This document shows, in pieces, positions 1 to 48,380 of a stretch of 48,380 nucleotides of DNA. Source of the stretch: Paracoccus sp. (in: a-proteobacteria) (GTDB lineage Bacteria > Pseudomonadota > Alphaproteobacteria > Rhodobacterales > Rhodobacteraceae); contig NZ_JAUNTJ010000022.1 in the NCBI RefSeq assembly GCF_030538755.1, forward strand, positions 1 to 48,380. Reading direction: 5' to 3'. The notes beneath the pieces are model-generated. The model ran no database searches. It was not told where the DNA came from and worked only from the letters and a program-made list of their open reading frames with translations. The stretch's first letter is position 1; each line of letters opens with the position of its first letter. The position numbers and the translations under genes are program-made.

Positions 1-1372
1 GATGCTGGCCCAGCCATGTCAGCAGCCGCCCGGTCATGGCGACCTGCCAGAACCGCCCGGCACGGGTCAGTTTGTGAAAACGGTAATGCGGCACCAGCAG
101 CCCGGCGTCGGTCCATTGCGTCAGCAGCGGGGCCAGATGATCCGCCACGCTCATGCGCGCCTGCGGGGAAACCACGTTCAGCGCCGCCTCGGCCCGGCCC
201 ATGTCCAGCAGGCCGCGCTCCATCCCCGATTTGATCGCATTGCTGACCGGGGCCATGGCGGGCTGGCGCATCATCCCCCGCGTCAGGCAATGGCCCGCAT
301 CACCGCCGCGCGCCGCGAAATCATCCAGATCGCTGGTGATGCGATAGTTGAACCCGTTCAGAAACCCGCCTGCCCCGGCCCCGAAGGGCAGGCAATCCGC
401 CCCGGTCTTGACCGCAAGGTTATAGACATTGCGTTCGCGCAGGCTGCCCTGCCAATGCGTGGTCGAGATCGGCACCCAGCCCGATTCCTCGGCTGCCGCC
501 TCGCCCGCCGCGAAATAGGTGCCCAGCGTGGGGGCCGGGGCGGGGATCATCTTGCCCTTTTCGATCGCGGCCAGCAAAGGCGTGCCGCCGATCAGGTTCA
601 GCGAATACAGATCCAGCCCGTCCAGCCCCAGTTCCGCGCACAGCCGCACATCGGCGGCGACATGTTCGGGCGTCTGGCCCGGCAGGCCATAGATCAGGTC
701 GATCACGACCGCGCCGCGATCCAGCGCCACAAGCTGATCCAGCAGGGAAATCACCTCGCCGCGCGACGCCTTGCGGCCCAGAGGCTTGCGGATACTGTCG
801 GTAAAGCTTTGCACGCCCAGCGAAATCCGCGTGGCCCCGGCGTCATAAGCCGCCAGAGCCTTGTCGCGGCCAAAGGAATGGATGCGCCCCTCCAGCGTGA
901 TTTCGCAATCCGGGGTCAGCGGCAGATAGCGGCGGATCGCGGCAATCAGCCGCGCCAGATCGCGCCCCGCCAGCGCGGTCGGTGTGCCGCCGCCAAGATA
1001 AACGGCCTGTAGCGGCGGCCCCTCGGCCGCGGGCGTGGCGGCAAAGCCGCGCAACTGGGCGATGACGGCATCGACATAAGGGCCGCCATCCCGCGCGCGC
1101 CATGCGTTCTGGTAAAAGCCGCAGAACAGGCAGTGGTTTTCGCAAAACGGCACATGGACATAGCCGACCGCCCGTTCCTTGCGCCGCTGGCCATGCAGCC
1201 CGGCCCAGTTGGCGGCGACCTGCGCTTCGGGAACCGGCACCATGCCGATGAACGGGTGAACCGCGCGCTTGCCCGGAAAGGCCGATGCCAGCGGGTCGCC
1301 GCCGGTTTCGGCGAACAGGCCCTCGACCGTGGGTGGCCCGGCGGGGGCGGTGATCTGGGGACGCGCGCTCAT
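1..1372 (-). CDS. hutW: ChuW/HutW-type radical SAM heme-utilisation protein (partial, 3' end outside window)
   Basis: The minus frame stays open from an ATG at 1372 to the window edge, giving 457 codons with no stop; the family is about 450–480 aa, so little is missing. Near residue 70 the translation reads VPFCENHCLFCGF, the CxxxCxxC ligand set of the [4Fe-4S] cluster of radical SAM enzymes. It is followed by a glycine-rich GGGTPTAL stretch and ISLGVQSF, typical of the HemN/HemW-like fold. ChuW/HutW proteins open the heme ring without oxygen, using SAM and releasing iron. The HutW rather than HemW or HemN assignment rests on the partner genes: the start overlaps the stop of the preceding small gene by one base (TGATG), and a heme-type TonB receptor heads the operon. 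A HemW-like paralogue is the alternative. Confidence 0.82.
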   Translation of the reverse strand, partial: MSARPQITAPAGPPTVEGLFAETGGDPLASAFPGKRAVHPFIGMVPVPEAQVAANWAGLHGQRRKERAVGYVHVPFCENHCLFCGFYQNAWRARDGGPYVDAVIAQLRGFAATPAAEGPPLQAVYLGGGTPTALAGRDLARLIAAIRRYLPLTPDCEITLEGRIHSFGRDKALAAYDAGATRISLGVQSFTDSIRKPLGRKASRGEVISLLDQLVALDRGAVVIDLIYGLPGQTPEHVAADVRLCAELGLDGLDLYSLNLIGGTPLLAAIEKGKMIPAPAPTLGTYFAAGEAAAEESGWVPISTTHWQGSLRERNVYNLAVKTGADCLPFGAGAGGFLNGFNYRITSDLDDFAARGGDAGHCLTRGMMRQPAMAPVSNAIKSGMERGLLDMGRAEAALNVVSPQARMSVADHLAPLLTQWTDAGLLVPHYRFHKLTRAGRFWQVAMTGRLLTWLGQH

Positions 1373-1737
1373 CACGAAGGATCGTCGATGACCGCCTGCG
1401 ACGAGCGCGCGCAATAGACCGCCGGATCGGCGTCGGGCGCAGGGTCGCAGCCCTCGTCCCCGGACAGCGGCCGGATCGTAAACCCGCCCGCGCGCGGCAG
1501 TTCGACGCGATAGCGGTGGTTTTCATCCTCGGCCAGGGCGGCATGGTCGAAAGGCGTCAGCCGCAGCGCGCTTGGCCCGCAGATCGCGTGCAGCGGCGCC
1601 ATGCCCGCCCCGGTCAGAACCTGCGTGACGACATCTTGCCGCGCCTCGCAATCGTCAGGCCCCTCGGTTTCGGTCAGGTTGACGCGGATTTCGCCATCCG
1701 CTGTCAGGGTCAACAGCAGCAGAACGGTCTTTATCAT
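1372..1737 (-). CDS. Small orphan protein in the heme-uptake operon
   Basis: A 121-residue protein encoded between the TonB receptor (10 bp upstream) and hutW (start overlaps this stop). The N-terminus MIKTVLLLLTLTADG is a short hydrophobic segment that could be a signal peptide or membrane anchor, but no clear cleavage site is visible. The rest is acidic with four cysteines (in DDCEAR, HAICGP, EGCDP and VYCARS), which would suit a periplasmic disulfide-bonded protein. I do not recognise a family. Its position and coupling imply co-expression with heme import and degradation; a role in heme handling is inference only. Confidence 0.7.
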   Translation of the reverse strand: MIKTVLLLLTLTADGEIRVNLTETEGPDDCEARQDVVTQVLTGAGMAPLHAICGPSALRLTPFDHAALAEDENHRYRVELPRAGGFTIRPLSGDEGCDPAPDADPAVYCARSSQAVIDDPS

Positions 1738-1747
1738 GGCAAGCCCC

Positions 1748-3751
1748 TTAGAAACGCTTGGTCAGGAACAGGTTGGCCGAACGCCCGGCCCCCGGCATCT
1801 GGCCATAGGGTTCATAGGCGCGGTCGGTCAGGTTGTTGACCTCGGCCACCAGCGACAGGCCGTTGCCAAAGTTGACCCGTCCGCGCATGTTCAGCGTGGC
1901 ATAGCCGCCCGATGATCCGATCAGCGCCGCGCTGTCATCGCGCATCCTGACGCCGCTTTCGCCGCGCAGGAACAGATCGAAGGTGCCGTCGATGCTGCCG
2001 TGCTGCCATGTGGTGCGCACCCCAAGACGGCCCGAAACCTCGGGGCTGCCGCTGTCGGCGGTGGTGAAACCATTGCTATAGGTCAGTTCGCGTTTCAGCA
2101 CCGCGACCGAGGCATAAGGCGTCAGCCCGGAACCGGCGTGCTGATGTTCGGCATGCAGTTCCAGCCCCCAGCTTTTGGCGCGGTTGACGTTTTGATAAGT
2201 GCCGGTCCGCCCGTCCGAGATCGTGGCGATGTAATCCTTGGCGTTGGTATGAAACAGCGTCGCGTCGATCATCGTCGCGCCATCGTCATAGCGCGCGCCC
2301 AGTTCGAACGTGGTCGAAGTTTCGGGCAGCAGATCGGGGTTTCCGGTCAGCGTCAGCCCGCCGCCGGTGGTGGTCAGGAACAACTGACCCAGCGTCGGAT
2401 AGATATAGCCCTGCGACAGATTCGCCCGCAGCGCCACGCGCTCGGACGGGGTATAGACGACACCCGCAGATGCCAGCGCCAGCGAATCGCCATTGCGCGA
2501 GGTTGGGTTCGTCACCCCGTTGGTGGTCGAGGCCAGATGCTGCGCATCCACATCATACCAGCGCGCGCCGAATGTCGCCGCGACCTGATCGGTCAGGTCG
2601 ATTTCGTGCTGGCCGAACACCGACAGGGTGCGGATCTGCGCCTCGTCCCAGCGGATGGTTGTCGTGGTCATGCCCGGCGGCGTGATGGTAAAGCGGCTCA
2701 GCTTGTCGGATGCCAGCTGGTCGTCTTCGTATTCCAGCCCGACCACGCTGCGGCTGTTGGGGGTCAGGCGCATTTCGGCGCGCAGGTTCAGGCCCCATGT
2801 CTCTTGCCGGTCATCCGAGGTCGAAACCACATTCACCCGCGACGGCCCGGCCGCGGTGGTCACATCGTTTTCGAACAGCCGGTCAACACGCTGGCCGTAA
2901 ACATCGGCGCTGAGCCGGGTCAGCCATGGGGCCAGGTCGGTGCCTTCGTAAAAGGCCGAAACCTTGCGCAGATCCCGGTCCGGGATGCCGATCAGAAACT
3001 CCGGGTCGCCGGTATAGACATTGGCGGCCAGATCATAGGACTGCGCCTTCAGCCCCATGTAATGCGCCCCCTGACGATAGCCCAGATGCGCCGACAGGTT
3101 GCGGTCGGACATATCCGACTGCGCCAGTTCCCCCAGCGGAGTCTGGCGGTTGCCCTGCTCCATCCGGCCCCAGCTTAACCGATAGTCGATCTCGCCCGCC
3201 CCCGCCGCGCGCCGGCCCGAGACCGTGGCCGACAGCCGGTGCCCATCGGTCGCCGACAGATAGCCGCCCGACAGATCGACCTGAAGCGGCACATCCGCCC
3301 CGCGTTTGGTGATGATGTTGATGACCCCGCCGATCGCCCGGCTGCCCGACACGACCGATGACGACCCGCGCACCACCTCGATCCGTTCGATGGTGGTCGG
3401 GTCGATCAGGATCGGCTGACCGTAATTGGTATGATCGGTCAGCTTTTGCCCGTCGATCAGAATGGCAACCCGCCGCGCGGTTTCACCGCGAATGGCGATA
3501 CGCTCGGCCCCTTCTTCGGAAACCTGAACCCCCGGCACATCGCGCAGCAACTCGGCCACCGAAACCGGAACCTGCTCGCGCAGGGTATCCTGGGAAAGGA
3601 CGGTGATCGAGGCCGGGTTGTTCCACACCTCGGTCGGCAAGCCGGTGCCGATCAGGGTGATTTCCTCAAGGATGGTCTGGGCGGAAACAGGCGTTGATAC
3701 GGAAACCGTGGCGCCCAGCAGAAACAGGCAGGATGTTTGGAATCGCGGCAT
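1748..3751 (-). CDS. TonB-dependent heme/hemoglobin-type outer-membrane receptor
   Basis: A 667-residue outer-membrane protein starting at ATG 3751, preceded by GAGGG. A start 26 codons upstream is possible, but the signal peptide (MPRFQTSCLFLLGATVSVST, cleavage near SAQ) begins here. A TonB-box-like segment (EEITLIGTG) comes next, then a plug domain with LLRDVPGVQV, IAIRGE and GGVINIITKRG. In the barrel at about residues 450–475, YPTLGQLF followed by NPDLLPE matches the paired FRAP/NPDL boxes of heme receptors. The C-terminus ends in Phe, as expected for BAM-dependent insertion. It is the first gene of a three-gene operon ending in hutW. It should carry heme across the outer membrane with TonB energy. 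The exact ligand (free heme or a hemoprotein) cannot be read from sequence. Confidence 0.88.
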   Translation of the reverse strand: MPRFQTSCLFLLGATVSVSTPVSAQTILEEITLIGTGLPTEVWNNPASITVLSQDTLREQVPVSVAELLRDVPGVQVSEEGAERIAIRGETARRVAILIDGQKLTDHTNYGQPILIDPTTIERIEVVRGSSSVVSGSRAIGGVINIITKRGADVPLQVDLSGGYLSATDGHRLSATVSGRRAAGAGEIDYRLSWGRMEQGNRQTPLGELAQSDMSDRNLSAHLGYRQGAHYMGLKAQSYDLAANVYTGDPEFLIGIPDRDLRKVSAFYEGTDLAPWLTRLSADVYGQRVDRLFENDVTTAAGPSRVNVVSTSDDRQETWGLNLRAEMRLTPNSRSVVGLEYEDDQLASDKLSRFTITPPGMTTTTIRWDEAQIRTLSVFGQHEIDLTDQVAATFGARWYDVDAQHLASTTNGVTNPTSRNGDSLALASAGVVYTPSERVALRANLSQGYIYPTLGQLFLTTTGGGLTLTGNPDLLPETSTTFELGARYDDGATMIDATLFHTNAKDYIATISDGRTGTYQNVNRAKSWGLELHAEHQHAGSGLTPYASVAVLKRELTYSNGFTTADSGSPEVSGRLGVRTTWQHGSIDGTFDLFLRGESGVRMRDDSAALIGSSGGYATLNMRGRVNFGNGLSLVAEVNNLTDRAYEPYGQMPGAGRSANLFLTKRF

Positions 3752-4166
3752 GACAGGCCCTCGTGTCGGGATGATCTGTCCTGGCGGAAAGGCTGGGATG
3801 TCGCCGATCACAATCGCATGGCCTGGCAAGCCACACCTTGATCTTTGTCAAATTGTTGGGCGTTTTTGTAGGGAATCAGAGGCGCAACACCCAGACGGAC
3901 GGGCAGGTTCCGCAACCATTACGGGCATCCCCTGCTGCTGCGCATGAACGGCGCGGGCATTGCCAAGGCGCGCACATGTCTTGCCGGGCCGTTTTCCCCG
4001 GCCAATAACAACATGTTCGGCACACCCCAAGCTGCCAGCACCGTTTCGCAGCGGCTGCCACCGCAGGGTGATTGATACTCTTGAACTGACGGAAATGTTG
4101 CGCTTGGCAAGGGCGGAAATGTCAGATCAAGTCGTCTGCTTTGCACTTGAATAACATCTCACCCCA
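3752..4166. other. Intergenic region between the heme operon and acxC
   Basis: Apart from the FNR-type box I see no convincing gene, RNA or repeat here. Short frames of 60–75 codons on both strands lack a ribosome-binding site and a plausible protein composition. Confidence 0.5.
3838..3851 (-). promoter_or_regulatory. FNR/CRP-family box upstream of the heme operon
   Basis: TTGAT-CTTT-GTCAA on the plus strand (TTGAC-AAAG-ATCAA on the coding strand) matches the FNR consensus TTGAT-N4-ATCAA at 9 of 10 positions. It lies about 87 bp before the receptor start codon. FNR-type activators usually bind near -41.5, which would put transcription start near 3803 and leave a roughly 50-nt leader. No strong -10 hexamer is visible there. 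Confidence 0.6.
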
Positions 4167-4168
4167 CC

Positions 4169-4197
4169 AAAAAACGGGGCGCCACTTGGCGCCCCGT
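4169..4197 (-). terminator. Rho-independent terminator of the acx operon
   Basis: A perfect 10-bp stem (ACGGGGCGCC / GGCGCCCCGT) with a 4-nt loop spans 4174–4197. On the minus strand it is followed by a run of six T, and it lies just after the acxC stop. Confidence 0.92.
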
Positions 4198-4213
4198 CTG
4201 CATTCCGCCCTGC

Positions 4214-4714
4214 TCAGGCGCGTTCGGGAATCGGCAGTCCGACCCAATCCTTGTAGAAGGCGTCGATGTCGGGTTCGAAGTCGTGGATGACCGGATACCA
4301 CGGGGTCGGGGCCTCGACATCCAGCAGGTCGCCGGATTTGGGGCAGTAATATTCCCGGATCACCTGCCAGTCGGTCGAAGGCGCCATCAGGCGGGGATAC
4401 AACTCTTCCATATCCGCGGCGGTTTCGCGGACATAAACCACCGCATGCAGTTTCCAGTTTTCGCGCCAGTCGCAAAATTCGTGCCCGGCATGGGATTTGA
4501 TGACCCATTTATTGTCCGCCTTGCGCTGAACGATGAACAGTTTCGGCCCAAGCGGCAGGATGATCCTGTCATCCCAGGGCACCTGTTCCTGCAAAATATC
4601 CAGATACATCTCGAACCGCTCTTTGTCCTTGGGTGTGGACAGCATGGTCTGCAAGGTATCGCGGTCGATCGTGCCATCAACGAGGTCTTTGATCTTTGCC
4701 TTGGTGTAAGCCAT
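4214..4714 (-). CDS. acxC: Acetone carboxylase gamma subunit
   Basis: A 166-residue protein, close to the roughly 168 aa of known AcxC. It starts at ATG 4714 behind AGGAGG at ideal spacing. It begins MAYTKAKIKDLVDG and contains CDWRENWKLHAVVY and EYYCPKSGDLLDVE; the conserved cysteines and tryptophans fit the zinc-binding small subunit seen in acetone carboxylase structures. The (alphabetagamma)2 enzyme makes acetoacetate from acetone and bicarbonate at the cost of ATP. The gene is last in the acxABC operon, 44 bp after acxB, and is directly followed by the operon terminator. An acetophenone carboxylase subunit is less likely, since that enzyme has a different subunit set. Confidence 0.93.
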   Translation of the reverse strand: MAYTKAKIKDLVDGTIDRDTLQTMLSTPKDKERFEMYLDILQEQVPWDDRIILPLGPKLFIVQRKADNKWVIKSHAGHEFCDWRENWKLHAVVYVRETAADMEELYPRLMAPSTDWQVIREYYCPKSGDLLDVEAPTPWYPVIHDFEPDIDAFYKDWVGLPIPERA

Positions 4715-4758
4715 TATTTCCTCCTGTTGCGGGGGGAAGCGCCCGAGGGCGCCGCCCG

Positions 4759-7065
4759 TTATTCATCCACGAATTTGACGGTTTTCACGTCGGGCAACTC
4801 GCTGACATCCATCGAATATTCGCGGCCATAGGACGGGATCGGCAGATCCTCTTCCAGCAGTTTCCAGTCATCGGGCAGATCCCAGAATGTGCGGAAGTCC
4901 TGCTCGAAACGCGGGCCAAGCTTAAAACTGGCGGCGAACATTTGTTGCACCTGCAAACCCGCATCCTTGGCCAGAATACGGTCGCGTTCCTTGGCCATCC
5001 AGTCGCGGGTCGGCACGGCGCGGGCCAGTCGGGCCTTGCGGATGTCGGCACGCCTGGTCTGAGTCGCCGCCTCATCGACGGCGAAATGATCGCCTGCCTT
5101 TGTCAGAACCACGCCGTAAACCGATGCGGCAAAACGCTCGACCAGATAGCCACCGTTCACATCATCGGCCACCGCCTGCGGATCACGTTCCAGCGGGTCG
5201 CCAAAGCCCGGACCGCCCCGCATATAGTTCAGATACAGATCGTAATCCTTGAACATCGCCTCGGTGGTGATGGCCTGCTTGTCGCGCTTGATTTTCGCGG
5301 TGGGCAACATCGCATCCCAGACCGGGTTCTGCGGATCATGATCGCCGCCCGAGGGAACTTTCCCGCCCGAGGCAATGGCCTCCTTCAACCCCGTATCATG
5401 CGCCTGAAAGCGATAGCCGGATGCCGCCGGATAACCACCCATCAGCCCCCAGTCGGTGCTGATATTGCCGTTGCCCATAAAGAACATCGTCCAGTCCTTG
5501 GCGTTCCAGACCATGCGCAGGGACTGATAACCGCAGCCGCCGCGATATTTGCCGGCACCGCCGGACGACGCCTTGATCTCGCGGCCCAGATACAGCAGCG
5601 GTTCGGCCAGTTCCCAGATCTCCATGTCGCCCATGTCGCCTTCGGGGTTCCAGATTGCGGCGGCATGGCTGATGCCATCACCCACGGCACTGGCACCGAC
5701 CCCGTTGGCGGCACATTCAAAGCTGTTGACGGCATGGATTTCGTCATACTGGTTGAACCCGCCGCCTTGCAGCCAGTTGCCGGTATAGGCGTTGCCCGCG
5801 TTCACCTCTTCCAGATAGCCGCGGCCGAAATAGCTGCGTGACAACCCGCGCCACAGCGATGTCCAGGACGACACGAGGAAGTGCCACGCATAGCTGAAGG
5901 CCACCCGCCGGTCGTCAGGGTTCATCCATGTGCCTTTCGGCAGGCGGAATTCGGTTCCATAGGCGGCACCGTCGTTAATCATCTCGGTCGGGATCAGGGT
6001 CTGGGTCATCATCACCCAGATGCCGGATGTAAAGCTGACCGCATGGGCATTATAGGTATGCCAGCCCCAACGGGATGAGCCTTCGAAATCCAGCCGCCAT
6101 GTGCCATCGGGCCGGATCGTCATTTCCGATGGCGTGTGCATGATCGTGTTGACCTTGGCGAAATCCGAGGGCACGCGCACATCTTCGTGGTCATAGGCCA
6201 CATCGACGAAACCAACCTGCCGGTATTTCCCCGGAATGGTCATCGCCTTGATGCGGTTTTGCAGGCCGATGCGGCCGTGTTCCACCGCCTCATAGGCGAA
6301 TTTCCAATAGGCGTCGATGCCTTCCTCGGCGATGACCTCTTCGACCAGCTTGCGGATCATGTGGCAACCGGCGACACGGGTGCGTTCGTCCAGCATCCAA
6401 TAGCGGGTCGTGCGCACCATCCGCTGCGATTCATGCAGCCAGTCGCGCTTCAGCTCGTCATTCTCGCCGATCTTGCGGCAGGTGATGGAATAGCCATCCC
6501 CGAACCGCTGCACCTGCCCGGTGGACATGGACCCCGGCCCGACCGAGCCGGTGTCGATGACGTGGGTCACGCCGCCGACCCAGCCGATCAGCTCGCCTTC
6601 GTGGAAAATCGGCACGATGGTGTGAATATCGCAGGGGTGGACGTTGCCGATCAGCGCGTCGTTATTGCAGAAGATGTCCTTGTCATTGATGCCGGGGTTC
6701 GATTCCCAGTCGTTTTCGATCATGTATTTGATCGCCGCACCCATGGTGCCGACATGGATGATGATCCCGGTCGAGGTCAGGATGCTGTCGCCCGCCGCGT
6801 TATACAGGGTAAAGCACAGCTCGCCTTCCTGTTCCACGATGGGGCTGGCGGCGATTTTCTTGGCCGTTTCGCGGGCGTCCACGACACCGGCACGCAGCCG
6901 CGAAAACAGCTTGTTATACATGATGGGATCGCTGTCGCGCAGTTCCATCTTTTTCAGACCAGCATAGCTGCCCGTCTTTTTCGTGGCATCCATGATTTCG
7001 TCGCGGTGCTGTTTCAGCGTCTGACCGCCACGGACGATGCCTTTGACTTTGGTTTGCACATTCAT
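4759..7065 (-). CDS. acxB: Acetone carboxylase alpha subunit (HyuB-like)
   Basis: A 768-residue member of the hydantoinase B/oxoprolinase family, starting at ATG 7065 behind GGGAGG. At residues 142–150 the sequence VHPCDIHTI supplies His143, Asp146 and His148, the same H-x2-D-x-H spacing as the Mn ligands of the Xanthobacter enzyme (H150, D153, H155). This subunit carboxylates the enolate of acetone at the Mn centre. It sits 21 bp after acxA and 44 bp before acxC, as expected for a fixed-stoichiometry complex. The large glycine-rich region around residues 520–600 is typical of HyuB proteins. No sign of damage is seen. Confidence 0.94.
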   Translation of the reverse strand: MNVQTKVKGIVRGGQTLKQHRDEIMDATKKTGSYAGLKKMELRDSDPIMYNKLFSRLRAGVVDARETAKKIAASPIVEQEGELCFTLYNAAGDSILTSTGIIIHVGTMGAAIKYMIENDWESNPGINDKDIFCNNDALIGNVHPCDIHTIVPIFHEGELIGWVGGVTHVIDTGSVGPGSMSTGQVQRFGDGYSITCRKIGENDELKRDWLHESQRMVRTTRYWMLDERTRVAGCHMIRKLVEEVIAEEGIDAYWKFAYEAVEHGRIGLQNRIKAMTIPGKYRQVGFVDVAYDHEDVRVPSDFAKVNTIMHTPSEMTIRPDGTWRLDFEGSSRWGWHTYNAHAVSFTSGIWVMMTQTLIPTEMINDGAAYGTEFRLPKGTWMNPDDRRVAFSYAWHFLVSSWTSLWRGLSRSYFGRGYLEEVNAGNAYTGNWLQGGGFNQYDEIHAVNSFECAANGVGASAVGDGISHAAAIWNPEGDMGDMEIWELAEPLLYLGREIKASSGGAGKYRGGCGYQSLRMVWNAKDWTMFFMGNGNISTDWGLMGGYPAASGYRFQAHDTGLKEAIASGGKVPSGGDHDPQNPVWDAMLPTAKIKRDKQAITTEAMFKDYDLYLNYMRGGPGFGDPLERDPQAVADDVNGGYLVERFAASVYGVVLTKAGDHFAVDEAATQTRRADIRKARLARAVPTRDWMAKERDRILAKDAGLQVQQMFAASFKLGPRFEQDFRTFWDLPDDWKLLEEDLPIPSYGREYSMDVSELPDVKTVKFVDE

Positions 7066-7086
7066 GGTGATTTCCTCCCTTGCCCG

Positions 7087-9240
7087 TCACACTTCTTTCA
7101 GGTGGAACAGGCGGTGGCCGTCCAGCCAGGTTTCAAAGCCGCCGGGGACAACGAAGGTCGTCGCGTCGGATTCGATAATGGCAGGGCCGGTGATACGGTT
7201 GCCGGGTTGCAGCTTTTCCATCTGGTAAAGCTGCGCATCGACCCATTTCTTTTTGCGATAGAACTTGCGGGTGCCAAGTTTCGCTTCCTCGGGCGGTTCG
7301 GCACCGACTTCGGGTTCTTTCGGGATTTTGGGTTTCGGGATCGGCACGGTGCCGCGCATGATCGCGCCCGTCACCGAATAGCCCAGTTCCGGCGAACGCG
7401 CCGAAGCGGCATAGACGCGGCCATAGGTATCGTTGAACGCATCGACCAGCTTGTCCCAATCGGCGGCATTGGTCGCGTGTTCGATGGGGCTTTCGATTTC
7501 GATGTCGTTCAGCTGGCCACGGTATTGCATCCGGAAACCGGGCGTCAGCGTGACCTGTTCGCGGGTATAGCCGTTCAGTTCGAATTCTTCCAGAACGCGC
7601 TCGGTCAGTTCCTCCCATGCCTCGTTCAGGACCTTGGCCTCGGATGCTTTCAATTCGTCCTTGGCATCCTCGGCGATGTTCAGATCCAGCGATTTGTCAT
7701 AGCGGTATTCGAAATCCGCCGCCGCACAGCCGAAGGCGCTGAAGCCCGCCGCCCATGCCGGAACGATGACATCTTCAAAGCCCAGACCTTCGGTATAACC
7801 ATAGGTGTGAACCGGACCGGCCCCGCCATAGCTGAAGCAGGTGAACGACGCCGGGCTGTAACCCTTGCCCGAAATCATGCTGCGCAGATAGTCGCGCAGG
7901 TCGCTGTCCAGCAGTTCGATGACACCGGCGGCGGCATCTTCGACCGACAGGCCCAGCGGGTCGGCGATCTGTTCCTTCATCGCCTTGACGGCGCGTTCGC
8001 GATCCAGCTTCACCTGACCGCCCAGGAAGTTGTCGGGGTTCAGATAGCCAAGGATGACGTGGCAATCCGAAATCGTCACCGTCTCGATCCCCGATTCCGC
8101 CCAGCATACGCCGACGCGGTAGCCTGCCGAATCCGGCCCCAGCTTGATCGCCTTGGTATAGGGATCCAGCCGGATAAAGCTGCCCGCGCCGGCGCCGACC
8201 GAGTCCATGGCCACGAGGGGGAGGCTAAGAACAAGCCGGGCCATGTCTGGGTCATTCTTGATCGTCAATTCGCCCTGCGTAATCAGCGCGACGTCAAAAG
8301 ACGTGCCGCCAATATCGGAACAGGCGATATTCTTGTAACCCAGCACTTCGCCCAGGTATTTCGCGCCGATCACGCCGCCGATAGGCCCGGACACGATCGT
8401 GCGCGCCAGTTCCTTGGCCTTCCAGGAAATCGTGCCGCCATGCGTGGCCATCACCCGGAAATCGAATTTCGAGCCGTTGTCCTTGAACGCCGAGCTGATC
8501 TTTTTCAGCGTCTGGCGCGAGGGTTCGGCCGCATAAGCCTCCAAAATGGTGGTGTTGGTGCGATGGGTTTCCTTGCGCACCGGGTAATAGTCGGTCGAGG
8601 CGAAAACCGGGATGTCCTTACCCGCCTTTTCAATCTCGGCTTTCACGATGTCGCGGACACGGCGTTCGTGGGTCGGGTTCTTATAGCTGTGCAGGAACGA
8701 AATCACGATCCCTTCCACATCCTGCGCAATCAGCTCGCGCGCGGCGGTCACGGCGTCATCCTCGCGCAGGGGGATCACCACGCTGCCGAACATGTCTACC
8801 CGCTCCATCACGCCACGGGTCAGTTGACGCGGCACCAGCGGTTCGTCGAAATAATGGGTGTTCAGGTGAATCCGGTCTTCGTAGGCAAAGCCCAGATAGG
8901 CCTGAATCGCGCGGCCCATGCGGTGGAAATCCTCCATCCCCGCATTGACGATCAGGCCGCATTTCAGCCCCTTGCGCTGCACTACGCGGTTCAGCATCGC
9001 GGTGCCGGAATAAACCCCGGTCTGGATCGAGCCAAGCGCGTCTTCCAGCGACAGGCCCCAGTGCTCCAGCCCCTCGCGGCTGGATTCGATCAGGCCAAGC
9101 GCCTCGTTCTGCGGGGTCGATTGTGCCTTGCCGACGACGAAATCACCGTCGCTGTCCACAAAGAACGTGTCGGTCATGGTTCCGCCCGCGTCGATGCCAA
9201 GCACCTGCACGGTCCGGTCATTTTTCTTATCGAGTGGCAA
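7087..9240 (-). CDS. acxA: Acetone carboxylase beta subunit (HyuA-like)
   Basis: A 717-residue hydantoinase A/oxoprolinase-type subunit. The start is TTG at 9240: no ATG occurs before the conserved GIDAGGTMTDTFF nucleotide-binding motif, and GGGAGG lies eight bases upstream. The second conserved block, CSDIGGTSFDVALI, is the phosphate-binding loop of the actin/HSP70-like ATPase fold. In acetone carboxylase this subunit uses ATP to phosphorylate acetone and bicarbonate. It is first of acxABC and is followed after 21 bp by acxB. The 123-bp spacer to acxR contains a palindrome but no -24/-12 promoter that I can see. Confidence 0.93.
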   Translation of the reverse strand: MPLDKKNDRTVQVLGIDAGGTMTDTFFVDSDGDFVVGKAQSTPQNEALGLIESSREGLEHWGLSLEDALGSIQTGVYSGTAMLNRVVQRKGLKCGLIVNAGMEDFHRMGRAIQAYLGFAYEDRIHLNTHYFDEPLVPRQLTRGVMERVDMFGSVVIPLREDDAVTAARELIAQDVEGIVISFLHSYKNPTHERRVRDIVKAEIEKAGKDIPVFASTDYYPVRKETHRTNTTILEAYAAEPSRQTLKKISSAFKDNGSKFDFRVMATHGGTISWKAKELARTIVSGPIGGVIGAKYLGEVLGYKNIACSDIGGTSFDVALITQGELTIKNDPDMARLVLSLPLVAMDSVGAGAGSFIRLDPYTKAIKLGPDSAGYRVGVCWAESGIETVTISDCHVILGYLNPDNFLGGQVKLDRERAVKAMKEQIADPLGLSVEDAAAGVIELLDSDLRDYLRSMISGKGYSPASFTCFSYGGAGPVHTYGYTEGLGFEDVIVPAWAAGFSAFGCAAADFEYRYDKSLDLNIAEDAKDELKASEAKVLNEAWEELTERVLEEFELNGYTREQVTLTPGFRMQYRGQLNDIEIESPIEHATNAADWDKLVDAFNDTYGRVYAASARSPELGYSVTGAIMRGTVPIPKPKIPKEPEVGAEPPEEAKLGTRKFYRKKKWVDAQLYQMEKLQPGNRITGPAIIESDATTFVVPGGFETWLDGHRLFHLKEV

Positions 9241-9263
9241 TGTGACGTCCTCCCTTCACATCA

Positions 9264-9284
9264 CGCGATGCGGGCTGCATCGCG
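9264..9284. promoter_or_regulatory. Palindrome in the acxR–acxA spacer
   Basis: CGCGATGC-GGGCT-GCATCGCG is a perfect 8-bp inverted repeat with a 5-bp centre. It sits just upstream of the acxA ribosome-binding site and has no T-run on either side. It could be an operator or a leader hairpin; a terminator seems less likely. Confidence 0.45.
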
Positions 9285-9363
9285 CAATCTCAGGTTGGTT
9301 TTTTCGTCACATCGTGGTTGTCCGATTGTCGAACGCTCTGACGGTCACGCTGCGGACGCGAAA

Positions 9364-11166
9364 TCAATCGCGCTGGTTTCGCGGGATGCCAAAGCTGTCC
9401 AGTTTCAGATACAGCGTCGAACGCGCGATGCCCAACCGCTTGGCAACACGAGACAAATTACCGCCCTCGGCCTCGATCGCCTCAAGGATGCGCAGCCGTT
9501 CGCCATCGCGCAGCGTGTCGTCCGATCGCTGCCGGACAGGTGTCCGAATTTCGGGCGGCAGGGTCTGCACGTCGATCAGCCCGGTCGAGGACAGCGCGTC
9601 CAGCATGGCGACCAGATTCGCCATCTCGCGCAGGTTGCCGGGCCAGCGATAGGATTGCAGCGCCGCCATCGCCCCCGAGGTGAAATTCAGGTTCCGCCCG
9701 CCCGTGGTATCAGCATGATGGCGGGTCATCATTTTCAGCGTCGCGGCGATTTCTTCGGGGCGTTCGTGCAGGGGCAGGATATTCAGCCGGGCAGCGGCGA
9801 TACGGTGATACAGATCGCTGCGAAACTCGCCCGCCTGCATCGCCGGATACAGCGGGCGGCTGGACAGCGCGATGATCCGGCTGCCGCCCTGAATGGCCAT
9901 TTCCACCAGACTCAGCAGCAGTTTCTGCACCTCGTCACCGGCCGAACCGGGACCGTTCAGGCACAGCACCCCGCCCGCCCCGCCCTGCGTCAGCCGCGCC
10001 CCATGCGCCAGATCCTCGCGCAGGGTGGCCGCCGTCAGGATCGAACAGTCGATCATTTCGAACGGGCCTTGCGCCTGCGGGCTGGCGCGGTGGATGGCCT
10101 GCGCCAGAAAGGTCTTGCCGACGCCCGCCTCGCCCTCGATCAACAGCGGAATCGTGGTGCGCGCCAGCCGCTCGGCCTGCGCGCACAGCGCCGCCGACAC
10201 CGGGCCTGCCTGACCGATTCGGGTCAGTTCCGCCCCCGGATCAGCCTTGGCCGCCCGCCGCCTGCGCAGCGAGATCATCACCCCGATGGCCTCATCCGGC
10301 GAGCCGATCACCTCAAGATCGGTGCCGGGCATACAATCGCTTAACGCCTCGGCGATGGTGTCAGGCGGCTGGTCGATCAGATCGGGGATACGCGCCCGCA
10401 AGGCGCTCAGCGCCGCGTCGTCGTCGCAAAACCGCTGGAATCCTTCGGTGGCGAACACGTCGTTGCCGCCGCGATCCATCATCAGCATCGGTTCATTCCC
10501 GCGCCGCAGGCGGCGCATGTGCAGCCGTTCGATCAGCGTTTCATGTTCCAGCGCCAGCATCCGGGTCAGGTCGGATTCGACCTGCGCGGCCAAGGCCGCC
10601 GACAGCGCAGCGGCATTGGGCTGCGCCAGACCATCGGGCCAGGAAATATCCACTACCCCCAGCAGCGCCCCGGTGCCGGGATCGGTGATCGGCGTCGCGG
10701 CGCAATTCCACCGCTGGATCGCCTCGCAGAAATGTTCGACGGAGCGGATCGTCACCGGGCGGCGCAGATGCAGCGCCGTGCCGATGGCATTGGTGCCGAT
10801 GGCCTGTTCGGTCCAGTCTCCGCCCAGATGCAGGTGGTTTTCGCGCCCCATCGCCAGAGTGCCGGAATCGCCCCCCGCATCCAGCACCACCCCGAAACGG
10901 TCGCACAGCAGCACGATATTGCCCGTATGCGCCAACAGGTAATTCGCCCGCGCCAGGGCGTTATCCGCCCCCTTGCGCAAGCGCCGCGCGACCGCCCGCG
11001 CGGTCAGCAGTTCGCTGTCGCTGCGCAAAGGCGCGCTGGCGGAATTCGCCACCCCCGCATGATTGGACCGCCGCCAACTGGCCAGCACGTCTTCGCGAAT
11101 GCGCGACGGCACCTTGCCCAGTTCGACAAATTCCTCCCAGTCGCGCTTGCTGATGTTCAGCCCCAT
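9364..11166 (-). CDS. acxR: AcoR-family transcriptional activator of acetone carboxylase, atypical AAA+ domain
   Basis: A 600-residue regulator. Start ATG 11166 is chosen over an upstream ATG because GGGAGG lies five bases before it. Residues about 75–190 form an AcoR-type GAF sensor (QAIGTNAIGTAL, then NCAATPITDPGTGALLGV). The AAA+ domain has a Walker A loop (GEAGVGKT, 345–352) and an arginine-finger region (FRSDLYHRI), and the C-terminus is a Fis-type helix-turn-helix (NLSRVAKRLGIARSTLYLKL). Odd features: the GAFTGA loop that contacts sigma-54 is absent, with about 20 residues missing between CSILTAATLREDL and the next strand, and the Walker B site reads VLCLNG instead of LFLDE. AcxR of Xanthobacter acts with sigma-54; this one probably does not. 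It is encoded directly upstream of acxABC on the same strand. Confidence 0.88.
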   Translation of the reverse strand: MGLNISKRDWEEFVELGKVPSRIREDVLASWRRSNHAGVANSASAPLRSDSELLTARAVARRLRKGADNALARANYLLAHTGNIVLLCDRFGVVLDAGGDSGTLAMGRENHLHLGGDWTEQAIGTNAIGTALHLRRPVTIRSVEHFCEAIQRWNCAATPITDPGTGALLGVVDISWPDGLAQPNAAALSAALAAQVESDLTRMLALEHETLIERLHMRRLRRGNEPMLMMDRGGNDVFATEGFQRFCDDDAALSALRARIPDLIDQPPDTIAEALSDCMPGTDLEVIGSPDEAIGVMISLRRRRAAKADPGAELTRIGQAGPVSAALCAQAERLARTTIPLLIEGEAGVGKTFLAQAIHRASPQAQGPFEMIDCSILTAATLREDLAHGARLTQGGAGGVLCLNGPGSAGDEVQKLLLSLVEMAIQGGSRIIALSSRPLYPAMQAGEFRSDLYHRIAAARLNILPLHERPEEIAATLKMMTRHHADTTGGRNLNFTSGAMAALQSYRWPGNLREMANLVAMLDALSSTGLIDVQTLPPEIRTPVRQRSDDTLRDGERLRILEAIEAEGGNLSRVAKRLGIARSTLYLKLDSFGIPRNQRD

Positions 11167-11429
11167 CCGTCCCTCCCCGAACGATGACGCAGCGCCCGCG
11201 CAGGGCGCAGACACCCGACAAGGCTTTACCCAGATCAGCCCTCTGTCAAGTCAGAGCTTGGTCGGCTGGCCCATTGTCGCTGATTTCCGGGCAGAAGGGG
11301 GGGGCTGCCCAAGGCGCGAATGCGGGCCTAAACATCCGCGGCGGGCGGCGCGGTTTCCCGACCTGATCGCCGCATTCTGCCGCAAGGCCGGTGCGGGGCC
11401 TGCGCCAAACCGGCGCCCGGAAACGAAGA

Positions 11430-11459
11430 AACCCCAAGAATCTTGCGATCCTTGGGGTT
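11430..11459 (-). terminator. Terminator downstream of tRNA-Leu
   Basis: AACCCCAAG and CTTGGGGTT pair, and the stem continues inward through GATC/GATT to a 4-nt loop (about 13 bp in all). On the minus strand it is followed by TTCTTCGTTT, 13 bp past the tRNA 3' end. Confidence 0.75.
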
Positions 11460-11471
11460 GCTGATTGGCAA

Positions 11472-11556
11472 TGGTGCCCAGGAGAGGACTCGAACCTCCA
11501 CACCTTGCGGCACACGGACCTGAACCGTGCGCGTCTACCAATTCCGCCACCTGGGC
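11472..11556 (-). tRNA. tRNA-Leu (anticodon CAG)
   Basis: The minus strand folds as a class II tRNA with acceptor arms GCCCAGG/CCTGGGC, an anticodon stem CACGG/CCGTG enclosing TTCAGGT (anticodon CAG), a variable arm built on TGCCGCAAGGTGT, the T-loop GGTTCGAGTCC and an encoded CCA end at 11472–11474. A terminator hairpin follows. Confidence 0.96.
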
Positions 11557-11717
11557 CGGTTGCGTGAGGCGGGGATGTATCGGGATGTTCGGGGGGTGTC
11601 AACGGCCTCTTGCAAAAAATCTTCATCATTTTGGCGCTGCGTGAAAACCTTCGGGAAATCTTGCCGTGGCAGGCTGGCGGGGTTATCAGAAGGCAGGCAG
11701 ATGAAAGGGCACAGCCG

Positions 11718-12707
11718 ATGTCAAAGCTGGTCACGATCTATGGCGGTTCAGGCTTCGTAGGGCGGCAGATCGCCCGCATCCTTGCAAAACAAGGCTGGCG
11801 CATCCGTATCGCCGTGCGCCGCCCGGACGAGGCGCTGTTCGTGCGCGGCTATGGCGCCGTGGGGCAGGTGGTGCCGGTTCTGTGCAATATCCGCGATGAC
11901 GAATCGGTGCGCGCGGCCATGGCGGATGCCGATGCGGTGGTGAACTGCGTGGGCATTCTGGTGCGCGAGGGCAAGAACGACTTTGAGCCGGTTCAGCATG
12001 ACGGCGCGGCGCGCGTGGCCCGTATCTCGGCGGAAATGGGCGTGCCGGTGATGGTGCATCTGTCGGCCATCGGTGCCGACCCGGATGCCGCCAGCCATTA
12101 CGCCGCCAGCAAGGGCAAGGGCGAGGCGGCCGTGCGCCAGCACCGCCCTGATGCGATCATCCTGCGCCCCTCGGCCATCTTTGGCGAGGGGGACGGGCTT
12201 TACACCAAATTCGCCCGCAAAACCAAGATTTTCCCGCTGATTCTGCCGATTGCCGGGGCCGCGACCCGGATGCAGCCGGTCTATGTCGGCGATGTGGCCA
12301 AGGCCGCGGCCAAGGCCGTGAACGGTCAGGCCCAGCCGGGCATCTACGAACTGGGCGGCCCGGATATTTTGACCGTCGATGACATCGTGCGTCAGGCGCT
12401 GCACAGCGCGCGCCGGCGGCGTGGCCTGTTCAAAATGCCGTTCTGGTTTGCCGGCATCGCCGGCGGGGCGCTGGATCTGGTGCAGACCCTGACCGGCGGG
12501 CTGGTCACGAACCGGGTGATGACCCGCGATTTCGTGCGGCTGATGCGGCATGATAACGTCGTGTCCGAAGGCGCGCGCACGCTGGCCGATCTGGGCATCG
12601 AACCCGTCGCTGCCGAGGCCGTGATCGACAGCTATCTGTGGCCGTTCCGCCCCTCGGGGCAATATGACGAGATCAAGGAATCGGCGCAAAACCTGCGCCA
12701 CGGCTAA
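11718..12707 (+). CDS. NDUFA9-like NAD(P)-binding epimerase-family protein
   Basis: A 329-residue atypical extended SDR. ATG 11718 is preferred because it opens the Rossmann fold directly ([20 protein letters not shown], the GxxGxxG motif); an upstream in-frame ATG would add 36 unlikely residues that include sequence next to the tRNA gene. Later motifs are [14 protein letters not shown] and [12 protein letters not shown], and the catalytic YxxxK is replaced by [10 protein letters not shown]. The family corresponds to mitochondrial complex I accessory subunit NDUFA9, which alphaproteobacteria such as Paracoccus also have. It probably binds NADPH as a structural cofactor rather than acting as a catalyst. 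The gene ends 4 bp before uppP and is likely cotranscribed with it. Confidence 0.82.
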
Positions 12708-12711
12708 TATC

Positions 12712-13515
12712 ATGGAATATAATACGATTGTTGCAGCGATCCTCGGCGTGCTAGAGGGTCTGACCGAGTTCATTCCGGTTTCCTCGACCGCGCATATCCT
12801 GCTGGCGGGGCACTTTCTGGGCTTTGATTCGCCGGGCCGCACCTTTGAGGTGCTGATCCAGCTTGGCGCGGTGATGGCGGTGCTGGGGGTCTATGCCCGC
12901 CGCATCGCGCATCTGCTGGCCACCGCATCCGACAACCCGGAATCGCGGCGGTTCATCGCCGCCGTGCTGATCGCCTTTGCGCCTGCCGTGGTGATCGGGG
13001 TCATGGCGCATGATTTCATCAAGACGGTGCTGTTCGAAACCCCGGCGCTGATGGCGGTGATGCTGATTCTGGGCGGCTTTATCCTGCTGTGGGTGGACAA
13101 GCGGTCCACCACCCCCATCTATCACCGCCCCGAGGAATTTCCCCTGCCGATGGCGCTGAAAATCGGGTTTATTCAGTGCCTTGCGATGATCCCCGGCGTA
13201 TCGCGTTCTGGCGCGACCATCGTCGGCGCGCTGCTGATGGGCGCGGACAAACGGTCGGCGGCGGAATTTTCGTTCTTTCTGGCCATGCCCACGATGCTGG
13301 GCGCCTTTGCCTATGATCTTTACAAGAACCGCGACATTCTGGACGGCGCGGCCATGGGCAATGTCGCCATCGGCTTTATCTGCGCAACGATCAGCGCCGT
13401 GATCGTGGTGCGCTGGCTGCTGAACTTTCTGGAACGGCACGGCTATGCGCTGTTTGGCTGGTGGCGGATCATCGTGGGGACCGTTGTCCTGCTGGCGCTG
13501 GCCGCAGGTTGGTAA
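12712..13515 (+). CDS. uppP: Undecaprenyl-diphosphatase
   Basis: A 267-residue polytopic membrane protein of the BacA/UppP family that removes a phosphate from undecaprenyl diphosphate to recycle the lipid carrier for cell-wall synthesis. The hallmark motifs are both present: [17 protein letters not shown] near the N-terminus with the catalytic Glu and Ser, and [10 protein letters not shown] followed by [11 protein letters not shown] in the second half. About eight hydrophobic segments are visible. The start at ATG 12712, five bases after the previous stop codon, matches the family N-terminus; a longer in-frame start would overlap the upstream gene. Downstream is a strongly structured spacer before gltD. 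Confidence 0.95.
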
Positions 13516-13521
13516 GCAAGA

Positions 13522-13590
13522 CTGACCTATTATTGGCGGGCTGATGCGGATTTTTTCGCCCAGCCCACAAAAATCCCGCAGATAGGTCAG
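13522..13590 (+). promoter_or_regulatory. Structured leader-like element upstream of gltD
   Basis: CTGACCTAT (13522–13530) and ATAGGTCAG (13582–13590) form a perfect 9-bp outer stem. Inside, CCCGC (13575–13579) can pair with GCGGG at 13536, or extend as AAAAATCCCGC against GCGGATTTTT at 13546. CAGCCC (13561) can pair with GGGCTG (13538). These pairings exclude one another. GACTGAC is also repeated directly on both sides (13520 and 13594). It could be a uppP terminator, an attenuator or the site of a small RNA. Confidence 0.4.
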
Positions 13591-13664
13591 CACGACTGAC
13601 TTTTCATCTGCCGAACCATGGCATAAGCAACGCGCAACACCCGTTAACATTTGGGGGCGCAGCC

Positions 13665-15149
13665 ATGGCCACGCAGAAGATGCTGAAATTCGTCTCGACC
13701 CAGCGCGAGATGCCCGAAAAGCGCAGCGCAGCCGAGCGCAGCGACGATTTCCACGAAATCTATCGCGAATTCGCCGATGCCAAGGCGAAAGAACAGGCCA
13801 GCCGGTGCAGTCAATGCGGGGTTCCCTATTGCCAGTCGCATTGCCCCCTTCATAACAACATTCCCGACTGGTTGCGTCTGACCGCCGAGGGGCGCACGCA
13901 GGAAGCCTATGCCATGTCGCAGGCAACCAATACCTTCCCGGAAATCTGCGGCCGCATCTGCCCGCAGGATCGCCTGTGCGAAGGCAATTGCGTCATCGAA
14001 CAGTCGGGCCATGGCACCGTCACCATCGGCGCCATCGAAAAATACATCACCGACACCGCCTGGGAACAGGGCTGGGTGCAGCCGATCGCCCCGCGTCAGG
14101 AACGCGCCGAATCGGTGGGCATCATCGGGGCCGGGCCGGGCGGTCTGGCCGCTGCCGACCGGCTGCGGCGCATGGGCTTTCAGGTGACGGTCTATGACCG
14201 CTACGACCGCGCGGGCGGGCTGCTGACCTATGGCATCCCCGGCTTCAAGCTGGAAAAGGATGTGGTGATGCGCCGCAACGCCCTGCTGGCCGATGGCGGG
14301 GTGGACTTCGTGCTGAACTGCAACGTGGGCGAGGATATTTCCTTTGACGCGATCCGGGGCAAGCATGATGCGGTGCTGATCGCCACCGGCGTTTACAAGA
14401 CCCGCGATCTGGACATCGACAATGCCGATGCCGGCGGCGTGGTGCGGGCGATTGATTACCTGACCGCCAGCAACAAGGTGGAATTCGGCGATGACCTGCC
14501 CGATTTCGACGATGGCGAGCTGAACGCCAAGGGCAAGCGCGTCATCGTCATCGGCGGCGGCGACACGGCGATGGATTGCGTCCGCACCGCCATCCGTCAG
14601 GGCGCGCAATCGGTGAAATGCCTGTATCGCCGCGACCGCGCGAACATGCCCGGATCGCAGCGCGAGGTGCAGAACGCCGAGGAAGAAGGCGTCGAATTCG
14701 TCTGGCTGACCGCTCCGGGCAGCTTTGTCGGCGCGGCCGAGGGGCAAAGCGGCCCCGACAGCGCCATCAACCGCGAACGCCCCGCCATCAGCGCGGTGCG
14801 GGTGCAGCAGATGCGGCTGGGCGCGCCGGATGTGTCGGGCCGTCAAAGCCCCGAATTGATCGAGGGCGCCGATTACGACGAACCCGCCGAACTGGTCATC
14901 AAGGCGCTGGGCTTTGAACCCGAGGATCTGCCCAAGCTGTGGGGCGTGGACGGGCTGGAGGTGACGCGCTGGGGCACGATCAAGGCCAGCTTTGGCACGC
15001 ATGCCACCAGCCTGCCCGGCGTTTATGCGGTGGGCGACATCGTGCGCGGCGCATCTTTGGTTGTCTGGGCGATCCGCGACGGGCGCGAGGCCGCCGACAG
15101 CATCGCCGCCTTTCTGGGCACCGGCGCTGACCGGGTTGCGGCGGAATAG
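13665..15149 (+). CDS. gltD: Glutamate synthase small (beta) subunit
   Basis: A 494-residue NADPH-dependent subunit that feeds electrons to GltB for glutamate formation from glutamine and 2-oxoglutarate. The N-terminal cysteine clusters (CSQCGVPYCQSHCP and CGRICPQDRLCEGNC) bind two [4Fe-4S] centres. GIIGAGPGGLAAADRL is the FAD-binding loop and VIGGGDTAMDC the NADPH-binding loop; GVYAVGDIVRGASLVVWAI closes the FAD site. The protein is slightly long because of a polar insertion (about residues 350–370, around AAEGQSGPDSAIN). The start at ATG 13665 matches the family. It is first of gltD–orf–gltB. An Fe-S or FAD oxidoreductase paralogue is unlikely with gltB so close. Confidence 0.95.
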   Translation: MATQKMLKFVSTQREMPEKRSAAERSDDFHEIYREFADAKAKEQASRCSQCGVPYCQSHCPLHNNIPDWLRLTAEGRTQEAYAMSQATNTFPEICGRICPQDRLCEGNCVIEQSGHGTVTIGAIEKYITDTAWEQGWVQPIAPRQERAESVGIIGAGPGGLAAADRLRRMGFQVTVYDRYDRAGGLLTYGIPGFKLEKDVVMRRNALLADGGVDFVLNCNVGEDISFDAIRGKHDAVLIATGVYKTRDLDIDNADAGGVVRAIDYLTASNKVEFGDDLPDFDDGELNAKGKRVIVIGGGDTAMDCVRTAIRQGAQSVKCLYRRDRANMPGSQREVQNAEEEGVEFVWLTAPGSFVGAAEGQSGPDSAINRERPAISAVRVQQMRLGAPDVSGRQSPELIEGADYDEPAELVIKALGFEPEDLPKLWGVDGLEVTRWGTIKASFGTHATSLPGVYAVGDIVRGASLVVWAIRDGREAADSIAAFLGTGADRVAAE

Positions 15150-15157
15150 GGCGGCAC

Positions 15158-15201
15158 AGATGATGCACAGATCATGCACAGGCTGTACACAGGCTGTACA
15201 C
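15158..15201 (+). repeat. Four tandem 11-bp repeats across a start codon
   Basis: The copies are AGATGATGCAC (15158), AGATCATGCAC (15169), AGGCTGTACAC (15180) and AGGCTGTACAC (15191). The last two are identical; the first two differ from them at a few bases and from each other at one. The first copy contains the ATG of the next gene. Because 11 is not a multiple of three, gain or loss of one unit would shift the reading frame. Confidence 0.8.
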
Positions 15202-15918
15202 AGCCGGCGCGCGCTGGCCGTTGCGGCAATGTCAGCGATGCTGACCTTTCTGCCCGCCCTGCCCGGCCATGCCGCCGGACAGTTCACGCCCCCCGCCGGC
15301 TGCCGGCTAGAGGTGACAGTGCAGAACCGCGGCTGCACCGTCAGCCAGCATTTCCGTTGTGACGCCGACCCCGAAGGCTATCAGCGCAGCGCGATCTTTT
15401 CGCAGGACGGGCTGACCTATCTGTCGGTGATCGACGCCGAAACCCGCTGGATCGAATCCGCCTCGCCCACGGTCGGGATGACCGACACGCTGGAGGACGA
15501 GGCCGAGGCCCATGCCAGCCTGTCGCGGCTGATCGAAACCGGGCGCGACGATTTCGATTTCTGGACCGTTTCCAACAGCGGCGAGCGGCTGCACCATCAG
15601 GGCTGGGACGAGCTGACCGGCGAAACCGTCATCATCGACGGGGTCGAACTGGAACAGACCCGGTTCCAGCTGACCACCCGCTTTGAAAACGGCGAAACCA
15701 TGCTGACCCGCAGCGGCCAGCAGTTCATCAGCCGTGTGATGGGCCGGTTCTATGGCGGGGTGGAAACCTCGACCGACTGGACCGGCGCGACCGTGAACAG
15801 CAATGACAGCCCCGTGACCTTTGCCTTTCCCGGCAAACCCGGTTTCGGCAGCATCACCCCTCAATACGACTGCGACATGCTGATGACGCAGCTTTCCCAA
15901 GGAAAGGCCCGGCTATGA
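15160..15918 (+). CDS. Secreted protein of unknown function between gltD and gltB
   Basis: A protein of about 252 residues starting at ATG 15160 (or the adjacent ATG 15163), just after gltD. The N-terminus is basic (MMHRSCTGCTQAVHSRR) and followed by a hydrophobic core ending AMLTFLPALPGHAAG, a clear Sec signal peptide with an Ala-x-Ala-type site. The mature part is acidic and has Cys in GCRLEV, GCTVSQ, FRCDAD and YDCDML, so disulfides in the periplasm are plausible. I do not recognise a domain. The stop overlaps the gltB start (ATGA), so the two are translationally coupled, which is odd for a periplasmic protein and a cytoplasmic synthase. The first codons lie in an 11-bp tandem repeat. Confidence 0.72.
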   Translation: MMHRSCTGCTQAVHSRRALAVAAMSAMLTFLPALPGHAAGQFTPPAGCRLEVTVQNRGCTVSQHFRCDADPEGYQRSAIFSQDGLTYLSVIDAETRWIESASPTVGMTDTLEDEAEAHASLSRLIETGRDDFDFWTVSNSGERLHHQGWDELTGETVIIDGVELEQTRFQLTTRFENGETMLTRSGQQFISRVMGRFYGGVETSTDWTGATVNSNDSPVTFAFPGKPGFGSITPQYDCDMLMTQLSQGKARL

Positions 15919-18900
15919 GCAACTGGCAAGAACAAGAACAGGCCCGCCGCGACTGGATGGCCGAACACAGCCTGTATCGGGCCGAGGACGAACATTCATC
16001 CTGCGGCGTCGGCTTTGTCGTCGATCTGGATGGCAAACCCAGCCGCAAGGTAGTGCAGAACGGCATCGACGCGCTGAAGGCGATCTGGCATCGCGGCGCG
16101 GTGGATGCGGACGGCAAGACCGGCGACGGCGCGGGCATCCATGTGCAGATCCCGGTGCCGTTCTTTTACGATCAGGTCCGCCGCACCGGCCACGAACCCG
16201 ACAAGGACAAGCTGATCGCCGTCGGTCAGGTATTTCTGCCGCGCACCGATTTCGGCGCGCAGGAACGCTGCCGGACCATCGTGGAAACCGAAGTCATCCG
16301 CATGGGCCATTACATCTATGGCTGGCGGCATGTGCCGGTGGACACCAGCGTTCTGGGCGAAAAGGCCAATGCCACCCGCCCGGAAATCGAACAGATCCTG
16401 ATCCGCTGCGACAAGGACATCGACCAGGATCAGTTCGAACGCGAGCTGTATATCATCCGCCGCCGCATCGAACGCGCGGCCGTGGCGGCGCAGGTGGCGG
16501 GGCTGTATTTCTGTTCGCTGTCCTGCCGCAGCATCATCTATAAAGGCATGATGCTGGCCGAGCAGGTGGCGGAATTCTACCCCGACCTCAAGGATGAACG
16601 CTTTGAATCGGCGTTCGCGATCTATCACCAGCGGTATTCGACCAACACCTTCCCGCAGTGGTGGCTGGCGCAGCCGTTCCGCATGTTGGCCCATAACGGC
16701 GAAATCAACACGCTGAAGGGCAATCTGAACTGGATGCGCAGCCATGAAATCCGCATGGCCAGCAGCGCGTTCGGCGATATGGCCGATGACATCAAGCCCA
16801 TCGTCCCCGCCGGTTCGTCGGACAGCGCCGCGCTGGATGCCGTGTTCGAGGTGATGGTGCGGTCGGGCCGCAGCGCGCCGATGACGAAAACGATGCTGGT
16901 CCCCGAGGCCTGGTCCAAGGCGACCACCGACATGCCGCAGGCATGGGCCGACATGTATGCCTATTGCAACGCCGTGATGGAGCCGTGGGATGGCCCCGCC
17001 GCGCTGGCCATGACCGATGGCCGCTGGGTCTGCGGCGGGCTGGACCGCAACGGCTTGCGCCCGATGCGCTATGTGGTGACGGGCGACAACCTGCTGATCG
17101 CCGGGTCCGAGGTGGGCATGGTGCCGACCGACGAATCCACCGCCCGCGAAAAGGGCGCGCTGGGTCCGGGGCAGATGATCGCCGTCGATATGCACGAGGG
17201 CAAGCTGTATCACGACACCGACATCAAGGACCGTCTGGCCGCCAGCCAGCCCTTTGGCGAGTGGATCGAAAAGGTCGCGCAGCCCTCGGACGGGATGGCC
17301 AAGCTGCCTGAAACCGCGCTGTTCACCGGCGAAGACCTGCACCGCCGCCAGATCGCCGCCGGCTACACCATCGAGGAACTGGAACAGGTTCTGGCCCCCA
17401 TGGCCGAGGACGGCAAAGAGGCGCTGGCATCCATGGGCGACGATACCCCCGCCGCCGTGCTGTCGCAGCAATACCGGCCGCTGTCGCATTTCTTCCGCCA
17501 GAATTTCAGCCAGGTGACGAACCCGCCCATCGACAGCCTGCGCGAAACGCGGGTGATGAGCCTCAAGACCCGGTTCGGCAACCTGAAAAACGTGCTGGAT
17601 GAATCCAGCGCGCAGACGGAAATCACCCTGCTGGAAAGCCCGTTTCTGGCGAATGGCGAATTCGATGAATTGATGCGCATGTTCGCCGGCACTGTCACGC
17701 AGATCGACTGCACCTTCCCCGATGGCGCCGGGCCAGAGGCCATGGCCGGGGCGCTGGCCCGCATCCGGGCCGAGGCCGAGGATGCCGTTCGTTCCGGCGC
17801 CGGTCACATCGTGCTGAGCGATCAGGCGCAGGGACAGGACCGGATCGGGCTGCCGATGATTCTGGCCACCAGCGCCGTGCACAGCTGGCTGGTGCAAAAG
17901 GGGCTGCGGACCTTTTGTTCGATCAATGTGCGGTCGGCGGAATGTATCGACCCGCATTATTTCGCCGTGCTGATCGGCTGTGGCGCGACCACGGTCAACG
18001 CCTATCTGGCGCAGGACAGCCTGGCCGAACGGATCGAACGCGGGTTGCTGGACAGCAACCTGACCGATGCAATGAACCGCTATCGCGAGGCGATTGACGG
18101 CGGCTTGCTGAAAATCATGGCCAAGATGGGGATTTCGGTCATCTCGTCCTATCGCGGCGGGCTGAATTTCGAGGCCGTGGGCCTGTCGCGCGCCATGGTG
18201 GCGGAATATTTCCCCGGTATGCACAGCCGCATTTCCGGCATCGGTCTTCACGGGTTGCAAGCCAAGCTGGAGGAAATCCACCAGAAGGGGTTCCACAGCG
18301 ACAGCGCCGATCTGCTGCCAGTGGGCGGTTTCTACAAAATGCGCCGCTCGGGCGAGAAACACGCGTGGGAGGCGAACACCATGCGCCTGCTGCAACTGGC
18401 CTGCGAGCGCGCGTCTTATGATGTGTGGAAACAATTCTCCGCCGCGATGCGGGCGAACCCGCCGATCCACATCCGCGACCTGCTGGACATCAAGCCGCTG
18501 GGCAAGCCGGTGCCGATCGAGGAAGTGGAAAGCATCACCTCGATCCGCAAGCGCTTCGTGACGCCGGGGATGAGCCTTGGCGCGCTGTCGCCCGAGGCGC
18601 ATATGACGCTGAACATCGCCATGAACCGCATCGGCGCGAAATCCGACAGCGGCGAGGGTGGCGAAGACCCGGCGCACAGCCATCCGCTGCCCAATGGCGA
18701 CAACCCCTGCGCCAAGATCAAGCAGGTGGCGTCGGGGCGGTTCGGGGTCACGGCGGAATATCTGAACGCCTGCGAGGAACTGGAAATCAAGGTCGCTCAG
18801 GGCGCGAAACCGGGCGAGGGCGGGCAGTTGCCCGGCATGAAGGTCACGTCGCTGATCGCGCGGCTGCGCCATTCCACGCCCGGCGTCACGCTGATTTCGC

Positions 18901-20450
18901 CGCCGCCGCACCATGATATTTACAGCATCGAGGATCTGGCGCAGCTGATCTATGACCTGAAACAGATCAACCCGCGCGCCAAGATCACGGTGAAACTGGT
19001 CGCCTCGTCCGGGGTCGGCACGATTGCGGCGGGCGTGGCCAAAGCCAAGGCCGATGTGATCCTGATTTCCGGCCATAACGGCGGCACCGGGGCCAGCCCC
19101 GCGACCAGCATCAAATTCGCCGGTCTGCCCTGGGAAATGGGCCTGACCGAGGCGCATCAGGTGCTGGCGATGAACCGCCTGCGCGAGCGGGTGACGCTGC
19201 GCACCGACGGGGGCCTGCGCACCGGGCGCGACATCGTGATGGCCGCGATGATGGGGGCCGAGGAATACGGCATCGGCACCGCCGCACTGATCGCCATGGG
19301 CTGCATCATGGTGCGCCAGTGCCAGTCGAACACCTGCCCGGTGGGCGTCTGCACGCAGGATGAAAAGCTGCGCGCGATGTTCAACGGCAGCGCCGACAAG
19401 GTGGTGAACCTGATTACCTTCTATGCGCAAGAGGTGCGCGAATTGCTGGCCGCCATCGGTGCGCGGTCGCTGGACGAGGTGATCGGGCGCGCCGATCTGC
19501 TGACTCAGGTCAGCCGCGGGGCCGCGCATCTGGACGATCTCGACCTGAACCCGCTGCTGATTACCGTCGATGGCTGGGACAAGATCGTTTACGACCGCTC
19601 GCGCCCGCGCAATGCGGTGCCCGACACGCTGGATGCGGAAATCATCCGCGATGCGGAACGGTTCTTTACCGATGGCGAAAAGATGCAGCTGTCCTATGCC
19701 GTGCGCAACACGCATCGCACCATCGGCACCCGCACCAGTTCGATGATCGTGCAGAAATACGGGATGCGCAACAGCCTGCAATCCGACCACCTGACCGTGC
19801 GCCTGACCGGATCGGCGGGACAATCGCTGGGCGCATTCGCCGCGCCGGGGCTGAAGATCGAGGTCTCGGGCGATGCCAACGACTATGTGGGCAAGGGCCT
19901 GTCGGGCGGCACCATCACCGTGCGCCCGCCGATGGCCAGCCCGCTGACCGCCGCCGATAACGTCATCATCGGCAACACGGTCCTGTATGGCGCGACCGAT
20001 GGTTTCCTGTTCGCGGCGGGCCGGGCCGGGGAACGCTTTGCCGTCCGCAACAGCGGCGCCAAGGTGGTGATCGAGGGCTGCGGCACCAACGGCTGCGAAT
20101 ATATGACCGGCGGCGTGGCGGTGATCCTGGGCCGCATCGGCGCGAACTTTGGCGCGGGGATGACCGGGGGCATGGCCTATCTGTATGATCCGGGTGGCGT
20201 GGCACGCGATTACATCAACGCCGAAACACTGGTGCTGTGCCCGGTGACGCAGGCGCATTGGGAAACGCAGTTGCGCGGCCTGATCGAGCGCCACCACGCG
20301 GAAACCGGATCGCTGCGCGCGGCGGCGATTCTGGCGGATTGGGATCAGGAAAAGGCCAATTTCCTGCAAATCTGCCCGAAAGAGATGCTGCCGCATCTGT
20401 CGCATCCGATTGCGGATGTGAACGATCTGGCGGCCGTTCCCGCCGAGTGA
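15915..20450 (+). CDS. gltB: Glutamate synthase large (alpha) subunit
   Basis: A 1511-residue subunit, the usual size. Cys30 in EHSSCGVGFV is the N-terminal nucleophile exposed after removal of a 29-residue propeptide; the class II amidotransferase domain runs to about residue 430. The central and FMN-binding synthase domains follow (GEGGEDPAHSHPL, then ISGHNGGTGASP), with CIMVRQCQSNTCPVGVC supplying the [3Fe-4S] ligands. The C-terminal GXGXG beta-helix (for example GGTITV, GNTVLYGATDG, GCGTNGCEYMTGG) is intact. It produces glutamate from glutamine and 2-oxoglutarate with GltD. The start overlaps the preceding gene's stop by four bases. A GC-rich hairpin follows the stop. Confidence 0.97.
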   Translation: MSNWQEQEQARRDWMAEHSLYRAEDEHSSCGVGFVVDLDGKPSRKVVQNGIDALKAIWHRGAVDADGKTGDGAGIHVQIPVPFFYDQVRRTGHEPDKDKLIAVGQVFLPRTDFGAQERCRTIVETEVIRMGHYIYGWRHVPVDTSVLGEKANATRPEIEQILIRCDKDIDQDQFERELYIIRRRIERAAVAAQVAGLYFCSLSCRSIIYKGMMLAEQVAEFYPDLKDERFESAFAIYHQRYSTNTFPQWWLAQPFRMLAHNGEINTLKGNLNWMRSHEIRMASSAFGDMADDIKPIVPAGSSDSAALDAVFEVMVRSGRSAPMTKTMLVPEAWSKATTDMPQAWADMYAYCNAVMEPWDGPAALAMTDGRWVCGGLDRNGLRPMRYVVTGDNLLIAGSEVGMVPTDESTAREKGALGPGQMIAVDMHEGKLYHDTDIKDRLAASQPFGEWIEKVAQPSDGMAKLPETALFTGEDLHRRQIAAGYTIEELEQVLAPMAEDGKEALASMGDDTPAAVLSQQYRPLSHFFRQNFSQVTNPPIDSLRETRVMSLKTRFGNLKNVLDESSAQTEITLLESPFLANGEFDELMRMFAGTVTQIDCTFPDGAGPEAMAGALARIRAEAEDAVRSGAGHIVLSDQAQGQDRIGLPMILATSAVHSWLVQKGLRTFCSINVRSAECIDPHYFAVLIGCGATTVNAYLAQDSLAERIERGLLDSNLTDAMNRYREAIDGGLLKIMAKMGISVISSYRGGLNFEAVGLSRAMVAEYFPGMHSRISGIGLHGLQAKLEEIHQKGFHSDSADLLPVGGFYKMRRSGEKHAWEANTMRLLQLACERASYDVWKQFSAAMRANPPIHIRDLLDIKPLGKPVPIEEVESITSIRKRFVTPGMSLGALSPEAHMTLNIAMNRIGAKSDSGEGGEDPAHSHPLPNGDNPCAKIKQVASGRFGVTAEYLNACEELEIKVAQGAKPGEGGQLPGMKVTSLIARLRHSTPGVTLISPPPHHDIYSIEDLAQLIYDLKQINPRAKITVKLVASSGVGTIAAGVAKAKADVILISGHNGGTGASPATSIKFAGLPWEMGLTEAHQVLAMNRLRERVTLRTDGGLRTGRDIVMAAMMGAEEYGIGTAALIAMGCIMVRQCQSNTCPVGVCTQDEKLRAMFNGSADKVVNLITFYAQEVRELLAAIGARSLDEVIGRADLLTQVSRGAAHLDDLDLNPLLITVDGWDKIVYDRSRPRNAVPDTLDAEIIRDAERFFTDGEKMQLSYAVRNTHRTIGTRTSSMIVQKYGMRNSLQSDHLTVRLTGSAGQSLGAFAAPGLKIEVSGDANDYVGKGLSGGTITVRPPMASPLTAADNVIIGNTVLYGATDGFLFAAGRAGERFAVRNSGAKVVIEGCGTNGCEYMTGGVAVILGRIGANFGAGMTGGMAYLYDPGGVARDYINAETLVLCPVTQAHWETQLRGLIERHHAETGSLRAAAILADWDQEKANFLQICPKEMLPHLSHPIADVNDLAAVPAE

Positions 20451-20456
20451 TAAGCA

Positions 20457-20481
20457 TCAGGGGGGCCAAAAGCCCCCCTGA
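20457..20481 (+). terminator. Hairpin after gltB
   Basis: TCAGGGGGGC and GCCCCCCTGA form a perfect 10-bp stem around a CAAAA loop, 6 bp after the gltB stop. No T-run follows, so it may act as an imperfect terminator or a 3'-end stabiliser. Confidence 0.55.
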
Positions 20482-20889
20482 CCCGTTACAGCCCGTCCCC
20501 ACCCCAGAAAGGAACCAGCTGTCCCGGCTGAACCGGGCCGCAGCCAAGCCACTGGCTGCGGGCACCGGCGTGCCAGACCTTGGCCGGGATGCGGCACGAT
20601 ATGGCCGTGCGACCCGCATCATCCGCCCCAAAACAGGCATCATGCCCGGCGAACGCCCCAAAGCGCCAGTTTTGATCGCCCTTCGGTTGCGTTATGGCCT
20701 ATAACATCACATCGGCATGATGACGCAAGGGCAGGCCGACGTTAATGAACCGACTTTCCAGAAAAAACAATGTCTTCCGGGATTTTTTCCTTTTGTTACC
20801 GTAAACTGAACCAGGAATGCAATTTCACGGCGGAACCCGCGCGCGGCGCGCTGTGTTGACCTTTTGGTTCAGACAAGAAAGGACGCATC
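20482..20889. other. Intergenic region downstream of gltB
   Basis: No confident gene. On the minus strand, 20486–20698 is open without an obvious start codon and reads protein-like (NWRFGAFAG, VWHAGARSQWLG, then LVPFWGGDGL and a stop), so it may be the remnant of a gene. GTTAT-GGCCT-ATAAC at 20691–20705 is palindromic. CTGAACCA (20806) and TGGTTCAG (20865) form an 8-bp inverted repeat in the leader of the next gene. Confidence 0.4.
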
Positions 20890-21456
20890 ATGGCCGATCT
20901 GCTGGCGATTGCCTTTGACGACGAAGCGACCGGGTTCGAGCTGCGCACCGAACTGGTCAAGATGCAGCAGGAATATCTGATCGAACTGGGCGATGCCGTG
21001 GTCGTCACCCGGCCCTCTGCCGATGATATTCAACTGCATCAGGCGGTGAACCTGACGGCGGCGGGGGCTGTCGGCGGCGGCTTTTGGGGGGCGCTGGTCG
21101 GGCTTTTGTTCCTGAACCCGCTGGTTGGCGCGGCGGTGGGCGCAGGCGCAGGCGCGCTGGCCGGGCGGTTCAGCGACGTGGGCATCAACGATGATTTCAT
21201 GCGGCAGGCGGGCCATGCCTTGCAGCCGGGCGGCTCGGCGGTCTTTGTGCTGATCCGCAAGATGACCGCCGACAAGGTGCTGGAGCGGCTGGGGGGCTTT
21301 CACCGCCGGGGCCGGGTGCTGCAAACCTCGCTGTCGCACGAAGACGAGGCGCGGCTGCGTGATGCCTTGTCGGGCCATGCCGCGCCGCAGGCAGCGGCAG
21401 CAGCGGAACCCGCTGAAACCAGCGACGTGCCCAAGGTGCATCCGCGCGACGCCTGA
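20890..21456 (+). CDS. DUF1269-family membrane-associated protein
   Basis: A 188-residue protein beginning MADLLAIAFDDEATGFELR, with AAGAVGGGFWGALVGLLFL and AAVGAGAGALAGRFSDVGI in the middle. This glycine- and alanine-rich hydrophobic hairpin is typical of DUF1269 proteins. The segment GSAVFVLIRKMTADKVLERL is the conserved second half. The C-terminal 35 residues are Ala/Pro/Glu-rich and probably disordered. AGGA precedes ATG 20890 at good spacing. The family is often linked to stress responses, but no biochemical function is established. It appears monocistronic. Confidence 0.8.
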   Translation: MADLLAIAFDDEATGFELRTELVKMQQEYLIELGDAVVVTRPSADDIQLHQAVNLTAAGAVGGGFWGALVGLLFLNPLVGAAVGAGAGALAGRFSDVGINDDFMRQAGHALQPGGSAVFVLIRKMTADKVLERLGGFHRRGRVLQTSLSHEDEARLRDALSGHAAPQAAAAAEPAETSDVPKVHPRDA

Positions 21457-21488
21457 TCGCCTTGACGCAAGGGCGGGCCGCATGACAG

Positions 21489-22211
21489 ATGCGGCCCATG
21501 TTCCGCAAGACCGCCGCCCGCAGTAACCCGCCCGTGCCCGCCACCCGGCGGCGGGCGTTGTTGCGCCTTGTGCTGGGCTGGCTGCGCTGGCTGACCCTGC
21601 GGGCGCTGGTGGTGATGCTGGTGCTGGTCGGGCTGTTCGCGCTGGTGAACCCGCCGACCACCCTCACCATCGCCCGCGAGGCGACCGCGCCACGGCAATG
21701 GACCCGGCTGCGCGATGTCTCGCCCGTGCTGGCCCGCAGCATCGTCGCGGCCGAGGATGCGAATTTCTGCCATCACTGGGGTTTTGATATGGTCGAGATC
21801 CGCCGGGTGATCGATTCCGGCGGCCGTCGCGGCGCATCGACCATCACCCAGCAGACCGCCAAGAACCTGTATCTGTGGCAAAGCCGCAGCTGGACCCGCA
21901 AGGCGCTGGAGACCCTGCTGACGCCGATGATCGAAGCCTTGTGGAGCAAGCGCCGCATTCTTGAGGTTTATCTGAATATCGCCGAATTCGGGGACGGCGT
22001 GTTCGGCATCCACGCGGCATCGGCGCATTATTTCGGCACCACCCCGGATCGGCTGACCGCCACGCAATCGGCGCGGCTGGCCGCCGTTCTGCCCGCCCCC
22101 AAGCTGCGCAGCCCGCGCCAGTCGCGCCGGTCTGCCGCCATCGCCGACGGCGCGGCCACGATCCTGCGCGACGGGCGGGCGGCGTGCTTTACCCTGCCCG
22201 CGCGGGACTGA
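21489..22211 (+). CDS. mtgA: Monofunctional peptidoglycan glycosyltransferase
   Basis: A 240-residue GT51 enzyme that polymerises lipid II into glycan strands at the outer face of the inner membrane. A basic N-terminus is followed by one membrane anchor (LRALVVMLVLVGLFAL). The catalytic signatures are intact: SIVAAEDANFCHHWGFD contains the first catalytic Glu, RRGASTITQQTAKNLYLW is motif 2, and KRRILEVYLNIAEFG holds the second Glu. There is no transpeptidase domain, which separates it from class A PBPs. ATG 21489 is used; ATG 21498 would shorten it by three residues. It follows the DUF1269 gene by 32 bp. Confidence 0.93.
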   Translation: MRPMFRKTAARSNPPVPATRRRALLRLVLGWLRWLTLRALVVMLVLVGLFALVNPPTTLTIAREATAPRQWTRLRDVSPVLARSIVAAEDANFCHHWGFDMVEIRRVIDSGGRRGASTITQQTAKNLYLWQSRSWTRKALETLLTPMIEALWSKRRILEVYLNIAEFGDGVFGIHAASAHYFGTTPDRLTATQSARLAAVLPAPKLRSPRQSRRSAAIADGAATILRDGRAACFTLPARD

Positions 22212-22296
22212 TTAACCAGATTTGGCGACAGCCGTTGCCGGTTCGGGCAAGGATGCGATAACGAAAGCGTGAGTGTTTTTAGCAGGGACCGCTTTC

Positions 22297-23100
22297 ATGT
22301 TTCGCATCGCAATTCCCCTTGGCCTGATCCTGATCCTTGCTGCCTGCGGCGGCAGTGGTGGTGGTGGCGGCACTGTCGCCAGCCCGTTCGACAACCCGCG
22401 ACAAACCCAGATGCAACTGGCGGCCATAGGCCAAAGAGCGGATGGCGGAACCTCGATCATCAGTTCGAACGCTGTGCAGGTAGATTCTGGCGAAGGCACG
22501 ATTGATGCGGAGTTTTCGCTTGGATACAAAGGGAAATTCGCGCAGGATCGCTGGGTTTCGGATGACAAGGGCAACCGCATCCGCGTTTCGGGCGAAGGCA
22601 GGTTCGTGCGGCAGGTGCTGGTGGCCGGTGCCGATGGCGCGCTGATTGCCGGTGCCCTGGGCAGCGAGGCGACGCGGATGCCCACCTCGGGGACGGCGCG
22701 CTACAGCGGCAGTTCGACCGGGTTTTCGCAAACCTATGTCGAGGGTCAGGGCCTTGTGACGACCGAATTCACCGGCACCGCCACGATGACCGCAAATCTG
22801 ACCGATGGCACCGGGTCTTATACCATCCGGGACGTATCAGCCGCCACCGGGGACGCACCGTTTCATCGCCTGTCCGGGTCGCTGACGATCGAGGACGGCG
22901 GCATCCGCGAGGAACGCTATGGCACGAGGTTTGTTCAGGTGTCGGCTGACGGGCCGCGCCATAACGGGGGCTTTCACAGTGCGAATGGCGCGTTTTACGG
23001 CCCCGGCGGGGCCGAGGCCGGGCTGGCCTATCAGTATAGGCCCTTGTCCGAGGGCGCGCCCTCTCTGATTCAGGGGGCCATGACCGCCAGCAAACAATAA
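22297..23100 (+). CDS. TbpB-like/transferrin-binding-protein-like surface lipoprotein
   Basis: A 267-residue lipoprotein. ATG 22297 (behind AGGGA) opens a short signal peptide ending LILAAC, with Cys17 as the lipidated residue, followed by a flexible GGSGGGGG linker. The C-terminal half is beta-rich: TGTATMTANLTDGTGSYTI, HRLSGSLTIEDGG, then NGAFYGPGGAEAGLAYQY. The GAFYGPGGAEAGL motif matches the eight-stranded barrel of TbpB/fHbp-like proteins. Such lipoproteins bind host proteins or metal and heme carriers, or help Slam-type secretion cargo. No Slam or TonB gene is adjacent, so its role here is open. It is shorter than true TbpB, with only one barrel. Confidence 0.75.
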   Translation: MFRIAIPLGLILILAACGGSGGGGGTVASPFDNPRQTQMQLAAIGQRADGGTSIISSNAVQVDSGEGTIDAEFSLGYKGKFAQDRWVSDDKGNRIRVSGEGRFVRQVLVAGADGALIAGALGSEATRMPTSGTARYSGSSTGFSQTYVEGQGLVTTEFTGTATMTANLTDGTGSYTIRDVSAATGDAPFHRLSGSLTIEDGGIREERYGTRFVQVSADGPRHNGGFHSANGAFYGPGGAEAGLAYQYRPLSEGAPSLIQGAMTASKQ

Positions 23101-23113
23101 GCCGTCCGGGCGT

Positions 23114-23132
23114 CGGGCAGTTGATCTGCCCG
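23114..23132 (+). terminator. Hairpin after the TbpB-like gene
   Basis: CGGGCAG-TTGAT-CTGCCCG, a 7-bp perfect stem 13 bp after the stop codon, without a T-run. It may be a terminator. Confidence 0.42.
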
Positions 23133-23173
23133 GCGGCGAGGGGTATCACCGCGCCATTCCAGACGAGCAGCCC

Positions 23174-23860
23174 ATGACCACGCCCAGCCAGACCCCCCGC
23201 CTGTATCACACCGCCCTGTCGCCCTTTTGCCGCAAGGTGCGGCTGGTGCTGGCGGAAAAGCGGATCGAGGTCGAACTGGCCGAAGATCGTTATTGGGAAG
23301 GCAATTCCGAACTGCTGCGCCGTAATCCGGCGGGCAAGGTGCCGGTGCTGCGCATCGACGGGCGGATGCTGGCCGAAAGTCAGGCGATCTGCGAATATCT
23401 GGACGAAACCGTGCCGCAGCCGCCCTTGATGCCGCCCGATGCCGCCGGCCGGCACGAGGTGCGCCGCCTGTGCGCCTGGTTCGACGACAAGTTCTATCAC
23501 GAGGTCACGCAGCCGATCCTGGAAGAACGGGTGTGGAAAAAGATCACCCGCGCCGGATACCCCGATTCCCGCGCCGTCAAGGCCGGGCTGAAGGCGGTCA
23601 AGGATCATCTGGATTATCTGGCCGGTCTGCTGGAACAGCGCCGCTGGCTGGCGGGCAGCACGCTGTCGCTGGCCGATTTCACTGCGGCGGCACATCTGTC
23701 CTGTCTGGACTATATTTCCGATGTTGACTGGGACCGGTCCGAGGCGGTCACGGGCTGGTATGCCACCATCAAGTCGCGCCCGGCCTTTCGCAGCGTTCTG
23801 GCCGATCAGGTTCCGGGTATTCATCCCGCGCCCCATTATGCCGAGCTGGACTTTGGCTGA
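23174..23860 (+). CDS. fzlA: GST-fold protein, probable FtsZ-binding FzlA
   Basis: A 228-residue glutathione-S-transferase-fold protein. The N-terminal thioredoxin-like part has [14 protein letters not shown] and [13 protein letters not shown], then [11 protein letters not shown]; the C-terminal helical part contains [19 protein letters not shown]. The last residues PHYAELDF resemble the conserved C-terminal tail that Caulobacter FzlA needs for cell division. FzlA binds FtsZ filaments and links them to constriction and does not conjugate glutathione. The identification rests on that tail, the length and the queG neighbour, all from memory. A general GST is the alternative. A REP-like hairpin lies between it and queG. 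Confidence 0.72.
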
Positions 23861-23866
23861 GACGAC

Positions 23867-23915
23867 GGGGGGCTGTCTGCCCCCCGAACCCCCCGAGGAT
23901 ATTTCAGGACCAAAG
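23867..23915 (+). repeat. GC-rich REP-like hairpin between fzlA-like gene and queG
   Basis: GGGGGGC-TGTCT-GCCCCCC (23867–23885) is a perfect 7-bp hairpin followed by GAACCCCCCGAGGATATTTC. Elements of this type (a GC hairpin followed by CCCCGAGGATATTT) are, from general knowledge, frequent between genes in Rhodobacteraceae. It lies six bases after the fzlA-like stop and could also terminate transcription. Confidence 0.5.
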
Positions 23916-24929
23916 ATGCGCATTGCGGCGCAGGCCCGGACCGAGGGCTTTGCCAAGATGCGCGTGACCGTGCCGGATGCCGTGCCGCAGATCGCCGCGC
24001 GGCTGGCGCAGTTTGTCGATGCCGGGCGGCACGGGCAGATGGGCTGGATGGCCGAGCGGATGCATTGGCGCGGCGATCCGGCGGCGCTGTGGCCCGAGGC
24101 GCGTTCGGTCATCATGCTGGCCGAGCTTTATACGCCGCGCCATGATCCGATGGCGGTGGTGGGCCAGCCGGATCGCGGGGCGATCAGCGTTTATGCGCAG
24201 GGGCGCGATTATCACGACATCGTAAAGGCGCGGCTCAAGCGGTTGGGGCGCTGGATCGTGGCGGAATACGGCTGCGAGATCAAGGTCTTCGTCGATACCG
24301 CGCCGGTGATGGAAAAGCCGCTGGCGCAGGCGGCGGGGCTGGGCTGGCAGGGCAAGCATACCAATCTGCTGGCGCGCGATCTGGGCAGTTGGTTCTTTCT
24401 GGGGGCGATCTTTACCACGCTGCCTCTGCCGTCCGATGCGCCCGAGGCGCAGCATTGCGGTGCCTGCCGCGCCTGTCTGGACGCCTGCCCCACCGGCGCC
24501 TTTCCCGCTCCGTTTCAGTTGGATGCGCGGCGCTGCATTTCCTATCTGACGATCGAGCATCGCGGCCCGGTTGATCTGGGCCTGCGGGCGCGGATGGGCA
24601 ACCGCATCTATGGTTGCGACGATTGTCTGGCCGTCTGCCCGTGGAACAAGTTCGCGCGCGAGGCCGCCGAGATGCGCTATATCCGCGCCGAAGGGACCGA
24701 ACCGCCGCTGCTGGCTGAACTGGCGCAATTGGATGATGCTGCGTTCCGGGCGCGGTTTTCGGGCAGTCCGGTCAAGCGGATCGGGCGTGATCGGTTCGTG
24801 CGTAACGTCTTGTATGCTATCGGCAATTCCGGCCTGCCCGCGCTGCGCGAGGTGGCGGCGGGGTTGCTGGATGATCCCGATCCGGCGGTGGCGGATGCCG
24901 CGCGTTGGGCGGTCGGGCGGCTGGCATGA
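23916..24929 (+). CDS. queG: Epoxyqueuosine reductase
   Basis: A 337-residue enzyme that reduces epoxyqueuosine to queuosine in tRNA, using cobalamin and two [4Fe-4S] clusters. ATG 23916 is chosen because it gives the family N-terminus; the longer frame overlaps the fzlA-like gene. [20 protein letters not shown] is the conserved substrate and cobalamin region. [17 protein letters not shown] and [13 protein letters not shown] provide the ferredoxin-like cluster ligands. A C-terminal HEAT-like segment ([20 protein letters not shown]) is present. The stop overlaps the next gene's ATG (ATGA). Confidence 0.94.
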
Positions 24930-25846
24930 ACCCGGCGCGCGGCATCCTGATGAAGCTGGGCAGCGTTGTGCTGTTCGTTGCCATGGCCGCGCTGATAAAG
25001 GCGACGGCGGGGGCGGTGCCGCCGGGGCAGCAGGTGTTCTTTCGCTCGGCCTTTGCGGTGCCGGTGATCCTGATCTGGCTGGTCCGGCGCGGCGATCTGT
25101 CGGTCGGGCTGCGGGTGCGCGATCCGATGGGCCATGTCTGGCGCGGGCTGATCGGCACTGCGGCCATGGGCTTTGCCTTTGCCGCGCTTGGGCTGTTACC
25201 CCTGCCCGAGGTCACCGCCATCGGCTATGCCGCGCCGCTGCTGGTTGTCATCTTTGCCGCGATGTTTCTGGGCGAGGATGTGCGCCTGTTCCGCCTGTCT
25301 GCCGTGGCGCTGGGGCTGGTCGGGGTGCTGATCGTGCTGTCGCCGCGCCTGACGCTGATCGGCGACGGCCTGTCGGCAACGCAGACATTGGGCGCGGTCT
25401 TTGCGCTGACCGGGGCGATTCTGGCGGCACTGGCGCAGATCTTCATTCGCAAGCTGGTGCAAGGTGAAAGGACATCGGCCATCGTCTTTTGGTTTTCCGT
25501 GACCGGGGCGCTGTTGTCGCTGACGACGCTGCCCTTTGGCTGGGCTGTGCCGGATCTGCGGGTAGCCGGGCTGCTGATCGTGGCGGGCCTGCTGGGCGGG
25601 CTGGCGCAGATCATGCTGACCTCGGCCTATCGTTATGCCGATGCCTCGCTGGTGGCGCCGTTCGAATATGCCTCGATGCTGTTTGCGCTGGGGATCGGTT
25701 ACGCCGTGTTCGACGAACTGCCCGCCCCGACGATGCTGGCCGGGGCGGCGATCATCATGGCGGCGGGCGTGCTGATAATCTGGCGCGAACGCCGCCTGGG
25801 AATCGAGCGCGCGCGCCAGCGCAAGGCCACGCCGCCCCAAAGCTAA
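24926..25846 (+). CDS. DMT-superfamily (EamA) permease
   Basis: A 306-residue membrane protein with about ten hydrophobic segments arranged as two EamA repeats. The first covers [18 protein letters not shown] to LTLIGDG and the second begins [19 protein letters not shown]. It ends with a short basic tail ([15 protein letters not shown]). Members export amino acids, metabolites or drugs; the substrate cannot be told from sequence. It starts inside the queG stop (ATGA) and is likely cotranscribed with queG. Its own stop overlaps the stop of the convergent RTX gene by four bases, leaving no room for a terminator. Confidence 0.88.
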
Positions 25847-28722
25847 AGCAGCAGATCATTGTGATCGACCGGCACCGCGCCCAGCAGAATCAGCACGAAA
25901 TCCGGCACGCCGTCGCCATCCACATCGCCGCGCAGCACCGTGCGGTTCGCACCATATTCCGCCCTGAGCTGGCCCGGCGCGGAAAAGCGGCTGCTGCCGA
26001 TAAAGTCAAAGCCGATGGCCGACAGGTCGATCTTGTCCTGACCGCGGGTGAAATCCTCGATCACGTCGATGCCGCGTTGCGACGAGGATTCGGCGGCGGC
26101 ACCGTAAAAGAACACGTCCCGCCCGGCCCCGCCGTTCAGCGTATCGGCACCCAGCCCGCCGCGCAGCGTATCGTTGCCGACGCCGCCGAACAGCACATCG
26201 CGGCCGCCATCGCCCAGCAGAAAATCATGGCCGCGCCCCCCGAACAGGCTGTCGTTGCCCGAACCGCCTGCCAGCCTATCGTTGCCGTCATCGCCATGCA
26301 GCACGTCGTTGCCATCGCCCCCCGCCATGCTGTCATCGCCCGCGCCACCGCGTAGCAGATCATCGCCCGCACCGCCGCGCAGCGTGTCGTTGCCGTGACC
26401 GCCCAGCAGCGTGTCACGCCCGTTGCCCCCTTCCAGCAGGTCGTTGCCCGAGCCGCCGTCAAGCCGGTCATTCCCCGATCCGCCCAGCAGCGTATCATTG
26501 CCGCCGCCGCCAAACAGCCGGTCGTTGCCGGGGCCGCCATGGACGTAATCATTGCCATCGCCGCCGCGCAGGGTATCGTTGCCCGCTTCACCGAACAGCC
26601 GGTCGTTGCCGTTGTTCCCTTCGAGGCTGTCATCGCCGATGCCGCCATACAGCGTGTCATGGCCGTTGCCGCCGAACAGCCGGTCATTACCCTCGCCGCC
26701 CGACAGATAGTCATTGCCGGAACCGCCCAGCAGCGTGTCGCGACCGTTGCCGCCATACAGGCTGTCGTTGCCTGCCCCGCCCTCTAACCTGTCGTGGCCG
26801 TTGTTGCCGTGCAGGATGTCATTGCCATTGCCGCCCAGCAGGTGATCGTTGCCGGAACCGCCGCGCAGCGTGTCATGGCCGTTGTCGCCATACAGCGTAT
26901 CGTCGCCCGCATCGCCCGACAGCGAATCATTGCCCGAACCGCCCCACAGAATGTCATTGCCGCTGCCGCCCAGGATCAGGTCATCGCCCGGACCGCCGCG
27001 AATGCGGTCATCGCCGTTGCCGCCATAGATGCTGTCATCGCCGCCTTCGCCCCGGATGGTGTCATTGCCGCTGTCGCCATAGAGGATGTCAGCCTCGTTA
27101 CTGCCGAAGATCAGGTCGTGGCCACCGCGCCCGTAAATGGTCGAGCCGATGGCCGAGGCCCGCAGCACATCCGCCCCGTTCGAGCCGGTGATGCTGGTCG
27201 GCAGATTCGCCGGGTCGTAATTGGTGATCGGGAACATGTCATTGGTAAAGAAACTGACCGGCAGGCTGGTGCCGGTGGTCGTGAAAATGTCGATGACCCC
27301 TTCGTGAAAGCGGATCTTGGCCCCCCAGCTTTGCGGAAGGATGGTCAGTTGATAGACGCTGCGCACCATGCCGAGATTGGAAAAATCCAGCCGGTCCACC
27401 CCCACCTCGAAATCGCGGATGGCGATGCGGCCCTTGATGTTCGAGGGCACAAAGGTATCTGCCCCCGCCCCCCCCAGCAGCGCGATCGAGTTTTCACCGG
27501 CAACCAGCGTGTCATTGCCTGCCCCGCCGTGCATCCAGATCGCATCCGGCCCGGCGATCATGTAATCGTCGCGGTTGGTGCCGGTCGGGCGCACGCCCGA
27601 CACGGTGCCGGTCATCCCCGCCGGGCCGGGTTCGACAACCAGTTGCGTGATCCCGGCCTTGGTCGCGCTGGATACGAACAGCACGATCTTGCCATCCATG
27701 ACCTGCGCCTTGATCGCGGTGACACGCGCCAGCGTCAGCGTGTGATCGTCGGCCAGGGTTTCCAGATGCACCAGCCGCCCGTCGGGGCGCAGCATGAACA
27801 TGGTAATGCCGTCATCGGCCCCGCCGACAAAGACATAGGCCCGCCCGTCCAGCACCACCGAATCCATCGCCGTGGTGCGCAAAAACCGCGTCGAGCCTTC
27901 GTCGATGACATGATCCACCGCCGTCATCGAGCCGTCGCGCCCCAGCCGGAACACCGTCAGCGAAGATGAATCGGACGCGCCGACCACCACATAGGTCTGC
28001 CCGGCGATGGTGGCCGCCGTCGCAATGCGCGGGGCGGCAAAGCCGGTCATATCCTCGCTGCCCATATATTCGGTGCGCCGGATGGTGCCATTGGCGGCAA
28101 TCGTGTGGCTGGCGATGAAATTGCCCAGTGACGACAGGGTAATCAGCACCTGTTGCGTGCCGACCTTGACGGGCAGGACAAAATCCAGCCCCGCCTCGGG
28201 CCGGGTGGCGGATGGCGGGGCGGGCGATTGCGCCAGCGCCGTCATCGCGCCATCGCTGGCGACCCGGAACAGGGTGAAGGCGGTGGATTTTTCCTGCGTC
28301 GCATAGACGAAATCACCCTGCGCGGTGGAAAACTGCCCGACTGAAACGATCGCCGGGCCGACCTGCCGCAGCGCGGTGGCACCGCTGTCCGCCGCCCGCG
28401 ACACCGCCCCCGATGCCGAAATCGGCATGGCCATCATCGTGCCGCTGCCGATATTCGACATGGCCACGATGGCGCTGTCGCCCATCTGCATGACGTTGAC
28501 GCGCGGTTCGCGCGAATAGGACACGGCCCCGGCATAGGCGGTGGCCCCGATCAGACTGATCTGCGTATCTGCCCCGCCGATCTGCATGGCGGTGATGCCG
28601 CCGCCGACATGAGTGGCCGAATACAGCACATGCTGCCCGTCCACCGTTGCGATGGACAGATCCGTGATATTCGACAGAAATCCGGCCCCTGTAACAGTGG
28701 CCACATGGCGAAAGCCGACCAT
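25843..28722 (-). CDS. Large RTX-repeat calcium-binding protein, probable type I secretion substrate
   Basis: A 959-residue acidic protein with no Sec signal. Residues about 1–370 contain repeating beta-propeller-like blades (for example GQHVLYSATHVGGGITAMQI and GQTYVVVGASDSSSLTVFRL). Two isolated RTX units follow near residue 400 (GGAGNDTLV, GGAGADTFV). Residues 531–872 are 38 consecutive nonapeptides of GGxGxDxLx type. The C-terminus (IDVIEDFTRGQDKIDLSAIG, then DVDGDGVPDFVLILLG and HNDLLL) resembles the serralysin C-terminal domain and type I secretion signals. No ABC or membrane-fusion gene is adjacent. An in-frame TGA six codons upstream fixes the start at ATG 28722, although its ribosome site is weak. 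The 117-bp upstream spacer is AT-rich and probably holds the promoter. A surface adhesin or structural protein is likely; no enzyme motif is seen. Confidence 0.88.
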   Translation of the reverse strand: MVGFRHVATVTGAGFLSNITDLSIATVDGQHVLYSATHVGGGITAMQIGGADTQISLIGATAYAGAVSYSREPRVNVMQMGDSAIVAMSNIGSGTMMAMPISASGAVSRAADSGATALRQVGPAIVSVGQFSTAQGDFVYATQEKSTAFTLFRVASDGAMTALAQSPAPPSATRPEAGLDFVLPVKVGTQQVLITLSSLGNFIASHTIAANGTIRRTEYMGSEDMTGFAAPRIATAATIAGQTYVVVGASDSSSLTVFRLGRDGSMTAVDHVIDEGSTRFLRTTAMDSVVLDGRAYVFVGGADDGITMFMLRPDGRLVHLETLADDHTLTLARVTAIKAQVMDGKIVLFVSSATKAGITQLVVEPGPAGMTGTVSGVRPTGTNRDDYMIAGPDAIWMHGGAGNDTLVAGENSIALLGGAGADTFVPSNIKGRIAIRDFEVGVDRLDFSNLGMVRSVYQLTILPQSWGAKIRFHEGVIDIFTTTGTSLPVSFFTNDMFPITNYDPANLPTSITGSNGADVLRASAIGSTIYGRGGHDLIFGSNEADILYGDSGNDTIRGEGGDDSIYGGNGDDRIRGGPGDDLILGGSGNDILWGGSGNDSLSGDAGDDTLYGDNGHDTLRGGSGNDHLLGGNGNDILHGNNGHDRLEGGAGNDSLYGGNGRDTLLGGSGNDYLSGGEGNDRLFGGNGHDTLYGGIGDDSLEGNNGNDRLFGEAGNDTLRGGDGNDYVHGGPGNDRLFGGGGNDTLLGGSGNDRLDGGSGNDLLEGGNGRDTLLGGHGNDTLRGGAGDDLLRGGAGDDSMAGGDGNDVLHGDDGNDRLAGGSGNDSLFGGRGHDFLLGDGGRDVLFGGVGNDTLRGGLGADTLNGGAGRDVFFYGAAAESSSQRGIDVIEDFTRGQDKIDLSAIGFDFIGSSRFSAPGQLRAEYGANRTVLRGDVDGDGVPDFVLILLGAVPVDHNDLLL
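26107..27132 (-). repeat. 38 tandem 27-bp units coding RTX nonapeptides
   Basis: These encode residues 531–872 of the RTX protein without interruption, from GRGGHDLIF to GGAGRDVFF. Unit DNA is similar enough to allow slippage or recombination in frame, changing repeat number without a frameshift. Confidence 0.9.
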
Positions 28723-28839
28723 GACCCCAACCCCGATTCAAGCACCCCCGTGCCCGATCAGATTAGGATGACCTGCCTAACAATTACCTTACCCAGCGTA
28801 GTTAACACCGGGCTTTTAAATTATGATTTTATTAAATTT

Positions 28840-29598
28840 TTATTTACTGTTCGCCAACCTGCCACGCACCGGGGCCAGCGCGCCATACAGGATCAGGGCC
28901 GGGGCCTGAGGCGCGGTGCCTGCCAGCATGGCGGCCAGATCGGCCACGGTGCTGCGGATCAGGCTCTGGCCCGGTTTGCTGACCTCGGCGGCCAGCATCG
29001 CCGGGGTGTCGGCGGGCAGGCCGTGGGCGATCAGCCCCTCGGCCAGGGCGGCAAAGGTGCGCTGGCCCATGAACACCACGGTCAGCGCCTTGGCATCGGC
29101 CAGTGCGGGCCAGTTCAGATCGCCGGGCAGCTTGCCGGTCACATCGGCTCCGGTCACGAATTGCAGCCGCCGCGCGGTCAGCCGCCGGGTCAGCGGCATA
29201 CTGGCCGCCGCCGCCGCCGCGCAGGCCGAGGGCACGCCGGGGATGATTTCCCAGTCGATGCCAGCGGCGGCAAGCGCGTCCAGCTCTTCCTCCAGCCGGC
29301 CAAAGATGCCTGCGTCACCCGATTTCAGCCGCACCACGCGGTGGCCGGCCCGCGCCTCGTGGATAAGCAGGGCGTTCACGTCATCCTGCCGGGCCGAGGG
29401 GCGGCCCGCGCGCTTGCCCACCGGAATGCGCCGCGCCGTGGCGGGCACCAGATCCAGCAGCGGGCCAGAGGCCAGATCGTCGAACAGCACCACATCCGCC
29501 TGCGCCAGCCGTTTCGCCGCACGCACCGTCAGCAATTCGGGATCACCCGGCCCGGCCGAGACCAGAGAAACGAAACCTGCGCTGGCTGGATCGGACAT
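28840..29598 (-). CDS. cobA: Uroporphyrinogen-III C-methyltransferase
   Basis: A 252-residue SAM-dependent tetrapyrrole methylase that makes precorrin-2, the branch point to siroheme and cobalamin. The start at ATG 29598 follows AAGGGG; a longer frame adds 18 residues with no homologous look. Motifs: VSAGPGDPELLTVRAAKRL at the N-terminus, RLKSGDAGIFGRLEEEL in place of the common GGDPFVFGRG, and IPGVPSACAAAA, then VVFMGQRT. There is no CysG-like dehydrogenase domain, so it is the single-domain form. It stands alone upstream of the RTX gene. Whether it serves siroheme or B12 cannot be told from context. Confidence 0.9.
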   Translation of the reverse strand: MSDPASAGFVSLVSAGPGDPELLTVRAAKRLAQADVVLFDDLASGPLLDLVPATARRIPVGKRAGRPSARQDDVNALLIHEARAGHRVVRLKSGDAGIFGRLEEELDALAAAGIDWEIIPGVPSACAAAAAASMPLTRRLTARRLQFVTGADVTGKLPGDLNWPALADAKALTVVFMGQRTFAALAEGLIAHGLPADTPAMLAAEVSKPGQSLIRSTVADLAAMLAGTAPQAPALILYGALAPVRGRLANSK

Positions 29599-29722
29599 GG
29601 CTGGCCCCTTGTGGTTCAGACTGAACTTGCAGCTATACCATTGCGGGGCCAAGCGAAAGTCTGCCCATCGACAGCCCGCCCCGCCCTGCCCTAAGCTGGC
29701 CGGGGGAAGACGGAGGATACCG

Positions 29723-30565
29723 ATGAAACTGCTGCGCTATGGTCCCAAGGGGCAGGAAAAGCCCGGTCTGCTGGACGATCAGGGCCGCATCCGCGACCTG
29801 TCGGCTCATGTCCCCGACATCGCGGGCGCGGTGCTGACGCCCGACGGGCTGGCCCGGCTGGCCGCGCTGAACCCCGACGATCTGCCGCTGGTCGCGGGCA
29901 CGCCGCGCATCGGCCCCTGTGTCGGGCAGGTAGGCAAGTTCATCTGCATCGGCCTGAATTACGCCGACCACGCCGCCGAGGCAGGGATGGCGGTGCCATC
30001 CGAACCCATCGTCTTCAGCAAATGGACCAGCGCCATTTCCGGGCCGGATGACGATGTGGAAATCCCGCGCGGCTCGACCAAAACCGATTGGGAGGTGGAA
30101 CTGGGCGTCATCATCGGCAAGCCCGGCAAATATATCGACCCGGCCAAGGCGCTGTCGCATGTCGCCGGTTATTGCGTGGTGAACGACATATCCGAACGCG
30201 ACTGGCAGACGGCGCGCGGCGGCACATGGGACAAGGGCAAGGGCTTTGACAGTTTTGGCCCCATCGGCCCGTGGCTGGTCACCCCGGACGAGGCAGGCGA
30301 CCCCGGCAATCTGCGCCTGTGGCTGGAGGTGGACGGCATCCGCCGTCAGGACGGATCGACCGCCACAATGGTCTTTGGCGTGGCGCAGATCATCGCCTAT
30401 CTGTCGCAATTCCTGTCACTGCAACCCGGCGATGTCATCGCCACCGGCACCCCGCCCGGCGTGGGCATGGGGCAAAAACCGCCGGTGTTTTTGCAACCCG
30501 GACAGGTGATGCGGCTGGGGATCGAGGGCTTGGGCCAACAGACCGCCCGCACCGTGGCGGGCTGA
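29723..30565 (+). CDS. Fumarylacetoacetate hydrolase-family protein
   Basis: A 280-residue FAH-superfamily enzyme, starting at ATG 29723 behind GGAGG. It has a small N-terminal domain and the FAH fold starting at FICIGLNYADHAAEAG. Metal ligands are visible as the Glu pair in TDWEVELGVIIG and the Asp in VVNDISERDWQ, and GDVIATGTPPGVGMG is the conserved C-terminal loop. Members act as hydratases, isomerases, decarboxylases or C–C hydrolases on oxo-acids, for instance ureidoglycolate lyase-like, oxaloacetate decarboxylase or 2-keto-3-deoxy-sugar acid dehydratases. The neighbours do not identify the substrate. It lies directly left of the low-GC island. Confidence 0.88.
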   Translation: MKLLRYGPKGQEKPGLLDDQGRIRDLSAHVPDIAGAVLTPDGLARLAALNPDDLPLVAGTPRIGPCVGQVGKFICIGLNYADHAAEAGMAVPSEPIVFSKWTSAISGPDDDVEIPRGSTKTDWEVELGVIIGKPGKYIDPAKALSHVAGYCVVNDISERDWQTARGGTWDKGKGFDSFGPIGPWLVTPDEAGDPGNLRLWLEVDGIRRQDGSTATMVFGVAQIIAYLSQFLSLQPGDVIATGTPPGVGMGQKPPVFLQPGQVMRLGIEGLGQQTARTVAG

Positions 30566-30587
30566 TCGGGGTGGGCGGTAATTGCAC

Positions 30588-30606
30588 GGGTTCAGACGCT
30601 GAACCC
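30588..30606 (+). terminator. Hairpin downstream of the FAH-family gene
   Basis: GGGTTCAG-ACG-CTGAACCC is a perfect 8-bp stem 22 bp after the stop. No T-run follows. It marks the last high-GC sequence before the AT-richer island edge. Confidence 0.5.
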
Positions 30607-31114
30607 ATAACCTGCGCAATAATATGCTGACAGGTGACGATAGCATCATCAATATGACTGAAGAATCAGGTTCCCCTGCTTGTTTCCAGATGACAAATCA
30701 TATTTCTTATATCTGGGCCGAAATATGGCGAATTTTTCAGGTTTGCCATGCTGCATCTGCTGGCTTGTCGTTGTTTTTTCTTTGCCAGAACTGGAAAACC
30801 CCGGAGGCATCGGGATGCACCAGTGGCTTACGATCATTCCTGCACGCTCGGCGCGGTGCTCTTGCCCATCACAATTTTTTCACGAAGCCGCAACAGAAGG
30901 CAATCAAACTATTCCAGAATTTTACGTGGAAACCGCTTGATTTCTTGCGATTTCCATCCCGACATTCGCCTGCATCAGGCGGCTTTGGACGGCAGAAACT
31001 GCGCGAAAACTGCAGCCAAGGGCTGAGGTGGCGTTGAGGTAAGCGATTGGGAAAACAATCTGGCCCGGTCGGAGATCGACATATCTTGATCAATCACCAT
31101 TGCTGAATGGCAGG
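30607..31114. other. AT-richer non-coding stretch at the left edge of the island
   Basis: The first 250 bases are clearly lower in GC than the flanks. Overlapping frames of 60–140 codons lack ribosome sites and familiar motifs. I recognise no gene, transposase end or repeat. It probably marks an insertion boundary. Confidence 0.5.
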
Positions 31115-33046
31115 CTATCGCACCCCATTCCTCAACTGTTCGAACGAGCAGATTTTTCCGGCGATTGCACTGGCCATGACAGTTGGTGGGCTTGCGAGCC
31201 ATGTCGAGCCGGGGCCGCCACGGCCCGGAAAATTTCGATTGATGGCCGAAATGGTCACTTGATCGGTCGTTTCTGACACGCCCGGTCCACATTGGCCGCA
31301 GGACCCGCAGGCTGGGCCCAGAATCTCGGCGCCGACCGCGTCGAAGGTCTCGAAATAGCCCTTTTTCCGGCAATAATCGCGCACCTGCACGGTGCCGCAT
31401 TGCAGATACAGCTTAACGCCCGGCGCGACCTTCAGCCCGTGGTCCTGCGCCCATTTTGCGACCGCATAATAATTGTCAAAGTCGTCACGCTTACCAGCCG
31501 TGCAGGAGCCGCCATAAGCAATATCGACCCTGACCTCTTCACACAGATCGATCAGGGGCAGGCCGTTTCCCGGATCGCCAGGGCGAGCAAGCATTGGTCC
31601 GATGGCCGAGCAATCCAGCGTGATTTTGGCGGTATATTCCGCACCCTCATCGGAACGCATCCAGTCCTCAAGCTGGAAATCAATGCCGCGTCGCTCCTTC
31701 AGAAAGCGGACTGTCTCGGCATCCGGCGCGCAAAGTCCGGTCAAGCCGCCCAGTTCGGCTACCATATTGGTCATGGTGGTGCGCTCGTCCGTAGACATGG
31801 CATCGATAACCGGTCCGGCAAACTCAAAGATCTTGCCCACACCGCCACCATCACGGATGAAAGGCTGTGCGAGCAGGTGCAAAAGGATATCCTTGGCGGT
31901 CACGCCAACCCGTTGCTCTCCCTCCAGCCAAATGAGCAAGCTTTCGGCCATGGTCAGGCGTGCTGCTCCAGTCATGAATGCGTTGGCCATGTCGGTGGTA
32001 CCGACGCCATAGGCGAAGGTGCCGATGGCGCCCGAATGCGGCGTGTGACTGTCGGTCCCGACGACGATCCGCCCCGGAAGGGCATAGCTTTCGGCCATCA
32101 TCGCGTGGCTGATCCCCTCGCTGCCCTCCTCGCCGATCAGATAGCCATGGTCAGTCAGTCCGTATTCCTTGCCAAAGGCCCGGTGTGCCTCGCTGATGGC
32201 GCGGACATCGGGCAAAAGGCCCAGCTTCAGATGCGTGGGCGAGCGGTGGGCATAGGACAGGTGATCCTCGAACAGCAGGATGTTCTTCGGATCGAACAGC
32301 TTCAGCGGCCGACCGTAATATTCATGCAGCATATGCGCCGCCATGGCTGTGTAGTATTCGTGGATGAAACGGAAGTCGGCACGAACGAACCCGCCGGTGC
32401 CGGGTTCGGCATCCCAGTCCAGCCCGTCAACCTGCAACGCGAAGCGATCAACGATCTTCTGCGCGAAGGTGCGCGGTCCCTGCCCCTCGACCTGCCGCAA
32501 CCGCGCATTGGTAAGGTATTTCTCGCCATAGGCCAGCAATCCGCCCGCCCGCAGGATCGCCTGCGCCAAAGGATCGCGGCCTGCGACCAACTCGTCGATG
32601 CTGATATCCTCACCCGAACGGATGCGGTTGATAAGCCCGAAATCGGTCGAGGTGAACAGCCCGATATTGTCGCAGTTCTGGCGATAGATGCGCTCGAACC
32701 CCTCGGCGATGACCAACCGGATGCCCGCCGAATATTCCGCCAGCGGCGAATGTTCGCGTGACGAGCCTTTGCCATAGCGCCGCCCGCCGACCAGCACAGA
32801 GAAGCCGCCCTCGGCAATGGCGTTTTCGCCCACGGGCTTTTCGTCGTTGATTGTCAGCCCGGTATGGGCATAGCGGCCCAGGCGGCCGTCATAATTCAGC
32901 ATGACCTGCAGCGGCGTGATCTCGTCGGTCGAGATATCGCTGCGCAATTCACCGGCAGCGGCCAGCGGAATATCGCTACCCGCAATCTGGCGTTTGACGG
33001 CATCGGCCGCGGTGCCAAGGATCAGGATGCGTCCGTCGAATTTCAT
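31115..33046 (-). CDS. Aconitase-superfamily hydro-lyase with N-terminal swivel domain
   Basis: A 643-residue protein. ATG 33046 is used because it overlaps the upstream stop (ATGA) and opens the conserved part; 93 residues of low-complexity Arg-rich frame before it are not credible. Residues 1–165 form a LeuD/aconitase swivel domain (DISTDEITP 37–45, GKGSSREHSP 92–101). Residues about 195–643 form a LeuC-like catalytic part (GTDSHTPHSGAIGTFAYGVG from 330). Cluster ligands are probably Cys515 (GGSCTAGK), Cys580 and Cys583 (ACGSCGQC). The order is reversed relative to fused aconitase A, and the helical N-terminal domain of AcnB is absent. It should dehydrate, hydrate or isomerise a hydroxy di- or tricarboxylate; the substrate is unknown. 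It is last in the dct operon, after the aldolase. Confidence 0.88.
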   Translation of the reverse strand: MKFDGRILILGTAADAVKRQIAGSDIPLAAAGELRSDISTDEITPLQVMLNYDGRLGRYAHTGLTINDEKPVGENAIAEGGFSVLVGGRRYGKGSSREHSPLAEYSAGIRLVIAEGFERIYRQNCDNIGLFTSTDFGLINRIRSGEDISIDELVAGRDPLAQAILRAGGLLAYGEKYLTNARLRQVEGQGPRTFAQKIVDRFALQVDGLDWDAEPGTGGFVRADFRFIHEYYTAMAAHMLHEYYGRPLKLFDPKNILLFEDHLSYAHRSPTHLKLGLLPDVRAISEAHRAFGKEYGLTDHGYLIGEEGSEGISHAMMAESYALPGRIVVGTDSHTPHSGAIGTFAYGVGTTDMANAFMTGAARLTMAESLLIWLEGEQRVGVTAKDILLHLLAQPFIRDGGGVGKIFEFAGPVIDAMSTDERTTMTNMVAELGGLTGLCAPDAETVRFLKERRGIDFQLEDWMRSDEGAEYTAKITLDCSAIGPMLARPGDPGNGLPLIDLCEEVRVDIAYGGSCTAGKRDDFDNYYAVAKWAQDHGLKVAPGVKLYLQCGTVQVRDYCRKKGYFETFDAVGAEILGPACGSCGQCGPGVSETTDQVTISAINRNFPGRGGPGSTWLASPPTVMASAIAGKICSFEQLRNGVR

Positions 33047-33759
33047 GAGAGGGCCTCTTCTTTGCTGCGCAGCCACTCGACATGGCTCATGCGGGTTGCG
33101 CGGGCTGTGGCGCGCTCGGCCGCCGTCATGCGGGCGGCGTCCTGGCGCAATTGTTCTTCTCGACGTGCCAGTTCCTTCCCCATGGCAAGGATCGCGGCCG
33201 CGGCATGTTGCGGGACAATGACGGTTCCATCCTGATCGCCAAGAACAAGATCGCCGGGATGGATGGTCACTGTGCCGCCTTCGGGCGCGGGCAGTGTTAC
33301 GGGCGCGTTCTGTCCGGTCAGACAAAAGCGGCGGGCTCCATTCAACGGGATTGTGCCAGCAGCCCGGACGGGCAGTCCGATTGCGGACAGTTCATGCAGA
33401 TCACGGACCAGACCATCCGTAATCAGTCCCGCGCAGCCAGCACTGGCCAATTCGGCAGCCAGCAACCCGCCGGTAACGGCGCCGCCGCGAAAGCCGTTGG
33501 TCGCAAGGACAAGCACCGAAGGCCCGCTGAGCAGAAGGGGAAGCCCGTAGAGCGGCATGGTGGCCGATTTGCAGGGCCTGTTTACCGTATTGACCTGTCG
33601 TTGACCCTGAACGCAAACCGCCGGACCGCAGAAACTGACGGCCTCACCGACTGCCGCAATGCTCGGGTCGAGTGTCTGACTGTGATACCCGGCCTCATCC
33701 AGAACGTCGCTGATCAGTGCACTGCCAAGCTGTTTGAACTCGTTGAACATGGACATCAT
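33043..33759 (-). CDS. RraA-family class II pyruvate aldolase (HMG/CHA aldolase-like)
   Basis: A 238-residue RraA-fold protein. RraA itself inhibits RNase E, but the aldolases of this fold share G-x20-R-D-x2-E/D, and that pattern is exact here: Gly98, Arg119, Asp120 and Glu123 (within GGLLAAELASAG and DGLVRDLHE). 4-Hydroxy-4-methyl-2-oxoglutarate and 4-carboxy-4-hydroxy-2-oxoadipate aldolases release pyruvate, and many also decarboxylate oxaloacetate. The gene overlaps the dctM stop (ATG 33759 or 33756) and the next start (ATGA), so it is coupled on both sides. It probably acts on the product of the adjoining hydro-lyase. Confidence 0.85.
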   Translation of the reverse strand: MMSMFNEFKQLGSALISDVLDEAGYHSQTLDPSIAAVGEAVSFCGPAVCVQGQRQVNTVNRPCKSATMPLYGLPLLLSGPSVLVLATNGFRGGAVTGGLLAAELASAGCAGLITDGLVRDLHELSAIGLPVRAAGTIPLNGARRFCLTGQNAPVTLPAPEGGTVTIHPGDLVLGDQDGTVIVPQHAAAAILAMGKELARREEQLRQDAARMTAAERATARATRMSHVEWLRSKEEALS

Positions 33760-35060
33760 ACCTGCCTTGGTCCCATCAGCAGATCAGGCAGGAACGTGGA
33801 CAATACCGGCACGAAGGTCAGGATCAGCAGGACCAGAAGCGCCACCAGCAGGAAGGGCATGGTCGCACGCGCGCCCTGGACGATCGAAATGCCGCCGATC
33901 TGGCTGGCGATGGCCAGCACGATGCCAATCGGCGGCGTGATCAGCCCGATACACAGGTTCACCGTTACGACTACGCCAAAGTGGATCGGATCAATGCCAA
34001 GCTGCTGACTGATCGGGAACAGGACCGGCAGCAGCATGACTTTGGCAGCATTCACCTCCATCACCATTCCGATGAACAAGAGCAGGATGTTCACGAGGAT
34101 CAGAAAGGTGATCGGTGAGGTGACAAAGCTTTGCAGCCATGCACCAAAGCTTTCGGGCGCATGGACCCATGCCAGCATCCAGGCGAACAGCGACGCTCCG
34201 GCAAGGATGATCATCACCGCAGCTGTCAACCGCATTGCAGAAGTCAGCGAGGCGACAATCACTTTCCAGCTGAGTTCACGATAGACCAGCCCCGATACCA
34301 GCATCGCATAGATGCAGAGGACGACCGAGGCTTCCGTCACCGTGAACAGTGCCGACAGAATACCGCCCAGCAGCAGAACGGGCGTAATCAGCGCCGGAAA
34401 GGCGATCACGAACTTCTCCCAGATCAGGCTGATCGGGGCGGGCGGTTGCGTCGGATAGCGGTTGCGCCGCGCGATGCCCCATGCCGCGATCATCAAGGCG
34501 AGACCCCACAGAAGACCCGGGATCAGCCCGGCCAGAAACATCCGCATGACCGATTGATCGGTGATATAGGCATATACAATCCAGGCAATCGAGGGCGGGA
34601 TCAGGGGCGAGATCGGCGAGGACGCCGCCGTGATGCCGACCGAATAGCCCGCCGGATAGCCTGCCTTTTTCATCTCGGGAATGAAGGTGCCGCCGATGGC
34701 AGCCGTATCGGCCACCGCCGAACCGGAAATACCACCGAACATAAGCGAGCTGAGCACGTTCGAGGTGGCCAGCCCGCCGGTAAAGCGACCCACCAGCACA
34801 TTGCCGAAATCAATCAGCCGGGACGATATCCCGCCATTCGACATGATCGTACCTGCGAACAGGAAAGCCGGGATCGCCATCAGCGAAAAACTGTCCATCC
34901 CCGCGAACAGCCGTTGCGGTGCAATAACGGGATTGGCACCGCCATGTGCAAAGATCGCCGCAAAGGAGCCCGCGATGATCGCAATAGCCAGCGGAACGCC
35001 GATCAGGATACAGAAGGTGATGACGCCCGTCAGGATCAGTGCCAGTGTCGCCAATTCCAT
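33756..35060 (-). CDS. dctM: TRAP transporter large permease
   Basis: A 434-residue DctM-type permease with about twelve hydrophobic segments. Typical motifs are seen: FAGMDSFSLMAIPAFLFAG, GGISGSAVADTAAIGG and SSPISPLIPPSIAWIVYAY. It is the ion-coupled channel of the TRAP system, importing a carboxylate delivered by the DctP protein. GGAGGG precedes ATG 35060, three bases after the dctQ stop. The stop overlaps the aldolase start. Confidence 0.94.
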   Translation of the reverse strand: MELATLALILTGVITFCILIGVPLAIAIIAGSFAAIFAHGGANPVIAPQRLFAGMDSFSLMAIPAFLFAGTIMSNGGISSRLIDFGNVLVGRFTGGLATSNVLSSLMFGGISGSAVADTAAIGGTFIPEMKKAGYPAGYSVGITAASSPISPLIPPSIAWIVYAYITDQSVMRMFLAGLIPGLLWGLALMIAAWGIARRNRYPTQPPAPISLIWEKFVIAFPALITPVLLLGGILSALFTVTEASVVLCIYAMLVSGLVYRELSWKVIVASLTSAMRLTAAVMIILAGASLFAWMLAWVHAPESFGAWLQSFVTSPITFLILVNILLLFIGMVMEVNAAKVMLLPVLFPISQQLGIDPIHFGVVVTVNLCIGLITPPIGIVLAIASQIGGISIVQGARATMPFLLVALLVLLILTFVPVLSTFLPDLLMGPRQV

Positions 35061-35063
35061 GGC

Positions 35064-35543
35064 TCAGCCCTCCTGCTCGTCGAGGCGATTCAAACGCGAC
35101 AGCACAAGCACCAGCGCCATCAGCGCCGCTCCGATGGGGATTGCCAGATAGGGAAGCGACATCTTGATCGGCAACCCGGTCGAACTCTGCCGTGCCCCGA
35201 TCCCGGCCAGCGTCCAACCATACCAGGCAATCAGGCCGCAAACCGTCAGTGAAATCGCATCGCGCAGCCATGAAATCGCAATCTTGGCCTTTTCGGGCAG
35301 CATCTCGACGAAGGTATCAATCAAAATATGCTCGTTCTTCTCCATCAGGATCGCCGAGCCCAGCATGGTGATCGCAACAAGAAGATAGCGGCCCAGTTCC
35401 TCGGCCCACATGGTAGGCGCGCCCAACACGAAGCGCGCAATCACCTGAAGGCCGATGACCAGGAGCATCGCAACAAGAAGCAGATTGGCCGTCAGCCCAA
35501 GGAAAGAAATCAGACCGCGGGTCGTCCTTTGCATGATATGCAT
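35064..35543 (-). CDS. dctQ: TRAP transporter small permease
   Basis: A 159-residue DctQ-type subunit with four predicted membrane segments, starting LISFLGLTANLLLVAMLLV and including the family region APTMWAEELGRYLLVAITML. It partners DctM in the inner membrane. ATG 35543 lies eight bases after AAGGA. It is 40 bp after dctP and directly before dctM, the usual order. Confidence 0.92.
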   Translation of the reverse strand: MHIMQRTTRGLISFLGLTANLLLVAMLLVIGLQVIARFVLGAPTMWAEELGRYLLVAITMLGSAILMEKNEHILIDTFVEMLPEKAKIAISWLRDAISLTVCGLIAWYGWTLAGIGARQSSTGLPIKMSLPYLAIPIGAALMALVLVLSRLNRLDEQEG

Positions 35544-35583
35544 CGCCGTATTCCTTTATTAGCTCGCCCTTGCAGGAAGCTTG

Positions 35584-36573
35584 CTATTGAACGGCCTGTA
35601 TTTTCTCGACCCACGGCTTCAGGTCGGGAAACTGATCGACAACTGCGGCTGCCTTTTCACGGAAAGGTGCAAGATCGGGCTCGATGACCGTCACGCCGTA
35701 GGATTCCAACTGCTCCCGATCAGCCATATCTTGCACGCGCTCCTGCTCGGAGCCCCAGGCCAGAGCCGCGCGACCTTCTTCGAGGATGATCCGCTGCTCT
35801 TCCTCGCTGAGGCTGGAGAAGCGCGCATCGTCGAAGATCAGCGTATAGGCGCCATAGACATGATCCGTCATGATTACATAATCTGCCGCTTCATAATATT
35901 TCGAGCGCAGATGTGCCGAAAGCGGATTCTCCACCGCATCAATGATGCCTGACTGCAGCCCGCTATAGACTTCGTTCGAGGACATCGGCGTCGGGCTGGC
36001 GCCAAGCGTACTCCATGTAGCGGCAAAGATATCGATGTTCGGCACTCGGATCTTCAGACCGGCCAGATCTTCGACGCTGTTGATCTCTCGTTTGGATGCC
36101 ATCTCGCGAGGGCCACGCATGCCGGCGCCGATCAGGCGAAAACCGGTGCGGTCGGTGATTTCGGCATAAAGCTCCTCACCAACCTGGCCGCCAAATACGG
36201 CATCGAAATGCGCCGGATCACGGAACAGATAGGGATAGCTTTCGATGGCCGCGATCTCGTCATAGGTATTGAGCGAGGCGATCACCGTCATCACAATGTC
36301 ATTGGTGCCGATGGTCATGGCCTCCAGCGTCTCGCGCGGGCTCCCGGTCGAGCCTGACAGTGACAGTTGAACCTCGATCTCACCGCCTGATGCCTCGGCC
36401 ACGCCATCGGCAAAACGCTGCGCTGCCTGCCCCCAGACGGTCTGCGGCGTTTCAACTGAAGCCAATTTCAGGGTCGTCTTGGCAAATGCCGGTCCTACGC
36501 TTGCGCCCATGACCAGAGCTATGGCTGTGGCTGTGGCTTTGGCTCTGGCTGTGGCAGTGCGTAAAAATTTCAT
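35584..36573 (-). CDS. dctP: TRAP transporter substrate-binding protein
   Basis: A 329-residue periplasmic DctP-family protein. ATG 36573 is chosen over the adjacent GTG because AGGA lies five bases upstream. The signal peptide carries an alternating Ala repeat (ATARAKATATAIA) and ends GPAFAK. The mature part begins TTLKLASVETPQTVWGQAA. GLKIRVPN, with the Arg that usually binds the substrate carboxylate, and YSGLQSGIIDAVENPLS are typical. It binds an organic acid and hands it to DctQM. It is the first gene of the operon, divergent from the GntR gene. The substrate is not predictable. Confidence 0.93.
   Translation of the reverse strand: MKFLRTATARAKATATAIALVMGASVGPAFAKTTLKLASVETPQTVWGQAAQRFADGVAEASGGEIEVQLSLSGSTGSPRETLEAMTIGTNDIVMTVIASLNTYDEIAAIESYPYLFRDPAHFDAVFGGQVGEELYAEITDRTGFRLIGAGMRGPREMASKREINSVEDLAGLKIRVPNIDIFAATWSTLGASPTPMSSNEVYSGLQSGIIDAVENPLSAHLRSKYYEAADYVIMTDHVYGAYTLIFDDARFSSLSEEEQRIILEEGRAALAWGSEQERVQDMADREQLESYGVTVIEPDLAPFREKAAAVVDQFPDLKPWVEKIQAVQ
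36517..36558 (-). repeat. Hexanucleotide repeat in the dctP signal-peptide region
   Basis: Seven 6-bp units of GGCTnT type on the plus strand (AGCTAT, GGCTGT twice, GGCTTT, GGCTCT, GGCTGT, GGCAGT) encode alternating Ala and Thr/Arg/Lys/Ile. Changes in unit number would stay in frame. Confidence 0.8.
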
Positions 36574-36589
36574 CACATTCCTACCACGA

Positions 36590-36610
36590 AGCTGATTACC
36601 CCTATCAGCT
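36590..36610. promoter_or_regulatory. Inverted repeat, candidate operator of the GntR regulator
   Basis: AGCTGAT-TACCCCT-ATCAGCT is a perfect 7-bp inverted repeat lying just downstream of the predicted dctP start of transcription, where a bound repressor would block the dct operon. Confidence 0.55.
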
Positions 36611-36618
36611 GTCTACCT

Positions 36619-36645
36619 ATTATACCAAATGAAAGGTGGAATCAA
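36619..36645 (-). promoter_or_regulatory. Predicted dctP promoter
   Basis: On the minus strand TATAAT (36619–36624) matches the -10 consensus exactly. TTGATT (36640–36645) is a fair -35 at a short 15-bp spacing. Transcription would begin near 36612, about 40 bp before the dctP start. Confidence 0.6.
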
Positions 36646-36688
36646 TGACAGGGCACTGCTAACCTTCCGGACACAAAAGGAGGCCCTG

Positions 36689-37396
36689 ATGCTGAACGCC
36701 GAACCGGTCCGTAAAAAGCGGCTCTACGAAGATGTCGTGGAGCAGATCCAGGCAGCGATTGTCGACGGCAGCCTCAAACCCGGCGACTTCCTTCCTGCTG
36801 AGCGGGATCTTTGCGAGCGGTTCGAGGTGAGCCGTACCGCCATTCGGGAGGCGCTGTTTGCGTTGCAGACCAGCGGGTTGATCGAGTTGGTAAACGGTCG
36901 CCGCGCGCGCGTGGTCGAGCCGACCGCCGAACGGTTGATCGAAGAACTGAGCGGACCAGCACGCTTTGTGCTGACACGACCAGAACGCTTGCGGCAATTG
37001 CAGGAAGCCAGAATGCTATTTGAGGGGTTTCTGGCACGGGTCGCTGCTCGCTCTGCAACGGCAGACCAGATCGCAGACATCGAAGCCGCGCTTGAGGCCA
37101 ACAAGAAATCCATCACGGATCCAGAAGAGTTTGTCCGAACCAACATCGACTTCCACCTTGCTATCGCAAGGGTCAGCGGCAATGTCTTCGTCGACTCTCT
37201 GCACAACGCCGTGCAAGCATGGCTGGCAGAGCACCGCCGCGTTGCCATTCAGCAGCCGGGCGCAGCCGAACGGGCCTATCGCCGCCATGTCGAGATATTC
37301 GACGCAATCAAGGTCGGAAACACAGACCAAGCAGAGACCGCTATGTCCACGCACCTTCAAGAATCTATTGATGCTTATTGGGCAGTAGTTGAGTAG
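36689..37396 (+). CDS. GntR/FCD-family transcriptional regulator
   Basis: A 235-residue FadR-type regulator. ATG 36689 follows GGAGG; a longer frame is possible but lacks a ribosome site. The winged HTH is seen in LYEDVVEQIQAAIVDGSL, LPAERDLCERFEVSRTAIRE and LQTSGLIELVNGRRARVV. The C-terminal FCD domain has the metal-binding pattern in NIDFHLAIARVSGN and a later His in RRHVEIFDAI. FCD regulators bind small carboxylates and usually repress. It is divergent from dctP with a palindrome between them, so it most likely controls the TRAP/hydro-lyase/aldolase operon in response to substrate. Confidence 0.9.
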   Translation: MLNAEPVRKKRLYEDVVEQIQAAIVDGSLKPGDFLPAERDLCERFEVSRTAIREALFALQTSGLIELVNGRRARVVEPTAERLIEELSGPARFVLTRPERLRQLQEARMLFEGFLARVAARSATADQIADIEAALEANKKSITDPEEFVRTNIDFHLAIARVSGNVFVDSLHNAVQAWLAEHRRVAIQQPGAAERAYRRHVEIFDAIKVGNTDQAETAMSTHLQESIDAYWAVVE

Positions 37397-37491
37397 CACT
37401 GCCGCAACTGAACGAAACCGCTGGCTCTACCAATTTCCACGGTATGATCCGTGCCATGCGAGCGATCCTTATTCACTGGCATCGACGGGAA

Positions 37492-37632
37492 CCGTATCCA
37501 GAAAATCCCATCCAGAACAAGACGATGATTCATGGGTTTGCGTCTGTTCGGTGCGCGGACGGCCAGGATGAAGCGTTCGTAAAACGTCCATTCTTCGTCC
37601 GGCATCAGGTCTCGTGCCAAGCTGGTCTCCAT
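37492..37632 (-). pseudogene. IS5-family transposase fragment (N-terminus)
   Basis: From ATG 37632 the minus strand reads ETSLARDLMPDEEWTFYERF, then ILAVRAPNRRKPMNHRLVLDGIFWIR, the start of the DUF4096-type domain of IS5-like transposases. After WIR, where the family continues with a TGAPWRDLP-type motif, the sequence diverges, so only about 47 codons remain. It is a dead remnant at the right side of the low-GC island. Confidence 0.75.
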
Positions 37633-37814
37633 CGCAGATACCAGCTTGAATCACGTTCAGCACGAAGGCGGCTGCCGATCCGACGGTTTCGGTCGCGGAT
37701 GTCGAGAAGCTGCATGCGCAGATCGTCCAGCTTGTGATCGTTGACCTGCCACTGAACATTCATCCAGCTGCGACCGGAGCCGGTAGCTGATTTACGCCTT
37801 TCGACGTGGGTTGA
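37633..37814. other. Unassigned sequence between IS fragment and LysR remnant
   Basis: A minus-strand frame reads QWQVNDHKLDDLRMQLLDIR and continues to a TGA near the IS fragment start. It could be the tail of another disrupted gene, but I cannot identify it. The spacer between the GntR stop (37396) and the IS fragment is also unassigned. Confidence 0.35.
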
Positions 37815-37867
37815 GCAATCGCCCGGCGCGCGGAACCCTCATCGCGTGCAGTGGGCCGGGCGATTGC
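37815..37867. repeat. 13-bp perfect inverted repeat at the island/LysR junction
   Basis: GCAATCGCCCGGC (37815–37827) and GCCGGGCGATTGC (37855–37867) are separated by 27 bp. They lie where recognisable LysR sequence begins, so they may be recombination debris, element ends or a site used in the rearrangement. Confidence 0.7.
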
Positions 37868-38393
37868 GGTGGTCAGGTGCAGGCCGGGATCGCATCCATC
37901 GAAACCGGGCTGGAGGGGTTGAACTGTTACCGCGACCATCCGGCGGGGCAGTTGCGCCTGAACGTGCCAAGCGATGCGGCGCGATTGGTGCTGTCGCCAG
38001 TGCTGTCGGATTACATGCTGCGTTATCCCGATGTGCGGGTAGAAATCGCCGTCAACGACCACATCACCGACATCGTGCAAGAGGGCTTTGACGCCGGGAT
38101 CCGCTATGGCGGCACGGTGCCCGGTGACATGATCGCCCTTCCGCTTGGGCCACCGCTGCGACTGGTCGGTGGTCGTTAATGACACCGCCCTGTCGCTTGA
38201 ACTGGCCGAAACCGGTGGCGGCATCTGCTATACGTTGCAGGACAGGGTGCAGGCGCAACTGGCCGACGGCCGGCTGGTCCGGGTTCTGGCGGACTGGTGC
38301 TCGATGGGACCGGGCTTTCACCTGTATTACCCCAGCCGCCGCCAGTTGCCCGAGGCCATGCGCGCCCTGTTGCGGATGATTCGGGCAAGATAA
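37868..38393 (+). pseudogene. Decapitated and internally deleted LysR-family regulator
   Basis: One frame encodes the first half of a LysR effector domain (YRDHPAGQLRLNVPSDAAR, then EGFDAGIRYGGTVPGDMIAL and PLGPPLRLV) and then stops at 38179. The C-terminal part continues in another frame (VVVNDTALSLELAETGGGIC, then GPGFHLYYPSRRQLPEAMRA). About 60–70 residues between the two are missing. The N-terminal winged-helix domain of roughly 85 residues is absent, replaced by the island edge. The gene cannot make a working regulator. It points toward the 3' end of the seven-gene operon and may once have controlled nearby genes. Confidence 0.87.
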
Positions 38394-38417
38394 CGGTGCA
38401 ACCCGGCGCGGCTGTGC

Positions 38418-38807
38418 CTATTCCAGCCCCCATTCAAACGCCTTTGCGCCCAGCATGGCGGGGGTGGTTTCGATCACGCGGCGGGACAGGAACTTGCCGT
38501 CCATGGCCTGAATGAAGGCTTGGAAATGCGGGGTTTCGCGGTGGGCCTCATAGGCGGCCTGATCGCGGTAAGCCTCGACCACATAAAGCCGGGTGGGATC
38601 GTCCTGGTCGGCGGCGACATACATCGACAGCACGCCCGGCTCGTCGCGGACAGAGTTGCGGATGTTATCCTCGCCCGCGGCCATGAAACCTGCCACATCC
38701 TCGGGGGCGACGGTGAATTCAAAGATGCGCAGGATCGGGATCATGGGTTCCTCGGCATGCAGGTTCAGGGACAGCAGCATCAGGGCGGCGGTCAGCAGGG
38801 CTTTCAT
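38418..38807 (-). CDS. Exported ABM-type (antibiotic biosynthesis monooxygenase fold) protein
   Basis: A 129-residue protein with a signal peptide (MKALLTAALMLLSLNLHAEE) and a ferredoxin-like ABM domain: LRIFEFTVAPEDVAGFMAAG, then EPGVLSMYVAADQDDPTRLY and EAYRDQAAYEAHRETPHFQA. The pattern matches putative quinol monooxygenases such as YgiN, but these are usually cytosolic; the signal peptide is unusual. It is the last gene of the seven-gene minus-strand operon, 47 bp after the amidohydrolase. Confidence 0.82.
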   Translation of the reverse strand: MKALLTAALMLLSLNLHAEEPMIPILRIFEFTVAPEDVAGFMAAGEDNIRNSVRDEPGVLSMYVAADQDDPTRLYVVEAYRDQAAYEAHRETPHFQAFIQAMDGKFLSRRVIETTPAMLGAKAFEWGLE

Positions 38808-38854
38808 CTTATGCTCCGGGCAGGTTGTGTTGTGGCGCGACGGATAGCGGCCGG

Positions 38855-39898
38855 TCAGGACAGGCGGTCATCACGCAGCCCCAGCAGGCGTTCGGCATTG
38901 CCATGCGCGATCAGGGCGCGGTCGTCATCGCTGACAGGCAGCCGGTTCAGAAAATCACGCACGCCGTTCATGCTTTGATACGGGTAATCGACCGAATACA
39001 GGATGCGGTCAGCGCCCATCACGTCAAGGATAAATCGGAAATGCGGTTCCGTCAGCATCCCCGAGGGGCTGACATAGACATGATCGCGATAGGTCTGAAC
39101 GATGCCACGCGACAGGCCGGATGCTGTGGGCGGGATCGAATCTTCCAGCCGTTGCAGGAAAAACGGCACCATTTCGCCCCAATGGCCGCTGATGACGCGC
39201 AGATCGGGCCAGCGGTCAAAGGCGCCCGACAAAAGCAGGCGCAGGGTCAGGATGCCGGCCTCGTTATGCCAGCCCCAGGCGAACATCGACAGCCGCGCGG
39301 TCAGTTCGCGGTCAAAGCCGCCGTAATAGGGCTGCTGCACCGCCTGCAAGGGCAGGCCGGGGTGGATATACAGCGGCAGTTTCAGCCGGTTCAGGGTTTC
39401 CAGCACGGGGGCATAGCGGGGCGCATCCAGAAAATCCGCGCCGGGGCGGCCGTTAATCAATGTGCCTTTCAGGCCCATTGCGGCGGCACGTTCCATTTCC
39501 TGCGACGCCGCCTTTGGGGCTTGCCACGGCAGAGTGGCGAAACCCGCGAACCGTGTCGGATGGGCGGTTACGGCTGCGGCGAGCCGGTCGTTGGCGGCGC
39601 GGCACAGGTCAATGGCCTGCGCCTCGGGCAAAAGCTGCGGAAAGCCGCCATAGGACAGCACCTGCATATCGACGCCCGCTGCATCCATATCCGCCAGCCG
39701 CGCGGCCCCCAGATCCAGGCACATCCGCGCCGAATCCGCCGCTGCCATGACATGCGGGCGCGGCGTGTCGGCCTGTTGCCCGTCGGTGACGCGCAGCCCC
39801 CAGTCGGGCAGATAGGGGGCCTCGGCCAGCGCAAAGGGTGCGCCTGCCTTGCCGATGGCGGGGTCGGTGATGTGTTCTTCGACGCAGATCAGTTTCAT
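38855..39898 (-). CDS. Amidohydrolase-2 family protein (resorcylate decarboxylase/ACMSD-like)
   Basis: A 347-residue TIM-barrel metalloenzyme. ATG 39898 gives the family N-terminus MKLICVEEHITD, where a Glu-x-His replaces the usual His-x-His, as in gamma-resorcylate and 5-carboxyvanillate decarboxylases. Other ligand regions are LYIHPGLPL, ISGHWGEMVPFFLQRLED and YSVDYPYQ with the catalytic Asp. Related enzymes decarboxylate aromatic acids without oxygen or hydrolyse lactones. The substrate is unknown. It sits in the middle of an operon of redox proteins. Confidence 0.85.
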   Translation of the reverse strand: MKLICVEEHITDPAIGKAGAPFALAEAPYLPDWGLRVTDGQQADTPRPHVMAAADSARMCLDLGAARLADMDAAGVDMQVLSYGGFPQLLPEAQAIDLCRAANDRLAAAVTAHPTRFAGFATLPWQAPKAASQEMERAAAMGLKGTLINGRPGADFLDAPRYAPVLETLNRLKLPLYIHPGLPLQAVQQPYYGGFDRELTARLSMFAWGWHNEAGILTLRLLLSGAFDRWPDLRVISGHWGEMVPFFLQRLEDSIPPTASGLSRGIVQTYRDHVYVSPSGMLTEPHFRFILDVMGADRILYSVDYPYQSMNGVRDFLNRLPVSDDDRALIAHGNAERLLGLRDDRLS

Positions 39899-39964
39899 TG
39901 GAACCTCTGGGTGAAAACGGGCGGGCAAAACGGGCGCGAGGTGAACCCCCGCGCCCGGATCAGA

Positions 39965-40657
39965 TCAGGCCAGCAGCGCGTCGCGCAGCGCCTCGCCCAG
40001 ATGGGCTGCGGATTGCGGGTTCTGGCCGGTTATCAGGCGACCCTGCACCTCGATATGATCCGACCAGTTCGGCGTGTCGATATGGCGCGCCCCGCGTGCA
40101 TTCAACGCATCAGCCAGCAGGAAGGGAACGACGTCGGTGGACTGGACCTCGGCTTCCTCGGCATTGGTGAAGGCGGCGACATCCTTGCCCGCGACCAGAT
40201 ATTCGCCATCCGCGCCACGCGCATTCACCAGCGCGGCAGGCCCGTGGCAGACGGCCGAGACGATCCCACCCGCCGCGTCGATGTCGCGGATGGCGTTCTG
40301 GATCGCGGCATTGTCGGGAAAGTCCCACATCGTGCCATGCCCGCCGGCAAAGAAGATTGCCGAATAGCGCGACGGGTCCACCTGATCCATCGGGATGGTG
40401 TGGCTGATCGCGTGGCGGAAATCGGCATCGGCCCAGTAATGCGCGATGACCGGATCGTTCATATCCTCAAGCCCGTCCAGCGGCGCGTCGCCCCCTTTGG
40501 GCGAGGCGAATTCAACCTTGATCCCGGCCTGATGCAGCTTTTCCAGCGGATGCGTGACCTCGGCCAGATTATAGCCGGTGGGAATGCCGGTCGCGCCCTT
40601 GACGTTATTGCTGCTGACAACGAACAGCACGGGTTTCAGATCGGATGCGTTTGTCAT
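39965..40657 (-). CDS. DJ-1/PfpI-family (Hsp31-like) protein
   Basis: A 230-residue class I glutamine amidotransferase-like protein. The nucleophile elbow is SAVCHGPAAL with Cys, preceded by AIFFAGGHGTMWDF, and the oxyanion side includes ASPKGGD. Length and motifs fit Hsp31-type glyoxalase III or chaperone-like proteins, which act on methylglyoxal or glycated targets. It overlaps nothing and lies 26 bp after the preceding operon gene. A protease function is unlikely. Confidence 0.88.
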   Translation of the reverse strand: MTNASDLKPVLFVVSSNNVKGATGIPTGYNLAEVTHPLEKLHQAGIKVEFASPKGGDAPLDGLEDMNDPVIAHYWADADFRHAISHTIPMDQVDPSRYSAIFFAGGHGTMWDFPDNAAIQNAIRDIDAAGGIVSAVCHGPAALVNARGADGEYLVAGKDVAAFTNAEEAEVQSTDVVPFLLADALNARGARHIDTPNWSDHIEVQGRLITGQNPQSAAHLGEALRDALLA

Positions 40658-40683
40658 GGTGTTGATCCTTTTGGTTCAGGTGC

Positions 40684-40974
40684 TTAGCTGGCGAACAGCA
40701 TTTCCCAATTGGTAAAGGGGCCGACGGGGATCACGTCAAAGGTGATAAGCCCGGCCTTGGCCAGCGGAAAGCCCGCAACGGCAGATTTGGCGGCGTCAAG
40801 GCTGTCTGCCTCGACCATGATAACGACGCCCAGCACGTCCTGCCGGAAATAGATGTCGCGGAAGGCGCCGTCCTTATAGCCTTGCCAGGCATAACGAACC
40901 TCGGCGTCCAGAAGCGGGCCGAATTCGTCCATTCCGGCCCCGTTGACGGGATTGCTGATGGCAACAAAACGCAT
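40684..40974 (-). CDS. Small dimeric alpha/beta-barrel protein (YciI/muconolactone isomerase-like)
   Basis: A 96-residue protein, MRFVAISNPVNGAG..., with VVIMVEADSLDAAKSAVAGF and KAGLITFDVIPVGPF, giving the beta-alpha-beta pattern of the ferredoxin-like YciI or muconolactone-isomerase folds. No catalytic signature is certain. AAAGGA precedes the start. It is within the seven-gene operon. The name is a fold guess, not a function. Confidence 0.7.
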   Translation of the reverse strand: MRFVAISNPVNGAGMDEFGPLLDAEVRYAWQGYKDGAFRDIYFRQDVLGVVIMVEADSLDAAKSAVAGFPLAKAGLITFDVIPVGPFTNWEMLFAS

Positions 40975-40995
40975 GATGCTTGTCCTTTGGATTGA

Positions 40996-41733
40996 TTAAA
41001 ATTCCTGCCGCGTGGGGCGGATGGTGATTTCGTTGATCGCCACATCGGCGGGTTGTTCGATGGCATAGGCGACGGCGCGGGCCACGCTGTCGGCCGAGAT
41101 TTCATTCGCCTGATAGAACGCCTGCATCGCCGCGCCTGCCGTGGCGTCCGAACTGCCGTGTTTCAGTTCCGACTCGATAGCACCGGGGTAAAGCGTGGTC
41201 ACGCGGATATTGTCGCCCGCGACTTCGGCCCGCAGCCCTTCGGACAGGGCCTTCACGGCGAATTTCGTGGCGCTGTAAACCGTGCCGACCCCGCCCGAGA
41301 CCTTTAGCCCCGCGACCGAGGACAGGTTGATGATATGGCCCGATTTCCGCGCCTGCATCCCCGGCAGAACGGCGGCGATGCCGTAAAGCACACCTTTCAC
41401 GTTCACGTCGATCATCCGGTCCCATTCATCGACCTTCAGTGCGGCCATCGGTGCCATCGGCATGATGCCCGCATTGTTGACCAGCACATCGACACGGCCA
41501 AAACGCTCGGTGGCCTTTGCGATCAGCGCCTCGACATCGGCGCGGTTGCCGACATCGGTGGCAACGGCCAGCGCATTGTCGCCCAGTTCGGCGACCAGAG
41601 CCTCCAGCCGGTCGGCGCGGCGTGCGGCCAGCACCAGTTTCGCGCCAAGCCCGGCCAGATGGCGGGCGGAGGCTTCGCCCAACCCGCTGGAGGCGCCGGT
41701 GATGACGACAACTTTATCGGTGATGTTGTTCAT
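40996..41733 (-). CDS. Short-chain dehydrogenase/reductase
   Basis: A 245-residue classical SDR. The cofactor motif TGASSGLGEASARHL is followed by NNAGIMP, the catalytic Ser is in INLSSVAG and the Tyr-x3-Lys is YSATKFAV. The Arg residues after the second strand (AARRADRLE) suggest NADPH. The closest look is that of the YdfG or serine 3-dehydrogenase type. Substrate unknown; it is flanked in the operon by DUF1330 and the YciI-like gene at 21-bp spacings. Confidence 0.92.
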   Translation of the reverse strand: MNNITDKVVVITGASSGLGEASARHLAGLGAKLVLAARRADRLEALVAELGDNALAVATDVGNRADVEALIAKATERFGRVDVLVNNAGIMPMAPMAALKVDEWDRMIDVNVKGVLYGIAAVLPGMQARKSGHIINLSSVAGLKVSGGVGTVYSATKFAVKALSEGLRAEVAGDNIRVTTLYPGAIESELKHGSSDATAGAAMQAFYQANEISADSVARAVAYAIEQPADVAINEITIRPTRQEF

Positions 41734-41754
41734 GGTGTTTTCCTTTCGGGGCGC

Positions 41755-42051
41755 TCAGCCCTCTAGCCCTTCGACGATATAGGCGCGGTTATGGGCGGCG
41801 TTCAGGCGGTGGCCCAGAATAGCACGATAAGCGGGCGAGCCATACCAGTCGCGCGCTTGCGCGAGGCTGTCGAAACGCAGCATGACGATCTGGCCGCGCG
41901 GGGCCTCGCCTTCGATGGCGTCCAGCGTGCCGCCGTGAACCAGCGGGGTGACGTCATAAGGTTCCAGCGTGGCCCCGGTGCCGGCCAGATAGGGCTGCAT
42001 CGCCTCGGGGTCGTGGATGTCGATTTCCAGAATGAAATAAGCCGGTTTCAT
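41755..42051 (-). CDS. DUF1330-family protein
   Basis: A 98-residue protein starting MKPAYFILEIDIHDPEAMQP, with LVHGGTLDAIEGEAPRGQIV and FDSLAQARDWYGSPAYRAIL, the conserved DUF1330 pattern of a dimeric ferredoxin-like fold. No enzymatic activity is established for the family. It lies between the flavodoxin-like gene (9 bp) and the SDR gene (21 bp) in the operon. Confidence 0.88.
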   Translation of the reverse strand: MKPAYFILEIDIHDPEAMQPYLAGTGATLEPYDVTPLVHGGTLDAIEGEAPRGQIVMLRFDSLAQARDWYGSPAYRAILGHRLNAAHNRAYIVEGLEG

Positions 42052-42060
42052 GGTGGCACC

Positions 42061-42606
42061 TCAGGCTTTCAGACGCAGCGCGGTGCGGGCCACCTGTTCG
42101 CCAAGGGCGGCGGCGGTGTCCAGATCGCATTGCGGCGGGGTCACGTCGGGGGCGGCGTCATTGGATTGCGCGGCGGCACCCAGCCAGACCGCGATGCGGT
42201 TCATCTCGTCCCCGCCACGACCGCCGGGCACATCCAGCCCCTGCCAGATCATGCCGTTCTGCATGGCGAACAGGGTCATGGTCATCAGGGTGTTCAGCTT
42301 GTCGCCGTGCATCGCGCCGGAATTAGTGAACCCGGCGGCCAGCTTACCTGCCCAGGCGCGGCTGACAAAGGCGGGGCGGGTCGAATCCTCCATGAACTGC
42401 TTGAACCGGGCCGAGACCGAGGCGTTATAGGTCGGCGAGCCAAAGATGATCGCGTCACTGGCGGCCAGATCGTCCCAGTTTGCCGGTCCGTCAGCCAGCG
42501 CCATCAGCCGGGGTAAGCCGCCCGCACGGGTCACGCCCTGCGCGACCTGTTCGGCCAGTTTCTTGGTATGGCCGAAGCCGCTGTCGTAAACGATGCTGAT
42601 TTGCAT
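42061..42606 (-). CDS. Flavodoxin-family reductase (WrbA/NQO-like)
   Basis: A 181-residue FMN-binding protein. ATG 42606 follows AAAGGACA at the right distance and opens the FMN phosphate loop IVYDSGFGHTKKLAEQVAQG. SDAIIFGSPTYNASVSARFK is the second FMN loop, and GAMHGDKLNTLMTMTLFAMQ and PGGRGGDEMNR complete the site. Members transfer two electrons to quinones or act as flavodoxins. It is the first gene of the seven-gene operon, divergent from the LysR gene, so it is the likely direct target of that regulator. Confidence 0.85.
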   Translation of the reverse strand: MQISIVYDSGFGHTKKLAEQVAQGVTRAGGLPRLMALADGPANWDDLAASDAIIFGSPTYNASVSARFKQFMEDSTRPAFVSRAWAGKLAAGFTNSGAMHGDKLNTLMTMTLFAMQNGMIWQGLDVPGGRGGDEMNRIAVWLGAAAQSNDAAPDVTPPQCDLDTAAALGEQVARTALRLKA

Positions 42607-42649
42607 GTTCTGTCCTTTCCTTGTCGGAGGAGAGATAGCACCGGGGATT

Positions 42650-42668
42650 GCATCGCATAAGACGATGC
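42650..42668. promoter_or_regulatory. Inverted repeat in the flavodoxin/LysR divergent promoter region
   Basis: GCATCG-CATAAGA-CGATGC, with a partial third copy (TTGCATCA) just downstream near 42673. Position between the divergent genes and the dyad form suit a LysR-type binding site. Confidence 0.55.
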
Positions 42669-42708
42669 GGGGTTGCATCATCCGTAACCTTGGGTTGATA
42701 ATGGCGGC

Positions 42709-43662
42709 ATGGACCCTTCGACCCGCGTGCGCGGTATTCTTTCCTTCGTTCATGCCGCCGACGCGGGCAGCTTTGCCGCAGCGGGGCGGGCGCTTGGCAT
42801 TTCGGCGGCGGCAGTCAGCAAGAACGTGGCGGGGCTAGAGGTCGCGCTTGGCCTGCGGCTGATGAACCGCACCACCCGCAGCCTGCAACTGACCCACGAA
42901 GGCACGGTGTTTCTGGCACAGTCGCGCACCGCGCTGCGGGCGCTGGATCTGGCGGTGGAAACCGCGCGGGCCGGGCAGATGGGGCCAGCGGGGCCGGTGC
43001 GGGTGTCGTCGGTGGCGTCGTTCGGGCGCGGGTTTCTGCTGCCCAAGCTGCCCGGTCTGATCGCCCGGCACCCGGCGCTGCAACTGACGGTCGATTTTGA
43101 CGACCGCGTGACGGATCTGGTGCGCGACGGCTATGACATCGTGATCCGGGGCGGGCATATCCCTGAAACCGGGCTGATCGCGCGACCGATCTGCACCATG
43201 ACCATGGCGGTGGTCGCCGCCCCCGCCTATCTGGCGGCGCATGATGCGCCGCGTCAGCCCGATGATCTGCTGGCGCATCGCCTGATTGCGCGCGGGTTTC
43301 TGGGCGGCGGCATTTCGCCCTGGCAATTCCGCGTGGATGGTGGCGAGACCAGCTTTGACCCCGGCCCGAACGCCGCGATGATCCTGTCAGACCCGGCGGC
43401 GGTGCTGGATGCCGCGATTGCCGGGGCCGGGATCACGCGCCTTGGCGTGCATCTGATCTGGCCGCATCTGCAATCCGGCGCATTGCGGCTGGTGCTGCAT
43501 GACCATCACCACCCCGGCGATTACCAGATGGTCATGCAATATCCGCACCGCGCGCTGATCGCGCCCCGCGTCCGGGCGACAGTGGATTATCTGCTGGACG
43601 CCTTCGCCGCCGATAAAACCCTGCATATCCCGCCCGAGGCGCTGGAGCCGTATCGGAATTAG
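42709..43662 (+). CDS. LysR-family regulator, divergent from the redox operon
   Basis: A 317-residue LTTR. The HTH is ILSFVHAADAGSFAAAGRAL, then ISAAAVSKNVAGLEVALGLR. The effector domain includes VRVSSVASFGRGFLLPKLPG and YDIVIRGGHIPETGLIARPI, so the protein looks complete. The gene is transcribed away from the flavodoxin-type reductase with a dyad between them. By analogy with other LTTRs it likely activates that operon when a small, possibly electrophilic or aromatic, ligand is present. Its stop overlaps the stop of the convergent CMD gene by four bases. Confidence 0.92.
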   Translation: MDPSTRVRGILSFVHAADAGSFAAAGRALGISAAAVSKNVAGLEVALGLRLMNRTTRSLQLTHEGTVFLAQSRTALRALDLAVETARAGQMGPAGPVRVSSVASFGRGFLLPKLPGLIARHPALQLTVDFDDRVTDLVRDGYDIVIRGGHIPETGLIARPICTMTMAVVAAPAYLAAHDAPRQPDDLLAHRLIARGFLGGGISPWQFRVDGGETSFDPGPNAAMILSDPAAVLDAAIAGAGITRLGVHLIWPHLQSGALRLVLHDHHHPGDYQMVMQYPHRALIAPRVRATVDYLLDAFAADKTLHIPPEALEPYRN

Positions 43663-44006
43663 CCCTTGTTTTCCGTGACCGTCGCCACCGCATCCATGAC
43701 GCGGGCGGAATAGACCATCGCGGCCCCCGCATTCAGGGCAACGGCCACGCCAAGGGCCTCGGCGATTTCGTCAGGGGTTGCGCCTTGCTTGACGGCCTCG
43801 GCGGAATGGACGGCGATGCAGCCGTCGCAGCGGGTCGTCACCGCCACCGCCAGCGCGATCAGCTCGCGCGTTTTGGCATCCAGATGCCCGGTCTCGGCCC
43901 CGGCTGCGGAAAGGGTCTGATAGCCCTTGACGGTTCCGGGGCTGCGCTTGCCGATTTCACCGATGCGGGTCATCAACTGCTTGCGGTATTCGTTCCAGTT
44001 CAGCAT
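43659..44006 (-). CDS. Carboxymuconolactone decarboxylase/AhpD-like protein
   Basis: A 115-residue CMD-domain protein with the redox CxxC in VTTRCDGCIAVHSAEAVKQG, followed by ATPDEIAEALGVAVALNAG. The His after the second Cys is conserved in AhpD-like peroxidases, so an alkylhydroperoxidase-type reductase is more likely than a true decarboxylase. It is last in a minus-strand series beginning with the MFS gene, and it overlaps the LysR stop. Confidence 0.87.
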   Translation of the reverse strand: MLNWNEYRKQLMTRIGEIGKRSPGTVKGYQTLSAAGAETGHLDAKTRELIALAVAVTTRCDGCIAVHSAEAVKQGATPDEIAEALGVAVALNAGAAMVYSARVMDAVATVTENKG

Positions 44007-44131
44007 GTCTACCTCGTGATCCTGTCAGGGGCCGGGTTGGAACCGCATAAAGCGGCAGGGGAGTATCCCCGCATATAGCAAAAACAGGCGCGGCGATAAA
44101 CAGCGGGCTGGCTCTGATGGCTGCGGTGTGG

Positions 44132-44533
44132 TCAGCCTTGGCGGGTGCCCGTCTGCGCCCTGTCCCTTTCATTCCAGACCGAGGCCAGGCTGCGCCGCAA
44201 AATCCATGCGCCGTCCTGCCGGGCATAGTCATTGTCCAGTTGCAGCCGCCAGTTGTTGCGGCCGCCATAGATGCGGGCGTCGGTCATGGTGCGCGCCACC
44301 AGCCGGGCGCGGGGTGGGGTGGCGGTGACGGTCACATCCAGCGGGGTGATGCTGTGATAGACGAACTGCCCCTCGGCCATCTGCGCCAGCCATTCTTCGC
44401 GCGGCTGCACATAGCCGGTGATATGCGTCAGGGTGAAATCCGGCGCGGTCAGCGCCCGGATCGCTTGCGCATCGCCTGCCAGCATCGCATCGGTGAAGGC
44501 GGCAAAGGCGTGGGTCAGGGCGGCATCGGTCAT
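44132..44533 (-). CDS. NTF2-like (DUF4440/SnoaL-type) protein
   Basis: A 133-residue NTF2-like protein. ATG 44533 is used (GGAG upstream); a longer frame overlaps the preceding gene. It begins MTDAALTHAFAAFTDAMLAG and has FTLTHITGYVQPREEWLAQM, then QDGAWILRRSLASVW. The fold forms a small cone-shaped pocket found in isomerases, cyclases and regulators. No catalytic residues are certain. It sits 49 bp after another NTF2-like gene. Confidence 0.8.
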   Translation of the reverse strand: MTDAALTHAFAAFTDAMLAGDAQAIRALTAPDFTLTHITGYVQPREEWLAQMAEGQFVYHSITPLDVTVTATPPRARLVARTMTDARIYGGRNNWRLQLDNDYARQDGAWILRRSLASVWNERDRAQTGTRQG

Positions 44534-44582
44534 TGCGGGCTCCGTGCTTGTGGCAGGCAGCGGGGTCGCCAGCAGCGCGACC

Positions 44583-45041
44583 TCAGGCCGCGACATAGGG
44601 GTGAACATCACGCCATGTGAAGCGCGCCTCGCGTCGGGTTATCAGCCATTCGTCCTTCACGCGGCGGTATTGGTCATGATAGATCACGCCGTTGGAATTG
44701 CGGGTCTTTTGGCCATCCGGGCCGCCGATCAGCTCGACCGTGCAGTAATGGGTGGCGGTGGCCGTGTCGCCATCCACCTGCGCGGTGAACTGGCCGTTCA
44801 TGTGGTAAACCGTGTCGAAGCCGGCCAGAAAGGGCGTCCAGCTTGCCTCGATCTCGGCCCGGCCATTCAGGGGCGGCAGGGCGGTGTCGCCGAACCATGT
44901 CTGAACGGTGGCGTCCTCGGTGAACAGAAAGGTCTGCTCATGCACCTGTTTGTCGTCGGCAAGGTTGGAAAAGCGATCCACCAGCGCCTTGAGCGCGGCG
45001 TGATCTTCCAGATTGCGGATGCGGGTTTCAAGATCGGTCAT
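44583..45041 (-). CDS. SnoaL-like NTF2-family protein
   Basis: A 152-residue protein. ATG 45041 follows AAAGGG; the longer frame is not favoured. MTDLETRIRNLEDHAALKAL is the typical start of SnoaL_4 proteins, and TATATHYCTVELIG and RVKDEWLITRREARFTW complete the fold. Related proteins include ring-hydroxylating dioxygenase small-subunit-like and dehydratase or isomerase enzymes. Its substrate is unknown. It lies in series with a second NTF2 protein. Confidence 0.83.
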   Translation of the reverse strand: MTDLETRIRNLEDHAALKALVDRFSNLADDKQVHEQTFLFTEDATVQTWFGDTALPPLNGRAEIEASWTPFLAGFDTVYHMNGQFTAQVDGDTATATHYCTVELIGGPDGQKTRNSNGVIYHDQYRRVKDEWLITRREARFTWRDVHPYVAA

Positions 45042-45158
45042 TGTCGGCCCTTTATCGCGGGTTGCGTTGCGGACAAGATAGAGGCCGCGCGGCATGGCGA
45101 TAAGCGGCTAAATCGCGAATGGTCTTATATTGGGCTGATATGAATTGCGCCTGCCCCC

Positions 45159-46382
45159 TTACCCCCGCGCGATGCGGGCGGTCAGCGCGGCCCCCGCTGC
45201 CGCCGCCACCAAGATCACCGCGCTGGCGGCAAAGGCGCTGCTATGGCCGCCCGCGTCAAACAGCAGCCCGCCCGCCGTCGCGCCAAGGGTGATGGCAAGC
45301 TGGATCACCGCCACCATCAGCCCGCCCCCGTCCTCGGCATCGCGCGGCAGGCTGTGCGCCAGCCATGACCACCAGCCGACGGGCGCGGCGGTGGCGACAA
45401 AGCCCCACAGCGTCAGCAGCCCGGCAGCGATCCAGACCACGCCGCCAAAGCCGATCAGCGCCATCGCGACCGCCGCCATCAGCAGCGGGATCAGGATCAG
45501 CACCCGATACAGCCCGGATTTCAGCACGGTGCCGATCAGGCTGGTGCCGATGAAACCGGCGATGCCGATGGCCAGCAGGATCAGCGACAGGGTGCCGATG
45601 TCAACGCGGGTGACGTTTTCCAGAAACGGGCGCACATAGGTGAACAGCGCGAATTGCCCCATGAAGAACAGCCCGACCGAGGCCATGCCAAGCGCCACCA
45701 GCGGCTGTCGCAGCAGCCCGGACAGGCTGGACGGCGCGCCACCTGCGGCGGCACCGGTATCGGCATTGGGCGCGGTGTCGGGCTTCAGCGCGGGCAGGCT
45801 GAACCATTGCCAGACCAGCACGATCAGCGCCACCGGCACCACGGTAAAGAACGCCCCGCGCCAGCCGATGACCGCCCCCAGAAAGCTGCCCAAGGGCGCC
45901 GCGATCACCGTGGCCAGTGCGTTGCCGGCGTTGAAAATGGCCAGTGCCTTTGTCACCTGATCCGCCGGCACCAGCCGGATGGCGACCGCCACCGACATCG
46001 ACCAGAACCCGCCGATCACCACCCCGATCAGCGCCCGGCCCAGCATGAACAGCGGATAGCTCGGCGCAAAGGCCACCAGCACACCCGATAGCGCCATGAT
46101 GACCGTCAGCCCCAGCAACAGCCGCTTGCGGTCCATCCCGCCCGCCAGCCGGGCGATGGTCAGGCTGGTGATGACGGCGAACAGCCCCGATATGGCGATG
46201 GCCTGCCCGGCTTGGCCCTCGGTTACGCCCAGATCGGTGGCGATGGGGGTCAGGATGCTCATCGGCATGAACTCGGACGCGATCAGCGTGAATACGCACA
46301 GCGTCATGGCATAGACCCCGCCCCAGTGGGCCGTTTCGGGGGCGGTTTGGGCGGCCGGGGTGTCGGCGGCATGGACGGACAT
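45159..46382 (-). CDS. MFS transporter (DHA1, sugar-efflux/AraJ-like)
   Basis: A 407-residue major-facilitator protein with twelve hydrophobic segments. GGMDRKRLLLGLTVIMALSG is the loop 2–3 signature and GRALIGVVIGGFWSMSVAVA the family transmembrane 4 region. This resembles AraJ/YdhP-type exporters. It would expel a small toxic molecule or metabolite; the redox and NTF2 genes downstream would suit a detoxification role. It starts at ATG 46382 behind AAAGGT. Confidence 0.9.
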   Translation of the reverse strand: MSVHAADTPAAQTAPETAHWGGVYAMTLCVFTLIASEFMPMSILTPIATDLGVTEGQAGQAIAISGLFAVITSLTIARLAGGMDRKRLLLGLTVIMALSGVLVAFAPSYPLFMLGRALIGVVIGGFWSMSVAVAIRLVPADQVTKALAIFNAGNALATVIAAPLGSFLGAVIGWRGAFFTVVPVALIVLVWQWFSLPALKPDTAPNADTGAAAGGAPSSLSGLLRQPLVALGMASVGLFFMGQFALFTYVRPFLENVTRVDIGTLSLILLAIGIAGFIGTSLIGTVLKSGLYRVLILIPLLMAAVAMALIGFGGVVWIAAGLLTLWGFVATAAPVGWWSWLAHSLPRDAEDGGGLMVAVIQLAITLGATAGGLLFDAGGHSSAFAASAVILVAAAAGAALTARIARG

Positions 46383-46614
46383 GCTGGACCTTTGGGTTTC
46401 TGCTAGGTTTCTGCGCTCGGGCCGGGGTCATAGCGCAGGCGGCAGCCCCCGATTACCGCCCGAAACCTGCATGAACTTGTGAGCCGGGTTGCATAATCGC
46501 CGGGACCTGTTGCCGGGAGTCCGGCGGAACGCCGTGCTGTAACCCGTGCCGGCACGGCCCTTTGTCCGGGCAAGCGCGGCCATGGCGCAGCAGCGGCAAG
46601 ATCATCCCGACGCC

Positions 46615-47508
46615 CTAACCCCGATGCCGCAGCGCCTCGACCAATGCGGTAAAGGCGGGCGAGGACTGGCGGCGGCTGGGATAATAGATGTGATACCCGT
46701 CCCATGCAGGGCAAAAGGCATCCAGCACGCGGGTCAGGCGGCCATCGGCCAAATGGTCGGCCACGATATCTTCGGGCACATAGGTCAGGCCAAAGCCTGC
46801 CACCGCGGCGTCGCGCATCTCGTAAACGCTGCTGAAGGTCAGTTGCCCATCGACCCGGACGCGGACCTCTTTGCCGTCCTGTTCGAAATCCCACGCCCAC
46901 AGCCCGCCATGTGTGGGCAGGCGCAGGTTGATGCAGCGGTGATCGGCCAGATCGGCAAGGGTTTGCGGCGCGGGGTGATCGGCGAAATAGGACGGCGCGC
47001 CAACCACCGCAAAGCGCAGATCCGCGCTGATCCGGGCCGAGATCATGTCCTTGGCCAACGCCTCGCCCATGCGCACCCCGGCGTCGAACCGTTCGGCCAC
47101 GATGTCCACAAAAGCGTTGCTGAATTCCAGATCGACGCGAATATCGGGGTTGGCGCGCAGAAAGGGGATCAGCTTTGGCCACAGAACCTGCCGGATCGGA
47201 TAGTCGCTGGCGGTGATGCGGATCGTCCCGGCGGGGCTGTCGCGCAGATCGCCAAGCGCCTCGATCTGGGCCTCGATCCCCTCGAAATGCGGGCTGATGC
47301 CTTTGAACAGTCGCTCGCCCGCCTGGGTCAGCGAAACCGAGCGCGTGGTCCGCATCAGCAGGCGCAGGCCCAGCCGTTCCTCCAACTGCCGCATCGCATG
47401 GCTGAGCGCCGAGGGCGACACGCCAAGGATCGCCGCCGCGCGGGTAAAGCTGCTTTCGCGGGCCACGGCCAGAAAGGCGCGCAGGTCGTGGATCGTGTCG
47501 CGGGCCAT
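46615..47508 (-). CDS. LysR-family regulator (second)
   Basis: A 297-residue LTTR with an intact HTH (LRAFLAVARESSFTRAAAIL, then GVSPSALSHAMRQLEERLGL) and effector domain (GTIRITASDYPIRQVLWPKL, ending in YHIYYPSRRQSSPAFTALVE). It is divergent from the exported hydrolase at 47647, which it may regulate; it also precedes the MFS gene on the same strand with a 232-bp gap that holds no clear gene. It resembles the pseudogene at 37868 in its C-terminus. Confidence 0.92.
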   Translation of the reverse strand: MARDTIHDLRAFLAVARESSFTRAAAILGVSPSALSHAMRQLEERLGLRLLMRTTRSVSLTQAGERLFKGISPHFEGIEAQIEALGDLRDSPAGTIRITASDYPIRQVLWPKLIPFLRANPDIRVDLEFSNAFVDIVAERFDAGVRMGEALAKDMISARISADLRFAVVGAPSYFADHPAPQTLADLADHRCINLRLPTHGGLWAWDFEQDGKEVRVRVDGQLTFSSVYEMRDAAVAGFGLTYVPEDIVADHLADGRLTRVLDAFCPAWDGYHIYYPSRRQSSPAFTALVEALRHRG

Positions 47509-47646
47509 CGGGGATCCTTTTGTGGCGCTGATTGCTGAGTATCATTCACAAGCGCATGAAACAATCCATGGCTAATCATCCGCAGGGGCAGGCCCTATCT
47601 GTTCAGCACAACCGCAATCCTGCGGGACCCGTTGAAAGGACCAGCC

Positions 47647-48380
47647 ATGGACCGCACGACCCTGAACCGCCGCAGCCTGTTGCAGCTTGGCACGGCCAGC
47701 GCGGTGGCGCTGGCGGCAGTCAATGTCTTGCCCCCCACAACCGCAAAGGCACAGGCCATGACAACCGAATGGGACAAGGTTTTCCCGCGCAGCGAAAACG
47801 TCGATCACGAAAAGATCAGCTTCAAGAACCGCTATGGCATCACCCTGTCGGGCGATCTGTATCTGCCCAAGGACCGCAGCGCGTCGCTGCCCGCCATCGT
47901 GGTGGGTGGCCCGTTTGGCGCGGTCAAGGAACAGTCGTCGGGCCTTTATGCCCAGACCATGGCCGAACGCGGCTTTGTCACGCTGGCCTTTGACGGGTCG
48001 TTCACCGGCGAAAGCGGGGGCGAGCCGCGCAACGTCGCCTCTCCCGACATCAACACCGAAGATTTCAGCGCCGCTGTCGATGCCATCGGCCTGCGCCCCG
48101 AGGTGGACCGGACCCGCATCGGCATGATCGGCATCTGCGGCTGGGGCGGCTGGGCGCTGAACGCCGCCGCCGCTGACAAGCGGGTGCGTGCCGTGGCGAC
48201 CAGCACCATGTATGATATTTCCCGCGTTTCGGCGGGCGGCTATAATGACAGCATGACCGCCGGGCAGCGCGCCGAGATGCTGGAACAACTGGGCCAGCAG
48301 CGTTGGGCCGATGCCGAGGCCGGCACCCCCGCCTATCTGCCCGCCTTCAACGAATTGCAGGGCGGCGAGCCGCAATTCAT
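47647..48380 (+). CDS. Exported alpha/beta hydrolase (partial, runs off the window)
   Basis: The frame from ATG 47647 (behind GAAAGGACC) stays open for 244 codons to the window end. The N-terminus MDRTTLNRRSLLQLGTAS, then AVALAAVNVLPPTTAKAQA, is a signal peptide with two arginines, possibly Tat-type. SGDLYLPKDRSASLPAIVVG begins the hydrolase fold, and IGMIGICGWGGWALNAAA is the nucleophile elbow, with Cys where most family members have Ser, as in dienelactone-hydrolase relatives. The target is unknown. It is divergent from the LysR gene and probably regulated by it. Confidence 0.86.
   Translation, partial: MDRTTLNRRSLLQLGTASAVALAAVNVLPPTTAKAQAMTTEWDKVFPRSENVDHEKISFKNRYGITLSGDLYLPKDRSASLPAIVVGGPFGAVKEQSSGLYAQTMAERGFVTLAFDGSFTGESGGEPRNVASPDINTEDFSAAVDAIGLRPEVDRTRIGMIGICGWGGWALNAAAADKRVRAVATSTMYDISRVSAGGYNDSMTAGQRAEMLEQLGQQRWADAEAGTPAYLPAFNELQGGEPQF

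Follow-up and report, generated by a model that had tools for sequence, protein, structure and literature searches.

A tight five-gene operon in the 48,380-nucleotide stretch of Paracoccus sp. DNA analyzed here (the window) is, we judge on balance, catabolic: a TRAP transporter would import an organic acid, a hydro-lyase or isomerase of the aconitase superfamily (ACN) would act on 2- or 3-substituted malate-type acids, and an RraA-fold protein would carry out C-C cleavage. From the sequence we read the transporter, the family of ACN and its active-site residues; the substrate and the activities of the enzymes we infer. The operon, dctP-dctQ-dctM-rraA-ACN, lies entirely on the - strand with a GntR/FCD gene divergent from it, and the features are as follows.

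35584-36576, - strand: dctP, TRAP solute-binding protein (PF03480, 219.5 bits; NCBIfam dctP, 180.3 against a cut-off of 175.05)
35064-35543, - strand: dctQ, TRAP small permease (PF04290, 110.2 bits against 28.3)
33756-35060, - strand: dctM, TRAP large permease (TIGR00786, 411 against a cut-off of 268.45)
33043-33759, - strand: rraA, RraA-fold predicted class II lyase (aldolase/decarboxylase), 238 aa (PF03737, 81.7 bits against 24.5; metal motif)
31115-33046, - strand: ACN, single-chain, swivel-first predicted hydro-lyase of the aconitase superfamily, 643 aa (PF00330, 279.1 bits; PF00694, 48.1 bits)
32654-32947, - strand: core of the ACN swivel (domain 4), about residues 34-131, with loop V48-M49-L50-N51 and the GSSRE motif (S95), from alignment to IPMI and homoaconitase small subunits
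36629-37396, + strand: GntR/FCD gene, probable operon regulator (PF00392 and PF07729; kept beside the operon in locus L016 at 71%)

The Pfam domains DctP, DctQ, DctM, RraA-like, and Aconitase with Aconitase_C all score above gathering in the five products, and DctP, DctQ and DctM, the components of a TRAP transporter, are all present by Pfam and NCBIfam. Together with gene coordinates and strand, the domains bear out the five-gene operon proposed in the first-pass annotation. Its 4-bp stop/start overlaps joining the last three genes were found as well: dctM/rraA and rraA/ACN each overlap by 4 bp (ATGA), and the spacing is 3 bp for dctQ/dctM and 40 bp for dctP/dctQ. dctP keeps its place in the operon, but its start shifts one codon from the ATG at 36573, as a GTG at 36576 comes first. 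A promoter and terminator scan gave a site count not above that of shuffled sequence. The operon is probably controlled by the product of the divergent GntR/FCD gene.

ACN carries the Aconitase and Aconitase_C domains and three cluster cysteines that place it in the aconitase superfamily. The part resembling the IPMI small subunit aligns at residues 34-151 and the LeuC-like part at about 214-634; the order described earlier, swivel before LeuC-like part, is borne out, as is the size of 643 residues. C515, C580 and C583 align with C358, C421 and C424 of aconitase, the cluster cysteines according to the available portion of PMC8184944, while D332-S333-H334 align with aconitase 165-167 and R604/R609 with 447/452. 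The cluster cysteines, the DSH and the arginines are invariant across 30 sequences, as are S95-S96-R97-E98 of the GSSRE motif. Residues 83-150 match 5acn 630-699, which would bring S95 to the position of the catalytic Ser642 if the alignment is ungapped there. In the specificity loop, the small-subunit alignment places Leu at the position where homoaconitase has Arg, which makes aconitate-type acids or tricarboxylates (aconitate, tricarballylate) less likely for ACN.

Among the matches listed, ACN scored below the cut-off of every NCBIfam model (25/26), a comparison made for the window ACN only, the other 29 members being judged by E-values. It reached 159 of 560 bits against leuC, 271 of 385 against PRK00402, and 62.4 of 1287.2 against acnB. 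In a tree, ACN groups with its relatives in a clade next to LeuC. Sequence identity to the window ACN is 39-77% for members of the family and, over the catalytic part, about 29-34% for proteins of LeuC type. We therefore disfavour an aconitase or leucine isomerase of housekeeping type: elsewhere in the same genome there are distinct genes of AcnA type and for LeuC/LeuD, and the aconitase, AcnD, AcnB and LeuC cut-offs are missed among the matches listed. That ACN is a plain aconitase, a 2-methylcitrate-type or a leucine-pathway isomerase, with RraA as a regulator of RNase E, has the general family names on its side; we regard it as very improbable. Phage origin was also rejected: in PHROGs, ACN matched a single family, weakly and of unknown function, and RraA matched nothing.

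We do not regard the swivel-first order by itself as novel: the portion of PMC8184944 available gives it for fungal isopropylmalate isomerase (order 4-linker-1-2-3, a single chain like ACN and likened by description only) and also for AcnB and AcnX type I, which, like ACN, carry the swivel ahead of domains 1-2-3 on a single chain. AcnB has a HEAT-like domain, whereas ACN had no HEAT Pfam match and no AcnX Pfam domain, only PF00330 and PF00694, at E up to 0.01. The archaeal-type LeuC/LeuD isomerases and homoaconitases are alike in the LeuC-like catalytic part and IPMI-like swivel, with 4kp1/4nqy and 3vba as the best solved relatives; LeuC/LeuD is, however, made of two subunits, whereas ACN is one chain with the swivel first and misses the curated LeuC/LeuD cut-offs. 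The PRK07229-type single-chain aconitate hydratase gave the top NCBIfam score among the matches listed (290.8 bits) at a similar length (647 positions), but this is under half its cut-off (612), and its positions 97-411 match ACN residues 310-634, so that its catalytic part comes first. Yeast isopropylmalate isomerase appears to have the catalytic part first, at odds with the swivel-first order given for fungal enzymes in one review.

The metal motif of HMG/CHA aldolases is worded as D-x20-R-D or as G-x20-R-D-x2-E/D. The rraA product carries an exact G-x20-R-D-x2-E beginning at G98, as first reported, and shares PF03737 and this metal-binding motif with HMG/CHA aldolases and RraA-like lyases; in the available part of PMC5065237, one of two motifs supports catalysis. 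It differs from these enzymes in its longer C-terminus, and it falls far under both NCBIfam models of HMG/CHA aldolase (scores of 56 and 64 bits, where 304.5 and 179 are required). The RraA-fold aldolase 3noj aligns over residues 82-206. Because CHA is the substrate of 3noj and is citrate-like in chemistry, the imported acid might be a ring-cleavage product from outside the cell; the operon holds no dioxygenase or other meta-cleavage gene, the loop Leu in place of Arg disfavours an extra carboxylate, and the CHA-aldolase cut-offs are missed, and we find this origin quite unlikely.

A search of other genomes recovered the same operon, as the first-pass annotation had suggested looking for: the five genes and the GntR gene recur in identical order in genome G257, which argues that the grouping in the window is not due to chance. 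Identities are 77% for ACN, 79/69/67% for DctM/Q/P, 71% for GntR and 52% for RraA, the least conserved product, in which the G of the motif is replaced by E in G257. The grouping is rare near the window, occurring in its own genome only among 394 sampled in the family and in its own genome and G257 among 292 sampled in the order; 20 same-genus genomes gave no match among those listed for the order-level sample. The ACN-family gene is scattered in the phylum (5/398 genomes sampled), and full-length copies occur in 33 plasmid records, 14 of which were taken into the analysis.

Neighborhoods of 95 family genes were searched by tblastn with 24 reference proteins, on which the counts rest, and genes were called with a GC-frame caller; loci L101-L104 and L112-L115 lie outside this set, the duplicates L034 and L057 were left out before counting, and the truncated L082 was left out of tree counts. 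An RraA-type gene lies within 6 kb in 24/95 (22/93 loci); the density of RraA genes in six member genomes, 22 in 32.7 Mb, would predict about 0.9 at 14 kb per gene. The other 71 have none. In 28/95 a CoA-transferase gene, an HMG-CoA-lyase-like gene or both are present within 6 kb (22 with a lyase-type match, 6 with the transferase alone; in L008 the two are fused in one 751-aa chain), and 46/95 have neither module. Both occur together in 3/95, where about 7 would be expected if independent, a pattern that alternative modules would give. On the tree, 14 changes suffice to explain the RraA association, where 50 shuffles gave 19-24; for HMGL/CaiB the figures are 14 and 21-28. The associations are therefore partly inherited, and the 24 and the 28 do not count as independent events. 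The pairing of ACN with RraA is also seen where the transporter is of another type (TTT) and the RraA of another subfamily. Seven loci have LysR-ACN-TctC-RraA on one strand (TctA is added in L036).

Short RraA neighbors are annotated as RNase E regulator, and the one scored reaches that NCBIfam cut-off (144.1 against 136), which favours a regulatory role. Against it, lyase motifs occur in nearly all of the 25 neighboring RraA genes: D/E-x20-R-D in 22 (19 D, 3 E), G-x20-R-D-x2-E in 2 (the window and L024), and neither in 1 (L067).

An isopropylmalate dehydrogenase (IPMDH) gene lies within 6 kb in 5/95. We drew support from two: Streptomyces locus L011, where LeuA-ACN-IPMDH are arranged as for alkylmalate chain elongation, and L069, where IPMDH takes the slot after TctC (392 bits, cut-off 353.2). 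In L097 and L100 the gene is 4.3-4.4 kb off on the other strand, and in L053 it was called as two overlapping frames. HPPD genes also occur among the neighbors.

Under the catabolic reading, DctPQM would import an organic acid anion, and ACN, a one-chain isopropylmalate-isomerase-like Fe-S hydro-lyase, would dehydrate and rehydrate a dicarboxylate of malate type whose side group is not a carboxylate, and would thereby interconvert its 2-substituted, 3-substituted or unsaturated forms. In relatives, enzymes of the ACN kind appear to feed other, interchangeable cleavage modules, either a CoA-transferase and HMG-CoA-lyase-like enzyme (2-R-malyl-CoA to R-CO-COOH and acetyl-CoA) or isopropylmalate dehydrogenase, and with such neighbors substituted malates look like the chemistry of the family. 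Since the operon holds no oxidoreductase, a plain alkylmalate gives RraA no obvious substrate, and the acid has to come with an oxo group or a second hydroxyl. The metal lyase might then perform a retro-aldol cleavage of R-C(OH)(COOH)-CH2-CO-COOH to pyruvate and R-CO-COOH, or decarboxylate a substituted oxaloacetate from a dehydrated tartrate-type acid; a 4-hydroxy-2-oxo intermediate may be one option for the RraA version. Import, an aconitase-type step and C-C cleavage, as first proposed, stand as a prediction, the ACN-RraA pairing being recurrent, but the loop Leu counts against the tricarboxylate candidates (aconitate, tricarballylate).

It is possible, though we hold it doubtful, that swivel-first LeuC-like enzymes are an undescribed bacterial aconitase subfamily opening the catabolism of plant-type 2-substituted malates and tartrates, in which CoA-dependent, oxidative and CoA-free (RraA) modules for cleavage would replace one another. 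The window would be the CoA-free, TRAP-fed version, and HPPD-linked operons would convert 4-hydroxybenzyl-malate (eucomic acid) to 4-hydroxyphenylpyruvate and acetyl-CoA. If so, a testable role could be given to a scattered family that several records call just "aconitase family protein", namely the first step in the use of branched or aryl malate-type acids, with alternative ways of chain cleavage after it, and ACN-adjacent RraA genes now named RNase E regulators would be reclassified as metabolic lyases. Searches limited to open-licence papers listed none that describes the TRAP-RraA-ACN gene set, in line with the first-pass statement that no pathway with this exact set had been described, and neither domain nor literature searches placed ACN in a characterized family with a known substrate and the same operon. 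No catabolism of eucomic or piscidic acid was found among the literature matches listed, and the term piscidic acid was absent from the papers in one of those listings. PMC12290011, on itaconate and methylsuccinate, has in its available part no aconitase-type enzyme of this kind with HMG-CoA lyase, CoA transferase and TTT; PMC9007349 does not mention aconitase, isopropylmalate or RraA.

The operon could instead serve a sugar acid or sugar diacid: DctP would import an aldonate- or aldarate-type acid, ACN would be a dehydratase, and RraA a 2-keto-3-deoxy-type aldolase or dehydratase/decarboxylase. We consider this unlikely. Aconitase-type enzymes are known to act on malate-like units, and sugar acids fit poorly with the HMG-CoA-lyase-like, IPMDH and HPPD neighbors of relatives, as viewed through the 24 reference proteins and a choice of recurrent neighbors. 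The solved chain closest to the dctP product, 4pc9 (E 2.1e-50), has ligands that we take to be sugar acids, which would point away from malate-type acids. The best-scoring model for the GntR gene is NanR (234.5 of 260 bits), and the RraA-family FlDet is, in the available part of PMC8563752, a KDGR (2-keto-3-deoxy-hexarate) dehydratase/decarboxylase. A convergent FAH-family gene 0.5 kb off scores 410 bits with the model for 2,4-didehydro-3-deoxy-L-rhamnonate hydrolase, whose cut-off is 500, and a mannitol-dehydrogenase-family gene adjoins the family gene in L096. 4pc9 itself is named only as C4-dicarboxylate type.

The five genes that the first-pass annotation had grouped into one operon, from dctP through dctQ, dctM and rraA to a 643-aa aconitase-superfamily gene (here ACN), are all present on the minus strand, and Pfam confirmed their families. 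The described 4-bp stop/start overlaps occur, as ATGA, at dctM/rraA and at rraA/ACN. The ends of the run and the neighboring regulator are as follows.

35584-36576, minus strand: dctP, at the 5' end of the five-gene run
31115-33046, minus strand: ACN, the last of the five genes
36629-37396, divergent from the operon: GntR/FCD gene

Convergent with the operon, 0.5 kb from its end, lies an FAH-family gene (29711-30565, plus strand) whose product scores 410 of 500 bits against the 2,4-didehydro-3-deoxy-L-rhamnonate hydrolase model. Elsewhere in the window, 25843-28722 (minus strand) encodes a 959-aa protein with a long RTX-like glycine/aspartate repeat run (translation read by eye), and 15915-20450 is covered on each strand by a very long open frame (1511 and 1469 aa).

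ACN does have the proposed domain order, in which a swivel domain (aconitase domain 4) like that of isopropylmalate isomerase (IPMI) is N-terminal and the LeuC/homoaconitase-like catalytic part comes after it; the small subunits of IPMI and of homoaconitase align to residues 34-151. Alignment against 1aco equates C515, C580 and C583 with aconitase C358, C421 and C424, and D332-S333-H334, H314, R604 and R609 with positions 165-167, 147, 447 and 452; S95, in a GSSRE motif, is placed at Ser642 by range only (ACN 83-150 versus aconitase 630-699). None of these residues varies among the 30 family members compared. The roles of the two arginines in aconitase are general knowledge. Yeast IPMI may have the opposite domain order, contrary to a published entry for fungal IPMI. 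The available text of PMC8184944, which gives roles for the cluster cysteines and Ser642, names eight kinds; AcnB, AcnX type I and fungal IPMI are listed there with the swivel first, and this order is therefore not new. If that source is right on fungi, single-chain swivel-first IPMI is known there, and the ACN family would be its bacterial counterpart. ACN fell below the NCBIfam cut-off in all 25 models shown (of 26), and the 30 family members matched largely the same models. In a catalytic-part tree, built by a quick method from 18 rows that included no fungal one and with some branches flagged as long, 13 family members grouped together (98% SH-aLRT), adjoining LeuC and apart from AcnA.

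A genome-collection scan yielded at least 585 pattern matches, and at least 576 of them proved to be relatives, close or distant; the 80 best of these, mostly Burkholderiales, were retained; among plasmid records, 33 of 141 matches cover at least 80% of ACN, and 14 of those 33 were used. Together with G257, a genome with the conserved operon, and the window, these gave 96 distinct ACN genes, 95 of them in a second, larger tree. Within 6 kb of these 95 genes (including the best 80 of at least 576) we found a TctC/TctA-type transporter (TTT) binding protein at 52, HMG-CoA-lyase-like (HMGL) or CoA-transferase (CaiB) genes at 28 (a lyase-type match in 22 of them), fused indolepyruvate oxidoreductase (IOR) at 27, RraA-type and MFS genes at 24 each, TRAP at 6, isopropylmalate dehydrogenase (IPMDH) at 5 and HPPD at 3. 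RraA and HMGL/CaiB occurred together at 3 of the 95 and neither occurred at 46. The baseline, computed for RraA alone among neighbor families, is roughly 0.9 expected (22 genes in 32.7 Mb x 14 kb x 95) against 24 observed. The fewest changes on the 95-gene tree were 14 for RraA, 14 for HMGL/CaiB, 13 for IOR, 7 for TTT, 5 for MFS, 5 for TRAP, 4 for IPMDH and 2 for HPPD. Because 50 label shuffles required more changes (RraA 19-24, HMGL/CaiB 21-28, IOR 19-27), the associations are partly inherited, yet they have been gained or lost many times.

At seven loci (L007, L009, L012, L013, L043, L044 and L088) RraA follows ACN by 1.0-1.1 kb on the same strand, behind the TTT binding protein; L036 adds TctA to this pair, and at L069 IPMDH takes the place of RraA after the TTT protein. 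L010 and L015 carry HMGL-CaiB-HPPD-MFS-ACN on one strand, with HPPD above its cut-off at L015 (391 bits vs 277), and Roseomonas L008 encodes a lyase and CoA-transferase fusion in a single 751-aa chain. TRAP genes adjoin ACN, on the opposite strand, at L040 (DctM and DctP) and L113 (DctM match). The HPPD match at L010 (6307-7379) is split in two pieces.

HMGL/CaiB act on 2-substituted malate-type acids and IPMDH on the 3-substituted form, and relatives of ACN interconvert the two. The ACN family is most simply read as an isomerase/hydratase for substituted malates. From the genes, motifs and associations we infer a pathway in which the window's RraA, a predicted lyase, would take the ACN product or a close derivative. 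This step would be workable if the imported acid bears an extra oxo or hydroxyl group, in which case RraA would either release pyruvate by a retro-aldol reaction or decarboxylate a substituted oxaloacetate. A literature search of open-licence papers found no description of this gene set, an absence that is weak evidence given that scope.

The G-x20-R-D-x2-E motif noted earlier in the window's RraA is present. Among 25 RraA-type genes within 6 kb of family genes (that of L082 counted in; sample including the best 80 of at least 576), this form occurs in two, the window and L024; D precedes x20-R-D in 19 and E in 3, and L067 has neither motif form. E-x20-R-D lies outside the two known RraA-fold motifs, and we took it as equivalent to the D form by charge. 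According to the available part of PMC5065237, metal binding and catalysis require one of two motifs, which the majority of homologues have, and an RraA-fold aldolase additionally decarboxylates oxaloacetate. Given their motifs and that statement, neighbors that carry an RNase E regulator annotation probably act as lyases. At L066 (Variovorax) and L079 (Caenimonas), two swivel-first aconitase genes flank RraA and LysR.

V48-M49-L50-N51 of ACN aligns with Y-L-R-T of homoaconitase, Y-L-V of M. jannaschii IPMI and Y-N-L-T of P. horikoshii IPMI. The arginine of the homoaconitase loop is its key specificity residue. The leucine in ACN suggests a substrate with an uncharged side group; the loop region governs substrate preference, as stated in the available part of PMC7308503. 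This argument is weakened, however, because P. horikoshii IPMI, which also has leucine, is described as having dual specificity in a title cited in the accessible text of PMC8184944. Positions 50-51 vary by branch (T-R, T-H, V-H, S-H or Y-Y), so substrates may differ between family branches.

The same operon was found elsewhere: G257 has the entire cassette in identical order, with GntR. At E 1e-90 (1e-60 for the order), and in overlapping taxonomic samples, the Rhodobacteraceae sample gave 1 of 394 genomes with the ACN-type enzyme (the window's own); the order sample gave 2 of 292, the class sample 2 of 385 and the phylum sample 5 of 398. The GC of the operon genes (0.58-0.62) is below that of the flanks (0.64). 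The cassette appears scattered and was perhaps horizontally acquired.

Some relatives have other surroundings. In Pseudomonas L090 the family gene is preceded by genes for a 333-aa protein with no Pfam match, for an aminotransferase and for an FAD/NAD(P)-binding protein, a set that may be biosynthetic and that L093, also Pseudomonas, resembles by eye. On the Streptomyces sp. KN37 plasmid (L011), LeuA-ACN-IPMDH adjoins PKS/NRPS and crotonyl-CoA carboxylase genes, as if it served alkylmalate chain extension for a starter unit. At L096, a mannitol-dehydrogenase-family gene (11944-13431, minus strand) adjoins the family gene.
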